Of a DNA stretch of 64,000 bases, positions 1-64,000 are shown in pieces (position 1 is the stretch's first letter; the number at the start of each line of letters is the position of its first letter). The notes under the pieces were generated by a model that saw nothing but the letters and a program-made list of their open reading frames with translations, was not told the origin of the DNA and ran no database searches. Position numbers and translations under genes: made by a program. Origin of the DNA: Nitrospina sp. (lineage in GTDB: Bacteria; Nitrospinota; Nitrospinia; Nitrospinales; JACRGP01); contig JACAVV010000010.1 of the NCBI GenBank assembly GCA_024648695.1, positions 62,001 through 126,000 on the forward strand, written 5' to 3'.

Positions 1-106
1 TCACCGTGTTATCAATTCCTTCCCAGGCATTGAGTAGGCGGCAGATTTGCTCGTCAGTCATAAGATTTTGAAAGTTTTCCAAAGCAGATTCAAGGTTTTT
101 AGTCAT
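1..106 (-). CDS. N-terminus of a small hypothetical protein, runs off the window (MTKNLESALENFQNLMTDEQICRLLNAWEGIDNTV...)
   Basis: Open minus-strand frame from ATG at 106 with GGAGG just upstream; no stop before the window edge. Confidence 0.5.
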   Translation of the reverse strand, partial: MTKNLESALENFQNLMTDEQICRLLNAWEGIDNTV

Positions 107-317
107 GGTTTCCTCCGACCCGGGTTCCATCCGGATCGGATGAGCCGGACGGTTACAACCTACGGATTGCCGAAGGCGCAGAGGTTTTAGGCACATAGCC
201 CTGGACATAGCACTGCCATCCGGCCCTGAAGACCGTGGACTTTCAATTCAGGGTTTTAGCAAGGAAACCATAGACACTATTTTCAAGAATGAAAAGAGCC
301 GAACCTGGATTTTTTGC

Positions 318-1226
318 TTAAGCCGCTTCTCCATGGAATCTTTTACGATATTCTTTTATAAGCGGCTGGGCCGATTTTGGAATAAACTCGGTGAAAAGTT
401 CATCCTGTTTTTCATTCAAATAGAAATCATAGGGATCAATGCCGTTTATGGAACCTAGATTAGGTTCATGTACAAAATACCCCAGAAGCCTTAGCAAGTT
501 TTCCGGCATATCTCTTAATTCTTCCTTGCTATACGCCAAATAACTGTTCTCGGCCTGCCTAAGCCAGCCCAGGCAATAACTGATTACGGCCCCACAGCGT
601 CTTTCATTAGTTTTATTGGCCCCGCCGCAATGAAAAAGAGAACCCAGGTAAATCAATACGGAGCCTTTATTCATAACGCCCTGTGTCACCATATGAGGCG
701 GTAAGTCTTCGCATTCCAGGTTGAGAGATTGACTCCGAGGCCACTTGTGGCTCCCCGGTACAACCACCGTAGCCCCGTTTTCTTTTGTGAAGTCATTTAT
801 TGCCCACATGCAATTTATCATGGCTTCATAACCGGGATGCAAGAAGGGAAACATCGGGTCGTCCTGATGCATGATTTGTTTCTTTTCCTGCGGTCCGATA
901 GATATGGCCTGTGTGAGATTAATCTGGTACTGGGAGCAGGCTTTCAATAGAAAATGATCCATCACTTCTAGGATATTTGGAATAATCGCCATTTTTTGAA
1001 AAACTTTGGATTTTGTGAACAGAGTTCCTAATCGCTTCGTTTCGTACCCGTAAAAATCCCCTTGGCAATCGGGTATGGCGTCTAAATGCGGCCCGATATC
1101 ATCTTGAAGCCGTTTGAGTTCCACGTCAGATAAAGCATTTTCCAATACCACACATCCGTCCTGTTCCAAAATCTCAATTATGGTTGCAGAGTTTTCATTT
1201 GAGGGTACTTTTCTTACCTCAGCCAT
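318..1226 (-). CDS. Phytanoyl-CoA dioxygenase (PhyH)-like Fe(II)/2-oxoglutarate dioxygenase
   Basis: HQD motif (MHQDDPMFPFLHPGYEAMINCMWAINDFTKENGATVVVPGSHKW) and distal H (SLFHCGGANKT); start set to MAEVRKV, preceded by GGAG, rather than the longer ORF start. Confidence 0.85.
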   Translation of the reverse strand: MAEVRKVPSNENSATIIEILEQDGCVVLENALSDVELKRLQDDIGPHLDAIPDCQGDFYGYETKRLGTLFTKSKVFQKMAIIPNILEVMDHFLLKACSQYQINLTQAISIGPQEKKQIMHQDDPMFPFLHPGYEAMINCMWAINDFTKENGATVVVPGSHKWPRSQSLNLECEDLPPHMVTQGVMNKGSVLIYLGSLFHCGGANKTNERRCGAVISYCLGWLRQAENSYLAYSKEELRDMPENLLRLLGYFVHEPNLGSINGIDPYDFYLNEKQDELFTEFIPKSAQPLIKEYRKRFHGEAA

Positions 1227-1483
1227 TTGGTGCTCTCCTCCGTTTTTCCATTGTCCAACGCGTTTAAACTTTCCAGAGCCTTTTCCAGAAAATAGGTCGT
1301 GTATTCCCAATGATGATCGGCGCTAAATATAATCAAGGCTTTCAAGTGTCCGTTCATAGCGATGGCTTTTTGCTCCGAACGGTTCAGGTCGGTTAGCATA
1401 TCTTGAAAACACCCTTCAACCCCCCGGTCCGGGAAAGGGATAACATCGCAGTTGTGGAGGTCATTATCCTCAGGCATATGCAA
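1214..1483 (-). CDS. Hypothetical 89 aa protein between luxI and the dioxygenase gene
   Basis: Overlaps the 3' end of luxI and the 5' end of the dioxygenase gene, as expected for translational coupling. Confidence 0.6.
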   Translation of the reverse strand: MHMPEDNDLHNCDVIPFPDRGVEGCFQDMLTDLNRSEQKAIAMNGHLKALIIFSADHHWEYTTYFLEKALESLNALDNGKTEESTKWLR

Positions 1484-2156
1484 CCGCCTTTCCTTGAGGA
1501 ATTGTAGTCCCGCCCACTCTGTTAAACAGAATCGGAGGCAAATCCTTTTCAGTAATTCCGCAGGTGACTCCAGTTATATCCTGTATCCGGTTCAGGGATT
1601 GGTGATCCATTGGAAACCGAACCGCAAGACCGGGTTTGCCATCAACCAAGACCTCATCGGATTCACGATCCGGTATAAATCCCACTCTCTTGATAGAACG
1701 TCCCACCGGCTTGTGATACATAGTGTAAGTGAATGGAATGCGAGCCAAAAGGCAGGTTTCGTATAAAGCTGTGATAAGTTGAGCCGTTATTCGATTTACA
1801 TTTTTGATGCTAGTTTTGTTTTCCTCTTCGTAACTGTAAACCCCGAACCGGCTGAGTTCCCATATATCGGGACTGGCCGGAAGGGGAAAATTTTTTAGAA
1901 AATCGGGCCAAACATCACGAATCATGGAAGGACCATCCGTAGGAGTTAACCGCCAAACACCTGCAATTCGATCTTTATCATCCCGAACTAATATGTAAAC
2001 TGCTTCCGGCACATCGAACTGGTCTATCTCAAGACCGTCTTTGCTTATCTCAACATCCCAACGCATGCGATCTTTGAAGATAAGCTTTCGAACGCGATGC
2101 ATTTCCTGCAAAGCTCCGATTTTTCCTGATTGCCCCGCTTGAATAATCTCGATCAT
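1470..2156 (-). CDS. luxI: LuxI-family acyl-homoserine-lactone synthase
   Basis: LuxI invariant positions visible: RKLIFKDRMRWDV (R,F,W), DQFDVPEAVYILV (D,D), GVWRL (R), WELSRFGV (E,R); start at MIEIIQAG. Confidence 0.92.
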   Translation of the reverse strand: MIEIIQAGQSGKIGALQEMHRVRKLIFKDRMRWDVEISKDGLEIDQFDVPEAVYILVRDDKDRIAGVWRLTPTDGPSMIRDVWPDFLKNFPLPASPDIWELSRFGVYSYEEENKTSIKNVNRITAQLITALYETCLLARIPFTYTMYHKPVGRSIKRVGFIPDRESDEVLVDGKPGLAVRFPMDHQSLNRIQDITGVTCGITEKDLPPILFNRVGGTTIPQGKAVAYA

Positions 2157-2211
2157 GATACCCCATCCGTTTAAGGAAAAGGGCATTGTGAAGAATTAAG
2201 GGATGGTTTTT

Positions 2212-2231
2212 TATTCCACTATCGTGGAATA
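2212..2231. promoter_or_regulatory. lux-box-like 20 bp inverted repeat TATTCCAC-TATC-GTGGAATA
   Basis: Perfect 8 bp arms with 4 bp centre, 55 bp upstream of the luxI ATG, in the luxR-luxI intergenic region. Confidence 0.75.
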
Positions 2232-2327
2232 TTATTGTTGATAGAGTATGTTCTAATGAAAAGTTTTGTATGAATTGAATCCGCAGGGGAATTTTTGCCT
2301 TTGAACGACAATCTCAATTAAATATAG

Positions 2328-3071
2328 CTAAGGAAGAATTAAGCCATACACAATCCCTTTAGATATGGCATGGCGGCTGTTGGAAACGCCCAGCCGAACA
2401 AATATATTGTTCATATGTTTTTTTACCGTATCTTCCTGAATACTCAAAATAGTGCTTATTTCCCAATAAGTCTTGCCTCGAGCAACCCATTTTAATATTT
2501 CCGTCTCACGGGACGAGAGTCGAAATTGTTTTTCAACTTCGCTCATTCCCAGGGAAGCTATTTTTTCATGTGCATAAGCCGCCAAAAGATGGAGCTCATG
2601 GCGATGATAATTGAATAAATCATCAAACTCTTTTTCGCTGATATTGCTGGCAACAGATAACGTCGCTTTCATTGAATGGGGGCCGTGGATGGGAATGCTT
2701 CCACCGGATCGCAAACCTACAGAGGAACTGTCATCAAATAGTACCTTTTGCATGCGCGTGATGGTAAGTTCTTTGCTAATATCAGACCACTTGAAGGGTG
2801 TGTTTTTCTCATTGGAGAACCTGCCTACCATATCGTGACATTGAAAATCATTGGCCACATAATGGTCCAGGAACTTTTGCGGATAAGTCGACAGAATAAT
2901 AGGTTCTTTAGCTTCCTGCTTATGCCACCGGAGCCAATAGGCCATTTTTTCAAAACCAAGCCTTTTGACCTGTTTTTGTAAAACCCGGATAATATGATCA
3001 ATGTCCTCCGCATCCCCAAGAGCGGAAATATAGCGATCCAATTCTTCAAATGACATCCTGTCCTTGGGCAT
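2328..3071 (-). CDS. luxR: LuxR-family autoinducer-binding transcriptional regulator
   Basis: C-terminal LuxR HTH (LSSRETEILKWVARGKTYWEISTILSIQEDTVKKHMNNIFVRLGVSNSRHAI) and an N-terminal autoinducer-binding-like region; start is either MPKDRM (3071) or MSFEEL (3056, better Shine-Dalgarno). Confidence 0.9.
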   Translation of the reverse strand: MPKDRMSFEELDRYISALGDAEDIDHIIRVLQKQVKRLGFEKMAYWLRWHKQEAKEPIILSTYPQKFLDHYVANDFQCHDMVGRFSNEKNTPFKWSDISKELTITRMQKVLFDDSSSVGLRSGGSIPIHGPHSMKATLSVASNISEKEFDDLFNYHRHELHLLAAYAHEKIASLGMSEVEKQFRLSSRETEILKWVARGKTYWEISTILSIQEDTVKKHMNNIFVRLGVSNSRHAISKGIVYGLILP

Positions 3072-3210
3072 TCTATTTCTGCGAAGATTGAAAAAAAACA
3101 ACACAGAAACACACTTCAGTATGTTTATACTTAAAGATATCTTCGCAAATGGCAAGATGCAGGAGTTCTAATAGTTCCAAAAATTATGTTTAAAGTTTTT
3201 TAAATGACCT

Positions 3211-4503
3211 ATGGCCAAAACCAAGAAAACTCAAAATTGTACCAACTTTTCTCCCAAACAGATCAAACAGCTTAGAAATGGACTTAGAAAATATCGTAAA
3301 AAGCATGATTATTCTTGGATGCAAGTAACTTATGAACTTATTTCTTCAGAATCAAATGACTACTCCCGTCCAATTATCGCCTTAAAAAAGGGCGACAAGG
3401 AAGATAAATACTGGCCAATCAAGGAAAAAATGATTAGCCGGTTTGCGGGCAAAGAAGAGAGAAAAATTCGAGACTACAAAATCTCCCATGCCATTCGAGC
3501 CTTTCTAATTGAAAACGGCATTTGGAAACCCCGCTATGATGATGCAAAAGAGATGCGTTTTAATGAAGCCATAGAACTATCTGAATATTTCCTGAATCCA
3601 GAGAGTACTTATCCATCCTTAATGACCATTGATTTAACAGGTAACTTCGAAATTATTGAGGAAAACATTTGCTCTAATTTTGAAAGGTCTTTGTCATTAG
3701 AGTTATTCGAAGAAGCTCATTTTTATGAAGTTGAGGAACGTTTGACCATTCCCACAGAAGGCAAACCCCGAAAAGTTCACAAACAAGGCTGGGCCAATAT
3801 AACTTCCTTCAATAAGATTTTAGTATTTTTGGAAGATCAGGTTAATAAAAGACAGGAATTATATGTCGGGCAATCCTTAAAATTCTTCAAGGATGGTTCA
3901 ATAGAAATTCAATTGGCTCCCTTAACCTCAATGGCTGTTTCGGATAAGACCGGAAATATCATTCCTCTAAAAAGTTTCAAGGAAAGACGTTCTTCTGAGC
4001 CTATTATCTATTTCAAAGAGTTTGTAGAGGAACAGGAAGATTTGACGCTCCGAGGATTGCCAGCTATTGATTGGGCTGAATTTATTGTTGAAGCCGAAGA
4101 AGACAAAGAAATGGCAAAAGAAAATTTACCGGGCCAATATTTGATGGGATGCGTCAAGGGCGACCTTGAAGCCGTCCGGGAGGCAGTAAAAAAGGGCGTC
4201 AAAATAAATTGTCGCACGAAGGGGACCAACGAACATGCTCTACATATTGCCGCCGGTGAACGTCATCGTCATGTGGTGCAATATCTGGCTACTCTTAAAG
4301 GTATAAATTTTCTAGCAAAAGACTATGAAGGCGAACTTCCCTCAACCGTTGCTACGGTACGTGGAGACGATCCCGAATTGGGAGATTTTCTGACTGACCT
4401 TGAAATGCAACAAGCGCAAAGTCAAAACAGAGATTACTTTGATGTCTTTATGAACCGGGAAAAACCCAATTCTGAAGACCCTGAACTCTCAATCGTAAAA
4501 TGA
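3211..4503 (+). CDS. Hypothetical protein with C-terminal ankyrin-like repeats
   Basis: LMGCVKGDLEAVREAVKKGVKINCRTKGTNEHALHIAAGERHRHVVQYLATLKGINFLAKDYEGELPSTVA; N-terminal ~270 aa without a recognised domain; ATGA overlap with the next gene. Confidence 0.7.
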   Translation: MAKTKKTQNCTNFSPKQIKQLRNGLRKYRKKHDYSWMQVTYELISSESNDYSRPIIALKKGDKEDKYWPIKEKMISRFAGKEERKIRDYKISHAIRAFLIENGIWKPRYDDAKEMRFNEAIELSEYFLNPESTYPSLMTIDLTGNFEIIEENICSNFERSLSLELFEEAHFYEVEERLTIPTEGKPRKVHKQGWANITSFNKILVFLEDQVNKRQELYVGQSLKFFKDGSIEIQLAPLTSMAVSDKTGNIIPLKSFKERRSSEPIIYFKEFVEEQEDLTLRGLPAIDWAEFIVEAEEDKEMAKENLPGQYLMGCVKGDLEAVREAVKKGVKINCRTKGTNEHALHIAAGERHRHVVQYLATLKGINFLAKDYEGELPSTVATVRGDDPELGDFLTDLEMQQAQSQNRDYFDVFMNREKPNSEDPELSIVK

Positions 4504-7352
4504 ACGAGGTAACATTTCTCCATACACACTTAAACCAACTGTGCGTGGAGCGAAGATTTGAGGAAGCGGCCAGTCTGGCATTATACCTCACCAGCCTTTT
4601 TGAAAACGGCGATCACAGTCAATTCACTTACATCTATAAATACACCGATTATTTAGCAGAGATTTTAAGGCACTGGGGAAAGTATCGCTCGTCTTTAGCC
4701 ATTAACCATCAAATGTTATGGGTATGTAACCAAACCTTATCCTCCTATTCCCTTCCAACGGCATCGGCCTTTCAAAAAATTGGAAACATTCACCTGACAA
4801 CTGGAAATTATTCACGGGCTTGCCATGCCTTTAAACGCAGTATAGCCATCAAAAGAAAACTTTTAAAAAAGGATCATCCTGAATTCGCCGTTCCTTTAAA
4901 TAATCTTGCCGAGGTTTATCGAAGAACAGGTCTTCTTGAAAAGTCTCTCCACTTGCATAAGGAATCCATGAGGATTCGTATTCATAGTTTTGGGAAAGAA
5001 CATGCAGAAACCGGGGCGTCTCTTAATAATTTTGCGGCCACTTATCAGGCTATGGGGAAATTCAAAAAGGCTGTTTCTGCTTATAAGAAATCCCTTGAAA
5101 TCAGAAGGAAACATTTGGGGGAAGCTCATCCGGACGTAGCACAATCCTTTAATAATCTGGCCAGTGTTTATCATTTTATGGGTGTTTATGATACGGCTTT
5201 ACCGCTTTATCAAAGCGCTTTGATCGTATTGACAAATTGTCATCAATTTCCCCAAGCGTTAATGGCATCTGTCCTGAACAATATAGGCAGTTTGTATCAA
5301 GCAAAAGAGAAATGGGATGAAGCGGAACAGCATTATTTGAAAGCGTTATCGATCAGAGAAGCTATTTATAAAGATAAGCACCCTGATGTAGCAAACTCTC
5401 TCAATAATATTGGAGGGTTGTTCAAGAAAAAGGGAGAGTATCAGAAAGCAGAGTCCTATTATTTTAAAGCTTTGGATATTCGAAGAAACGTTTTTAAGCA
5501 GAACCATCCCGATATTGGTACTACTTGTAATAATATCGCAGGAATCTATCAAGCCAGAGGACTACCGGATAAAGCTTTGCCCTTTTATAGAGAGGCGCTG
5601 GCAATCACCCAAGCTACTTTAGGAAACGACCATCAAGCCGCAGGTAACATCCTAAACAATATGGCCAGCATCCATCAGGCTCTTGGCGATCCGGATCAAG
5701 CGCTTGGCGCTTCTGAGGAAGCCAATTTTATTCAGGATCAATATATTCATAACATTTTTCATGCCAATGTGGCCGAAAAGCAAAAGCTGGATTGTTTCAG
5801 GTCTTTATCACTTTATCTGGACGCATATCTTTCTCTTGTTATCAGGAATTTCAAAAAAGACCCAGCCGCTTTAAAAAATGCTTTCGAATTGGTATTAAAT
5901 CGTAAAGGTTTGATTCTGGATATTCACTCCAAAGCTGGAAAAGCAATCCGATCAAAGCTAACCCCAAAAATCCGCAAAATTTGGGATGAACGTCTTGAGG
6001 CTTTAAGCCAACTTTCTGCCTTGTTAATCGGCTCACCGTCAGATTTCGGAATGAACTCTATAATGTACCAAACACGAAAGTCAGCCCTTCAGGGCCGATT
6101 GGTGGAACTGGAGGAAAGGCTGATTAAAACTGGCATTGTAGGTTATAAGGATTTAAGGCCCAACAAAGTAACTTTAGAAAACCTTTCTAATAATCTCAAT
6201 CCTGGCTCCCTACTTTTAGAGTTTATCAAAATCCGAGACTATGATTTTAAAGGTTCCTGGTTAAACCCGGAATCCCGATATTTGGTTTTCTCACTAAATT
6301 CTAAGGGAGACTTGAATCTCATTGATTTGGGATCGGCTGAGGCCATGGAACAACTCACATCAAAAGCCCTTACCTCCATTCAAAGGGAAAGAAATTCCAA
6401 AGAATCTACAAGTAAACGGTCTCTGGCTAAAGGTTCATTTCAAGCACTTTTCAAACTATATGAAAAGATATGGAAGCCTGTTGAAGAAAAAGTAAAAGAT
6501 GTAGATCAAATTTTTATCAGCCCGGACGGTGCATTGAACCTCTTACCCTTTCCGGCTCTTTTTGACGACAAGGGAATTCCTTTGATTGAAAGGTCTGCGA
6601 TAAGCTATTTAAGCTTTGGCAGAGAACTTGCCGCTTCCCCTGAAAAAGAAAACTCTACCGATACCGACTTGACAATAATCGCAAACCCCGATTTTGGAAA
6701 ATTCCTGGATCAAGAAAAAGACTTTAGACCATTGCAGGGAACCAAAAAGGAAAGCACTGATATTCAAAACATTCTTTCATCCAAGTACCCAAAACAAACG
6801 GTTTGGGAAGAAAAAGATGCCACCAAGTCTAACTTTATCCACGCGAAGGCTTCGAAAATCATTCACATTGCCACCCATGGTTTCTTTTTAAAAAACCTGC
6901 CCGAAAATGATCCTTTCGAAAACCCATTATCCCGGTCCGGCCTGGTATTTGCTGGTGCAAACGCCCTCTCGTCAAATACCGCCAAAGCCTCTAAATTAAC
7001 TGCATTGGAAATCACCGGGCTGGATTTGTCTCAAACGGATTTAGCTGTCTTATCGGCCTGTTCTACAGGGTTCGGTAGTTTTCAAAATGGTGAGGGCGTT
7101 ATGGGATTACGCAGGGCTTTCAAGCTGGCCGGTGTAAATACCTTGATGATGAGCTTATGGACCATTTCTGACACGGAAACGCCTACTCTAATCCATTCCT
7201 TTTATAAAAACTATCTAACCTTGATACCAGCCGAAGCACTTCGGCAAGCACAATTGGATACGATTGAATATTTGAAAGACAATTACGGTTATGCTGCAGT
7301 TAGTCTTTGGGCCCCTTTCATTATTCAAGGGGCTAACGCTTTCAGAAAATAA
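4500..7352 (+). CDS. TPR-CHAT protein: tetratricopeptide repeats plus C-terminal caspase-like CHAT protease domain
   Basis: Kinesin-light-chain-type TPRs (e.g. HPDVANSLNNIGGLFKKKGEYQKAESYYFKALDIRR) and CHAT dyad HIATHGFF ... LSACSTGFG. Confidence 0.9.
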   Translation: MNEVTFLHTHLNQLCVERRFEEAASLALYLTSLFENGDHSQFTYIYKYTDYLAEILRHWGKYRSSLAINHQMLWVCNQTLSSYSLPTASAFQKIGNIHLTTGNYSRACHAFKRSIAIKRKLLKKDHPEFAVPLNNLAEVYRRTGLLEKSLHLHKESMRIRIHSFGKEHAETGASLNNFAATYQAMGKFKKAVSAYKKSLEIRRKHLGEAHPDVAQSFNNLASVYHFMGVYDTALPLYQSALIVLTNCHQFPQALMASVLNNIGSLYQAKEKWDEAEQHYLKALSIREAIYKDKHPDVANSLNNIGGLFKKKGEYQKAESYYFKALDIRRNVFKQNHPDIGTTCNNIAGIYQARGLPDKALPFYREALAITQATLGNDHQAAGNILNNMASIHQALGDPDQALGASEEANFIQDQYIHNIFHANVAEKQKLDCFRSLSLYLDAYLSLVIRNFKKDPAALKNAFELVLNRKGLILDIHSKAGKAIRSKLTPKIRKIWDERLEALSQLSALLIGSPSDFGMNSIMYQTRKSALQGRLVELEERLIKTGIVGYKDLRPNKVTLENLSNNLNPGSLLLEFIKIRDYDFKGSWLNPESRYLVFSLNSKGDLNLIDLGSAEAMEQLTSKALTSIQRERNSKESTSKRSLAKGSFQALFKLYEKIWKPVEEKVKDVDQIFISPDGALNLLPFPALFDDKGIPLIERSAISYLSFGRELAASPEKENSTDTDLTIIANPDFGKFLDQEKDFRPLQGTKKESTDIQNILSSKYPKQTVWEEKDATKSNFIHAKASKIIHIATHGFFLKNLPENDPFENPLSRSGLVFAGANALSSNTAKASKLTALEITGLDLSQTDLAVLSACSTGFGSFQNGEGVMGLRRAFKLAGVNTLMMSLWTISDTETPTLIHSFYKNYLTLIPAEALRQAQLDTIEYLKDNYGYAAVSLWAPFIIQGANAFRK

Positions 7353-7528
7353 AAGAAATTTCCTTCCTTCCAGCAATTCTGCTTTTTCCTTTTCTAATAA
7401 CTACACGCTCTAGATTCCCTATCAAATAAGGCTTTTCCCTTGCACGTCCCCAAGTGGGGAACGGATGGGGAAGACTTTTCCCACCATACTTTAAAATCGA
7501 AATTGATTTTGAAATTTGTGGAGGCAGC

Positions 7529-8080
7529 ATGTCCATACCTAACCAAACCAGCAGAAGTTATCCTTCATCACTTGAAACAGAAACCCGGATTGCCTTTTGG
7601 GCGGGTTACCGGGATGGTGGCCGGTTGCATAAGGTAGATAAGTTCCTGCCCTATGGCTATGGGATGGCAGGCTTGTATACCATCTACAGGGCAACGCAAC
7701 ACCCCTACCTAGAATATTTCCTGGCGCAAGAAGCAGTTCCCATTATAGCCACCGTAATTGGCATGCGGGGATTTCTGGCATGGTGGTGCTGGCGGACCCT
7801 CACCGCTGTTTTTACTCCTTCCACAGTCATCTTTAGAAACGGCAGATTATCTGTCACGGTTGAAACCAGTGACTCCTTCGGTTTTCTAACCCAACCCAAT
7901 CAGAACAGACACATCAAGAATTCCAGGTACTTCAGCGGCACCCATTACGTACTCATGGAGCATAAAGGCCACGGATTGATTTTACTGGCTAACGTCTTTG
8001 GCGAATTACGAGCCCGGCAGATTGTGAGCAAACTGCAAGGCCTCAAAGCGCAGATGAAATCGCTCAAGCGCAAAGAATGA
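7529..8080 (+). CDS. Hypothetical protein, probably membrane associated
   Basis: ATG at 7529 preceded by GGAGG; hydrophobic stretch IIATVIGMRGFLAWWCW. Confidence 0.6.
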   Translation: MSIPNQTSRSYPSSLETETRIAFWAGYRDGGRLHKVDKFLPYGYGMAGLYTIYRATQHPYLEYFLAQEAVPIIATVIGMRGFLAWWCWRTLTAVFTPSTVIFRNGRLSVTVETSDSFGFLTQPNQNRHIKNSRYFSGTHYVLMEHKGHGLILLANVFGELRARQIVSKLQGLKAQMKSLKRKE

Positions 8081-8102
8081 TAACCCCTAACGTACAGGAG
8101 AA

Positions 8103-8804
8103 ATGCCTATGTCGGAATACATAGATGATTTTTATAAGGATTTTGATGAATCGGGGAACGGTGAGCGTGACCGTCCTGATCCCGGACAGGATAAGCCGGA
8201 AGGGAAAAACTCAGGCAACAATTCCAACAAGGGAAAAAATAAATGCAAATTCAAAATAACTCCTTTGTCGGTTGTGATGGCCTTTTGTATGGCCATCCTT
8301 TTCACTGCCCCATTCCTGGGCCATTACATGGTTTACCAACCCGTATTTCAATGGGGAAAGGATGTTTATCTCTCGGAACTGGGACTCATAGCCTGGTTTT
8401 TTAGTTTCTCTGGGCTGGAATCTATGGCTGTCAGTGACGGCGTGACCGGCATCTTAAGTTTCATGAGCGTTTTGCTCAGTGAGATGTTTTTCCATTTCCT
8501 GATGATCGAAGGCTATTTGGAGCATCGGGAATATTTCTGGAGCAATCCTACCCGCAAGCTGGAAACCTTCATGACCTTTGGGCTATATATCTGCACGCTC
8601 GTTATCGAAGGCTGGGCCATGTATTTGCGTATGGGCATGAACGCCATGATCCAGGCAGACCCCAGCAATCCTCTTTTCGATTTCAAAGTTCATGGCTACG
8701 GAGAGCTTTTTGGTTTCTCCGCCATGATTATTTTTATCAACGCAACGTTCTCTTATTTATCCATCAAGTGTTTCAGAATTTTAAAGAAGGAGATTGAACA
8801 ATGA
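8103..8804 (+). CDS. Multi-pass membrane protein of unknown function
   Basis: Charged N-terminus followed by several hydrophobic helices; overlaps next gene by 4 bp. Confidence 0.65.
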   Translation: MPMSEYIDDFYKDFDESGNGERDRPDPGQDKPEGKNSGNNSNKGKNKCKFKITPLSVVMAFCMAILFTAPFLGHYMVYQPVFQWGKDVYLSELGLIAWFFSFSGLESMAVSDGVTGILSFMSVLLSEMFFHFLMIEGYLEHREYFWSNPTRKLETFMTFGLYICTLVIEGWAMYLRMGMNAMIQADPSNPLFDFKVHGYGELFGFSAMIIFINATFSYLSIKCFRILKKEIEQ

Positions 8805-9526
8805 AAACGATTAACAAGACCTTCCTTGCCATGATGATGGCGAGCTTTTTATTCATTCCCGGCCATGGAATGGCTAAAGACAGACCTAAGGTCGCTGTTC
8901 TCATAGCATTTGACGACAGCGGCTCCTGGCAAGAGTCGAGTAAGGAGGCGGATCAAATGAAAGTAGCGTTCATCAAACAGCTCTTGAATCTGAAAAAGCG
9001 GCGCAAAACCCGCCATGCTCAGATTGATTTTATATCCACTTCCACCGGTGGTTCAGAGCTGACGCTGGAACCAATGCTTTTGGCTGAGAACTGGAATGCC
9101 ATCGAGCCTTTGATTAAAGGAAAACCAAACCGCTGCAATAATTTGGTCAAGGCGTTCCAAACCATTCGTTCTGCCATCCTGGAGTATGACCAGGAGGGAA
9201 TGGAGGAAATCTATATTTACATCTTTAGCAGTTTGATTAATCTTCCAGCCCCTTGCGACAAGAACAACCATTTATTTCTGCCGCAAAAGCCGCCGGTAGT
9301 GGATTTGGATCAAAACGGCACCAATGACCTTCAGGAAATCTTGACCCGATCTTCCAAGGTAAAAACCGTTCTCATTTATGGCGTAAAAGGTGAACAGTTC
9401 GATGGGTGGTATGAACTGCTTTTTCCTAAGCAATGGGTTCAAAAGAACCCTGAAAACATTTTCAGGATGAAAATATTCAGCAAAACCAATCTGGCTTTGC
9501 GGGATGGTTTATTCATCAGGAGGTAA
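8801..9526 (+). CDS. Secreted protein, divergent von Willebrand factor A-like
   Basis: Signal peptide (MKTINKTFLAMMMASFLFIPGHGMA) and MIDAS-like DDSGSW. Confidence 0.55.
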   Translation: MKTINKTFLAMMMASFLFIPGHGMAKDRPKVAVLIAFDDSGSWQESSKEADQMKVAFIKQLLNLKKRRKTRHAQIDFISTSTGGSELTLEPMLLAENWNAIEPLIKGKPNRCNNLVKAFQTIRSAILEYDQEGMEEIYIYIFSSLINLPAPCDKNNHLFLPQKPPVVDLDQNGTNDLQEILTRSSKVKTVLIYGVKGEQFDGWYELLFPKQWVQKNPENIFRMKIFSKTNLALRDGLFIRR

Positions 9527-9529
9527 CTC

Positions 9530-10642
9530 ATGAAAAATACAGGTACCGTTATTTCAACCCTGGTTTTATTAACCCTGTTTAGTAGTAATGGTCATGGATT
9601 TCCCCAAATCCATGACCGTTTCGACCAGATTGATACTTTGCCCAAAACCTTTCACTTAATCGATGGAATCCAGGGCAATGACACTCTGCCGCAGGACTTA
9701 AAGTTTCATCTGAAACCTGCTGGCTCCCAACTTGAAGATTGGGAGTTATTGTTAAGGGCGAAAGTCAATGAAGCGGGACTCACTTTGGAGGATGGCAGAC
9801 CGATCACCACCTTCGATGTATTCAAAACCGATCAGGAAGGCAAAGAAGGCGTGATCGTAGGATCAGTCAATCCTGTGGAATCCATTGATATCTCCCTGGT
9901 GGCCGATGTTGGTAAGGATTCCGAAATCCAGGTCATGTTCAACAATACTGCCGCGCAAGTTATCGAACCCAACCCCAAGGATATTGGGGTGTTCAACTTT
10001 GACCTGGAGCGGCAGACATTCCAGGCAAAGGCAAGCAGTCAATCGAAAATCCAAACTTTGGTTTTCGTTTTAGTTGATGTCTCTGGAAGTATGGTATCCG
10101 CTTTGCCCGGGGTCGCTAAGTCCGGGAGGACATTTCTTCAAAAACTCCCGCAAAAACGCACCCAATGTATGTTGGGCATCTTTAACCACAGATTCCATAA
10201 CCTTGGAAAAAGTTACTGGAATGGAAGCTGTGCAAAGAAATCAAGCCTCCTGAAGGGCATCAGAGCCAATGGTGGAACCAATATCTACTCCGCTCTGTTG
10301 ATCGCCTTTCAGGCTATCAATGCCCGCAAGGATGCCCTTGGGCATGAGGTGAAACCACTTGTTTTGGTTGTGACCGATGGAGCCCAGAACGATACGGTGG
10401 ATATCCCAAAGACCGAGGTCATCAAGGCGATGGAGAAGTCAGATACTACCGTATTCACTTTCTGGCAGGGAACCGGGTTAGATAAAAAGCCATTGGAAGG
10501 CATCACCGCGTTCGAGATGGAAAATGCCAGTGACATCGAAAGAGGTTTGAGTTCCTTCTTCTCGAACGTGAATTTGTACAACGCAGGGCAGATGCACTTG
10601 TTGATCCCCAAAGGGAAATTGCAGGTGGCAACCAAGCCTTAA
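9530..10642 (+). CDS. Secreted VWA-domain protein
   Basis: Signal peptide; MIDAS motif VFVLVDVSGSM with later LVVTDGAQND. Confidence 0.8.
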   Translation: MKNTGTVISTLVLLTLFSSNGHGFPQIHDRFDQIDTLPKTFHLIDGIQGNDTLPQDLKFHLKPAGSQLEDWELLLRAKVNEAGLTLEDGRPITTFDVFKTDQEGKEGVIVGSVNPVESIDISLVADVGKDSEIQVMFNNTAAQVIEPNPKDIGVFNFDLERQTFQAKASSQSKIQTLVFVLVDVSGSMVSALPGVAKSGRTFLQKLPQKRTQCMLGIFNHRFHNLGKSYWNGSCAKKSSLLKGIRANGGTNIYSALLIAFQAINARKDALGHEVKPLVLVVTDGAQNDTVDIPKTEVIKAMEKSDTTVFTFWQGTGLDKKPLEGITAFEMENASDIERGLSSFFSNVNLYNAGQMHLLIPKGKLQVATKP

Positions 10643-10682
10643 CCTTTAACCATTGGAGCGGGGTCTGCCGACCCCGCCTCCC

Positions 10683-10967
10683 TTACTGGGACAGAGGGAG
10701 ACTTCCTGTCAATCGATCCATCGAGTTTTCCGTCATGGTGATCGCGTCATTCAATAAATCGCGTGTGCGGAGCATGAAGGACAGTCCGTCACCCATGCCG
10801 AGATCCAGGGATACGCTCACCATGACCCGGTAAAGCGCCCGGCAGATCGCGGCATTGTCCCTGCCGGAGTCTTGCAACTGACGGACCAGGGCCAGAATTT
10901 CGGCTTCGGATTTCCGGCCCTCTTCGTCAAAGATGAATTTATGTAAAGAGTCAGGAATGGCAGTCAT
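10683..10967 (-). CDS. Hypothetical 94 aa protein
   Basis: ORF in the convergent/divergent gap between plus-strand genes; AGGAGC upstream of its ATG. Confidence 0.45.
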   Translation of the reverse strand: MTAIPDSLHKFIFDEEGRKSEAEILALVRQLQDSGRDNAAICRALYRVMVSVSLDLGMGDGLSFMLRTRDLLNDAITMTENSMDRLTGSLPLSQ

Positions 10968-11045
10968 GGTTCAGCTCCTTATCAATGGGGTGCAAGCCAT
11001 CATGACAGAAGTTTTTCAAACCTGTCAAATTTGCGGGAGGACACC

Positions 11046-11546
11046 GTGGGTTGGGAAGAAAAAAGTTCCAAACAGAATTTCAACAAGGCATCAGAGAAAC
11101 AGGTTCAAGAGCGTTGGTTTTTATACACGCAACTTTCCAAAGAACGCCGCGCTGAATTTGACACATTAGAGAAGAAGTTTATTCAGGACCTTCAGCAAAA
11201 ACTCCATGAACAGGGTTTAAACAAGGACAACGATGTCAAACAGGAACGGGAAACGCTCATTGAAAAGGCCATACGGGACAAACACTACCGACCGGAATGG
11301 GCCAGAGGTTCCCTGATCGACGAGGACCATTATCAAAAATTAGCGGAGCATAACGTGATCGTGTCCAATCGCGAGGAAATCAAACGCATGCAAGACCAAC
11401 ACATACAAAGCCTGGAGACCGTCCTGGCCAAAGAAGGCCTCTATACGAATAAAGGTGACTCTTTATTATGGTTTCAGAAACATTTTAACGAACGTGGATT
11501 GAGCCATAACCATGACCAGGACCAAAACAAAGGAAGAGGAAGGTAA
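11046..11546 (+). CDS. Hypothetical hydrophilic protein upstream of the coupling protein
   Basis: GTG start at 11046 preceded by GGGAGG; same direction as the coupling protein gene. Confidence 0.55.
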   Translation: MGWEEKSSKQNFNKASEKQVQERWFLYTQLSKERRAEFDTLEKKFIQDLQQKLHEQGLNKDNDVKQERETLIEKAIRDKHYRPEWARGSLIDEDHYQKLAEHNVIVSNREEIKRMQDQHIQSLETVLAKEGLYTNKGDSLLWFQKHFNERGLSHNHDQDQNKGRGR

Positions 11547-11551
11547 AACCT

Positions 11552-13045
11552 ATGGACATTTTTTACGGACTACCGCGCGGCGTTAGGGGACGAGAAGGAA
11601 AGATTCCGAGGGAATACTGGGCCGATCCTGAGTTGTTGAAAAGGCATTTCTACTATAACCGAACACAAATCTCTCCCGGAGCTTTTGGTAGCCATTTATT
11701 GGGGCTCAATACCGAACAGGGCCTTGTGACTATTGCTGGAGCGGGATCGGGGAAAAGCGTCATGGTCATTGTCAATGCCAGCAATTATCTGGGAAGCATG
11801 GTGATTGTCGATCCCAAAGGCGACATCGCCGAGAAAACCGCTGAATGGCGGAATGAAGTCATTGGCCAGGATGTTTACATCTTTGCCTTAGGCGTGAAAC
11901 TCAGTAAGAAATTAAAAAAACTCATGGCCAAATGGAACCCTCTGGACAATCTGGGTGGACCAGACACCGTTCTGGAAAATATCGCCAAAGTCTCGGACGG
12001 CCTGATGAAACCCGATCCCAAGGCAGAAGCCCACTGGATTGATTCCGGTAGGACCTTTCTTGAAGGGGTCATTCTCCATGTCATGACATGCAGTTTATAT
12101 GAACGAAGAAGGAACCTGATTAGCGTTCATAGGTTGATCACTACAGGCAGACCCCTGCCGGGAGAAGACACCCCTTCCATGAAGGGATTGATTACCGAAA
12201 TGTTACAAAATGCGGAAATTCTGAAAGACAAGGATGAAGATTTAGGTGAAGCCCTGGAAGGAATGACCTTTGATTTCTGGGACCGTGAAGACCGTGAACG
12301 TAACTCAGTCCTGAGTACAGTCAGAACCCATTTGAAATTTCTCTATTACAAATCGATCCGCAAACTGCTCACCCCTGATCCGACAAAGAAGACTTTAAAG
12401 AACCTGGACATCTTGAAAACGGGGTATTCCACCATTTACGCAAGTATTTCAGTAGGCATGCTTCCTGTCTTCAGTCCATTCTTGCGGGTCCTGGTCAATC
12501 TCACATTAGAAGCCGTTGAGCGCGTCAAAGTAAAACCCAAGGTACCACTGTGTATCGTCCTGGACGAATTTTTTGTCCTCGGGCATTTGAAAGAAATCGA
12601 CAATGCCGCAGGTTTTATCAGAGGCTTCTCAGTAAAATTCCACGTCATTCTCCAGACGTTAAGCCAAATTAAAAGTCTGTACGACAACTGGGAAGTTTTT
12701 ATGGGTAATAACTGCCTCCAGTGCTTTGGGTTGAATGATATGACCACACTGGAATATATCGAAAAACGATGCGGACAAACCCCAGTTAGGGTCATTCAAG
12801 AATCCATCGGCAAAGAGGAGGCCGTTGGAAGCGAAAGCATCAGTGAACAACAATTCCCGCTCATTACGGCGCAAGAAGCATCCCGATTCTTTGCCCGGAT
12901 TGATCCCTTAAAACGCCAACTCCTGATTATGCCGGGATACGAGCCCATCATATTGCAACGCACCGAATGGTATCAAAAGGAAGCACCCTATTTTCAACAA
13001 TACTTTTCCAAATTCTGCCGGTTTCTGGAAACACGAAACAAGTAG
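11552..13045 (+). CDS. TraG/TraD/VirD4-family type IV coupling protein (ATPase)
   Basis: Walker A GAGSGKS followed by VIVDPKGDIAEKTAEWR; Walker B-like CIVLDEFFVLGHL and FHVILQTLSQIKSLYD. Confidence 0.85.
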   Translation: MDIFYGLPRGVRGREGKIPREYWADPELLKRHFYYNRTQISPGAFGSHLLGLNTEQGLVTIAGAGSGKSVMVIVNASNYLGSMVIVDPKGDIAEKTAEWRNEVIGQDVYIFALGVKLSKKLKKLMAKWNPLDNLGGPDTVLENIAKVSDGLMKPDPKAEAHWIDSGRTFLEGVILHVMTCSLYERRRNLISVHRLITTGRPLPGEDTPSMKGLITEMLQNAEILKDKDEDLGEALEGMTFDFWDREDRERNSVLSTVRTHLKFLYYKSIRKLLTPDPTKKTLKNLDILKTGYSTIYASISVGMLPVFSPFLRVLVNLTLEAVERVKVKPKVPLCIVLDEFFVLGHLKEIDNAAGFIRGFSVKFHVILQTLSQIKSLYDNWEVFMGNNCLQCFGLNDMTTLEYIEKRCGQTPVRVIQESIGKEEAVGSESISEQQFPLITAQEASRFFARIDPLKRQLLIMPGYEPIILQRTEWYQKEAPYFQQYFSKFCRFLETRNK

Positions 13046-13083
13046 GCAGAAATCACTAACCTTCATTACAGGAGATAGACATC

Positions 13084-13407
13084 ATGGATAAACAAAAAGA
13101 ACCCCCAATTGAAAAAATCAAGGTAGGAAGCGTGCAGGCTTCCATTTGGGAACATCAGGGACCCAAAGGAAACTTTGTGTCCACGACCTTTTCCCGCTCC
13201 ATCAGTAAAGACGGTGAATTTAAAAACGTCCATGACTTCCACGGGCAACATTTGGACGACCTGCAACGAGCGGCCAAGGAAGCTAAGGAATTCGAAAATG
13301 CGTACAAAATGCAAAAAGGGATAGGTCAGGACAGCGAAGCCATGAAACGTTTCGAAGCCCGAAACCAGCAAGACTATGGTCAGCAAAACCAAGGGCATGA
13401 ACGCTAA
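13084..13407 (+). CDS. Hypothetical 107 aa protein
   Basis: RBS GGAG upstream; follows the coupling protein. Confidence 0.55.
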   Translation: MDKQKEPPIEKIKVGSVQASIWEHQGPKGNFVSTTFSRSISKDGEFKNVHDFHGQHLDDLQRAAKEAKEFENAYKMQKGIGQDSEAMKRFEARNQQDYGQQNQGHER

Positions 13408-13498
13408 TTCAGTTTTGGCATTAACTTTTCATAAAACTTTAGGTTGTATTTTGAAGGTATGTACAACCGTATTCATACATAACCAAAAGTAGGTGATC

Positions 13499-13528
13499 GT
13501 TTCTCCCTTTAGATTTAAAGGGAGAAAC
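13499..13528. promoter_or_regulatory. 12-13 bp inverted repeat (GTTTCTCCCTTT-AGATTT-AAAGGGAGAAAC)
   Basis: Perfect arms in the intergenic gap before the integrase operon; no U-tract follows. Confidence 0.6.
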
Positions 13529-13584
13529 AATCCCTATCATAAAAACATAAGAAACGTTGCCGGGGCAAAACGAGCAACGATAAA

Positions 13585-13851
13585 ATGGGCATGGCATTCA
13601 ACGAGAAAAAATATTTAAAATATTTTGAGGGGTTCGACCTGTCGGAGAAGCAAAAACTGGATCGCATCCGTACGCTCAAAAACATTTTGGAGCATTTTGT
13701 CGATGCCGCCTTCGGTCAACACCCAGTTCAATTATGCCAGCAAGAGAAATATTTACAGAGTCCGGATGGAGAGGTAGAATCAAATAAACCTCTAAAAATA
13801 GTCAGGAATGAAGCACGCGACAGTGCGGACAACAGTAGGATTCAAAATTAA
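13585..13851 (+). CDS. Hypothetical 88 aa protein upstream of the integrase
   Basis: ORF co-oriented with the integrase gene, 21 bp gap. Confidence 0.5.
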   Translation: MGMAFNEKKYLKYFEGFDLSEKQKLDRIRTLKNILEHFVDAAFGQHPVQLCQQEKYLQSPDGEVESNKPLKIVRNEARDSADNSRIQN

Positions 13852-13872
13852 CCCGGAAAGAAAGCATTAACC

Positions 13873-15423
13873 ATGTCAGACCCAACTAAAGCTGTTATCT
13901 ATTGCCGCGTGTCAGGCGGTAAGCAAGTTAAGGAAGGAAACGGCCTGAGTTCTCAAGAGTCACGATGTCGGGAGCATGCCAGGTATCAGGAATGGGAAGT
14001 GATTGGTGTATTTCATGAATCCGCCGTTTCCGGAGGCCTTTTAGACCGTCCTGCCATGAATCGAATGCGGGATTTCCTGGAAAGCCAGAAGTCAAAGATT
14101 TATGTGATTGTAGATGACATCAGTAGATGGGCACGTGAAACCCAATATCATTTTGCGCTCAAGAAGGCCATTCAAGACTCTGGCGGCATCCTTATCTCGC
14201 TAAACCAAAAACTGGAAGATACGCCAGAAGGAAAGTTTATCGAAACAATATATGCCGCTAATGCTGAATTGGAGCGAAGCAGGAATGCGCGGCAGGTGAG
14301 AACCCGTATGCGGGCAAGAGTGATGAACGGTTATTGGTGTTTTGCGCCAGTCCTTGGGTATAAGTACGAGAATGTTTCCGGTCAGGGCAAAGTTTTAGTC
14401 CCTGACGAGCCGGTGGCTTCCATTCTCAAAAAAGCAATGGAAGACTATGCCTCCGGAAAATTGGCCAGCCAAAGTGAGGTGGCGCGTTTTTTGAGTTCAA
14501 AAGCAGGTTTTCCAAAGCCACCGAAAGGACAGGTGCATACTCAGACGGTTCATAAGTTTTTAGGAAAATCCATATACGCAGGCTATATCGATGTTCCAAA
14601 GTGGAATCTCTATTTGCAACCCGGCAAGCATGAGCCCCTAATAAGCTTTGAAACCTTGCAGAAGATAAAAAAACGTATGGACGCCCAGGCTTATATCCCA
14701 GCCCGTAAAGACCTGGATGAAGATTTCCCACTACGCGGGTTTGTATCATGTGGATGTTGTGGTCAACCACTAACCGCTGGATGGACCAAAGGTCGAAACG
14801 GAAGATATCCCTATTATTTATGCTTTACCAAAGGCTGTGAGGATTACAGAAAGTCTGTACGCAAACATATTATCGAAGGTGAATTTGAAGCTCTTCTGCA
14901 AAGCCTCAGGCCCTCACAGGACCTCTTTTTCATGGTTAAGGATATGATTGAGGATATATGGGAAGATCGGGTCCATAATCGCAATAATGAAACCAAATCT
15001 CTGGAAACCGAACTCAAAACAATAGAAAGGAAAGTAGAGCAATTTTTGAACCGCATTGTAGAAACCGACACAAATGCTTTGGTGGCGACTTACGAAAATC
15101 AGGTTCGAAAACTGGAAGAAAAGAAGATAGAAATTACCGAAAAAATCCAAAAATGTGGCCGACCGCTGGACACCTTCGAGGATACATTTCGAACCGCCTT
15201 CAGATTTCTGGCAAACCCTTGTTTTCTTTGGGAATCTGATAGGTTGGAAGACAAAAGAACAGTGTTAAAACTGGTATTTGCAGAGCGTCTGCGCTACTAC
15301 CGAAATGAGGGACTTCGAACCGCCGGAATCTCGCTCCCCTTCTGCTTTATCGAGCAGTTGAAGGGGAGCGATTTGAATATGGTGGAGGCGGGGGGAATTG
15401 AACCCCCGTCCGAAAGTTTTTGA
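13873..15423 (+). CDS. Large serine recombinase / integrase
   Basis: Resolvase N-terminus (AVIYCRVSGGKQVKEGNGLSSQESRCREHA), recombinase domain, zinc beta-ribbon (CGCCGQPLTAGW...YYLCFTKGC), coiled coil; 3' end overlaps ssrA. Confidence 0.93.
   Translation: MSDPTKAVIYCRVSGGKQVKEGNGLSSQESRCREHARYQEWEVIGVFHESAVSGGLLDRPAMNRMRDFLESQKSKIYVIVDDISRWARETQYHFALKKAIQDSGGILISLNQKLEDTPEGKFIETIYAANAELERSRNARQVRTRMRARVMNGYWCFAPVLGYKYENVSGQGKVLVPDEPVASILKKAMEDYASGKLASQSEVARFLSSKAGFPKPPKGQVHTQTVHKFLGKSIYAGYIDVPKWNLYLQPGKHEPLISFETLQKIKKRMDAQAYIPARKDLDEDFPLRGFVSCGCCGQPLTAGWTKGRNGRYPYYLCFTKGCEDYRKSVRKHIIEGEFEALLQSLRPSQDLFFMVKDMIEDIWEDRVHNRNNETKSLETELKTIERKVEQFLNRIVETDTNALVATYENQVRKLEEKKIEITEKIQKCGRPLDTFEDTFRTAFRFLANPCFLWESDRLEDKRTVLKLVFAERLRYYRNEGLRTAGISLPFCFIEQLKGSDLNMVEAGGIEPPSESF
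15332..15370. repeat. Inverted repeat, 11 bp perfect arms (CGCTCCCCTTC / GAAGGGGAGCG) with inner TGCT/AGCA pairing
   Basis: Direct reading; lies inside the integrase 3' end, 9 bp from the tmRNA CCA end. Confidence 0.75.
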
Positions 15424-15737
15424 CTTAAGGCGTCTACATGTTTATCCCATGTTTTGAGTCTCACACCACCGAACTCCCATGGGCAGGGTTTCGATAATGC
15501 CAGCTTCGATTGATCTCACCCAATTCCCTCGAAGCCAAAAAATCGGGCCAGTCCGCTGAAATGACGTTCTATCCTACCCCGCAGACTTAGATAGGCAGAA
15601 CGGTAGCTAACTTAAATTAAGCTGCTACTGCTACTTCATAATCGTTGGCGATTATGTATTATGCCGTTTTTTACGGGCCACGGCTCCCGCACATGCAACC
15701 TTAGTCTCCAGACTCCCGTCGAATCCGGTTCGCCCCC
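15380..15737 (-). ncRNA. ssrA: tmRNA
   Basis: 5' GGGGGCGAACCGGATTCGACGGG; 3' CGGACGGGGGTTCAATTCCCCCCGCCTCCACCA; acceptor GGGGGCG pairs with CGCCTCC; tag ORF ANDYEVAVAA-stop at 15617-15649. Confidence 0.95.
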
Positions 15738-15851
15738 TCTATAATATGTGAAACATTTTTTCCCCTTTATTTAATTGTATCAGGTTTGTTTATATATTGT
15801 CGAGTGGATCTGGTTCGTCTGAACCTGAAAATAATTTGTTGATATAGCGCG

Positions 15852-17114
15852 TTACCCCACCCGGCTCCCAATATCTTTCCGGTAGTGGATACCGTCCCAT
15901 TGGATGGTGGCTACGGCCCGGTAGGCTTTTTCAATGGCGGCGGGGATGTCGTCGCCCAGTGCTGTGACGCCCAGGACACGTCCTCCGTTGGTAAGGGTAT
16001 GGCCGTCTGCGCTTTTGGTTCCGGCATGAAACACGGCGACCCCCTCTTGCTTGTCTGCTTTATCCAATCCTGCAATGATCTTACCTTTGGGATAGTTTCC
16101 CGGATAACCTTCGGCGGCCATCACTACACACACGGCGGCTTGTTCGCTCCATTCCAGTTTAAGACCGTTCAGTGTGCCGTCGGCACAGGCTTCCAACACG
16201 GGAACGATGTCCGATTTCAACCGCATCATCAATGGTTGGGCTTCGGGATCACCAAACCGCGCATTGAACTCCAGGACCTTCGGGCCGTCATGCGTGATCA
16301 TCAATCCGGCGTACAACACTCCTTTATAGGGGCACCCTTCTTTTTCCATTCCGCGGATCGTGGGATACATGATCTCTGAGATCACGCGATCTTTCATGTC
16401 CGGAGTCAACAATGGAGCCGGGGAATAGGTTCCCATACCGCCTGTGTTGGGTCCCTGGTCACCATCGTAAGCGCGTTTGTGATCTTGCGCCGATTCCAGT
16501 GGTAGCAGGGTTTTGCCATCGGTGAATGCGAGAAACGAAACTTCGCGCCCTTCAACCAATTCTTCCACCAGGATCCTTTTTCCGGCATCTCCAAAGGCTT
16601 TTTCTTCCATGATGGTATCGATGGCGCAAAGGGCTTCTTCGGGACTATAGCAAACAAACACCCCTTTACCTGCGGCCAGGCCATCGGCCTTGATCACCAT
16701 TCGGTTACGGGAACGCGCGAACTCTCTGGCGGGTTTGGGATCATCAAATACCTGATACTTGGGAGTGGGAATTCCATAGCGATCCATTAATGTTTTGGAG
16801 AAGGTTTTGCTTCCTTCAATCTGGGCGGCGGCTTTACTGGCCCCAAAAACTTTCAGCCCTTTGGCAGTGAATTGATCTTCAATACCCAAAACCAAAGGTA
16901 GTTCCGGTCCAACCACTGTTAAGCCAATGGAGTGCTCCAAGGCATATTCAAGCAAACGGTCTACCTGGTCGGGGGCAATACCAACATTCACCGCAAGGTT
17001 TGACGTTCCTGCATTTCCAGGAGCGCAGTAAACCTTTTCTACCTTAGGACTTTGAGCAATCTTCCAGGCCAGAGCGTGTTCCCGTCCGCCTCCACCGACT
17101 ACAAGGACGCGCAT
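15852..17114 (-). CDS. purD: Phosphoribosylamine-glycine ligase
   Basis: MRVLVVGGGGREHALAWK, VIKADGLAAGKGV, RFGDPEAQPLM. Confidence 0.95.
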   Translation of the reverse strand: MRVLVVGGGGREHALAWKIAQSPKVEKVYCAPGNAGTSNLAVNVGIAPDQVDRLLEYALEHSIGLTVVGPELPLVLGIEDQFTAKGLKVFGASKAAAQIEGSKTFSKTLMDRYGIPTPKYQVFDDPKPAREFARSRNRMVIKADGLAAGKGVFVCYSPEEALCAIDTIMEEKAFGDAGKRILVEELVEGREVSFLAFTDGKTLLPLESAQDHKRAYDGDQGPNTGGMGTYSPAPLLTPDMKDRVISEIMYPTIRGMEKEGCPYKGVLYAGLMITHDGPKVLEFNARFGDPEAQPLMMRLKSDIVPVLEACADGTLNGLKLEWSEQAAVCVVMAAEGYPGNYPKGKIIAGLDKADKQEGVAVFHAGTKSADGHTLTNGGRVLGVTALGDDIPAAIEKAYRAVATIQWDGIHYRKDIGSRVG

Positions 17115-17311
17115 ACCAATTCCTCCCATACGAAATTAGGGTGTGTCATTCGACATCAAATTTATATAAAATGCTATCAATCGCGTTGCCTGTGTAGCGG
17201 GCGCACAATCGCCACACCATTTAACAAGCAACCGTTTGCCACCGGAGAGGGTCCGTCCAACAACCGGTTTATGTTTTTCGTGATTTTTGTTAAAAGAAAG
17301 GTACCAGAAAA

Positions 17312-18391
17312 ATGGTCCGTTTGGAAACAATTTCCAAATCCTTTGAGGATCAACCAGTGCTTCGCAATGTGTCTCTCGAAATTGAAGAAGGAGAGATCTT
17401 TATTTTGCTGGGCCGGAGCGGGTGCGGCAAAACCACGCTTTTGAGAATCATCGCCGGGTTTGAGGAGCCTGAATTTGGCAGAATTCTGATAAACAATGAA
17501 GATGTGACCTCCGTACCCGTGGAACAAAGACCGGTGGGCATCATATTCCAGAGCCACGCGCTGTTTCCTCACATGACGGTATATGACAATATTGCCCTCG
17601 GTCCACGCGTCCGTGGTGTTCCGGAAATCGAGATTAAACGTCAAATTGACGACCTTCTGCACATGACGCATCTGGAGGCTTTACGCTATGCCTGGCCGGA
17701 ACAAATCAGCGGTGGGGAATCGCAACGTGTCGCGGTGGCGCGTGCCATCATCAACCGACCCAAACTGCTTCTTTTGGACGAACCTTTATCTTCGCTGGAT
17801 CCGTCGTTAAGGCAATCGCTAAGAGAGGAATTGGTGCAGATGCGCAATGCCTTTGGGATCACTTTTCTCTTCGTCACTCACGATCAGGAAGAGGCCATGA
17901 GTCTGGGTGATCGAATCGGATTGCTGGAAGCGGGGAAACTAGCTCAGGTGGGCACTCCCAGTGAATTGTACCATCACCCGGCCACCCCCACGGTGGCGCA
18001 GTTTTTAGGCGAGATCAACCGTTTCTCTGGAGTGTTGGCTTCGCGTGAAAATGGCATTGCAGAAATCAGTGTTCCCGAGGTGGGGAATATTCGATGCCCG
18101 GCATCTGAAACGGTAGCAACCGGAACGCCCGTTTTCACTTTTGTCCGACCCGAAAAAACATATTTCGGATCCAAACCTAACCACGGGGAAGGCAAATGGA
18201 ATAGGCTAACGGGTGTCCTGGAAGGTAAATCGTTTTTTGGTACATACACTCGGTACCAGATTAAAATAGGAAATGGAGAAACCATTCATGTTCTGCGAAC
18301 TTCTGAAAATGAGTTGCATGAGCCCTCCTTTTCTCTTGGCGAATCGGCAAGTGTCTGGTTCGATCCTTCAGAGGTTCATTTATTTGAATAA
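17312..18391 (+). CDS. ABC transporter ATP-binding protein (PotA/FbpC-like)
   Basis: Walker A GRSGCGKTT, signature ISGGESQRVAVARA, Walker B LLLLDEP, C-terminal TOBE-like region. Confidence 0.9.
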   Translation: MVRLETISKSFEDQPVLRNVSLEIEEGEIFILLGRSGCGKTTLLRIIAGFEEPEFGRILINNEDVTSVPVEQRPVGIIFQSHALFPHMTVYDNIALGPRVRGVPEIEIKRQIDDLLHMTHLEALRYAWPEQISGGESQRVAVARAIINRPKLLLLDEPLSSLDPSLRQSLREELVQMRNAFGITFLFVTHDQEEAMSLGDRIGLLEAGKLAQVGTPSELYHHPATPTVAQFLGEINRFSGVLASRENGIAEISVPEVGNIRCPASETVATGTPVFTFVRPEKTYFGSKPNHGEGKWNRLTGVLEGKSFFGTYTRYQIKIGNGETIHVLRTSENELHEPSFSLGESASVWFDPSEVHLFE

Positions 18392-18439
18392 TGTAATAAC
18401 CCCAAATGAGACCCGCAAGATTATCCCATTACTTATCAC

Positions 18440-19264
18440 ATGAATTTTTCAATATCTGTCGTTAATAAAGGTTCGTCCTTATTCCTTATATTTCTTCTTA
18501 CAATTATTCTGGCGTTTACCGGTTGCGATTCGAAAGTTGAAAACGCAAAGAAGAAATATCGTGTCGCTACCGACGCAACGCTCATCCCGATGTCCTTCGT
18601 TAATGAAGAAAACAAGCTGGACGGATTCGAAGTCGACCTCATTAAGGAAATTGCCAGAGTGGCAGGCTTCGATGTGGAACTCATCAATGTGGAATGGGCG
18701 GGATTGTTTGGTGGATTGATCACACAAAAATACGACATGGCGATCAGTTCCGTAACCATCCTGGAAGAAAGAAAAAAGCGCATGGCATTTAGCCGACCTT
18801 ACTTACAAAGTGGGCTTGCACTGGTGGTGCGAAAAGATACTAACGGTGTCTCCAGCATGGAGGATATTCGCAAACAAAATTTGACGGCAGGTGCGCAGGT
18901 TGGAACCACGGCTTATTTTTTCCTGGAATCCTTCCCCGATATCCCAAAGAAAGGGTACCAACTCCACGGTCATGCCGTGGCAGATCTTATCAACGGAGAG
19001 ATTGATGTCGCAGTTGGAGAAAGCTCCGCAACGCTCTATTACAAAAACCAGCAGAAAGATTATTTTCAGAAAATAAAAATGGTCGGGAATATTTTAACCG
19101 AAGAATACTACGGCATCGTGTTCCGCAAGGATGATCCGGAGTTGCTCCAGCAAATAGACTCAACCTTGAACAAACTGCTAGGCAATGGCTTCGTCGACAA
19201 ACTGCATCAAAAGTGGGAACTGGGTCGTGCGGCACAAGTCCCTTCCACAAAAAAGGCCGGTTAA
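18440..19264 (+). CDS. Amino-acid ABC transporter substrate-binding lipoprotein
   Basis: Lipobox-like TGC; YRVATDATLIPMSFVNEENKLDGFEVDLIKEIAR. Confidence 0.88.
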   Translation: MNFSISVVNKGSSLFLIFLLTIILAFTGCDSKVENAKKKYRVATDATLIPMSFVNEENKLDGFEVDLIKEIARVAGFDVELINVEWAGLFGGLITQKYDMAISSVTILEERKKRMAFSRPYLQSGLALVVRKDTNGVSSMEDIRKQNLTAGAQVGTTAYFFLESFPDIPKKGYQLHGHAVADLINGEIDVAVGESSATLYYKNQQKDYFQKIKMVGNILTEEYYGIVFRKDDPELLQQIDSTLNKLLGNGFVDKLHQKWELGRAAQVPSTKKAG

Positions 19265-19265
19265 A

Positions 19266-20096
19266 ATGGACCCAACGGAAAAGGACCGTCCTGTTTCTAC
19301 TCTGGCCTGGAATGCCGCCATAGTCCTCAGTTTCGCAATCCTCATTTACCTCCCAGCCCAGGAAAACTATCAAAGCCAGGGGGCGTCCAGTGATTACTGG
19401 AAACTGGTTCAGCTTTTACCGACGGGGATTGCTTACACCTTGGGAATCACCTTGCTCGGCAGTCTATCGGCCATCGCCGTGGGCATGATTGTCGGCCTGG
19501 CAAAGCTGTCGCCCGTCCGGGCAATCCGGTTCACTGCCGGATTTTATACGGAAATTATGCGAGGCATTCCTTTGTTGGTTTTCCTGTTTTATATATATTA
19601 CGCTTTGGGGGAATTTTTGCATATTCCGGCTCTGGCGGCGGCCATCCTTGGTTTTGGTTTCAGTTACGGGGCCTATATGGCAGACGTGTTCCGGGCCGGA
19701 CTGGAAGCCATCCCCAGGGAACAAAAGGAAGCCGCGCGAAGCCTCGGAATGACGGAACGGCAAGCGACCCTGAAAATTGTCCTGCCTCAGGCCTTGCGCA
19801 CTATCATTCCCGCTGTGGGCAATCAGACCCTTGGAATGTTGAAGGACACCAGCCTGGTATCGGTATTAGCCATTTCCGACATCTTGCGCGTGGGCAATGA
19901 ATTCGCTACGAAACATTTCAATTATTTCGAAACGTATACCTACATTGCTGCAACTTATCTTCTTTTAACCCTGGGACTCTCACGCTTGCTTCTGCATTTG
20001 GAGCAATGGGTCCAGCCAGGATTCCAAAACAAAGAAACTAATAAGGAATTGTCCGGGAACCAACCTGAAGCCAAGCATCCAAAAAATAAGACTTAG
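19266..20096 (+). CDS. Amino-acid ABC transporter permease (HisM/GlnP type)
   Basis: TGIAYTLGITLLGSLSAIAVGMIVGL and EAARSLGMTERQATLKIVLPQALRTIIPAVGNQ. Confidence 0.9.
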   Translation: MDPTEKDRPVSTLAWNAAIVLSFAILIYLPAQENYQSQGASSDYWKLVQLLPTGIAYTLGITLLGSLSAIAVGMIVGLAKLSPVRAIRFTAGFYTEIMRGIPLLVFLFYIYYALGEFLHIPALAAAILGFGFSYGAYMADVFRAGLEAIPREQKEAARSLGMTERQATLKIVLPQALRTIIPAVGNQTLGMLKDTSLVSVLAISDILRVGNEFATKHFNYFETYTYIAATYLLLTLGLSRLLLHLEQWVQPGFQNKETNKELSGNQPEAKHPKNKT

Positions 20097-20260
20097 CGCT
20101 ATCCTATTGAAAATTCAATAAAACTTCGATATATTTCCAACTTTCAAAGCACCAGATCGCGGTAGTGGAATAAAACGGGTCGAAGGAATATCATACAATA
20201 AGTATACTTCTATACTACAGGACCCCAATAGATTCGGGCCAAAGGGAAAGGAACCGATTA

Positions 20261-20614
20261 ATGAACAAATACTATATACAAGGAAAGGTCGTCCAGGCGA
20301 AAACTCCGAAAGCGGCGTTTGAAAAAGCCGGACTCGAAGTTCCTCAACACGTCATTATCGACACTGGCTTCGCAGTCAAGCATTTTATTTGGGACCCCGA
20401 AGTCGACGACTATGCAATTGAGGACCTGAGCCCTACAGGGATGAAACCCTTCAAGGAATTCGTCGATGTTCTGGAATGCTATGAAAATACGCAAGGAGAT
20501 ACACTCCTCGAACTAAGCTATAACGAAGCTCGAGTTGATCTCACTCAATACAAATTCGGGTTTCCCAGAGTCATGCAATCAAAGATTGTTTTCGCACCCA
20601 AGGTGAGCGCTTGA
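20261..20614 (+). CDS. Hypothetical 117 aa protein
   Basis: ORF with a decayed near-identical copy at 21921-22193. Confidence 0.65.
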   Translation: MNKYYIQGKVVQAKTPKAAFEKAGLEVPQHVIIDTGFAVKHFIWDPEVDDYAIEDLSPTGMKPFKEFVDVLECYENTQGDTLLELSYNEARVDLTQYKFGFPRVMQSKIVFAPKVSA

Positions 20615-21232
20615 TTACCATTTCTTACTTTTCTTAGAGCCTCGAATAAACAAAGCTCCTGACTAAAAAAAGGGAAGCCCAAAGACCTCCCATTTTTCGA
20701 AATAAGGTTGGAAATTTTTCCCCGGAAATAGACCAACTTAAGGAAATGTAAATTCAAACGTTTGACCATCATCCAATTAATTAAATGTTGGGGGGCAATC
20801 CATTTTTTGCCTTGAACCATTTCCTTTCTCAAAACTTTATTGATAAATATGGCTTAATTTCGAATACCCTTCAATTGTTATAAAGGGCACTGGGAGGTAC
20901 GAAGTTCGAGGTCCATCTGCGCACTCCTTTTGAAATTTGAAAGTATTAAAAGGATATTTAATAAACCACTGAAACTTTGTTTTAATCCAACGCCATCATA
21001 CTTATGCAAATAACTTCAAGGCCATTGGAGCAGTATCCTTTTATTGAGTTAATTGTGGCGAGACCGAACGCATTTGCGAATAATTCGCTTAGACTATTTT
21101 TGGGGATTTTCTTATGTTTTAGGGGAGAAAACTCCCAAGCAATAGCCGCAATCAATACAATGAAATATATTGCGATTGACAAATCCGCCTAGAGAGTTAT
21201 AACATTTGTTATACCTGCTTGGAGCTTGTAAA

Positions 21233-21460
21233 ATGTTTGACCTAAAAATTAGAAAAATTGGAAACGCTAGCGGAGTTATTTTACCGCGCGAACTACTCAA
21301 TAAAATGAATTTGAAGGAAGGTGAAAGGGTTTTCATTACGGAGGGTGCTGATGGAGCGTACCGTATTACGCCCTATGATCCTGAATTTGAACAGCAAATG
21401 AAATTAGCCAAAGGAATTTTGTCCCGCTACAGGAATACCTTACGTGAATTAGCCAAGTGA
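21233..21460 (+). CDS. AbrB/MazE-type antitoxin
   Basis: MFDLKIRKIGNASGVILPRELLNKMNLKEGERVFI swapped-hairpin motif; 4 bp overlap with toxin gene. Confidence 0.85.
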   Translation: MFDLKIRKIGNASGVILPRELLNKMNLKEGERVFITEGADGAYRITPYDPEFEQQMKLAKGILSRYRNTLRELAK

Positions 21461-21855
21461 CAGAACCTGTTTGGGTGAACCCCAACCTAATCCTTGCTCT
21501 TCAGGAAGAACTGGTTTATCAGCATGGAGGCAAAATAGGAATCCGGGACCCAGGCCTTTTGGAAGCCGCTTTAGCCCGTCCCCAACAAATATTTTTTTAC
21601 AGTAAACCAGATATTATTGAATTAGCTGGAGCCTATATAAACGGGATAATCCGCAATCATCCTTTTATTGATGGTAATAAGCGCATCGCAATTGTGGCCG
21701 GTGCTTTATTTTTGGAATTAAACGGGTTTATCCTGATTGCCCCGGAAATTGAGGCTTTGCAAGCGATTCTCGATCTAACATCCAAAAAAATAAACGAAGA
21801 AGAATTCACTTTTTGGCTTCGGGAAAACAGCGAAAAACATCAAGGAATTGAATAA
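21457..21855 (+). CDS. Doc-family (Fic-fold, death-on-curing) toxin
   Basis: HPFIDGNKRIAIVAGALFLELNGF; GTG start overlapping antitoxin stop. Confidence 0.9.
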   Translation: MTEPVWVNPNLILALQEELVYQHGGKIGIRDPGLLEAALARPQQIFFYSKPDIIELAGAYINGIIRNHPFIDGNKRIAIVAGALFLELNGFILIAPEIEALQAILDLTSKKINEEEFTFWLRENSEKHQGIE

Positions 21856-21920
21856 AGGTTACCCCATAACATGATTCCTTTTTCAACCAAAATATTGTCA
21901 AAAGTCGACTTGATCCTAAG

Positions 21921-22193
21921 GTTCACAACACGTCAACATCGACACTGGCTTCGCTGGGAAGCATTTTATTTGGGACCCCGAACGACGACTATGCAATCGA
22001 GGACCTGAGCCCTACAGGGATGAAACCCTTCAAGGAATTCGTCGATATTCTGGAATGCTATGAAAATAAGCAAGGAGACACACTCCTCGAACTAAGCTAT
22101 AACGAAGCTCGAGTTGATCTCACTCAATACAAATTCGGGTTTCCCAGAGTCATGCAGTCAAAGGTTATTTTCGCACCCAAGGTGAGCGCTTGA
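21921..22193 (+). pseudogene. Decayed duplicate of the gene at 20261-20614
   Basis: Long near-identical DNA to 20339-20614, with a 2 bp deletion (GACCCCGAAGTCGACGAC to GACCCCGAACGACGAC) and no equivalent 5' end. Confidence 0.9.
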
Positions 22194-22205
22194 CAATCAG
22201 TTTTC

Positions 22206-23219
22206 TCAAATCCATTTCTGAATGTAGTTCCAGTACCGGTCCAGTGCGGGACTGAGATAGTTTTCCAGCCAGGGATGGTCGATACCGCTGATATTCAGGG
22301 TTCCTTTGAAAAGGCTGGTGATTTGGCGGTCGTCGATTTTTCGTCGGCGTTGCAGTTTTCTGCTTTTGATCAATATTTGTGGCAGAAGAAACGTAATTTC
22401 CACATAACTCCTGAGCTTCAATATAAACCAGCGCTTCCAGATAGCATGCACCCACTCCACGGCTTCGATCAGGATCAAGGCCGGTATGACAAGTAACAGG
22501 GTCCGACCGCGATAGTTTTTTATCAGCATGTAAAGCCGGTTGCGCTCAGAATGATAAAACTTCCGCACGCCCTTGTTAAAATGGTAATGGTGATACAACA
22601 CCGCTTTTGGAGTCACCATGATTTTCCAACCACGCAGGCGCATGCGCCAGGAGAGGTCGTGGTCTTCATGGTATAGGAAAAAATCCTCTTCGAATCCGCC
22701 GACATCTTCATATGCCTCGCGCTTCATCATAAAAATACCGCCGCAAGCGGTCTCGTGCTCGCGAAACTCGTCGGAGTCGGGGAAGTTTACCAGCTTGGGA
22801 TAGGCCATGCCGGTGTAGTTGACCCCCACTCCAAATGAATTGATCTTGTCGGGTTTTTCATAAAACAAAATCTTGGGTACTGTGGCACCGATGTTGTTGT
22901 CTGAGTACAGTAACTGGGCAAGGTGTCTCACGCAGTCTTCTTTCAGGGACAAGTCATTATTCAGGAACAGAAAGTAATCGCCGGTCGCATGTTCCATAGC
23001 CCGGTTCAAGGCGGTACCGAACCCGAGGTTGGCTTTGTTTTCGACAATGCGAACTGTTGGAAAAGTCTCTCGCAGGTATTCCACAGAGCCGTCTTCTGAA
23101 CCGTTGTCACTCACTAAAATTTCAAGGTCGCTGTAGTCCTGCTTGAGCAAGGACCCGATGGCTTCTGCCAAAAATTCCTTGCCGTTCCAATTGACGATGA
23201 TGGCGGATACTTTTTTCAT
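22206..23219 (-). CDS. Family 2 glycosyltransferase
   Basis: VSAIIVNWNGKEFLAEAIGSLLKQDYSDLEILVSDNGSEDGSVEYL; LFLNNDLSL. Confidence 0.9.
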   Translation of the reverse strand: MKKVSAIIVNWNGKEFLAEAIGSLLKQDYSDLEILVSDNGSEDGSVEYLRETFPTVRIVENKANLGFGTALNRAMEHATGDYFLFLNNDLSLKEDCVRHLAQLLYSDNNIGATVPKILFYEKPDKINSFGVGVNYTGMAYPKLVNFPDSDEFREHETACGGIFMMKREAYEDVGGFEEDFFLYHEDHDLSWRMRLRGWKIMVTPKAVLYHHYHFNKGVRKFYHSERNRLYMLIKNYRGRTLLLVIPALILIEAVEWVHAIWKRWFILKLRSYVEITFLLPQILIKSRKLQRRRKIDDRQITSLFKGTLNISGIDHPWLENYLSPALDRYWNYIQKWI

Positions 23220-23259
23220 AAGGGAGGCGTGTGAAAGGTGAAAGGAAAAAGGGGAAGGA

Positions 23260-23664
23260 TCAATCCAGAATTCTTTCGTAGATGGTGTCGGGGTCCTCGG
23301 GATCGAACATCTCGTTAGAATAGACGATCAAAACCATTTCCTTATCACCAATATTCTTGATGGCATGAATCACGTTGGGAACGATTTTAACTGTCTTCAA
23401 ATAATCTTCGCCCATTATAACTTCTTCTTCCTGTCCGGTTAAACGGTCCTTTAACAAGAGCAATCCTTTGCCGGTCGGGACGCAAAACCATTCCAGCTTT
23501 CGTGTGTGGTAATGGTTCCCGCGCACTTTGCCTGGAACGGCGACTGAGACGTGCACCTGCCCGAAGGATTCATCGGGACGCAGGCTTTCCTGGCCCAGCA
23601 CTTCGATCAGCCAACCACGTTCGTCCGATTTCTTTTCCAGGTCCTCAACTTGAATCCCTTTCAT
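23260..23664 (-). CDS. Cupin-fold sugar epimerase/isomerase-like protein (WxcM/FdtA type)
   Basis: KVRGNHYHTRKLEWFCVPTGKGLLLLKDRLTGQ. Confidence 0.7.
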   Translation of the reverse strand: MKGIQVEDLEKKSDERGWLIEVLGQESLRPDESFGQVHVSVAVPGKVRGNHYHTRKLEWFCVPTGKGLLLLKDRLTGQEEEVIMGEDYLKTVKIVPNVIHAIKNIGDKEMVLIVYSNEMFDPEDPDTIYERILD

Positions 23665-23750
23665 TTCTTAACCCTTTCTTGATGCCTTGTTAAAGTAGTC
23701 GCCGATCTCTTGATCGCTTTTGAATATTTTGAATACGGTGAATACTGCCT

Positions 23751-24653
23751 TCAACCTTTCGAACTATTTTGAAACCCGTTTATGGTTTGCCGTATCCCTT
23801 CTGTCCACGGGATCCTTGGCTTCCAACTTACATGCTTCTGGAATTTGGCACTGTCAAAACAAATATTCTGCGGGGGAGCCGCCTCTGCGGGTTGGCGCTC
23901 AATTACCGTATCGGGCAGACTCTTTCTGATTTGGTCCAGAATATTTTTCAGGGTTCGAATTCGCCCCGAGCTTACATTGTACACTTTATTACGCACTTTC
24001 AAACGATTCCATCCTGCCCGAAGCAAAGCGTCTACGACGTCACTAACAAAAATGAAATCGCGTCCTTGCTTGCCGTCTCCATGTACCTGCAATGTTTGCC
24101 CTTGCACAGCGCGGTAACAAAAAGTGGCCACGACCGAATTGTATTGCGGCCGGCAACCGGGTCCGTAAACATTGCTCATCCGCAGAATAGTATAGTCCAG
24201 TCCGGAGAAGCGGATCAAATCTTCTGCCGTTTTTTTGGCGCTTCCATAAACGGACTCGCTTCGGCATGCTTGAGATTCCCTAAAAGGGATTTTCGATTGC
24301 GGGGTACCATACACTTGTGTGGACGAAGCAAATATGATGTGTGCCTCAGGCCGACCATATTGTTTTACTGCTGACAACAATTTGAGGGTGTTCATGATAT
24401 TTCCCAGCAACAAGTTTTCGTCGCTTGCACGGTTGACACCGCCGATGTGATAGATACAATCCTTATTGTATACAAACGATTTCAGGTTTTCCCCCCTGTA
24501 ATTGGTTTCTGATGGTTGGCGCGTCAGGGGCTCCACCTCGATTTCCGGCTTCTGTAACAAGGCTTGATGGAGGTGCGACCCGATAAACCCGGAGGCTCCG
24601 GTAATGCCTATACGGATTGGCTTTTCTGATGAGGGTGGATTGGCTTGATTCAC
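23751..24653 (-). CDS. NAD-dependent sugar epimerase/dehydratase
   Basis: GITGASGFIGSHLHQALL, SVYGSAKKTAEDL (YxxxK), RMSNVYGPG. Confidence 0.88.
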   Translation of the reverse strand: MNQANPPSSEKPIRIGITGASGFIGSHLHQALLQKPEIEVEPLTRQPSETNYRGENLKSFVYNKDCIYHIGGVNRASDENLLLGNIMNTLKLLSAVKQYGRPEAHIIFASSTQVYGTPQSKIPFRESQACRSESVYGSAKKTAEDLIRFSGLDYTILRMSNVYGPGCRPQYNSVVATFCYRAVQGQTLQVHGDGKQGRDFIFVSDVVDALLRAGWNRLKVRNKVYNVSSGRIRTLKNILDQIRKSLPDTVIERQPAEAAPPQNICFDSAKFQKHVSWKPRIPWTEGIRQTINGFQNSSKG

Positions 24654-24816
24654 AATAGATAGAATTTAAACCATTCCCCCCCTCTTTGCAACCGGACTAA
24701 GCTCGGAGGAAACTGGCGATTGGGCTCGCTTCGCTACTGTTGGTAATGGTTTTGAGTGGTTTGCAAGATGTCTTTAGCTTTTTACTGGTTTTCTTTACAT
24801 TTTTACTTGGAAAATA

Positions 24817-26070
24817 ATGTTTGATTTCAATTTTAATATCTTCCACAAATTTCTGAAAAAGGTAAAATCTTTTTTTCCTCTCAATGCAACCCTCCCCCGT
24901 CAGGGGATTGGGGGCGCTCCCTTCAACACGTATTGCTTTATACTGCTTTTATCTGTTGGCCTGTTAATTGCCAAAACTCTTTATGCTGAAAAGCCGACTC
25001 CACAGGCTGAAAAGCCGACTCCACAGGCTGAAGAATTTCAACTGGCCCTGCCTGGATACTCTTACAAATTTCCCCGCGACCTGTTTTCACACGATAACTT
25101 TCGCATCGAATGGTGGTATTACACGGGCAATCTGGAAGATGAGACGGGTCGGCCTTTCGGTTACCAACTCACATTCTTTCGCGTCGGGCTGGAAGGGTCT
25201 CAAAAATTCGTAAATGATAGCAAGTGGAAAGTCGACCAAATTTACTTCGCCCATTTCACCGTCTCGGACATCGAGAACGAAAAGTTTCATTATTTTGAAC
25301 GGATCAACCGAAAAGGGCTCGGAAACGCGGGCGCGGAATCGGATCGGCTGGAGGTCTGGAATGAAAACTGGTCGCTAACATTAAAGGATGAGGCGCATGT
25401 ATTGACGGCGCACGATTCCGAAATCGGGATCAATTTGTCACTTCTCCCGGAAAAGCCACCAGTGATCCATGGAATGGATGGCGTTAGTGTGAAAGGCGAG
25501 CAAATGGGAAACGCGTCGCACTATTTTTCCTACACGCGCATGAAAACGACGGGCACCGTGACCTTGAAGGGAACGACGTATAAGATCCGGGGAACCAGCT
25601 GGATGGACCATGAGTTTTCTTCAAGCCAGATGAATGCAAAGCAATCTGGCTGGGACTGGTTTTCCCTGAAGTTCGACAATGGACACGAACTGATGCTTTA
25701 CCAATTACGTCTGAAAACGGGCGGCGTAGACTCCATCTCCAGCGGCACTCTGGTATTACCCGATGGCAGTCACAGGCACTTGAATGTAAAAGATTTTACC
25801 GTTGTTCCACAGGGAACCTGGACCAGCCAAAAAACATCTGCACGTTATCCCTCCGGTTGGAAATTACAAATTCAGGATCCACCCATCACTCTAAAAGTTC
25901 GCCCGGACATGAAAGCGCAGGAACTGGATTTTCTACGTTCGATTTCCGGATCGTATTGGGAAGGCAGTGTGACCGCTCAAGGGATAATGGAAGGCAAATC
26001 GATTAAAGGCAAAGGATATGTCGAGTTGGTAGGTTATCAAAATGCTCTCAAATACGAACTTCCCAAATAA
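24817..26070 (+). CDS. AttH/CrtC-like secreted lipocalin-type hydrolase/hydratase
   Basis: FRIEWWYYTGNLEDETGRPFGYQLTFFRVGL and GTSWMDHEFSSSQ; contains a 21 bp tandem repeat coding AEKPTPQ x2. Confidence 0.75.
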   Translation: MFDFNFNIFHKFLKKVKSFFPLNATLPRQGIGGAPFNTYCFILLLSVGLLIAKTLYAEKPTPQAEKPTPQAEEFQLALPGYSYKFPRDLFSHDNFRIEWWYYTGNLEDETGRPFGYQLTFFRVGLEGSQKFVNDSKWKVDQIYFAHFTVSDIENEKFHYFERINRKGLGNAGAESDRLEVWNENWSLTLKDEAHVLTAHDSEIGINLSLLPEKPPVIHGMDGVSVKGEQMGNASHYFSYTRMKTTGTVTLKGTTYKIRGTSWMDHEFSSSQMNAKQSGWDWFSLKFDNGHELMLYQLRLKTGGVDSISSGTLVLPDGSHRHLNVKDFTVVPQGTWTSQKTSARYPSGWKLQIQDPPITLKVRPDMKAQELDFLRSISGSYWEGSVTAQGIMEGKSIKGKGYVELVGYQNALKYELPK

Positions 26071-26076
26071 CGGGCC

Positions 26077-26820
26077 TCAGGGAATCATCAAGCTCAAACA
26101 AGTCACCCCACCGTCGGCCTTTTCAAATTCCGTTATAGGCACTTCAATGGTTTCAAATCCTTTCGCCTGAATACTCTGCGCCAGACGCGGATACCCCGCG
26201 GCCATGATCACTCTATTGCCAATCGCCAGGCAATTGGCGTTTTCTCCTTCCTCGGCAAGCACCCATTCAAAACCTTTGAAAGGAGACGTCTCAACCTTTG
26301 AAGGTTCGAGCACCATAACATTTCTCCCGAGATAACAGGCGGATGTTTTTAAATGCAGACCACCCATCACCGCCACTGGCACCACCGGCCGGGATATTTT
26401 GGTTTTCAAATAAAGAATCGCTTCCCGATTGGTGCGGGCCGACATGCCGATGAACACCGTATCGGGAGTCACCAGCACATCCCCTCCGTCGATGTAGCAA
26501 GGCCGTTCCAGGGTTTCCACTTGTAAATATTTGCGGAGGATGGGAAGCAAGGTGTCCACCTCACCGTGGCGGCTTCGCGCCTTCATCGAACACACCCAGG
26601 CTATGGGGGGAAGGATGAAAACCGGGTCCTCGACAAAAGGAGAATCGGGATGGGTCTCATCGCGGTCCAGGCACAGCACTTCGACACCCGTATTTTTCAA
26701 AGCCTCTACATATAAAAAGTGCTGGCGTTGCGCCACCTTGTAATCGAGGGTATTTTTTAGCGGGTGACTGGAAATCGCCTGCACGAATGTGGTTCCGGGT
26801 TCACGGACAATGGCCAGCAT
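26077..26820 (-). CDS. Dimethylarginine dimethylaminohydrolase / amidinotransferase family
   Basis: MLAIVREPGTTFVQAIS, DSPFVEDPVFI, YIDGGDVLV, ENANCLAIGNRVIM. Confidence 0.82.
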   Translation of the reverse strand: MLAIVREPGTTFVQAISSHPLKNTLDYKVAQRQHFLYVEALKNTGVEVLCLDRDETHPDSPFVEDPVFILPPIAWVCSMKARSRHGEVDTLLPILRKYLQVETLERPCYIDGGDVLVTPDTVFIGMSARTNREAILYLKTKISRPVVPVAVMGGLHLKTSACYLGRNVMVLEPSKVETSPFKGFEWVLAEEGENANCLAIGNRVIMAAGYPRLAQSIQAKGFETIEVPITEFEKADGGVTCLSLMIP

Positions 26821-26858
26821 GAAATGGATGTTAACTCAAATTCTAAAGGTGATCCCGT

Positions 26859-27332
26859 TCAATCGATGGTGTGCGTATTCATCAAACGGGAAAAATAGAG
26901 CATCTGAACTTTTTTCTTTGCGCCACGCAACTGCTTCATCATTGCCTTGGTGGGTTTCAAGCCCGCCTTCACCTTTTCGTGCGGGGCCACGTAAACGTAA
27001 CCGTTGACACAGGTGAAATCGTGCCTGGTGAACCTCATCACTTTGCGTTTGTATTCATTCGGATGCTGATAGTACTCATCGAGTTTGGGGAGGTATTTTT
27101 CATCCATTTCGTAGAGCACCCCTTCCACCACCCCCAGGTTGCTGGAAGAAGGTTCGATATTACATAATCCCAATCCTTCAGGCGCTTCAGGATCAGAAGG
27201 TATCTTGCTAAAAGAGATTTTCCAGGAGGATAATGTAACACAAAACTCTGCCTTCGCTTCGAACCCCGCCTCCTTGAAAACTGCGGGGTTCATCAACTCA
27301 GCGTAAGCGAAAAAATTTATAAGATTGGCCAT
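26859..27332 (-). CDS. Gamma-glutamylcyclotransferase-like protein
   Basis: MANLINFFAYAELMNPAVF, GVVEGVLYEMDEKYLPKLDEYY, GYVYVA. Confidence 0.75.
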   Translation of the reverse strand: MANLINFFAYAELMNPAVFKEAGFEAKAEFCVTLSSWKISFSKIPSDPEAPEGLGLCNIEPSSSNLGVVEGVLYEMDEKYLPKLDEYYQHPNEYKRKVMRFTRHDFTCVNGYVYVAPHEKVKAGLKPTKAMMKQLRGAKKKVQMLYFSRLMNTHTID

Positions 27333-27616
27333 AGGTAAGCTACCTGTTTCCTTAATATAAGATGAATGGGACAAAATCAATTGCGAGGCATTATAGCATC
27401 AACTTACCTCAGGTAAAAAGCTTGCCCGCCTAATAAAAAATATGATACTATTTTTACCAAGTAACAATCTTCCTTTTGATAATTAAAGAATTCTTCCTGA
27501 ACTTTCTTTTCGATCTTATAGACGAACCAGGCCCAGACACAATGGGGTAAAAAATACAAATTCAACCCCTAATGCGAGGCAAATTCAATAAATATCTATT
27601 TTATAAGGAGTTATTC

Positions 27617-27946
27617 ATGGCTGGAGGCAAAGTTGTAACCCTGTCGGACGCCGAATTTGATTCATCCGTCATCCAATCCGATAAACCCGCTCTGGTTGAT
27701 TTTTGGGCCGAATGGTGTCAGCCCTGCAAAATGCTGGCCCCGACCGTGGAAGAGTTGTCCGAAGAATACGATGGGCAGGTGATAGTTGGAAAGGTCAACG
27801 TGGATGACAATCCGTCCACCGCCACCAAGTTTGGAATTCGCGGCATCCCGACTTTGCTGTTGTTCAAGGACGGCAAAGTGGTGCAACAAATGGTGGGTGT
27901 GAAATCCAAAGCGGAGATCAAAAAGCTGATCGACGAATCGATTTAA
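27617..27946 (+). CDS. trxA: Thioredoxin
   Basis: VDFWAEWCQPCKMLAPTVEELS, GIRGIPTLLLFKDG; RBS AAGGAG. Confidence 0.95.
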   Translation: MAGGKVVTLSDAEFDSSVIQSDKPALVDFWAEWCQPCKMLAPTVEELSEEYDGQVIVGKVNVDDNPSTATKFGIRGIPTLLLFKDGKVVQQMVGVKSKAEIKKLIDESI

Positions 27947-27980
27947 AACAACCAAATTCAAAAAAGTAACAGATACCACG

Positions 27981-28009
27981 CCCGCCGCAAGGCGGGTTTT
28001 TTTTTGTAA
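27981..28009 (+). terminator. Rho-independent terminator after trxA
   Basis: CCCGCC-GCAA-GGCGGG followed by a T-run. Confidence 0.9.
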
Positions 28010-28020
28010 AAAAAAGAAAT

Positions 28021-28040
28021 GGGGTAGCACAAGCTACCCC
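28021..28040 (-). terminator. Probable minus-strand terminator hairpin
   Basis: GGGGTAGC-ACAA-GCTACCCC; on the minus strand followed by ATTTCTTTTTTT. Confidence 0.6.
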
Positions 28041-28342
28041 GCGAGAGATGAAGGGTTATCACGCATTGAGGGACGTCGTGGATAACCACCCCATATAAAC
28101 CCTTTTCGGCTCCCACAGAAAATTACTTGATAGATTTTTCAGGTTTATTCTTTTTTCGATTGAAACTCCTCAATTGAATAAGATAACCACAAGGAATTTT
28201 TTAAAGCATTCCCCTTCAACCGAATAAAAAAACAAAAATCTTTTCCCTCCCCCGCTTTTTCACGGCTTTGCGTGTGCGAGGGAGAGAAAAGTCAATACAT
28301 CATTTTGCTACACAGAATAAGAAACGGTATTTGAGAAAAATC

Positions 28343-28639
28343 TCATTTATGAGACCCCTTCTTATCCTTCTTATCATGATGAGAATCAGATCCTTCCTTT
28401 GATCCTCCTTTATTATCTGAATGATCACTGCCATGAGCTTTATCATGTTTACCGGAGGCTCCGAAGCGATCATCTCCGTGGGATTTTCCACCTTCAGAAC
28501 CTGAAGATGTTTTGTGAGTCTGGTCTTTTCCTTTGCCCATTTTGTGACCCATAGGGTCAGAACCAAACGCCAGGCTTGCGCCGGACAGAAAACAAATGGA
28601 AATAGCGGTTACCAAAAACATTTTAATAGATTTAGTCAT
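28343..28639 (-). CDS. Secreted low-complexity His/Lys/Asp/Ser/Gly-rich protein
   Basis: Signal peptide then HGDDRFGASGKHDKAHGSDHSDNKGGSKEGSDSHHDKKDKKGSHK. Confidence 0.65.
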   Translation of the reverse strand: MTKSIKMFLVTAISICFLSGASLAFGSDPMGHKMGKGKDQTHKTSSGSEGGKSHGDDRFGASGKHDKAHGSDHSDNKGGSKEGSDSHHDKKDKKGSHK

Positions 28640-28918
28640 TGTATTACCCCTTTCAGAATTGTTAGAAAAGCCAACTCTAACAAAACAAAATTAAATCAAA
28701 GTTAATAGGGGATTATCTTTCTTTCATTATCCATTATTAATTTCGTGGCGTTTCAGATCCTTTTAACTACCTGAAAAATGGTATCTTATGGGCTTATTGC
28801 AAAGAATAAAATGTTTTCTGGATGGAAAATGGAATTGGTTTTACTTAATACTTTTCGAACAATTGGTTGTGAAAACCGCACTAAAAAATAAACTTTATTT
28901 GCATAATCACACCGCCAA

Positions 28919-30055
28919 TCAAACTGCTTTACCCAACTCTTCAATTTCTTGCTGAACCCATTCGTGTTTTTCATTGGCTAGATGCGTTTTCACTAAATCA
29001 AGGGCTTTTGCCGGACCCATCAATTCACCCAGCGCCCAAATCACGTGGGTGCGTATGAGAGGTTCGGGATCGTTTAGAACCTGGACTAGTGCGGGTACGG
29101 CGACCGGGTCATTTGAATTTCCTAGCGCTACGGCGACGTTGCGCAAAAACCCTCTGCGCTTGATTCTTTTTATGGGGCTTTTTCTAAATCGCGCGCGAAA
29201 TCCATCGTCATCCAGTCTGATCCACTCCATCAATGCCTTGGTGTTTCCCTTGTCAAGGTAAGCCGTCTCTGCAGTCGTCACCGCAAAAGAGTTCCAGGGA
29301 CATACGATCTGGCAATCGTCACATCCGTACACGCGATTTCCAATCGCCTTTCGAAACTCGCGAGGGATGACTCCTTTCAACTCGATATTGAGATAGGAAA
29401 TACACTTGCGCGAATCCAGCACATAAGGCGCAACGATGGCTTGCGTCGGGCAGATGTCAATGCACTCGCGGCACGTCCCGCATCGGTCCACAGCGGGATT
29501 CGATTCCGGAAGCCAGACGTCTGCCAGAATCTCGGACAAAAAAAACCAGGACCCCACGCCTTCAGTAATCAGATTTGTGTGCTTACCAATCCAGCCAAGT
29601 CCGGCCTGTTGAGCGAGGGGTTTTTCCAGGACCGGTCCGGTATCCACATAAACTTTGGTCTGGCAACCGGGAAACTCATTTTGCAAATACAACTCCAGTT
29701 CTTTCAAACGAGGTAAAATGATATCGTGGTAATCCTTGTCCAGAGCATAGAGGGAGATATCGCCCTCATCATGATTTTCCAGATAGGTGAGATCTTTCTC
29801 CTCCGGGAAATAATTGGATCTCAGGCAAAGGATACTTTGAACGCCAGGCAAAACTTTATTAAGATCACCACGTTTGGCCGCACCGCGGGACATGTAAGCC
29901 ATTTCACCATCGTAATTCAATCTCAACCATTCCTCAAAGCGCTCAATCGCCTGAGTGATGCCCGGACGGGCAACACCAAACCCATCGAACCCCAATTCTC
30001 GCGATTTAAGCTCCAGTTGTTTTAGTTTCGATTCGATTTTAAATGAAGAGTCCAT
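28919..30055 (-). CDS. queG: Epoxyqueuosine reductase
   Basis: CGTCRECIDICPTQAI and CDDCQIVCPWN 4Fe-4S motifs; C-terminal HEAT-like repeat. Confidence 0.93.
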   Translation of the reverse strand: MDSSFKIESKLKQLELKSRELGFDGFGVARPGITQAIERFEEWLRLNYDGEMAYMSRGAAKRGDLNKVLPGVQSILCLRSNYFPEEKDLTYLENHDEGDISLYALDKDYHDIILPRLKELELYLQNEFPGCQTKVYVDTGPVLEKPLAQQAGLGWIGKHTNLITEGVGSWFFLSEILADVWLPESNPAVDRCGTCRECIDICPTQAIVAPYVLDSRKCISYLNIELKGVIPREFRKAIGNRVYGCDDCQIVCPWNSFAVTTAETAYLDKGNTKALMEWIRLDDDGFRARFRKSPIKRIKRRGFLRNVAVALGNSNDPVAVPALVQVLNDPEPLIRTHVIWALGELMGPAKALDLVKTHLANEKHEWVQQEIEELGKAV

Positions 30056-30188
30056 CTTAAATCCTGTTGAACCTGCTACTTGTTTTTGCTATCTTTTTTA
30101 GCAATAGGGCGTCAAACAATGAGATTTCCCAACGCCTGCACCTCCAATCCAGACCACTTTACCCGGATTCCCAACCAAAAGGAAAAAA

Positions 30189-30734
30189 ATGCATTCATTG
30201 CCCATCTCAACCCGGATTTTCCTGCGCAGGATGTTTATCGCAACCACCTGCCTGGGCTTGGCGATACTTATCGGTTGTTCCTCCTCCGAAGACTCCAGTA
30301 AGACCAGTAAAGGCGCCGCTCCGTCGGCGGAAAGTCAAGCCGCCCCCAAAACAAACTTTGCGGGGACCCAGGAAGAAAAATTTTTTCTGGAAGGCAACGA
30401 CTATTCCAATAAAGGCCAGTTTGATAAAGCCATAGAGGCCTATAAAAAATCGATCAGCGTCAATGCCGGCATTGCCTCGGTTCATTATAACCTGGGCAAT
30501 GTGTATGTGGCCGCGGCCAAAACCGATTTGGCCGTGACCGAATACCTGGAAGCAATTAAACTGAATCCGATGAACCCCGAATACCACCGCAATCTGGGGT
30601 TCGCCTACGCGTTGCTTCAGGATGGGAAAATGGCCAAAAGGAAATATGATGAGTTACGCGCCATGAGCCCGAGGCATGCGGAAGAATTGCAATTCTGGAT
30701 CAAGCGTGCCAACGAGGAAAGTAAAACACAATGA
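30189..30734 (+). CDS. TPR lipoprotein
   Basis: Lipobox-like LIGCSSS; TPR units FLEGNDYSNKGQFDKAIEAYKKSI and ASVHYNLGNVYVAAAKTDLAVTEYLEAIKLNP. Confidence 0.8.
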   Translation: MHSLPISTRIFLRRMFIATTCLGLAILIGCSSSEDSSKTSKGAAPSAESQAAPKTNFAGTQEEKFFLEGNDYSNKGQFDKAIEAYKKSISVNAGIASVHYNLGNVYVAAAKTDLAVTEYLEAIKLNPMNPEYHRNLGFAYALLQDGKMAKRKYDELRAMSPRHAEELQFWIKRANEESKTQ

Positions 30735-30773
30735 TTACGGGGCTCCCTTCGAGCCCGTTCCGGGGATAACTAA

Positions 30774-31721
30774 ATGAAAAAAACCGGCTACATCTATGAT
30801 CCGTTCTACCTGAAGCACGACAACGAACCGCATCCAGAAAACCGCGGCCGTTTGGAGGCCATTGAAAACAAGGTTCATGCCTCTCCAATTATGGATACAT
30901 TAATCAGGCCCCAGGCGCGCAAGGCCACCGAAGCGGAAATCGGGTTGAACCATTCGGAAGGTTACATCACCGAGGTTCGAAATTCCTGCGCTGATAATGT
31001 CCGACATCTGGACGGCGACACGGTAATTTGTCCGGACTCCTATGAAGCCGCACTTTTAAGTACGGGCGCAGGACTGGTGGCTGTGGACCAGGTGGTCGAT
31101 GGCGAATGCGACAATGTTTTTTGCGCAGTCCGTCCTCCCGGTCACCATGCGGAGTATTCGCGGGCGATGGGATTTTGTCTTTTCAACAATGTGGCCATCG
31201 CGGCCCGTTACGCGCTTAAAGAAAAGGGTCTCAACCGGGTATTTATTTTCGATTGGGACGTGCACCACGGCAACGGAACACAACATTCGTTTTATTCTGA
31301 TTCTTCGGTGTACTACAGTAGCACCCACCAATACCCGTTTTATCCGGGTACAGGGGACGCCGCAGAAACAGGTACCGGCGACGGTTTGGGCACCACTCTC
31401 AATTTGCCTTTAAGAGCCTATTCGGGCGATGACGATTACACGCAATGGATTGAAAACAAACTCATTCCTGAGATGCAAAAGTACAAACCGGACCTGATCA
31501 TCATTTCCGCAGGTTTCGATGCGCATCAGGAAGACCCTCTGGCAAGCATGCAAGTCTCCACCGAAGGCTATGGAGCCATGACGCGCCTTCTCAGCAAAGC
31601 CGCCGATGAAATCTGCCAGGGCCGTTTGATCTCCATGCTGGAAGGTGGATACAACCCGGGCGCTTTGAGCGATTCGGTATTGCTTCATTTGCAATGCCTT
31701 CAGGGAACCGATAACTCTTAA
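30774..31721 (+). CDS. Histone deacetylase-family (AcuC-like) amidohydrolase
   Basis: RPPGHHAEYSRAMGFCLFNNVAIAARYA, FDWDVHHGNGTQ, ISAGFDAHQEDPL. Confidence 0.92.
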   Translation: MKKTGYIYDPFYLKHDNEPHPENRGRLEAIENKVHASPIMDTLIRPQARKATEAEIGLNHSEGYITEVRNSCADNVRHLDGDTVICPDSYEAALLSTGAGLVAVDQVVDGECDNVFCAVRPPGHHAEYSRAMGFCLFNNVAIAARYALKEKGLNRVFIFDWDVHHGNGTQHSFYSDSSVYYSSTHQYPFYPGTGDAAETGTGDGLGTTLNLPLRAYSGDDDYTQWIENKLIPEMQKYKPDLIIISAGFDAHQEDPLASMQVSTEGYGAMTRLLSKAADEICQGRLISMLEGGYNPGALSDSVLLHLQCLQGTDNS

Positions 31722-31739
31722 GTTAAAAACAACCACATC

Positions 31740-34208
31740 ATGCTTCAACAATACATACGATACTTTACCGATAAAGTCATCGATGCCCTCAATCTTGGGA
31801 CCATGGAAATGGTCAATATGAACCAGAACCTGCTCACGCCGGATTTTATCCTGCTGGGGCTTTTGGTTCAGGAAGATTCCATGATCGTCAAATTGCTGGA
31901 AGCCACCTATCCTGAAAACAAGGACCTGACTAACCAGATTCTGGAAAAGGTTTACGAAAATCAAGAAAGCGAAACAAAGATAGAGCGGGAAGAAATCAAA
32001 CACATTCAACTGGCACAAGAAACCGAAACCTGTTTCGAACTGGCGCAGGAAGAGGCCAAAAAACGGGGCGATAAATTCATTGGGGTAGGCGTCCTGTTTC
32101 TCGCTCTGTTTGATCGCAGGGTGGGCAAGACAAGTGAAATCCTGCAGGAATGTGGGGTTTCTTTAAGTCAAGTGCGTGACGAACTGGACACCATGCGGGG
32201 CGGCCGGACAATCAATGAAAAAAACGCGGAAGGTAAATTCGACGCGCTGGTTCAATACACCACCGACTTGACGGACCTTGCCCGAAAGGGCGAACTGGAT
32301 CCGGTTATCGGCCGCGACAAGGAGATTTTTCGTATCATTCAGATTTTGTCACGCCGCAAAAAGAACAATCCGGTGCTGATCGGGGAACCTGGAGTCGGAA
32401 AAACCGTTATCGTGGAAGGCCTGGCCCAGCGTATTGTGGCGTCTAAGGTACCAAAATCCCTTTTGAACAAGCGGGTGAAAGTTCTGGAAATGTCGGAGAT
32501 CATTGCCGGTGCTAAAATGCGCGGAGAGTTCGAAGAGCGCATGAAACAGGTGAAAGACGAAATCATAGCGTCACATGGAAGCATCATTTTATTCATCGAC
32601 GAACTTCATACCATCGTCAGCGCCGGAGCAGGAGCAGGCGGTGTCGATGCATCGAATATGTTGAAATCGGCGCTTGCTAAAGGACAACTACAGTGTATTG
32701 GCGCCACGACTCTGGACGAATACAAAAAGCATATTGAAGAGGACAAGGCTTTGGCCCGAAGATTTCAAACCATCGTGGTGCAGGAACCTTCAGTGGCGGA
32801 TACTGTAAAAATCCTTGAGGGCCTCATTCCAAGGTACGAGAAGCACCATGAGGTTTCTTTCAACGATGACGCGTTAGAAACTGCGGCCAAGCTTTCGGAA
32901 AAACATATTTCGGACCGCCACCTTCCGGATAAGGCTGTTGATTTAATCGACGAAGCGGGGTCCCATAAACACCTTGCTCTCAACAGCGTGCCTCCGGCCA
33001 TTCAGGAATTGGAAAATGAACGCACCCGCCTCATGCAGTCTCAAAACGATCATTTCACGAAGCAGGATTTTGAAGCCGTCGCCCAGTTAAGACAGGAGAT
33101 TCTAGAGGTCGACAAAAAACTTCAGGCGGAACAAGAACTTTGGAAACAACAAATCCAGTCCATGAACTCTTCAGTCTCTTCTGAAGACATCGCCAATGTA
33201 GTGGCGGCCTGGACGGGCATTCCCGTCAACAGGATCATGGAAACAGAAGCGCAAAAATTAATGAATATGGAGGAAAACCTCCACAAGCGCGTCATCGGAC
33301 AAGATAACGCGGTAACCGCAATCAGCAATGCCATTCGTAGAAATCGCGCGGGTCTGAAAGAAAAGAACCGGCCCATCGGTGCATTTTTGTTTCTGGGTCC
33401 GACAGGTGTCGGTAAAACTGAATTGGCCAAGGCCCTTGCGGAGTTTTTACTGGATGATGAGAATCGCCTGATCCGGTTAGACATGTCCGAGTACATGGAA
33501 AAACATTCCGTGTCCAAAATCATCGGCTCGCCGCCGGGATATGTGGGTTATGATGAAGGCGGCCAGTTGACGGAAAAGGTTCGTCGGAATCCGTACACAG
33601 TTATTCTTCTCGATGAACTTGAAAAAGCGCATCCGGATGTGTTCAATATTCTCTTGCAACTGCTGGACGACGGACGTTTGACAGATGCCCATGGCCGTGT
33701 GACCAGTTTCAAAAACGCGATCATCATTGGAACCTCCAACATCGGGACCAAATTTCTTTCTGAAACTCAAAAGGCGATTGGCTTCGACCTCGGAAAAAAA
33801 GATTCTGCCCAGAGTTACAAGGAAATCTGCCAGATTGTTTTGAAGGAAGCGCAGAAGTTTTTTAAACCCGAATTCATTAACCGACTCGATGATCTCATTG
33901 TCTTCCATTCTCTGACACGCGAACAGATTCGGCGGATTGCCGATTTGATGATCCATAACCTGAATCTGCGCCTCAAGGAAAAGAACCTGGAAATCATGAT
34001 AAGCGAATCGGTCAAAGACAAGCTGGCGGAAGATGGGTTTAGCGATATGTACGGGGCTCGACCTTTAAAACGCCTCATTGAAGATCGTATCGAAAACCAG
34101 TTGTCCTTAAAAATTATTAATGGAGAAATTGATCTGGGGGACCAGGTAGAAATTGGCCTGGATGAGGAAGGCAACATTCAGTTTTCAGTTTCGACAAAAG
34201 TGGAATGA
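31740..34208 (+). CDS. clpC: ClpC-like AAA+ Clp protease ATP-binding subunit
   Basis: Two AAA+ modules (GEPGVGKT, GPTGVGKTELAKALAE), short middle domain with UVR-like segment (DFEAVAQLRQEI), IGF loop and FFKPEFINRLDDLIVFHSL. Confidence 0.85.
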   Translation: MLQQYIRYFTDKVIDALNLGTMEMVNMNQNLLTPDFILLGLLVQEDSMIVKLLEATYPENKDLTNQILEKVYENQESETKIEREEIKHIQLAQETETCFELAQEEAKKRGDKFIGVGVLFLALFDRRVGKTSEILQECGVSLSQVRDELDTMRGGRTINEKNAEGKFDALVQYTTDLTDLARKGELDPVIGRDKEIFRIIQILSRRKKNNPVLIGEPGVGKTVIVEGLAQRIVASKVPKSLLNKRVKVLEMSEIIAGAKMRGEFEERMKQVKDEIIASHGSIILFIDELHTIVSAGAGAGGVDASNMLKSALAKGQLQCIGATTLDEYKKHIEEDKALARRFQTIVVQEPSVADTVKILEGLIPRYEKHHEVSFNDDALETAAKLSEKHISDRHLPDKAVDLIDEAGSHKHLALNSVPPAIQELENERTRLMQSQNDHFTKQDFEAVAQLRQEILEVDKKLQAEQELWKQQIQSMNSSVSSEDIANVVAAWTGIPVNRIMETEAQKLMNMEENLHKRVIGQDNAVTAISNAIRRNRAGLKEKNRPIGAFLFLGPTGVGKTELAKALAEFLLDDENRLIRLDMSEYMEKHSVSKIIGSPPGYVGYDEGGQLTEKVRRNPYTVILLDELEKAHPDVFNILLQLLDDGRLTDAHGRVTSFKNAIIIGTSNIGTKFLSETQKAIGFDLGKKDSAQSYKEICQIVLKEAQKFFKPEFINRLDDLIVFHSLTREQIRRIADLMIHNLNLRLKEKNLEIMISESVKDKLAEDGFSDMYGARPLKRLIEDRIENQLSLKIINGEIDLGDQVEIGLDEEGNIQFSVSTKVE

Positions 34209-34750
34209 TGGGCGAGGGCACCCCGAATAAACAGTCTGGCGATATGGACCGCATCACCTGGCTTGCTTTTCTGGTGGCCGTAGGTGTGGTGTTTCATCGT
34301 TTGGAAGCTCTGCTCCCGCTACCTTCACCCTGGGTGAAAATTGGCCTGGCAAATATTGCTACCCTGATCGCTTTGGTGTTTTTCGGGTTTCGCGAGGCCA
34401 TGATGGTCACCTTGCACCGGGTATTTTTGAGTTCCCTTTTGGGAGGAACCTTTTTAAGTCCGACCTTCTTGTTGAGCCTCATCGGAGGGATATCTGCAAC
34501 TCTGGCTATGGGTATGGTTTACCGGGGTGGGCATAATCCGTTTAGCATGATAGGTATCAGCATCACCGGTGCTTACGTTCACACGGTGTCAATCGTTCTA
34601 TGTGTGTATCTGGTATTCGCGCGTTCTGAGGGTTTTTTAAAATTACTACCTGTATTTTTAATATTTGCTTTATTCTCCAGTCTGTTCACTGGAATGGCCG
34701 CTAACCTGGCGGTTCGAAAATTTAAGAAACTCAAGCTGGCTACCCATTGA
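34205..34750 (+). CDS. Gx transporter / heptaprenyl diphosphate synthase component I-like membrane protein
   Basis: LPSPWVKIGLANIATLIALVFFGFREAMMVTLHRVFLSSLLGGTF; ATGA overlap with clpC. Confidence 0.75.
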   Translation: MMGEGTPNKQSGDMDRITWLAFLVAVGVVFHRLEALLPLPSPWVKIGLANIATLIALVFFGFREAMMVTLHRVFLSSLLGGTFLSPTFLLSLIGGISATLAMGMVYRGGHNPFSMIGISITGAYVHTVSIVLCVYLVFARSEGFLKLLPVFLIFALFSSLFTGMAANLAVRKFKKLKLATH

Positions 34751-34805
34751 TTAGTAGCACAATAATTCATGATATTTTTCTTGTTTATACACTAAGGAGT
34801 TTGAC

Positions 34806-34982
34806 ATGAGCGAAGAACCAAAGGTCGAGAGCGAATCTATCGTTTCAGAATTTTGGGGATTTTTAAAAACCCGAAAAAAATGGTGGCTGGGTCCCATTAT
34901 TTTCGTGATGTTGATGATGGGTGCTTTGATTATATTTGCTGAAGGCAGTGCGGTCGCTCCCTTTATCTACACCTTGTTTTAA
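34806..34982 (+). CDS. DUF5989-like 58 aa membrane protein
   Basis: MSEEPKVESESIVSEFWGFLKTRKKWWLGPIIFVMLMMGALIIFAEGSAVAPFIYTLF; too short for the supplied ORF track; RBS AAGGAG. Confidence 0.8.
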   Translation: MSEEPKVESESIVSEFWGFLKTRKKWWLGPIIFVMLMMGALIIFAEGSAVAPFIYTLF

Positions 34983-34994
34983 AGCGAACGGCCA

Positions 34995-35678
34995 TTGAAA
35001 TTATCTATCGTTATACCTGTTTTTAATGAGGAAGCCACTCTGCGCGAAATCATCCGGCGCGTGGAGGATACCCAATGGGAAAAAGAAATCATTCTCATCG
35101 ATGATTCTTCCACAGATGGCACCCGATCCATTCTGGAAGAATACCAGAATCGGGATGGGTTCCTGGTTTTGTTCCATTCCACTAACAAGGGCAAGGGTGC
35201 GGCTTTGCGCTCCGGCTTCGCCCAGGTGACCGGGGATGTAATTATCGTTCAGGATGCGGACCTGGAGTACGACCCCAGTGACTATGGCGTGATGCTGGGG
35301 CCGATTGAGGACGGGCGCGCGGACGTGGTGTTCGGTTCGCGTTTTCTGGGGGGTCCGCATCGAGTGATGTTTTTTTGGCATTATGTCGGCAACAAGGTCC
35401 TGACCACCCTGTCCAACATGATGACCAATCTCAACCTCACCGACATGGAAACGGGCTACAAGGTATTCACTCGGAAAGTTCTGGAATCGCTGGCCCTCAG
35501 TTGCAACCGTTTCGGATTCGAACCGGAATTCACCAGCAAAATAGCCCGGAAAAAATTCAAGGTATACGAGGTCCCCATCTCCTACAGCGGCCGCGATTAT
35601 CAGGAAGGCAAAAAAATCACTTGGCGGGATGGCGTCGCCGCCCTGTGGTACATTTTCAAATTCCGCTTCCTCGCCTAG
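34995..35678 (+). CDS. DPM1-like family 2 glycosyltransferase
   Basis: [49 protein letters not shown]. Confidence 0.9.
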
Positions 35679-35827
35679 CCCAAACTAGGCCTGGAGGAAA
35701 TACCGGCCTATAGAAGTTGATCGTATACCCACTTCCACCAGCCAAAGGACGGTGATTGCGATTTTTTCTGATTTATGTTCTATAGCGGCAACGGCGCCCA
35801 TACCTTCAGTAGCCTTGAGATCCATAA

Positions 35828-36340
35828 ATGATGAGAAAAAATAAAATTTCACGAATTAAACGTTTTGCCAGAGATATTTTTCTCCACACGCCTTTCATCA
35901 AAATGATCTATGGAACTGTTTTTCTTTGGATTCTGTTTTCTTGTGGAATGTATTGGGCTGAAACGACAATCAACGACTCCTCCATTAAATCGTTTTGGGA
36001 TGCTATGTATTGGAGTATCGCTGCATTTTCCACAGCCGGGATCGCGGATACTCCGCAATCTCCCTTAGGAAAATTGATTGGGGGAATTTGGAGTGTGCTG
36101 GGTTCTCTTCTCTTTTTTGGGGCTATCGTCGCTACCGTCACAACTTATTTCATGCGCCCCATACAACGTCCGGCAAGACGAATAATCGATGTGATCGAAT
36201 ACAATTTAGAACAGTTAAATGATCTAACTCTGGAAGAACTCGATCTTCTAAAAGACACAGTAGACGGTCTTATCGTCCACGTTGAAAAAATGAAGGAAAA
36301 AGAAATCGCAAAACAAAAGACCGCTCCTGAAAAAAAATAG
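35828..36340 (+). CDS. Two-TM ion-channel-like protein with degenerate selectivity filter
   Basis: FWDAMYWSIAAFSTAGIADTPQSPLGKLIGGIWSVLGSLLFFGAIVATV has the pore-helix/filter layout of the Ion_trans_2 family. Confidence 0.6.
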   Translation: MMRKNKISRIKRFARDIFLHTPFIKMIYGTVFLWILFSCGMYWAETTINDSSIKSFWDAMYWSIAAFSTAGIADTPQSPLGKLIGGIWSVLGSLLFFGAIVATVTTYFMRPIQRPARRIIDVIEYNLEQLNDLTLEELDLLKDTVDGLIVHVEKMKEKEIAKQKTAPEKK

Positions 36341-36398
36341 GGCCATCCCACATTGACAGGAATTCTCCTTTAGACGGTTGGGATTTTAAACTCCGAAC

Positions 36399-36806
36399 TC
36401 ACCCGGTGGTAGATCTTTCTAAAGGTTCCTCACAAAAATCACATACCGTGTCTTCAGGGTTGACCACATGCCCACATGCGGAGCATACAGCGTATTTTTC
36501 CAGTTCCGCCATTATTGCTTTAGCTCTTTCCAGGTCGGATTTTCTTATCCACAACAAAACTTTTGTCAAGGCTGTTGCCGGATAGGCGTGAAAGGACTCG
36601 TTCTCCAACTGACAGGGGATCCCTACATTTTCCAAATATCCGCGAATGATGTGGGCATCCTCCTCTTGCTGAACCGTACACAATCTGGCCAGGTCATCCA
36701 TCTCCACGACCGCTTCTTCTTCAAGAGCCTCTACCAAAGCAACATTGCATTCACTGCATTGGGTGATCTCTTCTCGAAATTCTTCTTTACATTCCGGGCA
36801 ATAAGG
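36399..36806 (-). CDS. Zinc-ribbon / DUF2007-like protein
   Basis: MPYCPECKEEFREEITQCSECN, QLENESFHAYP, CSACGHVVNPEDTVCDFC. Confidence 0.75.
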   Translation of the reverse strand, partial: PYCPECKEEFREEITQCSECNVALVEALEEEAVVEMDDLARLCTVQQEEDAHIIRGYLENVGIPCQLENESFHAYPATALTKVLLWIRKSDLERAKAIMAELEKYAVCSACGHVVNPEDTVCDFCEEPLERSTTG

Positions 36807-36847
36807 CATGATCCACCTCTGACTTTTATGAGCAAAAAATAAAGTTG

Positions 36848-38206
36848 TCAATCGTATCTATTCACCGTTCCCGCTTCCAGTTCCTTTTCGAAGTCCTGCA
36901 TTTCACGGGCAATTAAACGGTTCATTCCGAGCAGGGCGATAAGGTTGGGGACCGCCATCAAGGCATTCATCACATCGGAAATGTTCCAAACCACCTCCAG
37001 TTTCGCGACTGCACCAACAAATACGAAACTCACCCATATATATCTATAATGGGTCACGAAACGCGAACCTGCAAGGTATTCTACACACTTTTCCCCATAA
37101 TAGCTCCATCCCAAAATTGTGGAGAAGGCGAATGTAATAACGCCCAAAGTGACAATCCATTGGCCCCACTGACCCGGAAAGGAGGTTGCAAAGGCCTGTA
37201 TGGTAAGAGCCACGCCGGTTTTTCCGCCAACCCATACCTGGGTGGTGGCCAGAATTATCCCTGTGAATGAACAGATCACCAGGGTGTCAAGAAAAGTTCC
37301 CGTCATGGAAACCAGGGCTTGTTTTGCGGGATGGTTGGTTTTCGCCGCCGCCGCGGCAATGGGAGCGCTTCCTAACCCGGATTCGTTTGAAAACATGCCA
37401 CGCGCGACGCCGAAGCGAATGGTCTGCGATAAGGCCGCACCGGCAAAGCCTCCAGTGGCGGCGGTTCCTGTAAATGCGTGTTGCACCAAAGTCGTGAATC
37501 CGCTCCATAGGGAAGTGAAATGGGTCAGGATCACCACCATGGCCCCTAAAAAATAAATCACGACCATAACCGGGACCAGAAAGGAAGTCACTTCGGCGAT
37601 CCTTCGGATACCCCCTAAAATTACCATTCCGGTCAGTACCGCCAAAATCACCCCAACGAAGATTGGGTTGATGCCAAACACTTCCTCAACGGCCTGGGCG
37701 GTAGTATTGGATTGCACCATGTTGCCGATGCCAAATGCCGCAAACGCTCCAAACAGAGCAAAGCAGGTACCGAGCCATTTTTGGCCCAGTCCCAGTTCGA
37801 GATAATACATGGGACCACCGGAGAATTGGCCTTCGGAGTTTTTCACCCGATACCTTAAGGCCAGATAACCTTCACTAAACTTGGTGGCCATTCCGAATAA
37901 AGCCGTCACCCACATCCAGAACACCGCGCCAGGTCCTCCCAGAGCAACGGCTGTGCTCACCCCCGCAATATTACCAACGCCCACGGTTGCCGCCAATGCA
38001 GTCATCAATGCCCCAAAATGGGACACATCGCCTTCGCCGTCCCTTTCTTTGGTAAATGTTAAACGCAATCCATACCAGAGGTGGCGAAACTGAATGCATC
38101 GCAAGCGCCAGGTCAACAACATCCCGGTTCCCAGCAAAAGCACGAGCAACCAGGGTCCCCAGGCCCAGGAGCTTAGAGTGGACAGTATTTCGTTTAATGC
38201 GGTCAT
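36848..38206 (-). CDS. Sodium:alanine symporter (AGCS family)
   Basis: GALMTALAATVGVGNIAGVSTAVALGGPGAVFWMWVTALFGMATKFSEGYLALRYR; GMFSNESGLGSAPIAAAAAKT. Confidence 0.94.
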   Translation of the reverse strand: MTALNEILSTLSSWAWGPWLLVLLLGTGMLLTWRLRCIQFRHLWYGLRLTFTKERDGEGDVSHFGALMTALAATVGVGNIAGVSTAVALGGPGAVFWMWVTALFGMATKFSEGYLALRYRVKNSEGQFSGGPMYYLELGLGQKWLGTCFALFGAFAAFGIGNMVQSNTTAQAVEEVFGINPIFVGVILAVLTGMVILGGIRRIAEVTSFLVPVMVVIYFLGAMVVILTHFTSLWSGFTTLVQHAFTGTAATGGFAGAALSQTIRFGVARGMFSNESGLGSAPIAAAAAKTNHPAKQALVSMTGTFLDTLVICSFTGIILATTQVWVGGKTGVALTIQAFATSFPGQWGQWIVTLGVITFAFSTILGWSYYGEKCVEYLAGSRFVTHYRYIWVSFVFVGAVAKLEVVWNISDVMNALMAVPNLIALLGMNRLIAREMQDFEKELEAGTVNRYD

Positions 38207-38290
38207 TTTAAGGCAGGAGAGAGAAGAAGAATCACCTTCCTCTTTTCAGTAGAGACGTGAAAATCTTAAGAGAGGTTCGATGCGGGGCAA

Positions 38291-38980
38291 TCAGGAAGCT
38301 TCCCCGTTGCTTGCTTTTAATTCCTTTTCCATGTTGGTGATCATATGCATTTCAGCCCCCAACTCTCCTCTTAACCGGGTGTTTAAACGTTGAACCCTGT
38401 TTTTAAATTTCGGACCGGTCACTTGCACTTTTTCATCCTGGGAAATGCTATGATTTAAAAATCCAGATATATTTTTTAAAACTGCGTTTTCAGAGGCTCC
38501 CAGCTTACCAGCGAGGGCTTTTTTTTCAGGGAGAAAATCCTGAATACCTTTCACATATATTTTTCCATTCAGTTCATTGGGCAATAGTTTGACCAATCCC
38601 TTATTGCGGTTGATTTCTCTTTTGAAATATTCAATTGCCGCAGTGATGAGCCCTTTATCCTCATCCGATAACCCGGCTTCTTCTTTCGGCGCCGCATCAT
38701 CTCCCACATCCTCTTCGCTTATTTTCGAGGGGTCCTCCTCAGCAATAACTTCAGAGTTTTCGGAAGATGGAGCCGCAGGGGCGAGCCTTTTGACCTTTTC
38801 TAATTTGGGAGTATTCCGGAATTTAAAGGGAATCTTGCTTTCGTCATCGGTGAAGTGCCATTTGCCTTTATCATCTTTCCATTTAAATACCCTGGCTTGG
38901 GAAGAAACAGATACCAAAAGTATTCCGGTGAACAGGGCGAACCCTATCGCCCACTTAAAGGGTGTCCTGTGAGAATCCAT
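38291..38980 (-). CDS. DUF4124-like secreted protein
   Basis: Signal peptide then RVFKWKDDKGKWHFTDDESKIP. Confidence 0.75.
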   Translation of the reverse strand: MDSHRTPFKWAIGFALFTGILLVSVSSQARVFKWKDDKGKWHFTDDESKIPFKFRNTPKLEKVKRLAPAAPSSENSEVIAEEDPSKISEEDVGDDAAPKEEAGLSDEDKGLITAAIEYFKREINRNKGLVKLLPNELNGKIYVKGIQDFLPEKKALAGKLGASENAVLKNISGFLNHSISQDEKVQVTGPKFKNRVQRLNTRLRGELGAEMHMITNMEKELKASNGEAS

Positions 38981-39103
38981 TTAAAATCCCCTTTCGAAAA
39001 CGGTTTCCAATGGCCGACTTTTTAACACGCTATTATAACAACACGATCCATTCTCTGCTATAATTTAAACAAAAACAAAACATTTCCTGAACCGAGGCCT
39101 TTT

Positions 39104-39505
39104 ATGGAAAATCACCAGTTGCTCCTGATCACCGAAAATACCTCTCAAATGAACCGGGAAGACCAGGTGGCCGGTTATTACCTTTATGACAAAGAAAAGG
39201 AACTGATCGCTAAAATCAAGGGGCTGATTGTCGAATCGGAAACCTATATCCTCCGATACATTTTGATTTACCTGGGCGGATTTTTAATGATCAAAGGCAA
39301 ACCGATCCTGATCCCGGCGGAAAATTTCGAGGTTCTGGATATCGGAACAGTTCGGGTAGATAAACCCAAAGAATGGTTGCAGGGAGTTCCTTCCCCTGAG
39401 GATGTTGAGGAGATTCTGCCGGCTGAGGAGGAACTGATTTTAAGCTATTACGATCTGGAACCGTATTGGGCGGCGAAAACCAAGCTGGAAAACGAGGAAG
39501 ACTGA
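39104..39505 (+). CDS. Hypothetical protein, PRC-barrel-like
   Basis: GYYLYDKEKELIAKIKGLIVESETYILRYILI ... GKPILIPAENFEVLDIGTVRVDKP. Confidence 0.55.
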   Translation: MENHQLLLITENTSQMNREDQVAGYYLYDKEKELIAKIKGLIVESETYILRYILIYLGGFLMIKGKPILIPAENFEVLDIGTVRVDKPKEWLQGVPSPEDVEEILPAEEELILSYYDLEPYWAAKTKLENEED

Positions 39506-39542
39506 TTCTGTAAATATTGACGATTTTACAAATGCTCAAGGT

Positions 39543-39572
39543 TCGGAGTCCCCCAACGCGAAGGGACTCCGA
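39543..39572. terminator. Hairpin between convergent genes
   Basis: TCGGAGTCCC / GGGACTCCGA, 10 bp perfect arms; no strong T-run. Confidence 0.5.
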
Positions 39573-39591
39573 CCCGAGTTTAATTCAAACG

Positions 39592-40569
39592 CTATTTCTT
39601 TTTCAGGAAGAAGCGTTCTCCACCCCCTTCAATAAACAGCATAGGGTCAGTACCATCCCGGACCTGGCGATCCTGTTCAATAAATTTTCCACCTTTAGCT
39701 GAATAAGAATAATTCGCAAAAGGTTTCCCGTCTGCAGTGATCGTTACTTCATAGTCTCCATCAGCAAGTAAATCCTTTACCTGAAGCATACCGCTCACTC
39801 TACGGAGTCCAAGATCAACACGTATCCACCAGGGTTTAAAAGTTAGCGTCGTTTCCTTACGAACCTTTCCTACATTAGGCCAACCTCCAATAGTTTCACC
39901 ATCTTTAGTGATCATAATTTTTACAACACGCTCCGTCCATTTACCCATATCGGCATTCTCATCGCGCAACCAAAGGCTGATGGTTGCAGAGGAATTCGGG
40001 TTTCTTTTGGGAAAATAAAAATATGCGTAATCTGACCAGGGACCATCAAAGAAGTATTTTCCACCTGGATTGTAAGGATCGTCGCCACCTTTCACGCGAA
40101 CCGTAAACGGAAACTTGTAAAATTCCTTGCCTTCCAGATACCAAACGATTTCATGCTTACCTTCCGACAATTTATGCTTTTCCGTTGGTTGTGCATGCCA
40201 GCCCCAAAACGGGGGTTTTAATTTGTTGGCGTGATAAAAATTAGTCGTTACCACTTTGCCGTCCGGTCCCTTGACCTGATGTGCGAGGCGGGCTCCGCCA
40301 TCATTGGTGTTATAAGGATAGCTATGACTGGGATCATTAAAGTCCGGCAAAAATAAAGCGCGAATCCGTTCACTAATATAGACTTGCCCGGTTTTCCAGG
40401 TCATTTGATTGTTCAAAGCATTGAGCAAATCAGAATACAAGGGAGCCGGTTTAAATTTATCCGGCCACTTCAATTCTTTTCCATTGCTCAATTCAGTCGC
40501 CTGAACAGGCACAAAAGCAATAGAGACCAAAAACAAGGCAAAAACAATCGCGTTAAAAAAAGTTTTCAT
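39592..40569 (-). CDS. Secreted hypothetical protein, beta-rich
   Basis: Signal peptide; long ORF with no recognised motif. Confidence 0.6.
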   Translation of the reverse strand: MKTFFNAIVFALFLVSIAFVPVQATELSNGKELKWPDKFKPAPLYSDLLNALNNQMTWKTGQVYISERIRALFLPDFNDPSHSYPYNTNDGGARLAHQVKGPDGKVVTTNFYHANKLKPPFWGWHAQPTEKHKLSEGKHEIVWYLEGKEFYKFPFTVRVKGGDDPYNPGGKYFFDGPWSDYAYFYFPKRNPNSSATISLWLRDENADMGKWTERVVKIMITKDGETIGGWPNVGKVRKETTLTFKPWWIRVDLGLRRVSGMLQVKDLLADGDYEVTITADGKPFANYSYSAKGGKFIEQDRQVRDGTDPMLFIEGGGERFFLKKK

Positions 40570-40928
40570 TCTTTCACCCTCATTTTGATGGATAAATTCG
40601 AGCTCAAAAAATGTTTTGATTTGTTTTTTTTAAAGCCACTCCAAAACACTTTTTTAAACTTTTCTTCATCGATCTTAGAAAAATTTGAAAGTTCCCCGAG
40701 GAGGAGAACTTTCCTCTCTTATATACCTTCGATTCAAATCCAAATGAAAACAAATATATTTTCATCCCAAAACGGATTTCAGAATCATGGTTTCTTGATT
40801 ACAAAAAACCTTACATCAATTTCTGATGTTTTTAAAACAGAAATTTTTTGAACACCATAACGCTTTATTATTCAAAGCTATGGGACATAAAAAAACATCG
40901 CTGAAATTACTTGTTCTGGACTGAATCA

Positions 40929-42053
40929 TCATCTTTTAAAAAACCCTCGATTGGCAAGAAGCGTTTCCGCTCCTTCTGCAACATCCTTGATACTGATATC
41001 CTCCAGGCAAAACGGCTTTCCCAGAACGGAAGGTTTACACTCTCTGAAAAATTTTTGACGGCAGGGAGAACAGGAATAGTTTTTGGTCACCAGTACTTTT
41101 TGATCATCATCCAAATAGGGTCCCGTGGTTCTGGGATCTCCCGGACCAAATATGCCAACCGTTGGCGTCTCCACCATAGCCGCCAAATGCATCAATCCAC
41201 TATCATTTCCGATAAACAGATCACAACGGCCGATCAAAGCCGTCAGTTCTTCCAGGCCCCATCCACAAAAGATCTGCAAATCATCCGAGGGACAGTTTTG
41301 CTGGATCTCTTTCAGAAGAGGCCTTTCCTTTTCCGATCCCAACAAGGCAATTTTGGCTCCAAAGTCTTTGATCATCCTTTGACACAGCAAGCCGAAACGT
41401 TTAGGATGCCAACCCCGTTCGGGTTTGGAGGTGCCGGGATGCACGGCAACGAGCAATTGCAGGGAACCCGGGTATATCTCTTTCAGGCGCAGGTTGATGT
41501 TCTCCCGAAGTTCCTCGGAAACATATTGAACGAACCGCTTATCCGGTTGTTCCAATCCCAAAGGAGAAAACAGGTCGGAAAAATAATTCACCCGATACTG
41601 CACCTTTTTTTCCTTCGACACTTTTAGCGCGTGTGTCAGAAAAACCTCGCGTCCTTCGGTTCCGTAACCGATACGTACCGCCGCTCCGCTAAGGTACAAC
41701 AGGAAAGCACTTCGAAACGAGTTGGGAAACACCACACCCAAATCAAACTGGTACTTTTTTAATTTCCAGGCAAACGTCATGCCCTTTTTCCCTTTTTGAT
41801 AGGGACTCCGGATCACAGTATCAATGGCAGGATGATTACGAAGGATCTGGTCGGCAGGACTTTTGACCACGGCGGTAATTCGGGCGCAGGGGAAACGGGC
41901 TCTTAAGGTTTGGATCGAAGGAAGCACCATGATGACATCACCAATCCAGTTGGGCATCCATAGGAGAATATGGCTGAAGTTTTTTCCTTCCAGGTTCTTT
42001 GAAAAAAACCCCGCCGGTGTCATAAAAAGGCTCCTCTTGCTTTGCCCGTACAA
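40929..42053 (-). CDS. waaF: LPS heptosyltransferase II-like (family 9)
   Basis: ILLWMPNWIGDVIMVLPSIQTLRARFP; CDLFIGNDSGLMHLAAMVETPTVGIFGPGDPRTTGP. Confidence 0.85.
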   Translation of the reverse strand: MYGQSKRSLFMTPAGFFSKNLEGKNFSHILLWMPNWIGDVIMVLPSIQTLRARFPCARITAVVKSPADQILRNHPAIDTVIRSPYQKGKKGMTFAWKLKKYQFDLGVVFPNSFRSAFLLYLSGAAVRIGYGTEGREVFLTHALKVSKEKKVQYRVNYFSDLFSPLGLEQPDKRFVQYVSEELRENINLRLKEIYPGSLQLLVAVHPGTSKPERGWHPKRFGLLCQRMIKDFGAKIALLGSEKERPLLKEIQQNCPSDDLQIFCGWGLEELTALIGRCDLFIGNDSGLMHLAAMVETPTVGIFGPGDPRTTGPYLDDDQKVLVTKNYSCSPCRQKFFRECKPSVLGKPFCLEDISIKDVAEGAETLLANRGFFKR

Positions 42054-42057
42054 ACGG

Positions 42058-43311
42058 TCAATTCACACGTTTGATTTTGGCTCCCAGTCCCGATAACTTT
42101 TGCTCCATCACGGGATACCCACGATCAATATGGTACACGCGATTGATCACCGATTCTCCCCTGGCGGCTAGGGCGGCGAGCACCAGAGAAGCACTGGCTC
42201 TTAAATCGGTCGCCATCACCGGGGCTCCACTCAAATGCCCGACTCCCTTCACAATGGCCGTATTGCCCCGGATCTCGATATCGGCTCCCATACGCTTTAG
42301 TTCAGCCACATGCATGAACCGGTTTTCGAACACCGTTTCGGTGATCAGGCTTTGGCCCCGCGCAAGAGTCATCAGCGCCATAAACTGGGCCTGGATATCG
42401 GTGGCAAATCCAGGGTAGGGATGGGTCTGGATATCCACTCCCTGAAATCCGTTTCCTGTTGAGATTTTAACCGAATCTTTACTGGTTTCTACGTTCACCC
42501 CGGCTTGCTTCAGCTTCATGATCAAGGGTTCCACATGTTGCGGTATGCAATCGGTCACCTCAACCTCCCCTGCGGTGATAGCTCCGGCTATCATATATGT
42601 AGCCGCTTCGATTCGGTCCGGAAATATTTTGCAGTGGATGGGTTTTAAAGAGGATACCCCCTGAATGATGATTTCATCGCCTCCCGCTCCCTCGATTTTG
42701 GCTCCGGCCAGATTCAGCATATCTGCCAAAAAAACAACTTCCGGTTCTTTTGCAGGATTTTCCAGCACGGTCTCCCCTTCTGCAAATACGGCGGCCATCA
42801 TGACGTTCGCGGTACCCGTCACCGATATAGTATCAAAATAGTAACGAGCCCCTTTCAGTTTTTTGGCACTACCTACGATGTAGCCACCTTGCAATTCGAT
42901 ATTGGCGCCCAAAGCTTCCAGGCCGCGAATATGTAAATCTATAGGACGGGCACCGATGGCGCATCCACCAGGAAGCGAAACTTTGGCCTGGCCTAAACGG
43001 GCTATTAATGGACCGAGGACGAGGCAGGAGGCACGCATGGTCCGCACCAGGTCGTAGGGCGCTTCAGGATTATTGATATCGCTTGTGTCAAAAGCCAGCC
43101 GGTCGCCTTGAATGGAGTCGATTCGCCCACCCAACTCCACAAGTAAATGAATCATTGTGGACACATCCCGCATCTGCGGGACATTGGTTATTTCGTTTCT
43201 TCCCGAAGTCAACAGGGTCGCGGCCAGTATGGGCAATACGGCATTTTTCGCACCGGTGATAAACACCTTGCCTTTTAAGGGGACACCTCCCTCGATCACA
43301 ATCTTATCCAC
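42058..43311 (-). CDS. murA: UDP-N-acetylglucosamine 1-carboxyvinyltransferase
   Basis: GGVPLKGKVFITGAKNAVLPILAATLL; LGPLIARLGQAKVSLPGGCAIGARPIDLHI (catalytic Cys). Confidence 0.96.
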   Translation of the reverse strand: MDKIVIEGGVPLKGKVFITGAKNAVLPILAATLLTSGRNEITNVPQMRDVSTMIHLLVELGGRIDSIQGDRLAFDTSDINNPEAPYDLVRTMRASCLVLGPLIARLGQAKVSLPGGCAIGARPIDLHIRGLEALGANIELQGGYIVGSAKKLKGARYYFDTISVTGTANVMMAAVFAEGETVLENPAKEPEVVFLADMLNLAGAKIEGAGGDEIIIQGVSSLKPIHCKIFPDRIEAATYMIAGAITAGEVEVTDCIPQHVEPLIMKLKQAGVNVETSKDSVKISTGNGFQGVDIQTHPYPGFATDIQAQFMALMTLARGQSLITETVFENRFMHVAELKRMGADIEIRGNTAIVKGVGHLSGAPVMATDLRASASLVLAALAARGESVINRVYHIDRGYPVMEQKLSGLGAKIKRVN

Positions 43312-44179
43312 GATCCCTCCTCTCCGCGATGAGAATTCGGTCCTTATCGGAATAATCCTTTAACAATCGCAATCCATCAAAGGCGATATGCTCCTGAAAA
43401 ACTTTCATGATGTCCGGCCCCTGCCCCTCTCCAAACTCGATCAACAGGGTTCCCCCCGGGCGGAGGTGCTTCGGGACTTGCCGGGACATTGCGCGAATGA
43501 TTTCCAGGCCGTCTTCGCCACCATCCAAAGCCTGCAATGGCTCGAAGTCCTTCACATCGGGCATCAAATTCCGAATATCCGAACGGGCTATATAAGGTGG
43601 ATTGGACGCGATCACATCGAAGGTTTCATTTGGGGATAGGTCACGGAACAAATCACTTTTCCTGAATTCTATACGGTCCTCAACTCCATTTGAACGGGCG
43701 TTCTCTTTTGCTATTTGCAACGCTTCGCCGGAAACATCCACCGCTGTCGCTTTCAAACGAGCAATCTCTTTCGCCGCGCTGATCGCAATAATTCCGGATC
43801 CGGTGCCCACGTCCAGTAAATGGATAGGCCGGTTCTCCGGTAAACCTTCCACTACCTGCAACACTTGCTCGATGAGGTGCTCTGTTTCAGGCCGGGGAAT
43901 CAGGACATCGGGCGTCACCTTGAATTCAAGCGACCAAAACTCGCGCGTTCCCAGGATATAGGCCACAGGTTCCCGTTGCAAACGGCGCCTCAGAAACCCC
44001 TCGTTCTGTGCGATCTGCTGAAGGGTTAATGTCCTTTCGGGATTCAACAATATTTCTTTGCTCGAACAGGCAACCGATTTTCTTAACAACAATTCGGCGT
44101 CCAAATGAGCGCTTTCCAGTCCGGCAGATCGCAAACGTCTGGCACTGGATTGCAACACGGCATGTAAACTGTCTTTCAT
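43304..44179 (-). CDS. prmC: Release factor glutamine methyltransferase
   Basis: LLDVGTGSGIIAIS and FDVIASNPPYIARSD. Confidence 0.95.
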   Translation of the reverse strand: MKDSLHAVLQSSARRLRSAGLESAHLDAELLLRKSVACSSKEILLNPERTLTLQQIAQNEGFLRRRLQREPVAYILGTREFWSLEFKVTPDVLIPRPETEHLIEQVLQVVEGLPENRPIHLLDVGTGSGIIAISAAKEIARLKATAVDVSGEALQIAKENARSNGVEDRIEFRKSDLFRDLSPNETFDVIASNPPYIARSDIRNLMPDVKDFEPLQALDGGEDGLEIIRAMSRQVPKHLRPGGTLLIEFGEGQGPDIMKVFQEHIAFDGLRLLKDYSDKDRILIAERRDRG

Positions 44180-44204
44180 ATCGGGACGGTCCTCCCGGAA
44201 TCGG

Positions 44205-45311
44205 TCAAGCGGAGGTGGATGCGGGTTGACCCTGAACCGAGTCGCCGCCTTCCTTCTTCAAGGCTTCTGCCTGGTAGTGGAGCGTCAGGCCTTCGATGAT
44301 TTCTTCAAGGTTGCCTTCCATGACTTGCGACAACTTGTGCAGGGTCAGGCCGATGCGATGATCGGTGATTCGTTCCTGGGGATAGTTGTAAGTACGAATG
44401 CGCTCGCTTCGGTCGCCGCTTCCCACTTGCTGTTTGCGGTCTTTGGCCATTTCAGCTTGCTGTTTGCTCTGAATGTCATCCAGCAAACGGGCCCGTAACA
44501 CCTTTAAAGCTTTTTCGCGATTTTTATGTTGCGACTTTTCGTCCTGACAAGTCACCACCAAACCCGAAGGCACGTGGGTGATGCGAACCGCAGAGTCTGT
44601 GGTGTTCACACTTTGTCCCCCTGGACCGGACGAACGGAACACGTCGATTTTTAATTCCGAAGGATTGATCTGCAAATCGACCTCCTCAGCTTCGGGTAAA
44701 ATCGCTACCGTTACCGCCGAGGTATGCACCCGGCCCTGGGTCTCAGTTTCCGGGACCCTTTGCACGCGATGAGTACCACTTTCAAATTTAAGCTTGCTAA
44801 AAACGCCCTTACCCTGAATGCTTAGAATGATTTCCTTGAACCCGCCTTTTCCGGTTTCGTTGCTACTAAGAATATCAACTTTCCATTTCTTGTTTTCGGC
44901 ATATCGGCTGTACATCCGGAACAGGTCGGCACTGAACAAGCTCGCCTCTTCACCCCCGGTGCCAGCCCGGATTTCCATGATAACGTCTTTTTCGTCGCGG
45001 GAGTCCCTGGGGAGTAGCAGGACTTTTATTTCAGCTTCAATTGCCTCCTTGTCCTCAAGCAAACCCTCCAATTCTTCCTCCGCGAGAGCACGCATCTCCG
45101 CATCCTCCTCTTCATCAAGGATGATTCGGCTTTCTTTGATCTGGGAATCGACTTTTTTGTATTCGCGGTACTTGCCCACCACGGAAGCAATTTCCGACTG
45201 TTCCCTGGCGTACTTCTGAAACTCGTTTTGCTGGGCGATGATATTGGGATCGCTCAGCAAGGCGTTCAATTGTTCGTAACGCTTTTCTACTTCTTCGAGT
45301 TTTTCAAACAT
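44205..45311 (-). CDS. prfA: Peptide chain release factor 1
   Basis: [22 protein letters not shown] (GGQ); upstream of prmC. Confidence 0.96.
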
Positions 45312-45416
45312 GGCAGGCCGCGACGGGGGTGAGGGACAATCTATTGAGGTTCATACCATCGAAAGCATTCCAAACAAGCAGGGAAGCCCCCGCTTATCTG
45401 GAAAATCGAGGTCTGT

Positions 45417-45674
45417 TTATTCAGTTGCGGCCGGAGCAGTTGCTGTTTCAGCTGTTTCCGGAGGTTTGGCAGGAGCCTTTTTCTTGTATTTACGCTGGAA
45501 TTTTTCAATACGGCCTGCAGTGTCCACCAGTTTTTGTTTGCCGGTATAAAAAGGATGGCAGTTGGAACACATTTCCACGTGAATTTCTTTCATTGTGGAC
45601 CGTGACTGGACTTTACTTCCGCAAGCACAAATGATTTCGGAATCGAAGTATTCTGGATGAATGTTTTCTCTCAT
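45417..45674 (-). CDS. rpmE: 50S ribosomal protein L31
   Basis: [63 protein letters not shown]. Confidence 0.95.
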
Positions 45675-45686
45675 AATTTCTCTCTA

Positions 45687-46937
45687 TCACGAGTTCATCG
45701 TGGAGAGGAACTCGGCGTTGTTCTTTGTTTCTTTGATTTTTTGAAGAAGGAGATCCATGCTATCGTGAATTCCCATCGGGAGCAAGACTTTTCTGAGCAA
45801 CCATACCCTCTGCAAGTCTTCCGGGGGCATGAGCAGTTCTTCCTTACGGGTGCCGGAACGATTGATGTCGATAGCCGGGAAGGTCCGTTTGTCCGCAAGC
45901 TTGCGGTCGAGAACGATTTCCAGATTACCGGTTCCCTTGAATTCCTCAAAAATTACGTCGTCCATTCGACTCCCTGTATCGATCAGGGCCGTGGCAATGA
46001 TCGTCAAGCTTCCGCCTTCTTCCAGATTGCGCGCCGCACCGAAGAAACGTTTCGGGCGTTGCAAGGCATTCGAGTCGACACCGCCTGACAACACTTTGCC
46101 GCTCGGCGGCACAATAGCGTTGTAAGCCCGCGCGAGACGCGTGATGCTGTCCAGTAAAATCACCACATCTTTTTTGTGCTCAACCAAACGCTTGGCTTTC
46201 TCGATAACCATCTCTGCGACTTGCACATGTCTTTGCGCTGGCTCGTCAAAAGTGGAACTGATCACCTCTCCCCGAACCGAACGTTGCATGTCTGTCACTT
46301 CTTCCGGCCGCTCGTCGATCAACAGAACGATGAGGACCACCTCTGGGAAGTTGGTAGTGATGCTGTTCGCCACTGTTTGCAGAAGCATTGTTTTACCTGT
46401 TCTCGGCGGAGCCACAATCAAACCGCGCTGACCTTTTCCGATCGGCGTCATCAAGTCCATGATACGCGCGCTGTAGTCGGCACCCGTTGGCGCCTCCAGG
46501 CGCAGTCGTTCTTCCGGGTACAACGGTGTCAGGTTATCGAACAGAATTTTATCTTTGGTCTTGTCCGGGTTTTCAAAGTTGATCGCCTCTACCTTAAGCA
46601 GGGCAAAATAACGTTCGCTGTCTTTAGGCGGACGGATCTGACCGGAAATGGTATCCCCTGTATGCATATCAAACTTGCGGATCTGCGAAGGCGACACATA
46701 AATATCATCCGGACCCGGAAGGTAATTATAAGTTGGAGCTCTCAAAAAACCGAATCCATCTGGCAGAATCTCCAAAACACCCTGCCCGAACATCAATCCG
46801 TCCTTTTCCGTTTGGGCTTCCAGAATTTTAAAAATCAAATCCTGTTTTCTCAAACTGCTGTGACCTTGAATCTTTAACTCCTTGGCGATCAATGTCAGAT
46901 CGGAAATGGTTTTAGCTTTGAGATCTTCGATATTCAT
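45687..46937 (-). CDS. rho: Transcription termination factor Rho
   Basis: [16 protein letters not shown]-like RNA-binding region, [27 protein letters not shown]; start set at MNIEDLKAK. Confidence 0.95.
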
Positions 46938-47310
46938 TATGATTCGGTCGTTATCCGACGAATCTGTTTTTGGTCTTGGGGTTGTTTTTGAAGTAGTCAA
47001 GCTTCTGGGTCGGTTAGAGGTTAAAGAATGGAGGAATTGCTTTTTATCGAAAAAAGGATATGAATGTGTTGGGATTGAGGTTTTGGAGGTTTCTCTGTTG
47101 GAGAGATTACGACTCAATCCTAATGCCTTATGTTTTTTTTGTCAACAGGATTTTTTGTTTTTCTTCTTCATTTAAGCTCTATACCACTGACTTTTAGGAT
47201 CTTTAATACTTATCCGAAAAGATTTTGGCGTTGATAATGGGTTTCCATTTGATATATTAATTTATGCTTTTAACTTAAGCCTGCCCCGGAATACCGCAAT
47301 CACTCCTGAT

Positions 47311-47615
47311 ATGGATACCAAAAAAACATTCAAGATTTTTGTCGGTCCCTTGGGCCTTCGGGGGTCTGTCAAACAAGGTTGGTCCTGGCCTGCATTTTTT
47401 TGGTGGGTTTTGGACCTTATTCAAAAAAATATGGGTGCGGGGAGTGGGACTGCTCCTTTTAAGTTTGATGCTCGCCATCGCTGTTTTTTATAGGTTCCTA
47501 TGACAACCAATGGTACGAAGATTCTCTGGTGTCCCGGGGCTTTGAATTCACAAAATCCATTCACGCCAAAACGCCGAAAGGATCCATAGTCACCTGGTTT
47601 CGGGAAGGGGGTTAG
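47311..47615 (+). pseudogene. Frameshifted DUF2628-like membrane protein gene
   Basis: Three adjacent frames join to KIFVGPLGLRGSVKQGWSWPAFF / FGGFWTLFKKIWVRGVGLLLLSLMLAIAVFY / YDNQWYEDSLVSRGFEFTKSIHAKTPKGSIVTWFREGG-stop. Confidence 0.7.
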
Positions 47616-47772
47616 CTATTAAATACGCTATGTACCCAGGGAGCAGGCCCGTCGGCACTAACCGGACTGTCCTTATTAATGCAACTCTATTATTGTTACT
47701 ATTAAAAAACGATTGTCTCTTTTAGAAGTGACTATCCATATTTTCATTCATATTCATTACGGGGGTAAAAAA

Positions 47773-49689
47773 ATGAATGACCATCATGAAATCTCTAGAT
47801 CGGTCCCGATACTTCGAAACCGTTTCCATTGGAAAAAATCACAATCCATTATCCTCGGTGTTTTGTTTTTCCTGATTACAGGTTTAGTTACAGGGTCTTC
47901 AAACTCTGCGCTTGCTGTCAGCCCTTACGAGGAGGACGAACCCTATAAAAAAATAGATATAGGAAAAGATTCCCACAAAGTCGAGTTTTTGAACCAGGGC
48001 GTCAAGTGGGATGCCCATTTCAGGGAGTTGTTCTACTACACTCCGCAAGGGTCTCGCTTGATCCCATACGATTGGTTTTTAGCCTTGGAACAACCCGGTA
48101 GCACGAAACCCTTCAGCGATCTCGACTATCTCGAAAGCTTTGGCTGGATTCCTCCTGCGAGAACCGAAAGCAAACATTACAATCCAGACAACCTTCCCGT
48201 CGGCTTCACCAAAGATCCGGTGAAAGTTCCCGAAACCGGGCATTGGCTGGGGTTTACCTGTGCCGCCTGCCATACCAATGATATTAAGATTAAGGATAAA
48301 ACCCTTCGTATTAACGGTGCCCCTTCCCTTGCGGACTGGGATTCTTTCATGACGCAACTGTCTCTGGCGGTGCGTCAAACCCGTTTGAGCGCCATGCAGA
48401 AATCCTCTCCCGGTTGGGACCGGTTTCAACGATTCGCATCCAATGTTCTCCAGCATTCACCCACGCCTGCGGAACTCAAAGAATTTGCAGAATTATTTCT
48501 TCGATTTTCCACCACCTTTGAAGGACATGTCTGGTTGCAAAATCCACCCTTCCCTCCTGGGCCGGGACGAGTCGATGCTCTCGGGAAAATTATTAATACC
48601 TTATCGGTAATCGATCTTAAAGAAGAAAGCAATCTTCGCCCAAACAGCGCTCCGGTGAGTTATCCGTTTTTATGGTACACCCCACATTTAAAATGGGTTC
48701 AGTGGAATCCTATTGCAAGCGTTCCGATCAATCGCAACGCGGGCGAGGTTTTGGGAGTTTTTGGTTGCGCCAATTTTGATCCGAGACCCCACAGCGATCC
48801 TGAAACCGCCAGCACCTGTATGGAAGGACTGGGTCTCAAAGGTGCGGGGCAAAAGGAGTTGTTTGCCTCTACCGTGTTGTTGAAAAACCTGTATGAACTG
48901 GAACAATGGGTCGCGGACCTGGAGCCACCCCCCTGGCCTGAAAAGTTGCTGGGTTCCACCAATTCCTTATTGGCGCATAAGGGTCATGACTTGTTTCAAA
49001 AACATTGCAGAGGTTGCCACAACATGAAACCTTTTGATATGACCTCACCGGAGGAAAATATCAAGGACAAACAGTTTATTAAAATCAAACAAATCCCCTA
49101 CAACAAGGTGGGAACCGACCCGGTTTATGTGGAAAACCTGATCACGCGATTGTCCAAAACGGGGAGTTTGAAACCGGTGCTGGGTGCGGAGGTGGTTCCC
49201 ACTTTAAAATTCTTTTTGGGATCTGTTTCCGGAGCGGTCAAGTTTGCGATGGCTAAGGCGGGTTTGTCGAAGGAAGAAATTCTGGCTTATGAAGGCTACC
49301 GGTACTACAAGGCGGAAGAGGGTCAGAAACCGAAAAAATACCGCCCCACAAAGTTCGATACTTTAAAAGCTGGCCCCCTTCACGGTATCTGGGCCACTGG
49401 ACCTTTTCTGCATAATGGTTCGGTTCCCAATATTTATGAACTGCTTTCCCCGGCTGAGGAACGGTCCAAAGTTTTTTGGGTGGGGAATAATGAACTGGAC
49501 AGTGAAAAACTGGGGTTTGTTTCAACGGAAAAGAAAGGTCTTTTCAAATTCGATACCCAAATACGCGGCAATGGCAACCAGGGTCATGAGTATCCCAAAA
49601 GACCTCTTGCCTATGAAGAAAAAATGGCCATCATTGAATATTTGAAAGACCCATCGCAGGTTCAAAAGAAGAAGGAGGTGTCAAAATGA
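47773..49689 (+). CDS. Dihaem c-type cytochrome, RoxA / cytochrome c peroxidase-like
   Basis: Two CXXCH motifs (CAACH, CRGCH), LHGIWATGPFLHNGSVPNIYELL, secretion signal. Confidence 0.8.
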   Translation: MNDHHEISRSVPILRNRFHWKKSQSIILGVLFFLITGLVTGSSNSALAVSPYEEDEPYKKIDIGKDSHKVEFLNQGVKWDAHFRELFYYTPQGSRLIPYDWFLALEQPGSTKPFSDLDYLESFGWIPPARTESKHYNPDNLPVGFTKDPVKVPETGHWLGFTCAACHTNDIKIKDKTLRINGAPSLADWDSFMTQLSLAVRQTRLSAMQKSSPGWDRFQRFASNVLQHSPTPAELKEFAELFLRFSTTFEGHVWLQNPPFPPGPGRVDALGKIINTLSVIDLKEESNLRPNSAPVSYPFLWYTPHLKWVQWNPIASVPINRNAGEVLGVFGCANFDPRPHSDPETASTCMEGLGLKGAGQKELFASTVLLKNLYELEQWVADLEPPPWPEKLLGSTNSLLAHKGHDLFQKHCRGCHNMKPFDMTSPEENIKDKQFIKIKQIPYNKVGTDPVYVENLITRLSKTGSLKPVLGAEVVPTLKFFLGSVSGAVKFAMAKAGLSKEEILAYEGYRYYKAEEGQKPKKYRPTKFDTLKAGPLHGIWATGPFLHNGSVPNIYELLSPAEERSKVFWVGNNELDSEKLGFVSTEKKGLFKFDTQIRGNGNQGHEYPKRPLAYEEKMAIIEYLKDPSQVQKKKEVSK

Positions 49690-50936
49690 GTTTTGGCGAA
49701 ATCAGGTTTCTCGATGAATATGAAAAAGCTTCCGATACTGAAAAATTCCCTCTGGTCAGAAAATGGATGGATCATCATCCCCTGCCTTTTTTCGATGAAC
49801 TGCGAAGGAAACGGCCCATTTTTGAAACACCGGTTTGTACTCTTGTCAGCCGGTTTCATGATGTGTTGGAGGTCCTTAATCTGCATGACATATTTAACGT
49901 GGAACTGTACAAACCCAAAATGGGATCCTATCTGATGGCGCAGGACGACACACCGGTGCACTTTCGTGAAAAGGCCATCATGCGCTCTATGCTCAATCGC
50001 GATGAGATTCCGGAAATCAGACAGTTCGTTGCGGACCGCGCTAAAAAAATTCTGGATGCAAGCAAGGGGTCCATTGAACTGACGCAAAACTTTTCCCGCG
50101 CGGTTCCCGTAACCATCGTTCAGGAGCGCTTCGGCCTGGACGGCATCGAACCTGAAAAGCAGATGGAGTGGTCCTATTGGAGCCAATACAACACCTTCTA
50201 CAACCAACCCTTCGACCTGAATGACGATGCCGAGTCTATCACTCAAAAAGCCCAGGATGTTGCCAAGGAAATCGGGGCTTACGTCCAGGAACTGATTCCG
50301 CGAAAGCTGAAGGACATTAAAGATGGCAAGGCGGGCAATGATGTGGTTTCACGAATGCTTTCGACCCAATATCCGGAGTCCGTTGGATTCCCCATGGACC
50401 GCCTGGGCCGCAATGTGGGAGGTCTGCTCATCGGAACCGTTGAAACCACTGCGCAGGCGGTCAGCCAGATTGTCCAGCAAATCCTGCAACGACCCGATGT
50501 CAAAGACCAGGCGGTGGCCGCCGCCCAGGAAAGTGACCTCGAAGCTTTCGATGGATTCGTCTGGGAAGCTTTGCGCTTTCATCCCATCTCCACCTATATT
50601 TTCCGAAAGGCGGGAGAGGATTTTGTTTTGGCCCGTGACACTGCTCATGAAACCGCAATTAAAAAGGGAACCCTGGTTCTGGCGATGACCCTGTCTGCTA
50701 TGTTCGATGCCACGGCGTTTCCCAATCCTTACACCTTCAATCCGAAGAGATCCTTGAGCAACACCTTTCATTTCGGAGTCGGGCTCCATGAATGTCTGGG
50801 CAAACATTTTGGCATGGCTATCATTCCCGAAATGGTGCGGCAAGTCCTTCTTCGTCCTGGAGTGAAGGCTTCCGGATGCATCGACTACAAAGGCACGCCC
50901 TTTCCCAGCCATTATGAAATTTGCTGGGAGGCTTGA
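49686..50936 (+). CDS. Cytochrome P450
   Basis: Haem-binding FHFGVGLHECLGKHFGMA and ExxR-like WEALRFHPI; ATGA overlap with upstream cytochrome gene. Confidence 0.92.
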   Translation: MSFGEIRFLDEYEKASDTEKFPLVRKWMDHHPLPFFDELRRKRPIFETPVCTLVSRFHDVLEVLNLHDIFNVELYKPKMGSYLMAQDDTPVHFREKAIMRSMLNRDEIPEIRQFVADRAKKILDASKGSIELTQNFSRAVPVTIVQERFGLDGIEPEKQMEWSYWSQYNTFYNQPFDLNDDAESITQKAQDVAKEIGAYVQELIPRKLKDIKDGKAGNDVVSRMLSTQYPESVGFPMDRLGRNVGGLLIGTVETTAQAVSQIVQQILQRPDVKDQAVAAAQESDLEAFDGFVWEALRFHPISTYIFRKAGEDFVLARDTAHETAIKKGTLVLAMTLSAMFDATAFPNPYTFNPKRSLSNTFHFGVGLHECLGKHFGMAIIPEMVRQVLLRPGVKASGCIDYKGTPFPSHYEICWEA

Positions 50937-51381
50937 GGTTCGGGACCTTTGTCTTTTGCACAGGAATATGTCCTGGCGAAATTCGAACCCCAAATAAGGA
51001 AAAACTACGGAACGTCATTTTGAGCGTAACGAAGAATTTTTGGTAGAATATTGATTTGGCTGTAACCCTGGTTACCCCTATAAAATATTCTTTCCTGGTA
51101 GAGGAATCTTGCATTCCATTTAGAAGCATACTGTCGAAGAATAATTTTTCTTGCGACAAAGGCTTATTAGAGATCCTTCACTCGTTGTTAAGGATTTTTC
51201 ATTTATATGCTCAGAATGTAACGACTCTATATTGACTCGCAAGTTGCCTCTTTTTATAATAGCGTTATCATAAAGTTGTTATGAGGAGAGGCCGTTTACT
51301 TTATCGCCTGTCTTGTTGCCGTACCTGCGTGAGACCCTAAAGCATTTTTTTTGACTCATATTTTCGCTTTTTATTCGCCCT

Positions 51382-54300
51382 ATGTTTATACACTTGAATT
51401 GCCACAGCAACTACTCGTTTCTCGCCGGGTCGGGAACCATTGAGCGCCTTGTTCAAAGCGCCGCGACGCTGGGTTGTTCCGCTTTGGCGCTTACGGATAC
51501 CAACGGATTGTATGGTGCGGTGCCGTTTTACCGCGCCGCGCAAACGGCGGGCATTCGCCCGATCTTTGGTGTGGAGATCGATGCACGCGCTGAAAACCCT
51601 TCGGTGCCCATCGAACTGGTCCACGAATCACGGGCAGTCTTGCTGGCGAAAAATCTGAATGGCTTCGGCGAGATCTGCCGCATCATCAACGCCCGGCAAC
51701 TGGATAAAGGGTTTTGTCTTGCGAACACACTGTCTGCTTGCAGTCACGACATCATTGTTTTAGCGGCGAATGCAGATTTGTTGCAAAGGATCGCGTTCAG
51801 GCGCGGCCGACATAACCTTTTTGCGGAACTGGTCCTGCACGAGAAAATATACCGGGTACACCACCTGGTCGAACAAGCAAACAGCCTCGGTCTCCCCTAC
51901 GTGGCAACGAACCGTGTGTTTTTTCCTGGAGTTGACGACTGGCAGGCGCATCGCTTGTTGTCGGCCATTCGCACAGGCGCCACCGTTCACACACTACCCT
52001 CAGGCTCAACGGTTTCGAAGGACGCTTGGCTGAAATCTTCCGCCGAAATGGTCCGGCTGTTTCGGGACATTCCATCAGCGTTTGCCAACACCGAAGGGAT
52101 CGCCGGGCAATGCCGGGTGGAACTGCCTATCGGCACGATCCAACTACCACCTTTTGCTGGGGCGGCGGAATCCGCGGCCCGTGTCGAGGGACTCGGCACA
52201 CCGCGGTCGCCTTCGCAATTATTGTGCAAGCTGGCGTATGCGGGACTGCACCGCCTCTACAGCGAAGGCGGCGGATTTTCCAGTTCGCTCGCGACCGCAC
52301 GCAAGCGCCTGCGTTACGAATTGAAGATCATCGACGACCTGTCGTTCGCATCTTACTTTCTGATCGTCTGGGACATCGTACGCGAGGCGCACGCGCGGGG
52401 TATTCCGACCGTAGGACGCGGCTCGGCCGCCAACAGCCTGGTATGCGCCTGTTTGGGCATCACCGAAGTCGATCCCATTGAGTACAATTTATACTTCGAA
52501 CGTTTCCTGAATCCGGAGCGCACCGATTACCCCGATATAGATATCGACTTCCCCTGGAATCGGCGCGACGAAATCATCGACTACGTTTTCGAAAAGTATG
52601 GGCGCGACAAGGTGGCTTTGATCTCCTCTCACATTCACCTGCGCGGCCGCTCCACCTTGCGGGAGGTGGGCAAGGCTCTGGGTGTGCCGATTCCGGAGAT
52701 CGACGCTTTCGTCAAAAAACTTCCCTTTCATGCCGATGTTTCGTCGCTGGAGGAAATGCGACAAACGGTTCCCGAATGCCAGGACCTGCCTTTGGAAGAC
52801 GAACCGTATCGCACGATCATCAACCTAGGTAAAAAGATAGAAGGCTTTCCGCGTCACTTGTCGATTCACTGTGGGGGTATCGTGGTCAGCCCGCAGGCAA
52901 TCACCGATTTGATTCCCTTGCAAAAAACGGTCAAAGGATTCGTGGTGACGCAATACGATATGTACCCGGTGGAGGATATGGGACTTTTGAAAATCGATCT
53001 CCTTGCACAAAAGGGCCTGGCCGTTCTCGCCGACGGCCTGCGTAATGTGGAACAACACTACGGTGTGCGCATCGATTTTGGCAGGACGGATCCGGTTGCC
53101 GATCCTAAGACCAAAAAGCTGGTGCGGGAAGGGAGGAGCATCGGTTGCTTTTATATCGAGTCGCCGGGCATGCGTAACCTGCTCCAGAAGCTGAATGTGG
53201 AAACCTTCGAGATGCTCACCGCCGCAAGCTCTATCATCCGGCCCGGTGTCGCGGACAGCGGCATGATGAAATCATTCATTGAGCGCCACAGGGGCCGCGA
53301 GCGGGTGACGCACCTGCACCCCAAAATGGAGGCGATTCTCAAAGACACCTACGGCGTGATGATTTATCAGGAAGATGTGATCAAAGTTGCCCACGCCATC
53401 GCCGGCATGAGCCTGGGCGAAGCCGACAGCCTGCGCAAATGCATGAGCAAGAAACGCGACTGGGAACGCATGGAAACCTACCGCGAGCGTTTCCTTTCCG
53501 GTGCCCGCAGTAACGGTGTACGCGCCGAGGTCGCGCAGGAAATCTGGCGACAGATCGAAAGCTTTGCCGGTTACGCCTTCTGCAAAGCGCACAGTGCCTC
53601 GTTCGCCGTGGTCTCGTACCAGACCGCCTACTTGAAGGCGCACTACCCTGCCGAGTTCATGGCCGCTGTTTTATCTAACCGCGGCGGCTTTTACGACACG
53701 GCGGAGTACCTAGAAGAAGCGCGCAGAATGGGACTCCGCATCCTGCTTCCCGATGTGAACCACAGCGCCTATGAGTTCACTGCTGTCAATCGGAACGCGT
53801 CAACAACGCAAGGAAGGCAACGCAGTACTATCCGTGTCGGCTTGATGCAAGTACGCAACCTGAGCCGGGAAAGCTGTGACGCTATCCTGAACGGACGCAC
53901 AGGACGGAACTACCATTCGCTGGACGATTTCATACAGCGCGCCGGGATCGATGCCAGTGAAACCGAGTCGCTCATCCGCTGTGGCGCGCTGGATGGTTTC
54001 GGCGCCACCCGTCCCGAAATGTTGTGGCAGTTGGCTTTATCGCAAAAGCAAACGCCGGGTCTTTCCAGTCAGGGCACGATGTTTCAGCATGAAGGGACAC
54101 GTCATAAAATCCCGTGCCTACCGCAATACGGGTTCAAGGAAAAACTGTGGGCAGAACTTGAGTGCCTCGACCTGACCGTCACCGCGCATTTGCTGTCGCT
54201 ATACAACATCAACCTGAAAGGTCGTGTCTCGGCCCGGGACTTGCCGCGTTTTGCCGGACGCTGTGTAACGCTGGTGGGCTGGCTCGTTTCCTACAAGCGA

Positions 54301-54555
54301 ACACGGACGGTACACAACCAGTTCATGAAATTCATGATGCTGGAAGACCCCAGCGGTCCCTTTGAGGTGACCTTGTTCCCCAAAGTGTATCAGCGGTTCG
54401 GCCGACTGCTCTACGGTCGCGGCCCGTTCATCGTGAAAGGTAAGGTCGAGCGCGATGGTCACTGCCATACGCTGACGGCGTTCTGGCTGGACCGTTTGGT
54501 TGCACCGGGAGCGGGAAGGCAAGGTGGCGCTGGTCATCGGCAATTCCGGCTATAA
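51382..54555 (+). CDS. dnaE2: DNA polymerase III alpha subunit-like, error-prone DnaE2/ImuC type
   Basis: PHP start FIHLNCHSNYSFLAGSGTIERLVQSAATLGCSALALTDTNGLYGAVPFYRAA; VGRGSAANSLVCACLGIT; YPDIDIDFPWNRRDEIIDYVFEKYG. Confidence 0.88.
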   Translation: MFIHLNCHSNYSFLAGSGTIERLVQSAATLGCSALALTDTNGLYGAVPFYRAAQTAGIRPIFGVEIDARAENPSVPIELVHESRAVLLAKNLNGFGEICRIINARQLDKGFCLANTLSACSHDIIVLAANADLLQRIAFRRGRHNLFAELVLHEKIYRVHHLVEQANSLGLPYVATNRVFFPGVDDWQAHRLLSAIRTGATVHTLPSGSTVSKDAWLKSSAEMVRLFRDIPSAFANTEGIAGQCRVELPIGTIQLPPFAGAAESAARVEGLGTPRSPSQLLCKLAYAGLHRLYSEGGGFSSSLATARKRLRYELKIIDDLSFASYFLIVWDIVREAHARGIPTVGRGSAANSLVCACLGITEVDPIEYNLYFERFLNPERTDYPDIDIDFPWNRRDEIIDYVFEKYGRDKVALISSHIHLRGRSTLREVGKALGVPIPEIDAFVKKLPFHADVSSLEEMRQTVPECQDLPLEDEPYRTIINLGKKIEGFPRHLSIHCGGIVVSPQAITDLIPLQKTVKGFVVTQYDMYPVEDMGLLKIDLLAQKGLAVLADGLRNVEQHYGVRIDFGRTDPVADPKTKKLVREGRSIGCFYIESPGMRNLLQKLNVETFEMLTAASSIIRPGVADSGMMKSFIERHRGRERVTHLHPKMEAILKDTYGVMIYQEDVIKVAHAIAGMSLGEADSLRKCMSKKRDWERMETYRERFLSGARSNGVRAEVAQEIWRQIESFAGYAFCKAHSASFAVVSYQTAYLKAHYPAEFMAAVLSNRGGFYDTAEYLEEARRMGLRILLPDVNHSAYEFTAVNRNASTTQGRQRSTIRVGLMQVRNLSRESCDAILNGRTGRNYHSLDDFIQRAGIDASETESLIRCGALDGFGATRPEMLWQLALSQKQTPGLSSQGTMFQHEGTRHKIPCLPQYGFKEKLWAELECLDLTVTAHLLSLYNINLKGRVSARDLPRFAGRCVTLVGWLVSYKRTRTVHNQFMKFMMLEDPSGPFEVTLFPKVYQRFGRLLYGRGPFIVKGKVERDGHCHTLTAFWLDRLVAPGAGRQGGAGHRQFRL

Positions 54556-55213
54556 ACAATCACCTCTGACAAACCCGAAACACGACGCTTCCGACATGGC
54601 AGATATGTTGAAACAACTTGGCTTTGAAGTGCAACTGGGACTGGATCTGACGCGCAAGGCGATGCGGCGCAAAGTCCGAAAATTCGGCAAGCGATTGGAA
54701 ACGGCAAAGGTAGGTTTGTTTTATTATGCCGGACATGGCGTGCAGGTGAAAGGACACAATTACCTGATCCCGTTAAACGTGGATATTATGAACGAGGATG
54801 AGGTGATTGATGAAGGGGTGGATGCGGATTCCATATTGAGAAAACTGGAAACCGCCGGAAGTGATATCAATATCATTATTCTGGATGCCTGCAGAAATAA
54901 TCCATTTGTGAGAAAGTGGGCTCCCTGAACCAGGGCTTGGCCCAAATGGACGCACCCAATGGAGCGCAAAAAAGCAATCTCCCAAAACTCCAACAACACT
55001 TTAAGTCCGAAACCCAGTACAAACCGCCAGCAAATGGAAGGGTTGGAAGCTTTAAAAGCCCGCTTGCAACACCTCGAACAAACCAACCAGAATCTGCAAT
55101 CAACATTAAAACCAAAGCGGAATACAAACCAGAGCAACGGTACCACACAGACCTTTCCAACCGACACCAATTCGACCCGAACCAAACAAAACTTTTTTGT
55201 ACCGCCTCCTTAA
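54500..55213 (+). pseudogene. Decayed caspase-family (peptidase C14) gene fused to the dnaE2 3' end
   Basis: GKVALVIGNSGYKQSPLTNPKHDASDMADMLKQLGFEV, FYYAGHGVQ, LDACRNNPF, then stop; GLAQMDAPNGA continues in another frame; coiled-coil tail ORF at 54959-55213. Confidence 0.8.
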
Positions 55214-55570
55214 TAGAGATTCCTTTAAAACTCCCAAAAACTTAGTTTCGATTGCTATTGATTCAACGACTTTGATTAGGAGTTGTAAGTTATAATCAAA
55301 GCCGGTTTATGTAACCACTTGATCGACCCATTGGAGTGGAACATTATGGCTGATTACAATCAAACCACCATATTTATGACACGAAATCCGTACCCAAATT
55401 TAGGTATCAGTCCGAAAATCCGTTTTTTTGAAATGCCGCCCTAAACCCACAAACGCAATAATACTTTAAAAATCAAATAGTTATCAATTTTCTCACAAAG
55501 AAATCAACTTTGGCACGGGGTTTGCTGTTAATTGTATTGTCATTTTTTACCCCTGTTCCGTGGGATGTTT

Positions 55571-55613
55571 GAGGAGCCGGAAGGATTCCGGTTCCTCATT
55601 CTCCCTCTTTTTT
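55571..55613 (+). terminator. Rho-independent-like terminator
   Basis: GAGGAGCCGG-AAGGATT-CCGGTTCCTC followed by a pyrimidine/T-rich tract. Confidence 0.75.
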
Positions 55614-55931
55614 TGCCCGATTTTGGGCTTTTTTTATTCCTGCCCCATTCTTTTCCCCATTTGAGATTTTCTCCCTGTTTTGGCTTACTCTGAAACCAAT
55701 TCTTTGAGCGCTATTTTATTGAATAGTGAATAGCTGAATCCTGTATTCAATTTTCATTTCGAAAAAAAAAAGATTTGATTTATCCCTGCCTGGTTTGATA
55801 AGACATTAATTGGTGTACAATAATATATTGGGAAATACTGATTAATTTAGCCCACTCCAAGCCTTCATGGATCCGGGTCATTCTCCCCAAGGATCCTGAA
55901 AGGAATTTTTCCTACTAGACTTTAAGGCCTC

Positions 55932-57218
55932 ATGAAAAATTTCAAATATTTTCTCGCCCGAATGATTTTACCCGTATTATTGATTTTCACTTTTATAGGT
56001 TCGGAAACCCTGGCTCTCCAACCAAAGACAGTGTCGTTCGATCCAGAGACCTTTGACCACCTGAATGCAGACGAACTTGTTCAAAAGGCTTTAATCGATA
56101 CTCTTTATTATGATTTCGACAAGTGGTTTGTCATTTTCCAAAATCGCATCGATACTCTGAAATCGAAACCGACCACGGTGAAAAATCAGATCGATTTGAT
56201 GAAATTCCATTTTTTCTTGTCGGGTTTGTATGTCGAACTGTCTCACGTTATGGCTTTTAACAGCAAGTTTCGGGTGGACTCGGTGTCTCAAGGATTCAAC
56301 AGCCATATGGAAAAGGCGCAGAAACTAGCCCAGAGATTATTGGAACGGGACGATATTTCTGAACCGGATCAAGCCGTGGCTTACCTTTATTTAGGAGCGG
56401 CGGAGGGTTACCTGGGAATCTTTCAATATAATAATGGCAAACTTCTAAAAGCGGTTCTCAATGGGTTCAGTGCCGACAATCATCTGGAAGAAGCTTTGAA
56501 GATGGACCCCGGTTTGGTGGATGCCCATTTGGGTTTGGGTATATACCGTTATGGGAACAGTCGGGTTGGAGGTATCGGTAATTTCATCATGCAAGGGGGA
56601 AAAGATTTAAGGCTGACGGGCCTACAACATCTGGAGCGCACCGTTCGCGAAAACTCCCTTTCCAAACCTTTAGCCATCAAAACCCTTATCTGGTTTTATA
56701 TCGCAGAAGAGATCAATCCCGAAAACAGGGATCTTCCCTCCAGTCATCCTTTATCTCGGGAATTTTGCAGAAAAAAAGTTCTGCAATGGATGGACGAATA
56801 CGAGAAAAGATATTTCCAGAGCACTCCACCAAGCCAGATTTTTAACGGCAACAAAGGTTTGGCCATGATGAAAGCGATTCAAGCGGTTCTGGATGAAGAC
56901 TATGAGGTGGCCCGCGACCAGTTCGAAAAAGTGGCTGAAGTGACCCGGTTCCTTATCGAGAAAAAAGAAATGCGAATCAATCCTCAACTCATTCCGACTG
57001 CGAATGCGGGTGTTAATTTTAGTGAGGTGATGATTGATGCCATTGAACAGTTGAATTCCCCCAAACCCACCCACCAGTGTTTAAAAATCAACAAGCAAAT
57101 CAACTTCATCGATGACGGCGGCTCGCTAGTGGACTACGATTCCAAACAAATCCGCAAGGAAATCCAGGACGTGTTTTACAACAAACTGGTTAAATTGTCG
57201 AACAAGTTGAGTTGTTGA
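55932..57218 (+). CDS. Secreted hypothetical protein, helical-repeat-like
   Basis: Signal peptide; AVAYLYLGAAEGYLGIFQYNNGKLLKAVLNG and DPGLVDAHLGLGIYRYG resemble TPR-like helices. Confidence 0.6.
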   Translation: MKNFKYFLARMILPVLLIFTFIGSETLALQPKTVSFDPETFDHLNADELVQKALIDTLYYDFDKWFVIFQNRIDTLKSKPTTVKNQIDLMKFHFFLSGLYVELSHVMAFNSKFRVDSVSQGFNSHMEKAQKLAQRLLERDDISEPDQAVAYLYLGAAEGYLGIFQYNNGKLLKAVLNGFSADNHLEEALKMDPGLVDAHLGLGIYRYGNSRVGGIGNFIMQGGKDLRLTGLQHLERTVRENSLSKPLAIKTLIWFYIAEEINPENRDLPSSHPLSREFCRKKVLQWMDEYEKRYFQSTPPSQIFNGNKGLAMMKAIQAVLDEDYEVARDQFEKVAEVTRFLIEKKEMRINPQLIPTANAGVNFSEVMIDAIEQLNSPKPTHQCLKINKQINFIDDGGSLVDYDSKQIRKEIQDVFYNKLVKLSNKLSC

Positions 57219-57321
57219 TTCATCTCAACTGAAATCCCAGGTTGAAATTTATTGATTCCGTGTAAGTTTTCCTACCCCGTAGCGACTCATCTTTCAGAAC
57301 CCTTTGAAAGGTTGGTCGCGA

Positions 57322-58257
57322 ATGAAAACCCGTTACACAGTTGGCTCCCTGGTCCTTTTAATAATCTTTCTCGGCCTGGGTGTTTTCCTTCTTTCCGGAT
57401 TTGACAAATCCCGGCACATTGTGGCTCTTAATGAAATCGTCAGCGGCGGTCCTCCGAAGGACGGCATACCTGCCATTTTATTTCCTGATTTTGTCAAGGG
57501 AGCCCAAGCCAACCGGTTTATGTTGCCCGATGACCGGATATTGGGCTTGACCCTCAATAATCAGGCAAAAGCTTACCCCATCAAAATCCTGAACTGGCAC
57601 GAAATCGTTAACGACAAAATTGGCGGCCAGGCGGTGGTGGTGACGTATTGTCCATTGTGTGGCACGGGGATGGTGTTCAATCCCAAAGTCGAAGATAAAA
57701 TCCTGACTTTTGGCGTTTCCGGTCTACTCTACCAAAGCGATATGTTGTTGTACGATCATCAAACCGAAAGCCTGTGGTCGCAAATAAAAAGCCAGGCTGT
57801 GACAGGTGACTTGATCGGTACTATGCTTCAACTCCTGCCATCGGTCCAGACCACCTGGAAGGAATGGCTGGAGAAATACCCGGAAACTCGCGTGCTTTCA
57901 ACAAATACCGGATACACTCGAAATTATGAGCGGGATCCCTATCAGGGATATTATAAAAGTCGTGAATTGTACTTTGGGGTCAATCGCAAGAGCGATTTGT
58001 TTCATCCAAAAGAGAGGATCATTGGAATTCAAATGGGTTCAAGGGCTAAAGCCTACCCCTTTTCAGAATTGGCAAAAGTAAATTCACCGGTTCAGGACAA
58101 GATCGGGAACAGGAAAATTGTGGTGTCATTCGACAGAGGTTCCCAAACTGCCAGCATTCACGACACCAAAGGCAACGAACTGCCTGCCGTGGTCGGATTC
58201 TGGTTCGCCTGGTTTGCGTTTCACCCGGAGACAGAAATTTATAAAGGAAAAATTTGA
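57322..58257 (+). CDS. DUF3179-family protein
   Basis: AYPIKILNWHEIVNDKIGGQAVVVTYCPLCGTGMVFNPKV; ESLWSQIKSQAVTGDLIG. Confidence 0.88.
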   Translation: MKTRYTVGSLVLLIIFLGLGVFLLSGFDKSRHIVALNEIVSGGPPKDGIPAILFPDFVKGAQANRFMLPDDRILGLTLNNQAKAYPIKILNWHEIVNDKIGGQAVVVTYCPLCGTGMVFNPKVEDKILTFGVSGLLYQSDMLLYDHQTESLWSQIKSQAVTGDLIGTMLQLLPSVQTTWKEWLEKYPETRVLSTNTGYTRNYERDPYQGYYKSRELYFGVNRKSDLFHPKERIIGIQMGSRAKAYPFSELAKVNSPVQDKIGNRKIVVSFDRGSQTASIHDTKGNELPAVVGFWFAWFAFHPETEIYKGKI

Positions 58258-58943
58258 TGAAAAAAAAGAGTGCCCTTATAGTGATCATTGTTATAGCCAT
58301 CGCCCTGTTCTACCATTTCGATCTGGGCCGGTTTCTAACCCTGGAAAGCATCAAAACCCATCGCCAGGACCTGTTTGATTTTTACGAGCAAAATACCCTT
58401 GCGATGATTCTGGGGTATATCACCGTGTATATTACCGCGGTCGCCCTATCCTTGCCCGGCGCCTTGTTTTTGACCCTCATAGGTGGAGCCGTCTTTGGTG
58501 CTTTAAAGGCAACATTGATCATCAATATTGGAGCCACCATCGGCGCCACGCTGGCCTTTCTTGCCGCCCGGTTCGTTCTTCGCGACTGGGTAGAGTCGAA
58601 ATGGGGCGACAAACTGAAGCCATTCAATGAAGGCTTTTCAAACAATGCGATCAATTATTTGTTGTTCTTGCGCCTGGTTCCCGTGTTTCCGTTTTTTCTG
58701 GTGAACCTCGTTTCCGGATTGACGCAAATTCCCACACGCATTTACGTATTGGGTACCATGATTGGAATCATTCCAGGAACCTTTGTATACGCCAACGCGG
58801 CCAGCAATTTGGCTTCTATCGAATCGGTTTCCGACATCGCATCTCCCGGAGTTCTTGGGGCCTTTGCCTTATTGGGCATGTTTGCTTTGATCCCAACCAT
58901 CTACAGCAAGATAAAACAAAAACGTCCGATGCCTTCTTTGTAA
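58254..58943 (+). CDS. TVP38/TMEM64 (DedA/SNARE-associated) membrane protein
   Basis: LPGALFLTLIGGAVFGALKATLIINIGATIGATLAFLAARFVLRDWV; LRLVPVFPFFLVNLVSGLT. Confidence 0.88.
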   Translation: MMKKKSALIVIIVIAIALFYHFDLGRFLTLESIKTHRQDLFDFYEQNTLAMILGYITVYITAVALSLPGALFLTLIGGAVFGALKATLIINIGATIGATLAFLAARFVLRDWVESKWGDKLKPFNEGFSNNAINYLLFLRLVPVFPFFLVNLVSGLTQIPTRIYVLGTMIGIIPGTFVYANAASNLASIESVSDIASPGVLGAFALLGMFALIPTIYSKIKQKRPMPSL

Positions 58944-58957
58944 CCAATAACTTTTTT

Positions 58958-58993
58958 AACCGGTTCCTCCTTCCTGGTAGAACCGGTTTTTTT
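58958..58993 (+). terminator. Rho-independent terminator
   Basis: AACCGGTTC / GAACCGGTT followed by TTTTT. Confidence 0.88.
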
Positions 58994-59073
58994 ATGGGGC
59001 GTTCTCATATTGAATCGGCATATAATAGAAAGAAAATTGAAAAGATACTTTCTAAATTTTCAGGAGGAAAGCT

Positions 59074-59970
59074 ATGAAGATCGGCTGGGTAGGGTTGGGC
59101 AAGATGGGTGGAAATATGGTGGAGCGCCTGCTGGCCGATGGTCATGAAATCGTCGTTTATGACAGAGATACCGATGTTGCGCGCCGCTCGGTTTCCCGTG
59201 GCGCCATTCAAGCCACTTCCTTAACGGAGCTGTTGGAAATACTTCCTGAGAGAAAAATTGTTTGGTTGATGGTCCCTGCGGGTCCGCCTGTCGAGGCCAC
59301 CTTAACTGGCTTAAAAAATAGATTATCCAAAGGCGACATACTCATTGACGGGGGCAACTCGCATTGGAAAGAGACCCAAAGGCGCTCTGAGCAACTCGCC
59401 CAAAGTGGCATTCATTGGGTTGATTGCGGAACCAGCGGCGGGGTCTGGGGATTGAAAAACGGGTACTGCCTGATGTATGGAGGCCCACGGAACGCATGTG
59501 ATGAGTTGGAACCGATTTTAAAATCATTAGCACCCGAAAACGGCTATTTATATGTGGGGCCCAGTGGTTCCGGGCATTTCACCAAAATGGTTCATAACGG
59601 TATCGAATACGGCATGATGCAGGCGTATGCGGAGGGATTCGAACTCCTGCAGGAATCGCCTTTTGGAATCGATGCCGCTAAAGTCAGCAAACTGTGGCAA
59701 AACGGCAGTGTGGTGCGATCCTGGCTATTGGACTTGGCCCATTTGGCCTTAAAGGAAGATCCACAGCTTGCAAAAATTTCCGACTATGTGGAAGATTCCG
59801 GTGAAGGACGCTGGACGGTTGAAGCGGCCATTGATTTTCGAGTACCGGCACCGGTGATCACAACGGCCCTGTTTTCACGGTTTCGGTCGCGCCAAAGCGA
59901 ATCGTTTGCCATGAAACTGGTTGCGGCTTTGAGAAACCAGTTTGGCGGCCATTCGGTAAAGGAGAAATAA
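59074..59970 (+). CDS. gnd: 6-phosphogluconate dehydrogenase (YqeC/GntZ type)
   Basis: KIGWVGLGKMGGNMVERLLADGHEIVVYDRD; FTKMVHNGIEYGMMQAYAEGF. Confidence 0.93.
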   Translation: MKIGWVGLGKMGGNMVERLLADGHEIVVYDRDTDVARRSVSRGAIQATSLTELLEILPERKIVWLMVPAGPPVEATLTGLKNRLSKGDILIDGGNSHWKETQRRSEQLAQSGIHWVDCGTSGGVWGLKNGYCLMYGGPRNACDELEPILKSLAPENGYLYVGPSGSGHFTKMVHNGIEYGMMQAYAEGFELLQESPFGIDAAKVSKLWQNGSVVRSWLLDLAHLALKEDPQLAKISDYVEDSGEGRWTVEAAIDFRVPAPVITTALFSRFRSRQSESFAMKLVAALRNQFGGHSVKEK

Positions 59971-61509
59971 ATGGAAATTCCGTCCAACTGCATCCTCATA
60001 ATATTCGGAGCCTCAGGCGATCTTGCCAAGCGTAAACTGATTCCCGCCTTATTCAGTCTGCATATTCAAAACCGCTTGCCCGAAGGATTTGCGGTGCTGG
60101 GAATCGGACGCACTCCATTAGACGATACTGCATTTCGTGAACGTCTCTCAAAACAAGTTCACGAATTTTATTCCGGCGCTGTTGATGCCGAAGCCTGGTC
60201 TGCGTTTAGCCAGCGTTTATTTTACTTGACCATGTCTCCCGAAAACGCTGAAGATTACCCCCAGTTGAAGGAACGCCTGGCACAACTCGATGCCGAATAT
60301 AAAGTAGGTGGAAACTACATTTACTACCTTTCCATCGCGCCCAGCGTCTACGGGACCATCGTGACCAATCTGGGAAAACAGGGTTTGCAAAAGGAAGAGT
60401 CCTGCACCCAATGCTGGAAACGATTGATTATCGAAAAACCGTTTGGCTATGATCTTGCCTCTGGGCAAGAGTTAAACCGCAAAGTCCTCAAAGTGTTTCG
60501 TGAAGTGCAGGTGTATCGAATTGATCATTATCTGGGGAAAGAGACGGTGCAGAATATTTTAGTCTTTCGTTTTTCCAATGGAATCTTTGAACCCTTGTGG
60601 AACCGGAATTTCATAAGCCACATCGAGATTACTGCGGCTGAAAAAGCAGGTGTGGAAGGCCGGGGCGAATATTACGATTCGGCGGGAGTGATTCGAGACA
60701 TGGTTCAAAACCATTTACTGCAAGTGCTTGGGATCGTGGCTATGGAACCGCCCGCTTCCTTTCAAGCAGATACCGTCCGCAATGAAACGGTAAAAGTACT
60801 TTCTGCATTGCGACCTATCCGTCCGGAGAACATTGAGTCGCAAGTGATTCGTGGTCAATACGTTTCAGCAACCATTGAGGGGCAAAAGGTTCGGGGCTAT
60901 CGGGATGAGGACAAAGTTCCTCCTTATTCGAGAACTGAAACCTATATCGCCATGAAACTTTTCATCGACAATTGGAGGTGGGGCGGGGTCCCGTTTTTTA
61001 TCCGCGCCGGAAAACGCCTGCCAACACGTGTGACCGAGGTGGTTATCCATTTTAAGCCCACCCCCCAGATTTTATTCGAGGACCATGATGCACCCGCCCA
61101 ATCCATTCCCAATCAACTGATCATCCGCATTCAACCCAACGAAGGCATCTTGCTCAAGTTCGGCATGAAGCTTCCGGGCGCCGGGTTCCAGGTAAAAACG
61201 GTGAGCATGGATTTTCATTATGCCAACTTGTCGGACACACATGTTCCCGAAGCCTACGAACGTTTGCTTCTGGATTGCATGCTGGGAGATGCCACCTTGT
61301 ATGCCCGGCGCGATGCAGTAGAATCATGCTGGGAATTCATCGATCCGATTTTAAGAAAAGATGCAGAAAATTTGGAGTCGCGTATTTTCAGCTACCCAGC
61401 CGGGACCTGGGGACCACGGCAGGCAAATGATTTGTTTAACGGGTATTCCGACGGTTGGCGATCCCCCTGCAAAAACCTGGCGCAAGACGGGCAGTATTGT
61501 GAACTCTGA
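59971..61509 (+). CDS. zwf: Glucose-6-phosphate 1-dehydrogenase
   Basis: IIFGASGDLAKRKLIPALFSL; RIDHYLGKETVQNILVFRFSNGIFEPLWNRNFI. Confidence 0.96.
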   Translation: MEIPSNCILIIFGASGDLAKRKLIPALFSLHIQNRLPEGFAVLGIGRTPLDDTAFRERLSKQVHEFYSGAVDAEAWSAFSQRLFYLTMSPENAEDYPQLKERLAQLDAEYKVGGNYIYYLSIAPSVYGTIVTNLGKQGLQKEESCTQCWKRLIIEKPFGYDLASGQELNRKVLKVFREVQVYRIDHYLGKETVQNILVFRFSNGIFEPLWNRNFISHIEITAAEKAGVEGRGEYYDSAGVIRDMVQNHLLQVLGIVAMEPPASFQADTVRNETVKVLSALRPIRPENIESQVIRGQYVSATIEGQKVRGYRDEDKVPPYSRTETYIAMKLFIDNWRWGGVPFFIRAGKRLPTRVTEVVIHFKPTPQILFEDHDAPAQSIPNQLIIRIQPNEGILLKFGMKLPGAGFQVKTVSMDFHYANLSDTHVPEAYERLLLDCMLGDATLYARRDAVESCWEFIDPILRKDAENLESRIFSYPAGTWGPRQANDLFNGYSDGWRSPCKNLAQDGQYCEL

Positions 61510-62251
61510 GGAATCTACTCGAATTCATATTTTCCGGTCGCCCCAACTCCTGGCTGAAGCATTTGCTCAATCCTTGAAATTGGAAAGCATGAAAGCCAAT
61601 TTGGCCAAACGTGATATGAGCATCGTATTGGCTGGCGGCAGTACTCCAAAGATTGTTTACCAATGTTGGAACCAGATTCCCTTTCGGGACTTTATCTGCT
61701 GGAATACTTTGCAGTTTTATTGGGGCGACGAACGTTGTGTCCCACCCGACCACCCAGAGAGTAATTTCAAAATGGCGCAAGAGGCTTTTCTGGAGCCCTT
61801 AAAAATTCCTTCACATCAAATCCATCGAATCCGTGGCGAAGACCCACCCGATAAAGAAGCATTGCGGTACGGGAATATAGCGGAGAAACTGTTTATGGAA
61901 GGGCGTGACCCGGGTTTCGATTGGACCTTATTGGGAATAGGGACTGATGGTCACACCGCTTCAATATTCCCCCCATCCTTGTCCGATTCTAATCCCAAGA
62001 CGCCTTGTATCGTTGCCACTCACCCTGAAACCGGACAAAAAAGAATTTCCCTGACCCTTGAAACCTTAAACCGGTCGAAACGAGTCAGTTTTTTGGCAAC
62101 AGGAAAATCAAAAGCCGAAATTGTAAAGCAAGTTATTGAGTCGTCGAAAGCAGAAATTTATTACCCTGCCGCAAGGATACAATCGGCCAATGGTATCCTT
62201 GAATGGTACCTGGATGAAGACGCGGCTTGTTTGCTTGGGTCGGCTTATTAA
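61499..62251 (+). CDS. pgl: 6-phosphogluconolactonase
   Basis: VLAGGSTPKIVYQCW, FYWGDERCVPPDHPESNFKMAQEAFL, LGIGTDGHTASIFP; GTG start at 61499 overlapping zwf. Confidence 0.92.
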   Translation: MNSEESTRIHIFRSPQLLAEAFAQSLKLESMKANLAKRDMSIVLAGGSTPKIVYQCWNQIPFRDFICWNTLQFYWGDERCVPPDHPESNFKMAQEAFLEPLKIPSHQIHRIRGEDPPDKEALRYGNIAEKLFMEGRDPGFDWTLLGIGTDGHTASIFPPSLSDSNPKTPCIVATHPETGQKRISLTLETLNRSKRVSFLATGKSKAEIVKQVIESSKAEIYYPAARIQSANGILEWYLDEDAACLLGSAY

Positions 62252-62256
62252 TAAAA

Positions 62257-62544
62257 TCAAGTCTCATTAATCGATTTTGGGTTGATGCGGATGCTTTTCA
62301 ACGAGCGAAGTTTTTCCATCAATTTGTGTTGGCGGAGGTGCGGCAGGATATCGTTGGGCGCTATGGTCTGGATAAAATGTTTGTGGACCTGGACGAAAAA
62401 TCTGGAGCCTTCCAGGTACACGGTATAACCGAAGCAGTTGGTGTACTGCAAATCTTCGGGTCCCTCAATTTCCTTGATCCCGAAAACTAAAAAATACTCC
62501 CGCAAGGCATACTCAAAATATTTTAACTCATTTGGGATGTCCAT
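62257..62544 (-). CDS. Hypothetical 95 aa protein
   Basis: Conserved-looking ORF between convergent pgl and the molybdoenzyme gene. Confidence 0.5.
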   Translation of the reverse strand: MDIPNELKYFEYALREYFLVFGIKEIEGPEDLQYTNCFGYTVYLEGSRFFVQVHKHFIQTIAPNDILPHLRQHKLMEKLRSLKSIRINPKSINET

Positions 62545-62552
62545 AACGGGTT

Positions 62553-63605
62553 TTACGCTACCAGTATTTCAATGCGATGAATCCCTGACGTCCCTGAGGG
62601 GAACGGGTCTCTGGCATCGTCCCTTTGAATTCCGCTGAATTGATCTGCCGCGCGAACGGCTATGGGATAGCGTCCTGGCCCAGGAAACTCGCAGGGAAAT
62701 GACCAAAACACCCAGGAATACTTTGACTGGGCCGGTTCCAGTTTGGCGAGCGACCAGGTTTTCTCGCTATCCAGCGATACTTGTACATATTGGATTCCCC
62801 GGTCACCGGAAAAGGCTATTCCTTTTATTACCAGCTTACGTGAAAACACCCAGCTTTGATGTTCGGGATAATCGATCCGCGAGAACAGATTCACTTTCGC
62901 CTTGGCGGACCAGCCTTTTTCGTTCCAATAACCTTTAAAACTGTCTTTGGAAACTTCCATTTCACGGATCCACTTGACCTGCTTGATGCCATAAAGTCCT
63001 GGTAAAATCAGGCGCAGGGGGAAACCATGTTCCAGGGTCAACACCTCTCCATTCATTTTATAAGCGAGAAGCGCACCGGGATGGTTGGTGGAGCTTAGGG
63101 GAATGCCCTCATAATAGCCATCTTCGCCACGCAGGATGAGGGTTTTGGAAAAGGCACGCGGTTCAATTTTCTCGATGAAATCTTTGAGAGGAATACCCTC
63201 CCAAAGCGCTGTGCCCATGGCACGCCCGCCAATGGGGTTGCCTATGCAGTTCAGTGTAATGATTTGTCTGGCGGAGGGGAATCTCTGAAGGTCCTGTAAA
63301 CTATAGGAACGAGCTTGCTGAACCTGGCCTTTAACATTCAAACGCCAATGACCGGCGCCTTTTTTCAGCGAATCCGGTGGCCCCGAATAATCTTCGACGT
63401 AAAAAAGCCGGGTGGGAGTGATGGGATCGGGCAGGCCACTGGAATCAAGAACCTTCGGCACCATACCCGCCTGCGCCTTGCCCGGCGAGGCGAGCAAGCC
63501 CGCCAAAAGAACCAGCAATTGATTTAGAAATTGCGCCCGATTGAATTTCCCCGGTTGAAATACACGGTCAACAGACTGGCAAAACCAGAGGAATGTTCTA
63601 ATCAC
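62553..63605 (-). CDS. Sulfite-oxidase-type molybdopterin oxidoreductase
   Basis: ITLNCIGNPIGGRAMGTALWEGIPLKDFIEKI and GFPLRLILPGLYGIKQVKWI. Confidence 0.85.
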   Translation of the reverse strand: MIRTFLWFCQSVDRVFQPGKFNRAQFLNQLLVLLAGLLASPGKAQAGMVPKVLDSSGLPDPITPTRLFYVEDYSGPPDSLKKGAGHWRLNVKGQVQQARSYSLQDLQRFPSARQIITLNCIGNPIGGRAMGTALWEGIPLKDFIEKIEPRAFSKTLILRGEDGYYEGIPLSSTNHPGALLAYKMNGEVLTLEHGFPLRLILPGLYGIKQVKWIREMEVSKDSFKGYWNEKGWSAKAKVNLFSRIDYPEHQSWVFSRKLVIKGIAFSGDRGIQYVQVSLDSEKTWSLAKLEPAQSKYSWVFWSFPCEFPGPGRYPIAVRAADQFSGIQRDDARDPFPSGTSGIHRIEILVA

Positions 63606-63608
63606 AAG

Positions 63609-64000
63609 CTAGGCGCAACAGGAATCGTTTCCTTTGGGCTCCTCGGTTTCAGGGTCATAGAAATGAAAATTCCCTGCATATGGAGGCATGCTCAAATAGC
63701 TGGCATCGATTTCATCCACTTCCACCGGTACACCTTTCAGAAAAGTCTGATCCTCGAAAGTCACCGATTCATAGGGGCCGGCATAAATAGCCATCACAGA
63801 TTTACAACAAGACGCCCCTTCGGGCACATCCGGCTTATAGCCTTTGAGAATGTAGGAATAAAACTTGATGCCTTCCACCTCTTTCCAAAGGTAGTCATAG
63901 GTCAGAGTGATGCCGGCAAACTCGCTGGATTGCGCAACTTCTTGAAACTCCGCCAGGGTCAGCGCGCCCGAAACACATTCTCCCCAAAGCTCCTGGTTCT
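63609..64000 (-). CDS. C-terminal part of an ArsM-like methyltransferase, runs off the window
   Basis: Open frame to window edge: NQELWGECVSGALTLAEFQEVAQSSEFAGITLTYDYLWKEVEGIKFYSYILKGYKP ... paired CC residues. Confidence 0.6.
   Translation of the reverse strand, partial: NQELWGECVSGALTLAEFQEVAQSSEFAGITLTYDYLWKEVEGIKFYSYILKGYKPDVPEGASCCKSVMAIYAGPYESVTFEDQTFLKGVPVEVDEIDASYLSMPPYAGNFHFYDPETEEPKGNDSCCA

Follow-up and report, generated by a model that had tools for sequence, protein, structure and literature searches.

The window analysed here, a 64,000-nucleotide stretch of a Nitrospina sp. contig, carries a gene for a PhyH-family dioxygenase close to a luxI gene. What does such an enzyme do beside a synthase of acyl-homoserine lactones (AHLs)? 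Since at least 2013 the arrangement luxR-luxI-phyH has been on record from Novosphingobium and further sphingomonads (PMC3704786, PMC4288048, PMC5012321). Quorum-sensing (QS) control of phyH was proposed in that work, and the bacterial PhyH reaction was called yet to be described (PMC3704786, PMC5012321). New here are a clade, delimited by sequence, in which luxI-tied PhyHs span several phyla, plasmids and a phage contig; a subgroup of this clade with an additional small gene (ORF87); and a locus in Nitrospinota.

Genes, predicted operon and candidate LuxR site

The four genes of the locus are intact and co-directional (Table 1). LuxI scored above the PF00765 cut-off, retains R23, F27, W33, D45, D48, R69, E100, S102 and R103, and has LasI as its top PDB match (1.6e-20). 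The adjoining luxR encodes an autoinducer-binding domain (PF03472) and an HTH domain (GerE). The sequence-only reading had described a complete AHL quorum-sensing locus whose LuxI keeps all recognisable catalytic residues; the PF03472, GerE and PF00765 matches bore out the first point, and the residues listed above confirmed the second.

Table 1. Features of the locus and of the associated island in the window
Feature	Position	Strand	Description
phyH	318..1226	-	PhyH-family Fe(II)/2-oxoglutarate dioxygenase, 302 aa; PF05721 1.5e-30; luxI-linked clade
ORF87	1214..1477	-	Small protein, predicted helical
luxI	1470..2156	-	AHL synthase, 228 aa; PF00765 2.6e-26; catalytic residues kept
lux-box-like dyad TATTCCACTATCGTGGAATA	2212..2231	.	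55 nt before luxI
luxR	2328..3071	-	AHL-binding transcriptional regulator, 247 aa; PF03472 3.5e-30, GerE 1.1e-15; D80, W95, G123 kept
Large serine integrase of island	13873..15423	+	PF00239/PF07508; phrog_95 1.1e-72
tmRNA (ssrA)	15380..15737	-	ARAGORN; 3' end abuts integrase gene; presumed insertion site

The same reading had also reported common direction and end-to-end overlaps, which were found, and a small ORF of 89 aa, which was revised. luxI and the small ORF overlap by 8 nt (1470-1477) and share ATGCCTGA there, which makes ATG 1477 the most likely start of the ORF and gives it 87 aa rather than the 89 aa read from a TTG. In the closest relative (L015), ATGCCTAA forms the same kind of junction. 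Another 13 nt (1214-1226) are common to ORF87 and phyH, and a putative phyH ribosome site, GGAGGAGAG, is located within ORF87. Co-transcription is predicted from these overlaps. luxR is separated from luxI by a 171-nt gap that contains the dyad, and the predicted operon is therefore luxI-ORF87-phyH without luxR.

Related loci were found in contigs labelled Alphaproteobacteria PRO23 (L014), Nitrospira HKST-UBA08 (L015), Alphaproteobacteria 8_1_Oct_SF_Bin23 (L016) and Hyphomicrobium (L017, L018, L022). Their gene order is like that of the window where the contig allows (L016 is cut before luxI), and each has a small gene in the luxI-phyH gap. PhyH is 62-73% identical to that of the window, and LuxI, where present on the contig, 42-63%. 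The closest LuxI relative (63%) is that of L015, a MAG labelled Nitrospira sp. HKST-UBA08. Two Nitrospirales genomes of lineage IV are reported to carry Alphaproteobacteria-like AHL synthases on short contigs (PMC12342949); these synthases and the L015 LuxI may reflect one transfer.

The sequence upstream of luxI contains a perfect 20-bp dyad, TATTCCAC-n4-GTGGAATA, the single perfect copy in the whole 4.2 Mb genome. Of five related loci, four (L015, L017, L018, L022) carry a version with two mismatches at a distance of 55-58 nt upstream of luxI, each with a probability of about 0.0005 relative to shuffled upstream sequence; in L014 the dyad at luxI is diverged or lost, and a different dyad is present. 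Position and conservation make the dyad a candidate LuxR site. The search for a wider regulon was based on near-exact motif matching. Genome-wide, dyad matches with ≤3 mismatches were as numerous as in the control, and no second convincing lux box was found, the sole near-match being inside a serB-like gene. This weakly suggests that the circuit may control mainly luxI-ORF87-phyH itself.

ORF87 had no family match in Pfam, NCBIfam or PHROGs, and it was not found on plasmids or in the relatives of the same phylum that were searched. tblastn revealed homologues in L015 and L016. L014 has a 72-aa ORF in the corresponding position that shares a YFLEKA.ES motif with ORF87, and L017, L018 and L022 have ORFs of roughly 100 aa at the same place that are only doubtfully alignable but plausibly homologous. 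In L015, unlike the window, ORF87 reads in frame into PhyH as a single 386-aa ORF; internal initiation at the phyH ATG is a possible alternative to fusion. A joint alignment of the small proteins with the L015 fusion misplaced them within the PhyH domain and was left out. The structural model of ORF87, made from seven sequences, is a two-helix hairpin of moderate confidence. The window belongs to a subgroup of the PhyH clade that carries an extra small gene for a predicted helical protein, and we infer that ORF87 is a partner of PhyH.

A PhyH clade linked to luxI

The window PhyH retains H120-x-D122 and H199, the HxD...H metal triad, and R210, the Arg that binds 2-oxoglutarate. Among 95 PhyH sequences H120, D122 and H199 are kept in all, and R210 in 94. 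Its structural model, predicted from an alignment of the window proteins with sequences of the retrieved loci, had a pLDDT of 91.4 and a pTM of 0.89. An NLTQ signature (residues 103-106), placed by the model on the strand preceding HxD, separates luxI-linked PhyHs and is missing from nearly all solo PhyHs.

The nearest folds and sequences are the natural-product oxygenases AndA, SptF, PrhA, AsqJ and DhiD. These share the fold (TM about 0.7-0.8) and the HxD...H...R active site with the window PhyH, whereas identity is just 22-28% over the fold match. We know of no quorum-sensing context for any of them. Human PHYH, which acts on acyl-CoA, was a weak match (2e-5, versus 4.5e-28 for DhiD). Because PhyH is closest to the natural-product oxygenases and not to the human phytanoyl-CoA hydroxylase, sequence and model favour a free lipophilic small molecule over acyl-CoA as substrate. 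A search of phage records yielded one relative of PhyH, unannotated (33.7% identity, 5e-42), at MT835580.1:21076-21816 in the record of a phage sampled from human faeces.

When genome contigs were scanned with a PhyH alignment, 80 loci were retrieved. The query alignment included luxI-linked sequences and retrieval was enriched for such PhyHs, so the evidence lies in the clean split on the PhyH tree and not in the raw fraction. The tree of 95 sequences contains one supported clade of 60 (98/84), and all 56 PhyHs scored as luxI-adjacent fall inside it, against 0 of the 35 sequences outside. Four clade members were scored as solo: L088 adjoins a luxI fragment, the contig of L016 stops just upstream of ORF87, L023 adjoins luxR, and L025 is the unexplained one. 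The window PhyH and the sphingomonad luxI-linked PhyHs are in this same clade, which agrees with the earlier proposal that the dioxygenase is a dedicated partner of luxI.

The sequences come from alphaproteobacteria, from a single gammaproteobacterium (Povalibacter) and from MAG contigs that bear the labels Nitrospira, Saprospiraceae or Micavibrio; some of the phyla are represented by MAG contigs, under the labels as recorded. luxR-luxI-(ORF87)-phyH also occurs on plasmids and on one phage contig. Conservation of the gene neighbourhood, which the sequence-only reading had proposed as a check, was thus observed in alphaproteobacteria, Nitrospira-labelled MAG contigs, other hosts, plasmids and a phage contig, but not in the other genomes of the phylum that were searched, which have no LuxI. 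On the phage contig (L126:561-6809; IMG/VR UViG_3300026078_000632), luxR-luxI-phyH-marR lies between a CI-like repressor gene and phage portal and terminase genes, and a temperate phage apparently carries the luxI-phyH cassette as cargo. In Phaeobacter, prophage xre-luxR-luxI modules likewise have LuxR/LuxI as mobile-element cargo; unlike the window, they come with no mention of a dioxygenase, phytanoyl or phyH in the paper that describes them (PMC13345283).

Sphingomonad plasmids have luxI and phyH overlapping or close, sometimes with virB/tra genes nearby. The Sphingomonadaceae systems (novR-novI-phyH and the "topology T" luxR-luxR-luxI-phyH-X-virB) share the order, direction, PhyH clade and tight luxI-phyH packing of the window. 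They differ in that PhyH is 32-35% and LuxI 23-27% identical, that the window has ORF87 between luxI and phyH, and that the window locus is on a chromosomal island in another phylum rather than on a plasmid or the chromosome of a sphingomonad.

No families other than PhyH, LuxI and LuxR were broadly shared among the 57 luxI-phyH loci. The next family occurred in 18 of the 57, and almost all of those listed belong to a single part of the tree, mostly Hyphomonadaceae-type contigs; the loci thus hold no recurrent pathway for a separate metabolite. Distance correlation, used as a measure of co-inheritance, was 0.92 for LuxI-PhyH and 0.92 for LuxI-LuxR, both values being raw and including the kinship of the species. 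Gene order varies (luxR-luxI-phyH, phyH-luxR-luxI, luxI-phyH-luxR), and the one PhyH clade is paired with more than one LuxI lineage. On the LuxI tree, whose deep branches are weak, the window LuxI is closer to plasmid LuxIs that lack a PhyH than to sphingomonad LuxIs.

Viewed from LuxI, the pairing with PhyH is found in a minority of cases. In the family to which L018 belongs, 60 genomes gave 22 LuxI-family matches, of which 3 had a clear PhyH neighbour, all three in genomes previously recognised as having luxI-phyH; most luxI genes have no PhyH neighbour. At two further LuxI loci of this family (L135, L144) the neighbouring gene is weakly PhyH-like (28% identity, E 1e-7 to 1e-8), which may point to a second PhyH-LuxI pairing of a more distant kind.

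What the PhyH may act on

The single clade, its tie to luxI and the lack of another widely shared gene narrow the PhyH substrate question to a short list. The likeliest role, judged from sequence, is that of a dedicated enzyme of AHL tailoring (or turnover). The subfamily occurs almost only beside luxI, and PhyH therefore probably alters the signal; the case for an AHL as substrate is made by this linkage and by the absence of another shared gene. In the proposed circuit LuxI, going by its family and residues, would make an AHL, and the LuxR-AHL complex would bind the dyad, as its position and conservation suggest, and switch on luxI-ORF87-phyH. PhyH would be produced by translational coupling with LuxI and ORF87 and, with Fe(II), O2 and 2-oxoglutarate, would oxidise the free AHL, by hydroxylation or in another way, probably at its acyl chain. 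The oxidised AHL would then be the tailored signal for the cognate LuxR, and ORF87, small and predicted to be helical, may act as a partner to PhyH alone or to LuxI and PhyH together. To this reading as a whole, a horizontally acquired, self-inducing cassette whose PhyH tailors the AHL for its own LuxR, we give somewhat less than an even chance.

We count in favour of tailoring the clade of 60 with all 56 luxI-adjacent PhyHs (0 of 35 outside), the LuxI-PhyH correlation as tight as that of LuxI-LuxR (both 0.92), the 57 loci without another widely shared family than PhyH, LuxI and LuxR, and the pairing of one PhyH clade with several LuxI lineages in several gene orders. Proximity to oxygenases that act on free small molecules, the NLTQ signature of the luxI-linked PhyHs and the lack of a second convincing lux box in the genome were counted likewise. 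Against it we count the PhyH-less majority of LuxI genes (3 of 22 with a clear PhyH in 60 genomes) and the grouping of the window LuxI nearer to PhyH-less plasmid LuxIs on weak deep branches. The AHLs made by sphingomonad luxI alone also count against it: C8-, hydroxy-C8- and hydroxy-C10-HSL were among the products of the cloned genes (PMC5012321), so neither AHL hydroxyls nor an active signal require PhyH. The screening in that study relied on comparison with authentic standards, and a new PhyH product could for this reason have escaped notice.

The genomic evidence for tailoring (clade, 57 loci, 0.92 correlation) is identical for signal turnover, in which PhyH induced by LuxR would oxidise the AHL to a less active or inactive form and so limit or sharpen the response by negative feedback. 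That cloned LuxI alone gave active AHLs (PMC5012321) agrees with this. However, signal would be wasted if PhyH were co-produced with the synthase from one overlapping operon, and no AHL-inactivating 2-oxoglutarate enzyme was found in the literature searched; we consider turnover unlikely.

The same result with cloned genes bears on a third role, in which PhyH would alpha-hydroxylate or shorten the acyl-CoA, acyl-ACP or fatty acid used by LuxI, in the manner of the human phytanoyl-CoA hydroxylase. The family name, the acyl-CoA activity of human PHYH and the use of acyl donors by all LuxI enzymes speak for such precursor supply, but luxI expressed without phyH gave ordinary AHLs (PMC5012321), and human PHYH is a far more distant relative of the window PhyH than the natural-product oxygenases are. 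Of the roles weighed, we regard this one as quite improbable.

PhyH could also be a quorum-controlled enzyme for a host metabolite or lipid that leaves the AHL untouched. The PhyH family is catalytically broad, and the sphingomonad papers propose merely QS regulation of phyH (PMC3704786, PMC5012321). Yet the 57 loci come from diverse hosts and plasmids without a further widely conserved gene, the luxR-luxI-phyH trio is also on a phage contig, and co-inheritance of luxI and phyH is as tight as that of luxI and luxR, which makes such an effector role an unlikely one.

Tailoring of the AHL remains the preferred reading. If PhyH modifies AHLs, screens that use only known AHL standards have missed a class of signals. 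A generalisation that we advance tentatively is that the luxI-linked PhyHs are, as a family, general AHL-tailoring enzymes that make an uncatalogued class of oxidised AHLs in several phyla, on conjugative plasmids and in a temperate phage, with ORF87 as a dedicated partner subunit of PhyH in one branch.

Genome context and mobility

LuxI was found in 1 of 77 genomes of the phylum, this genome alone, and neither quorum sensing nor luxI is mentioned in the main text of a comparative paper on Nitrospinota. The locus may be the first AHL system seen in Nitrospinota, which are marine nitrite oxidisers. Two other genomes of the order have a PhyH at E <1e-20; these solo genes (L003, L004) were considered as a source of the window phyH and rejected, as they fall in the other clade of the tree.

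The restriction to one genome of the phylum, a 56-contig draft with an estimated contamination of 2%, could mean that the locus is a contaminant or on a mis-assembled contig, foreign to the organism. However, positions 15869-20100 (purD and neighbours), about 13 kb from the operon on the same 153-kb contig, are syntenic with many relatives of several genera. GC content of the operon (0.42-0.47) matches that of the contig (0.46), and the integrase/tmRNA pair has a counterpart in another genome (G009). Contamination was rejected because native genes syntenic with relatives are on the luxI contig; we consider it extremely improbable, and the contig, by its gene content, as native to the genome.

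Horizontal acquisition of the cassette, on a mobile island, is the best explanation. A large serine integrase gene adjoins the tmRNA gene on the chromosomal contig, and the stretch around the operon also holds a type IV coupling protein, a resolvase and a toxin-antitoxin-like pair. In the search for att repeats no copy of the tmRNA 3' end was found, and the left end of the island was not located. Positions 15010-15738, the integrase C-terminus and tmRNA, recur at G009:C37:50178-50915 with 75% identity; the recurrence of this unit suggests a family of ssrA-targeting islands in the phylum.

Divergent from luxR, the region at 3211-13045 begins with two genes whose ends overlap, one for an ankyrin-repeat protein and one for a TPR-CHAT protein of 950 aa, and continues with uncharacterised proteins, a VWA protein and the type IV coupling protein. 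The quorum-sensing locus thus has a CHAT protease-like gene beside it.
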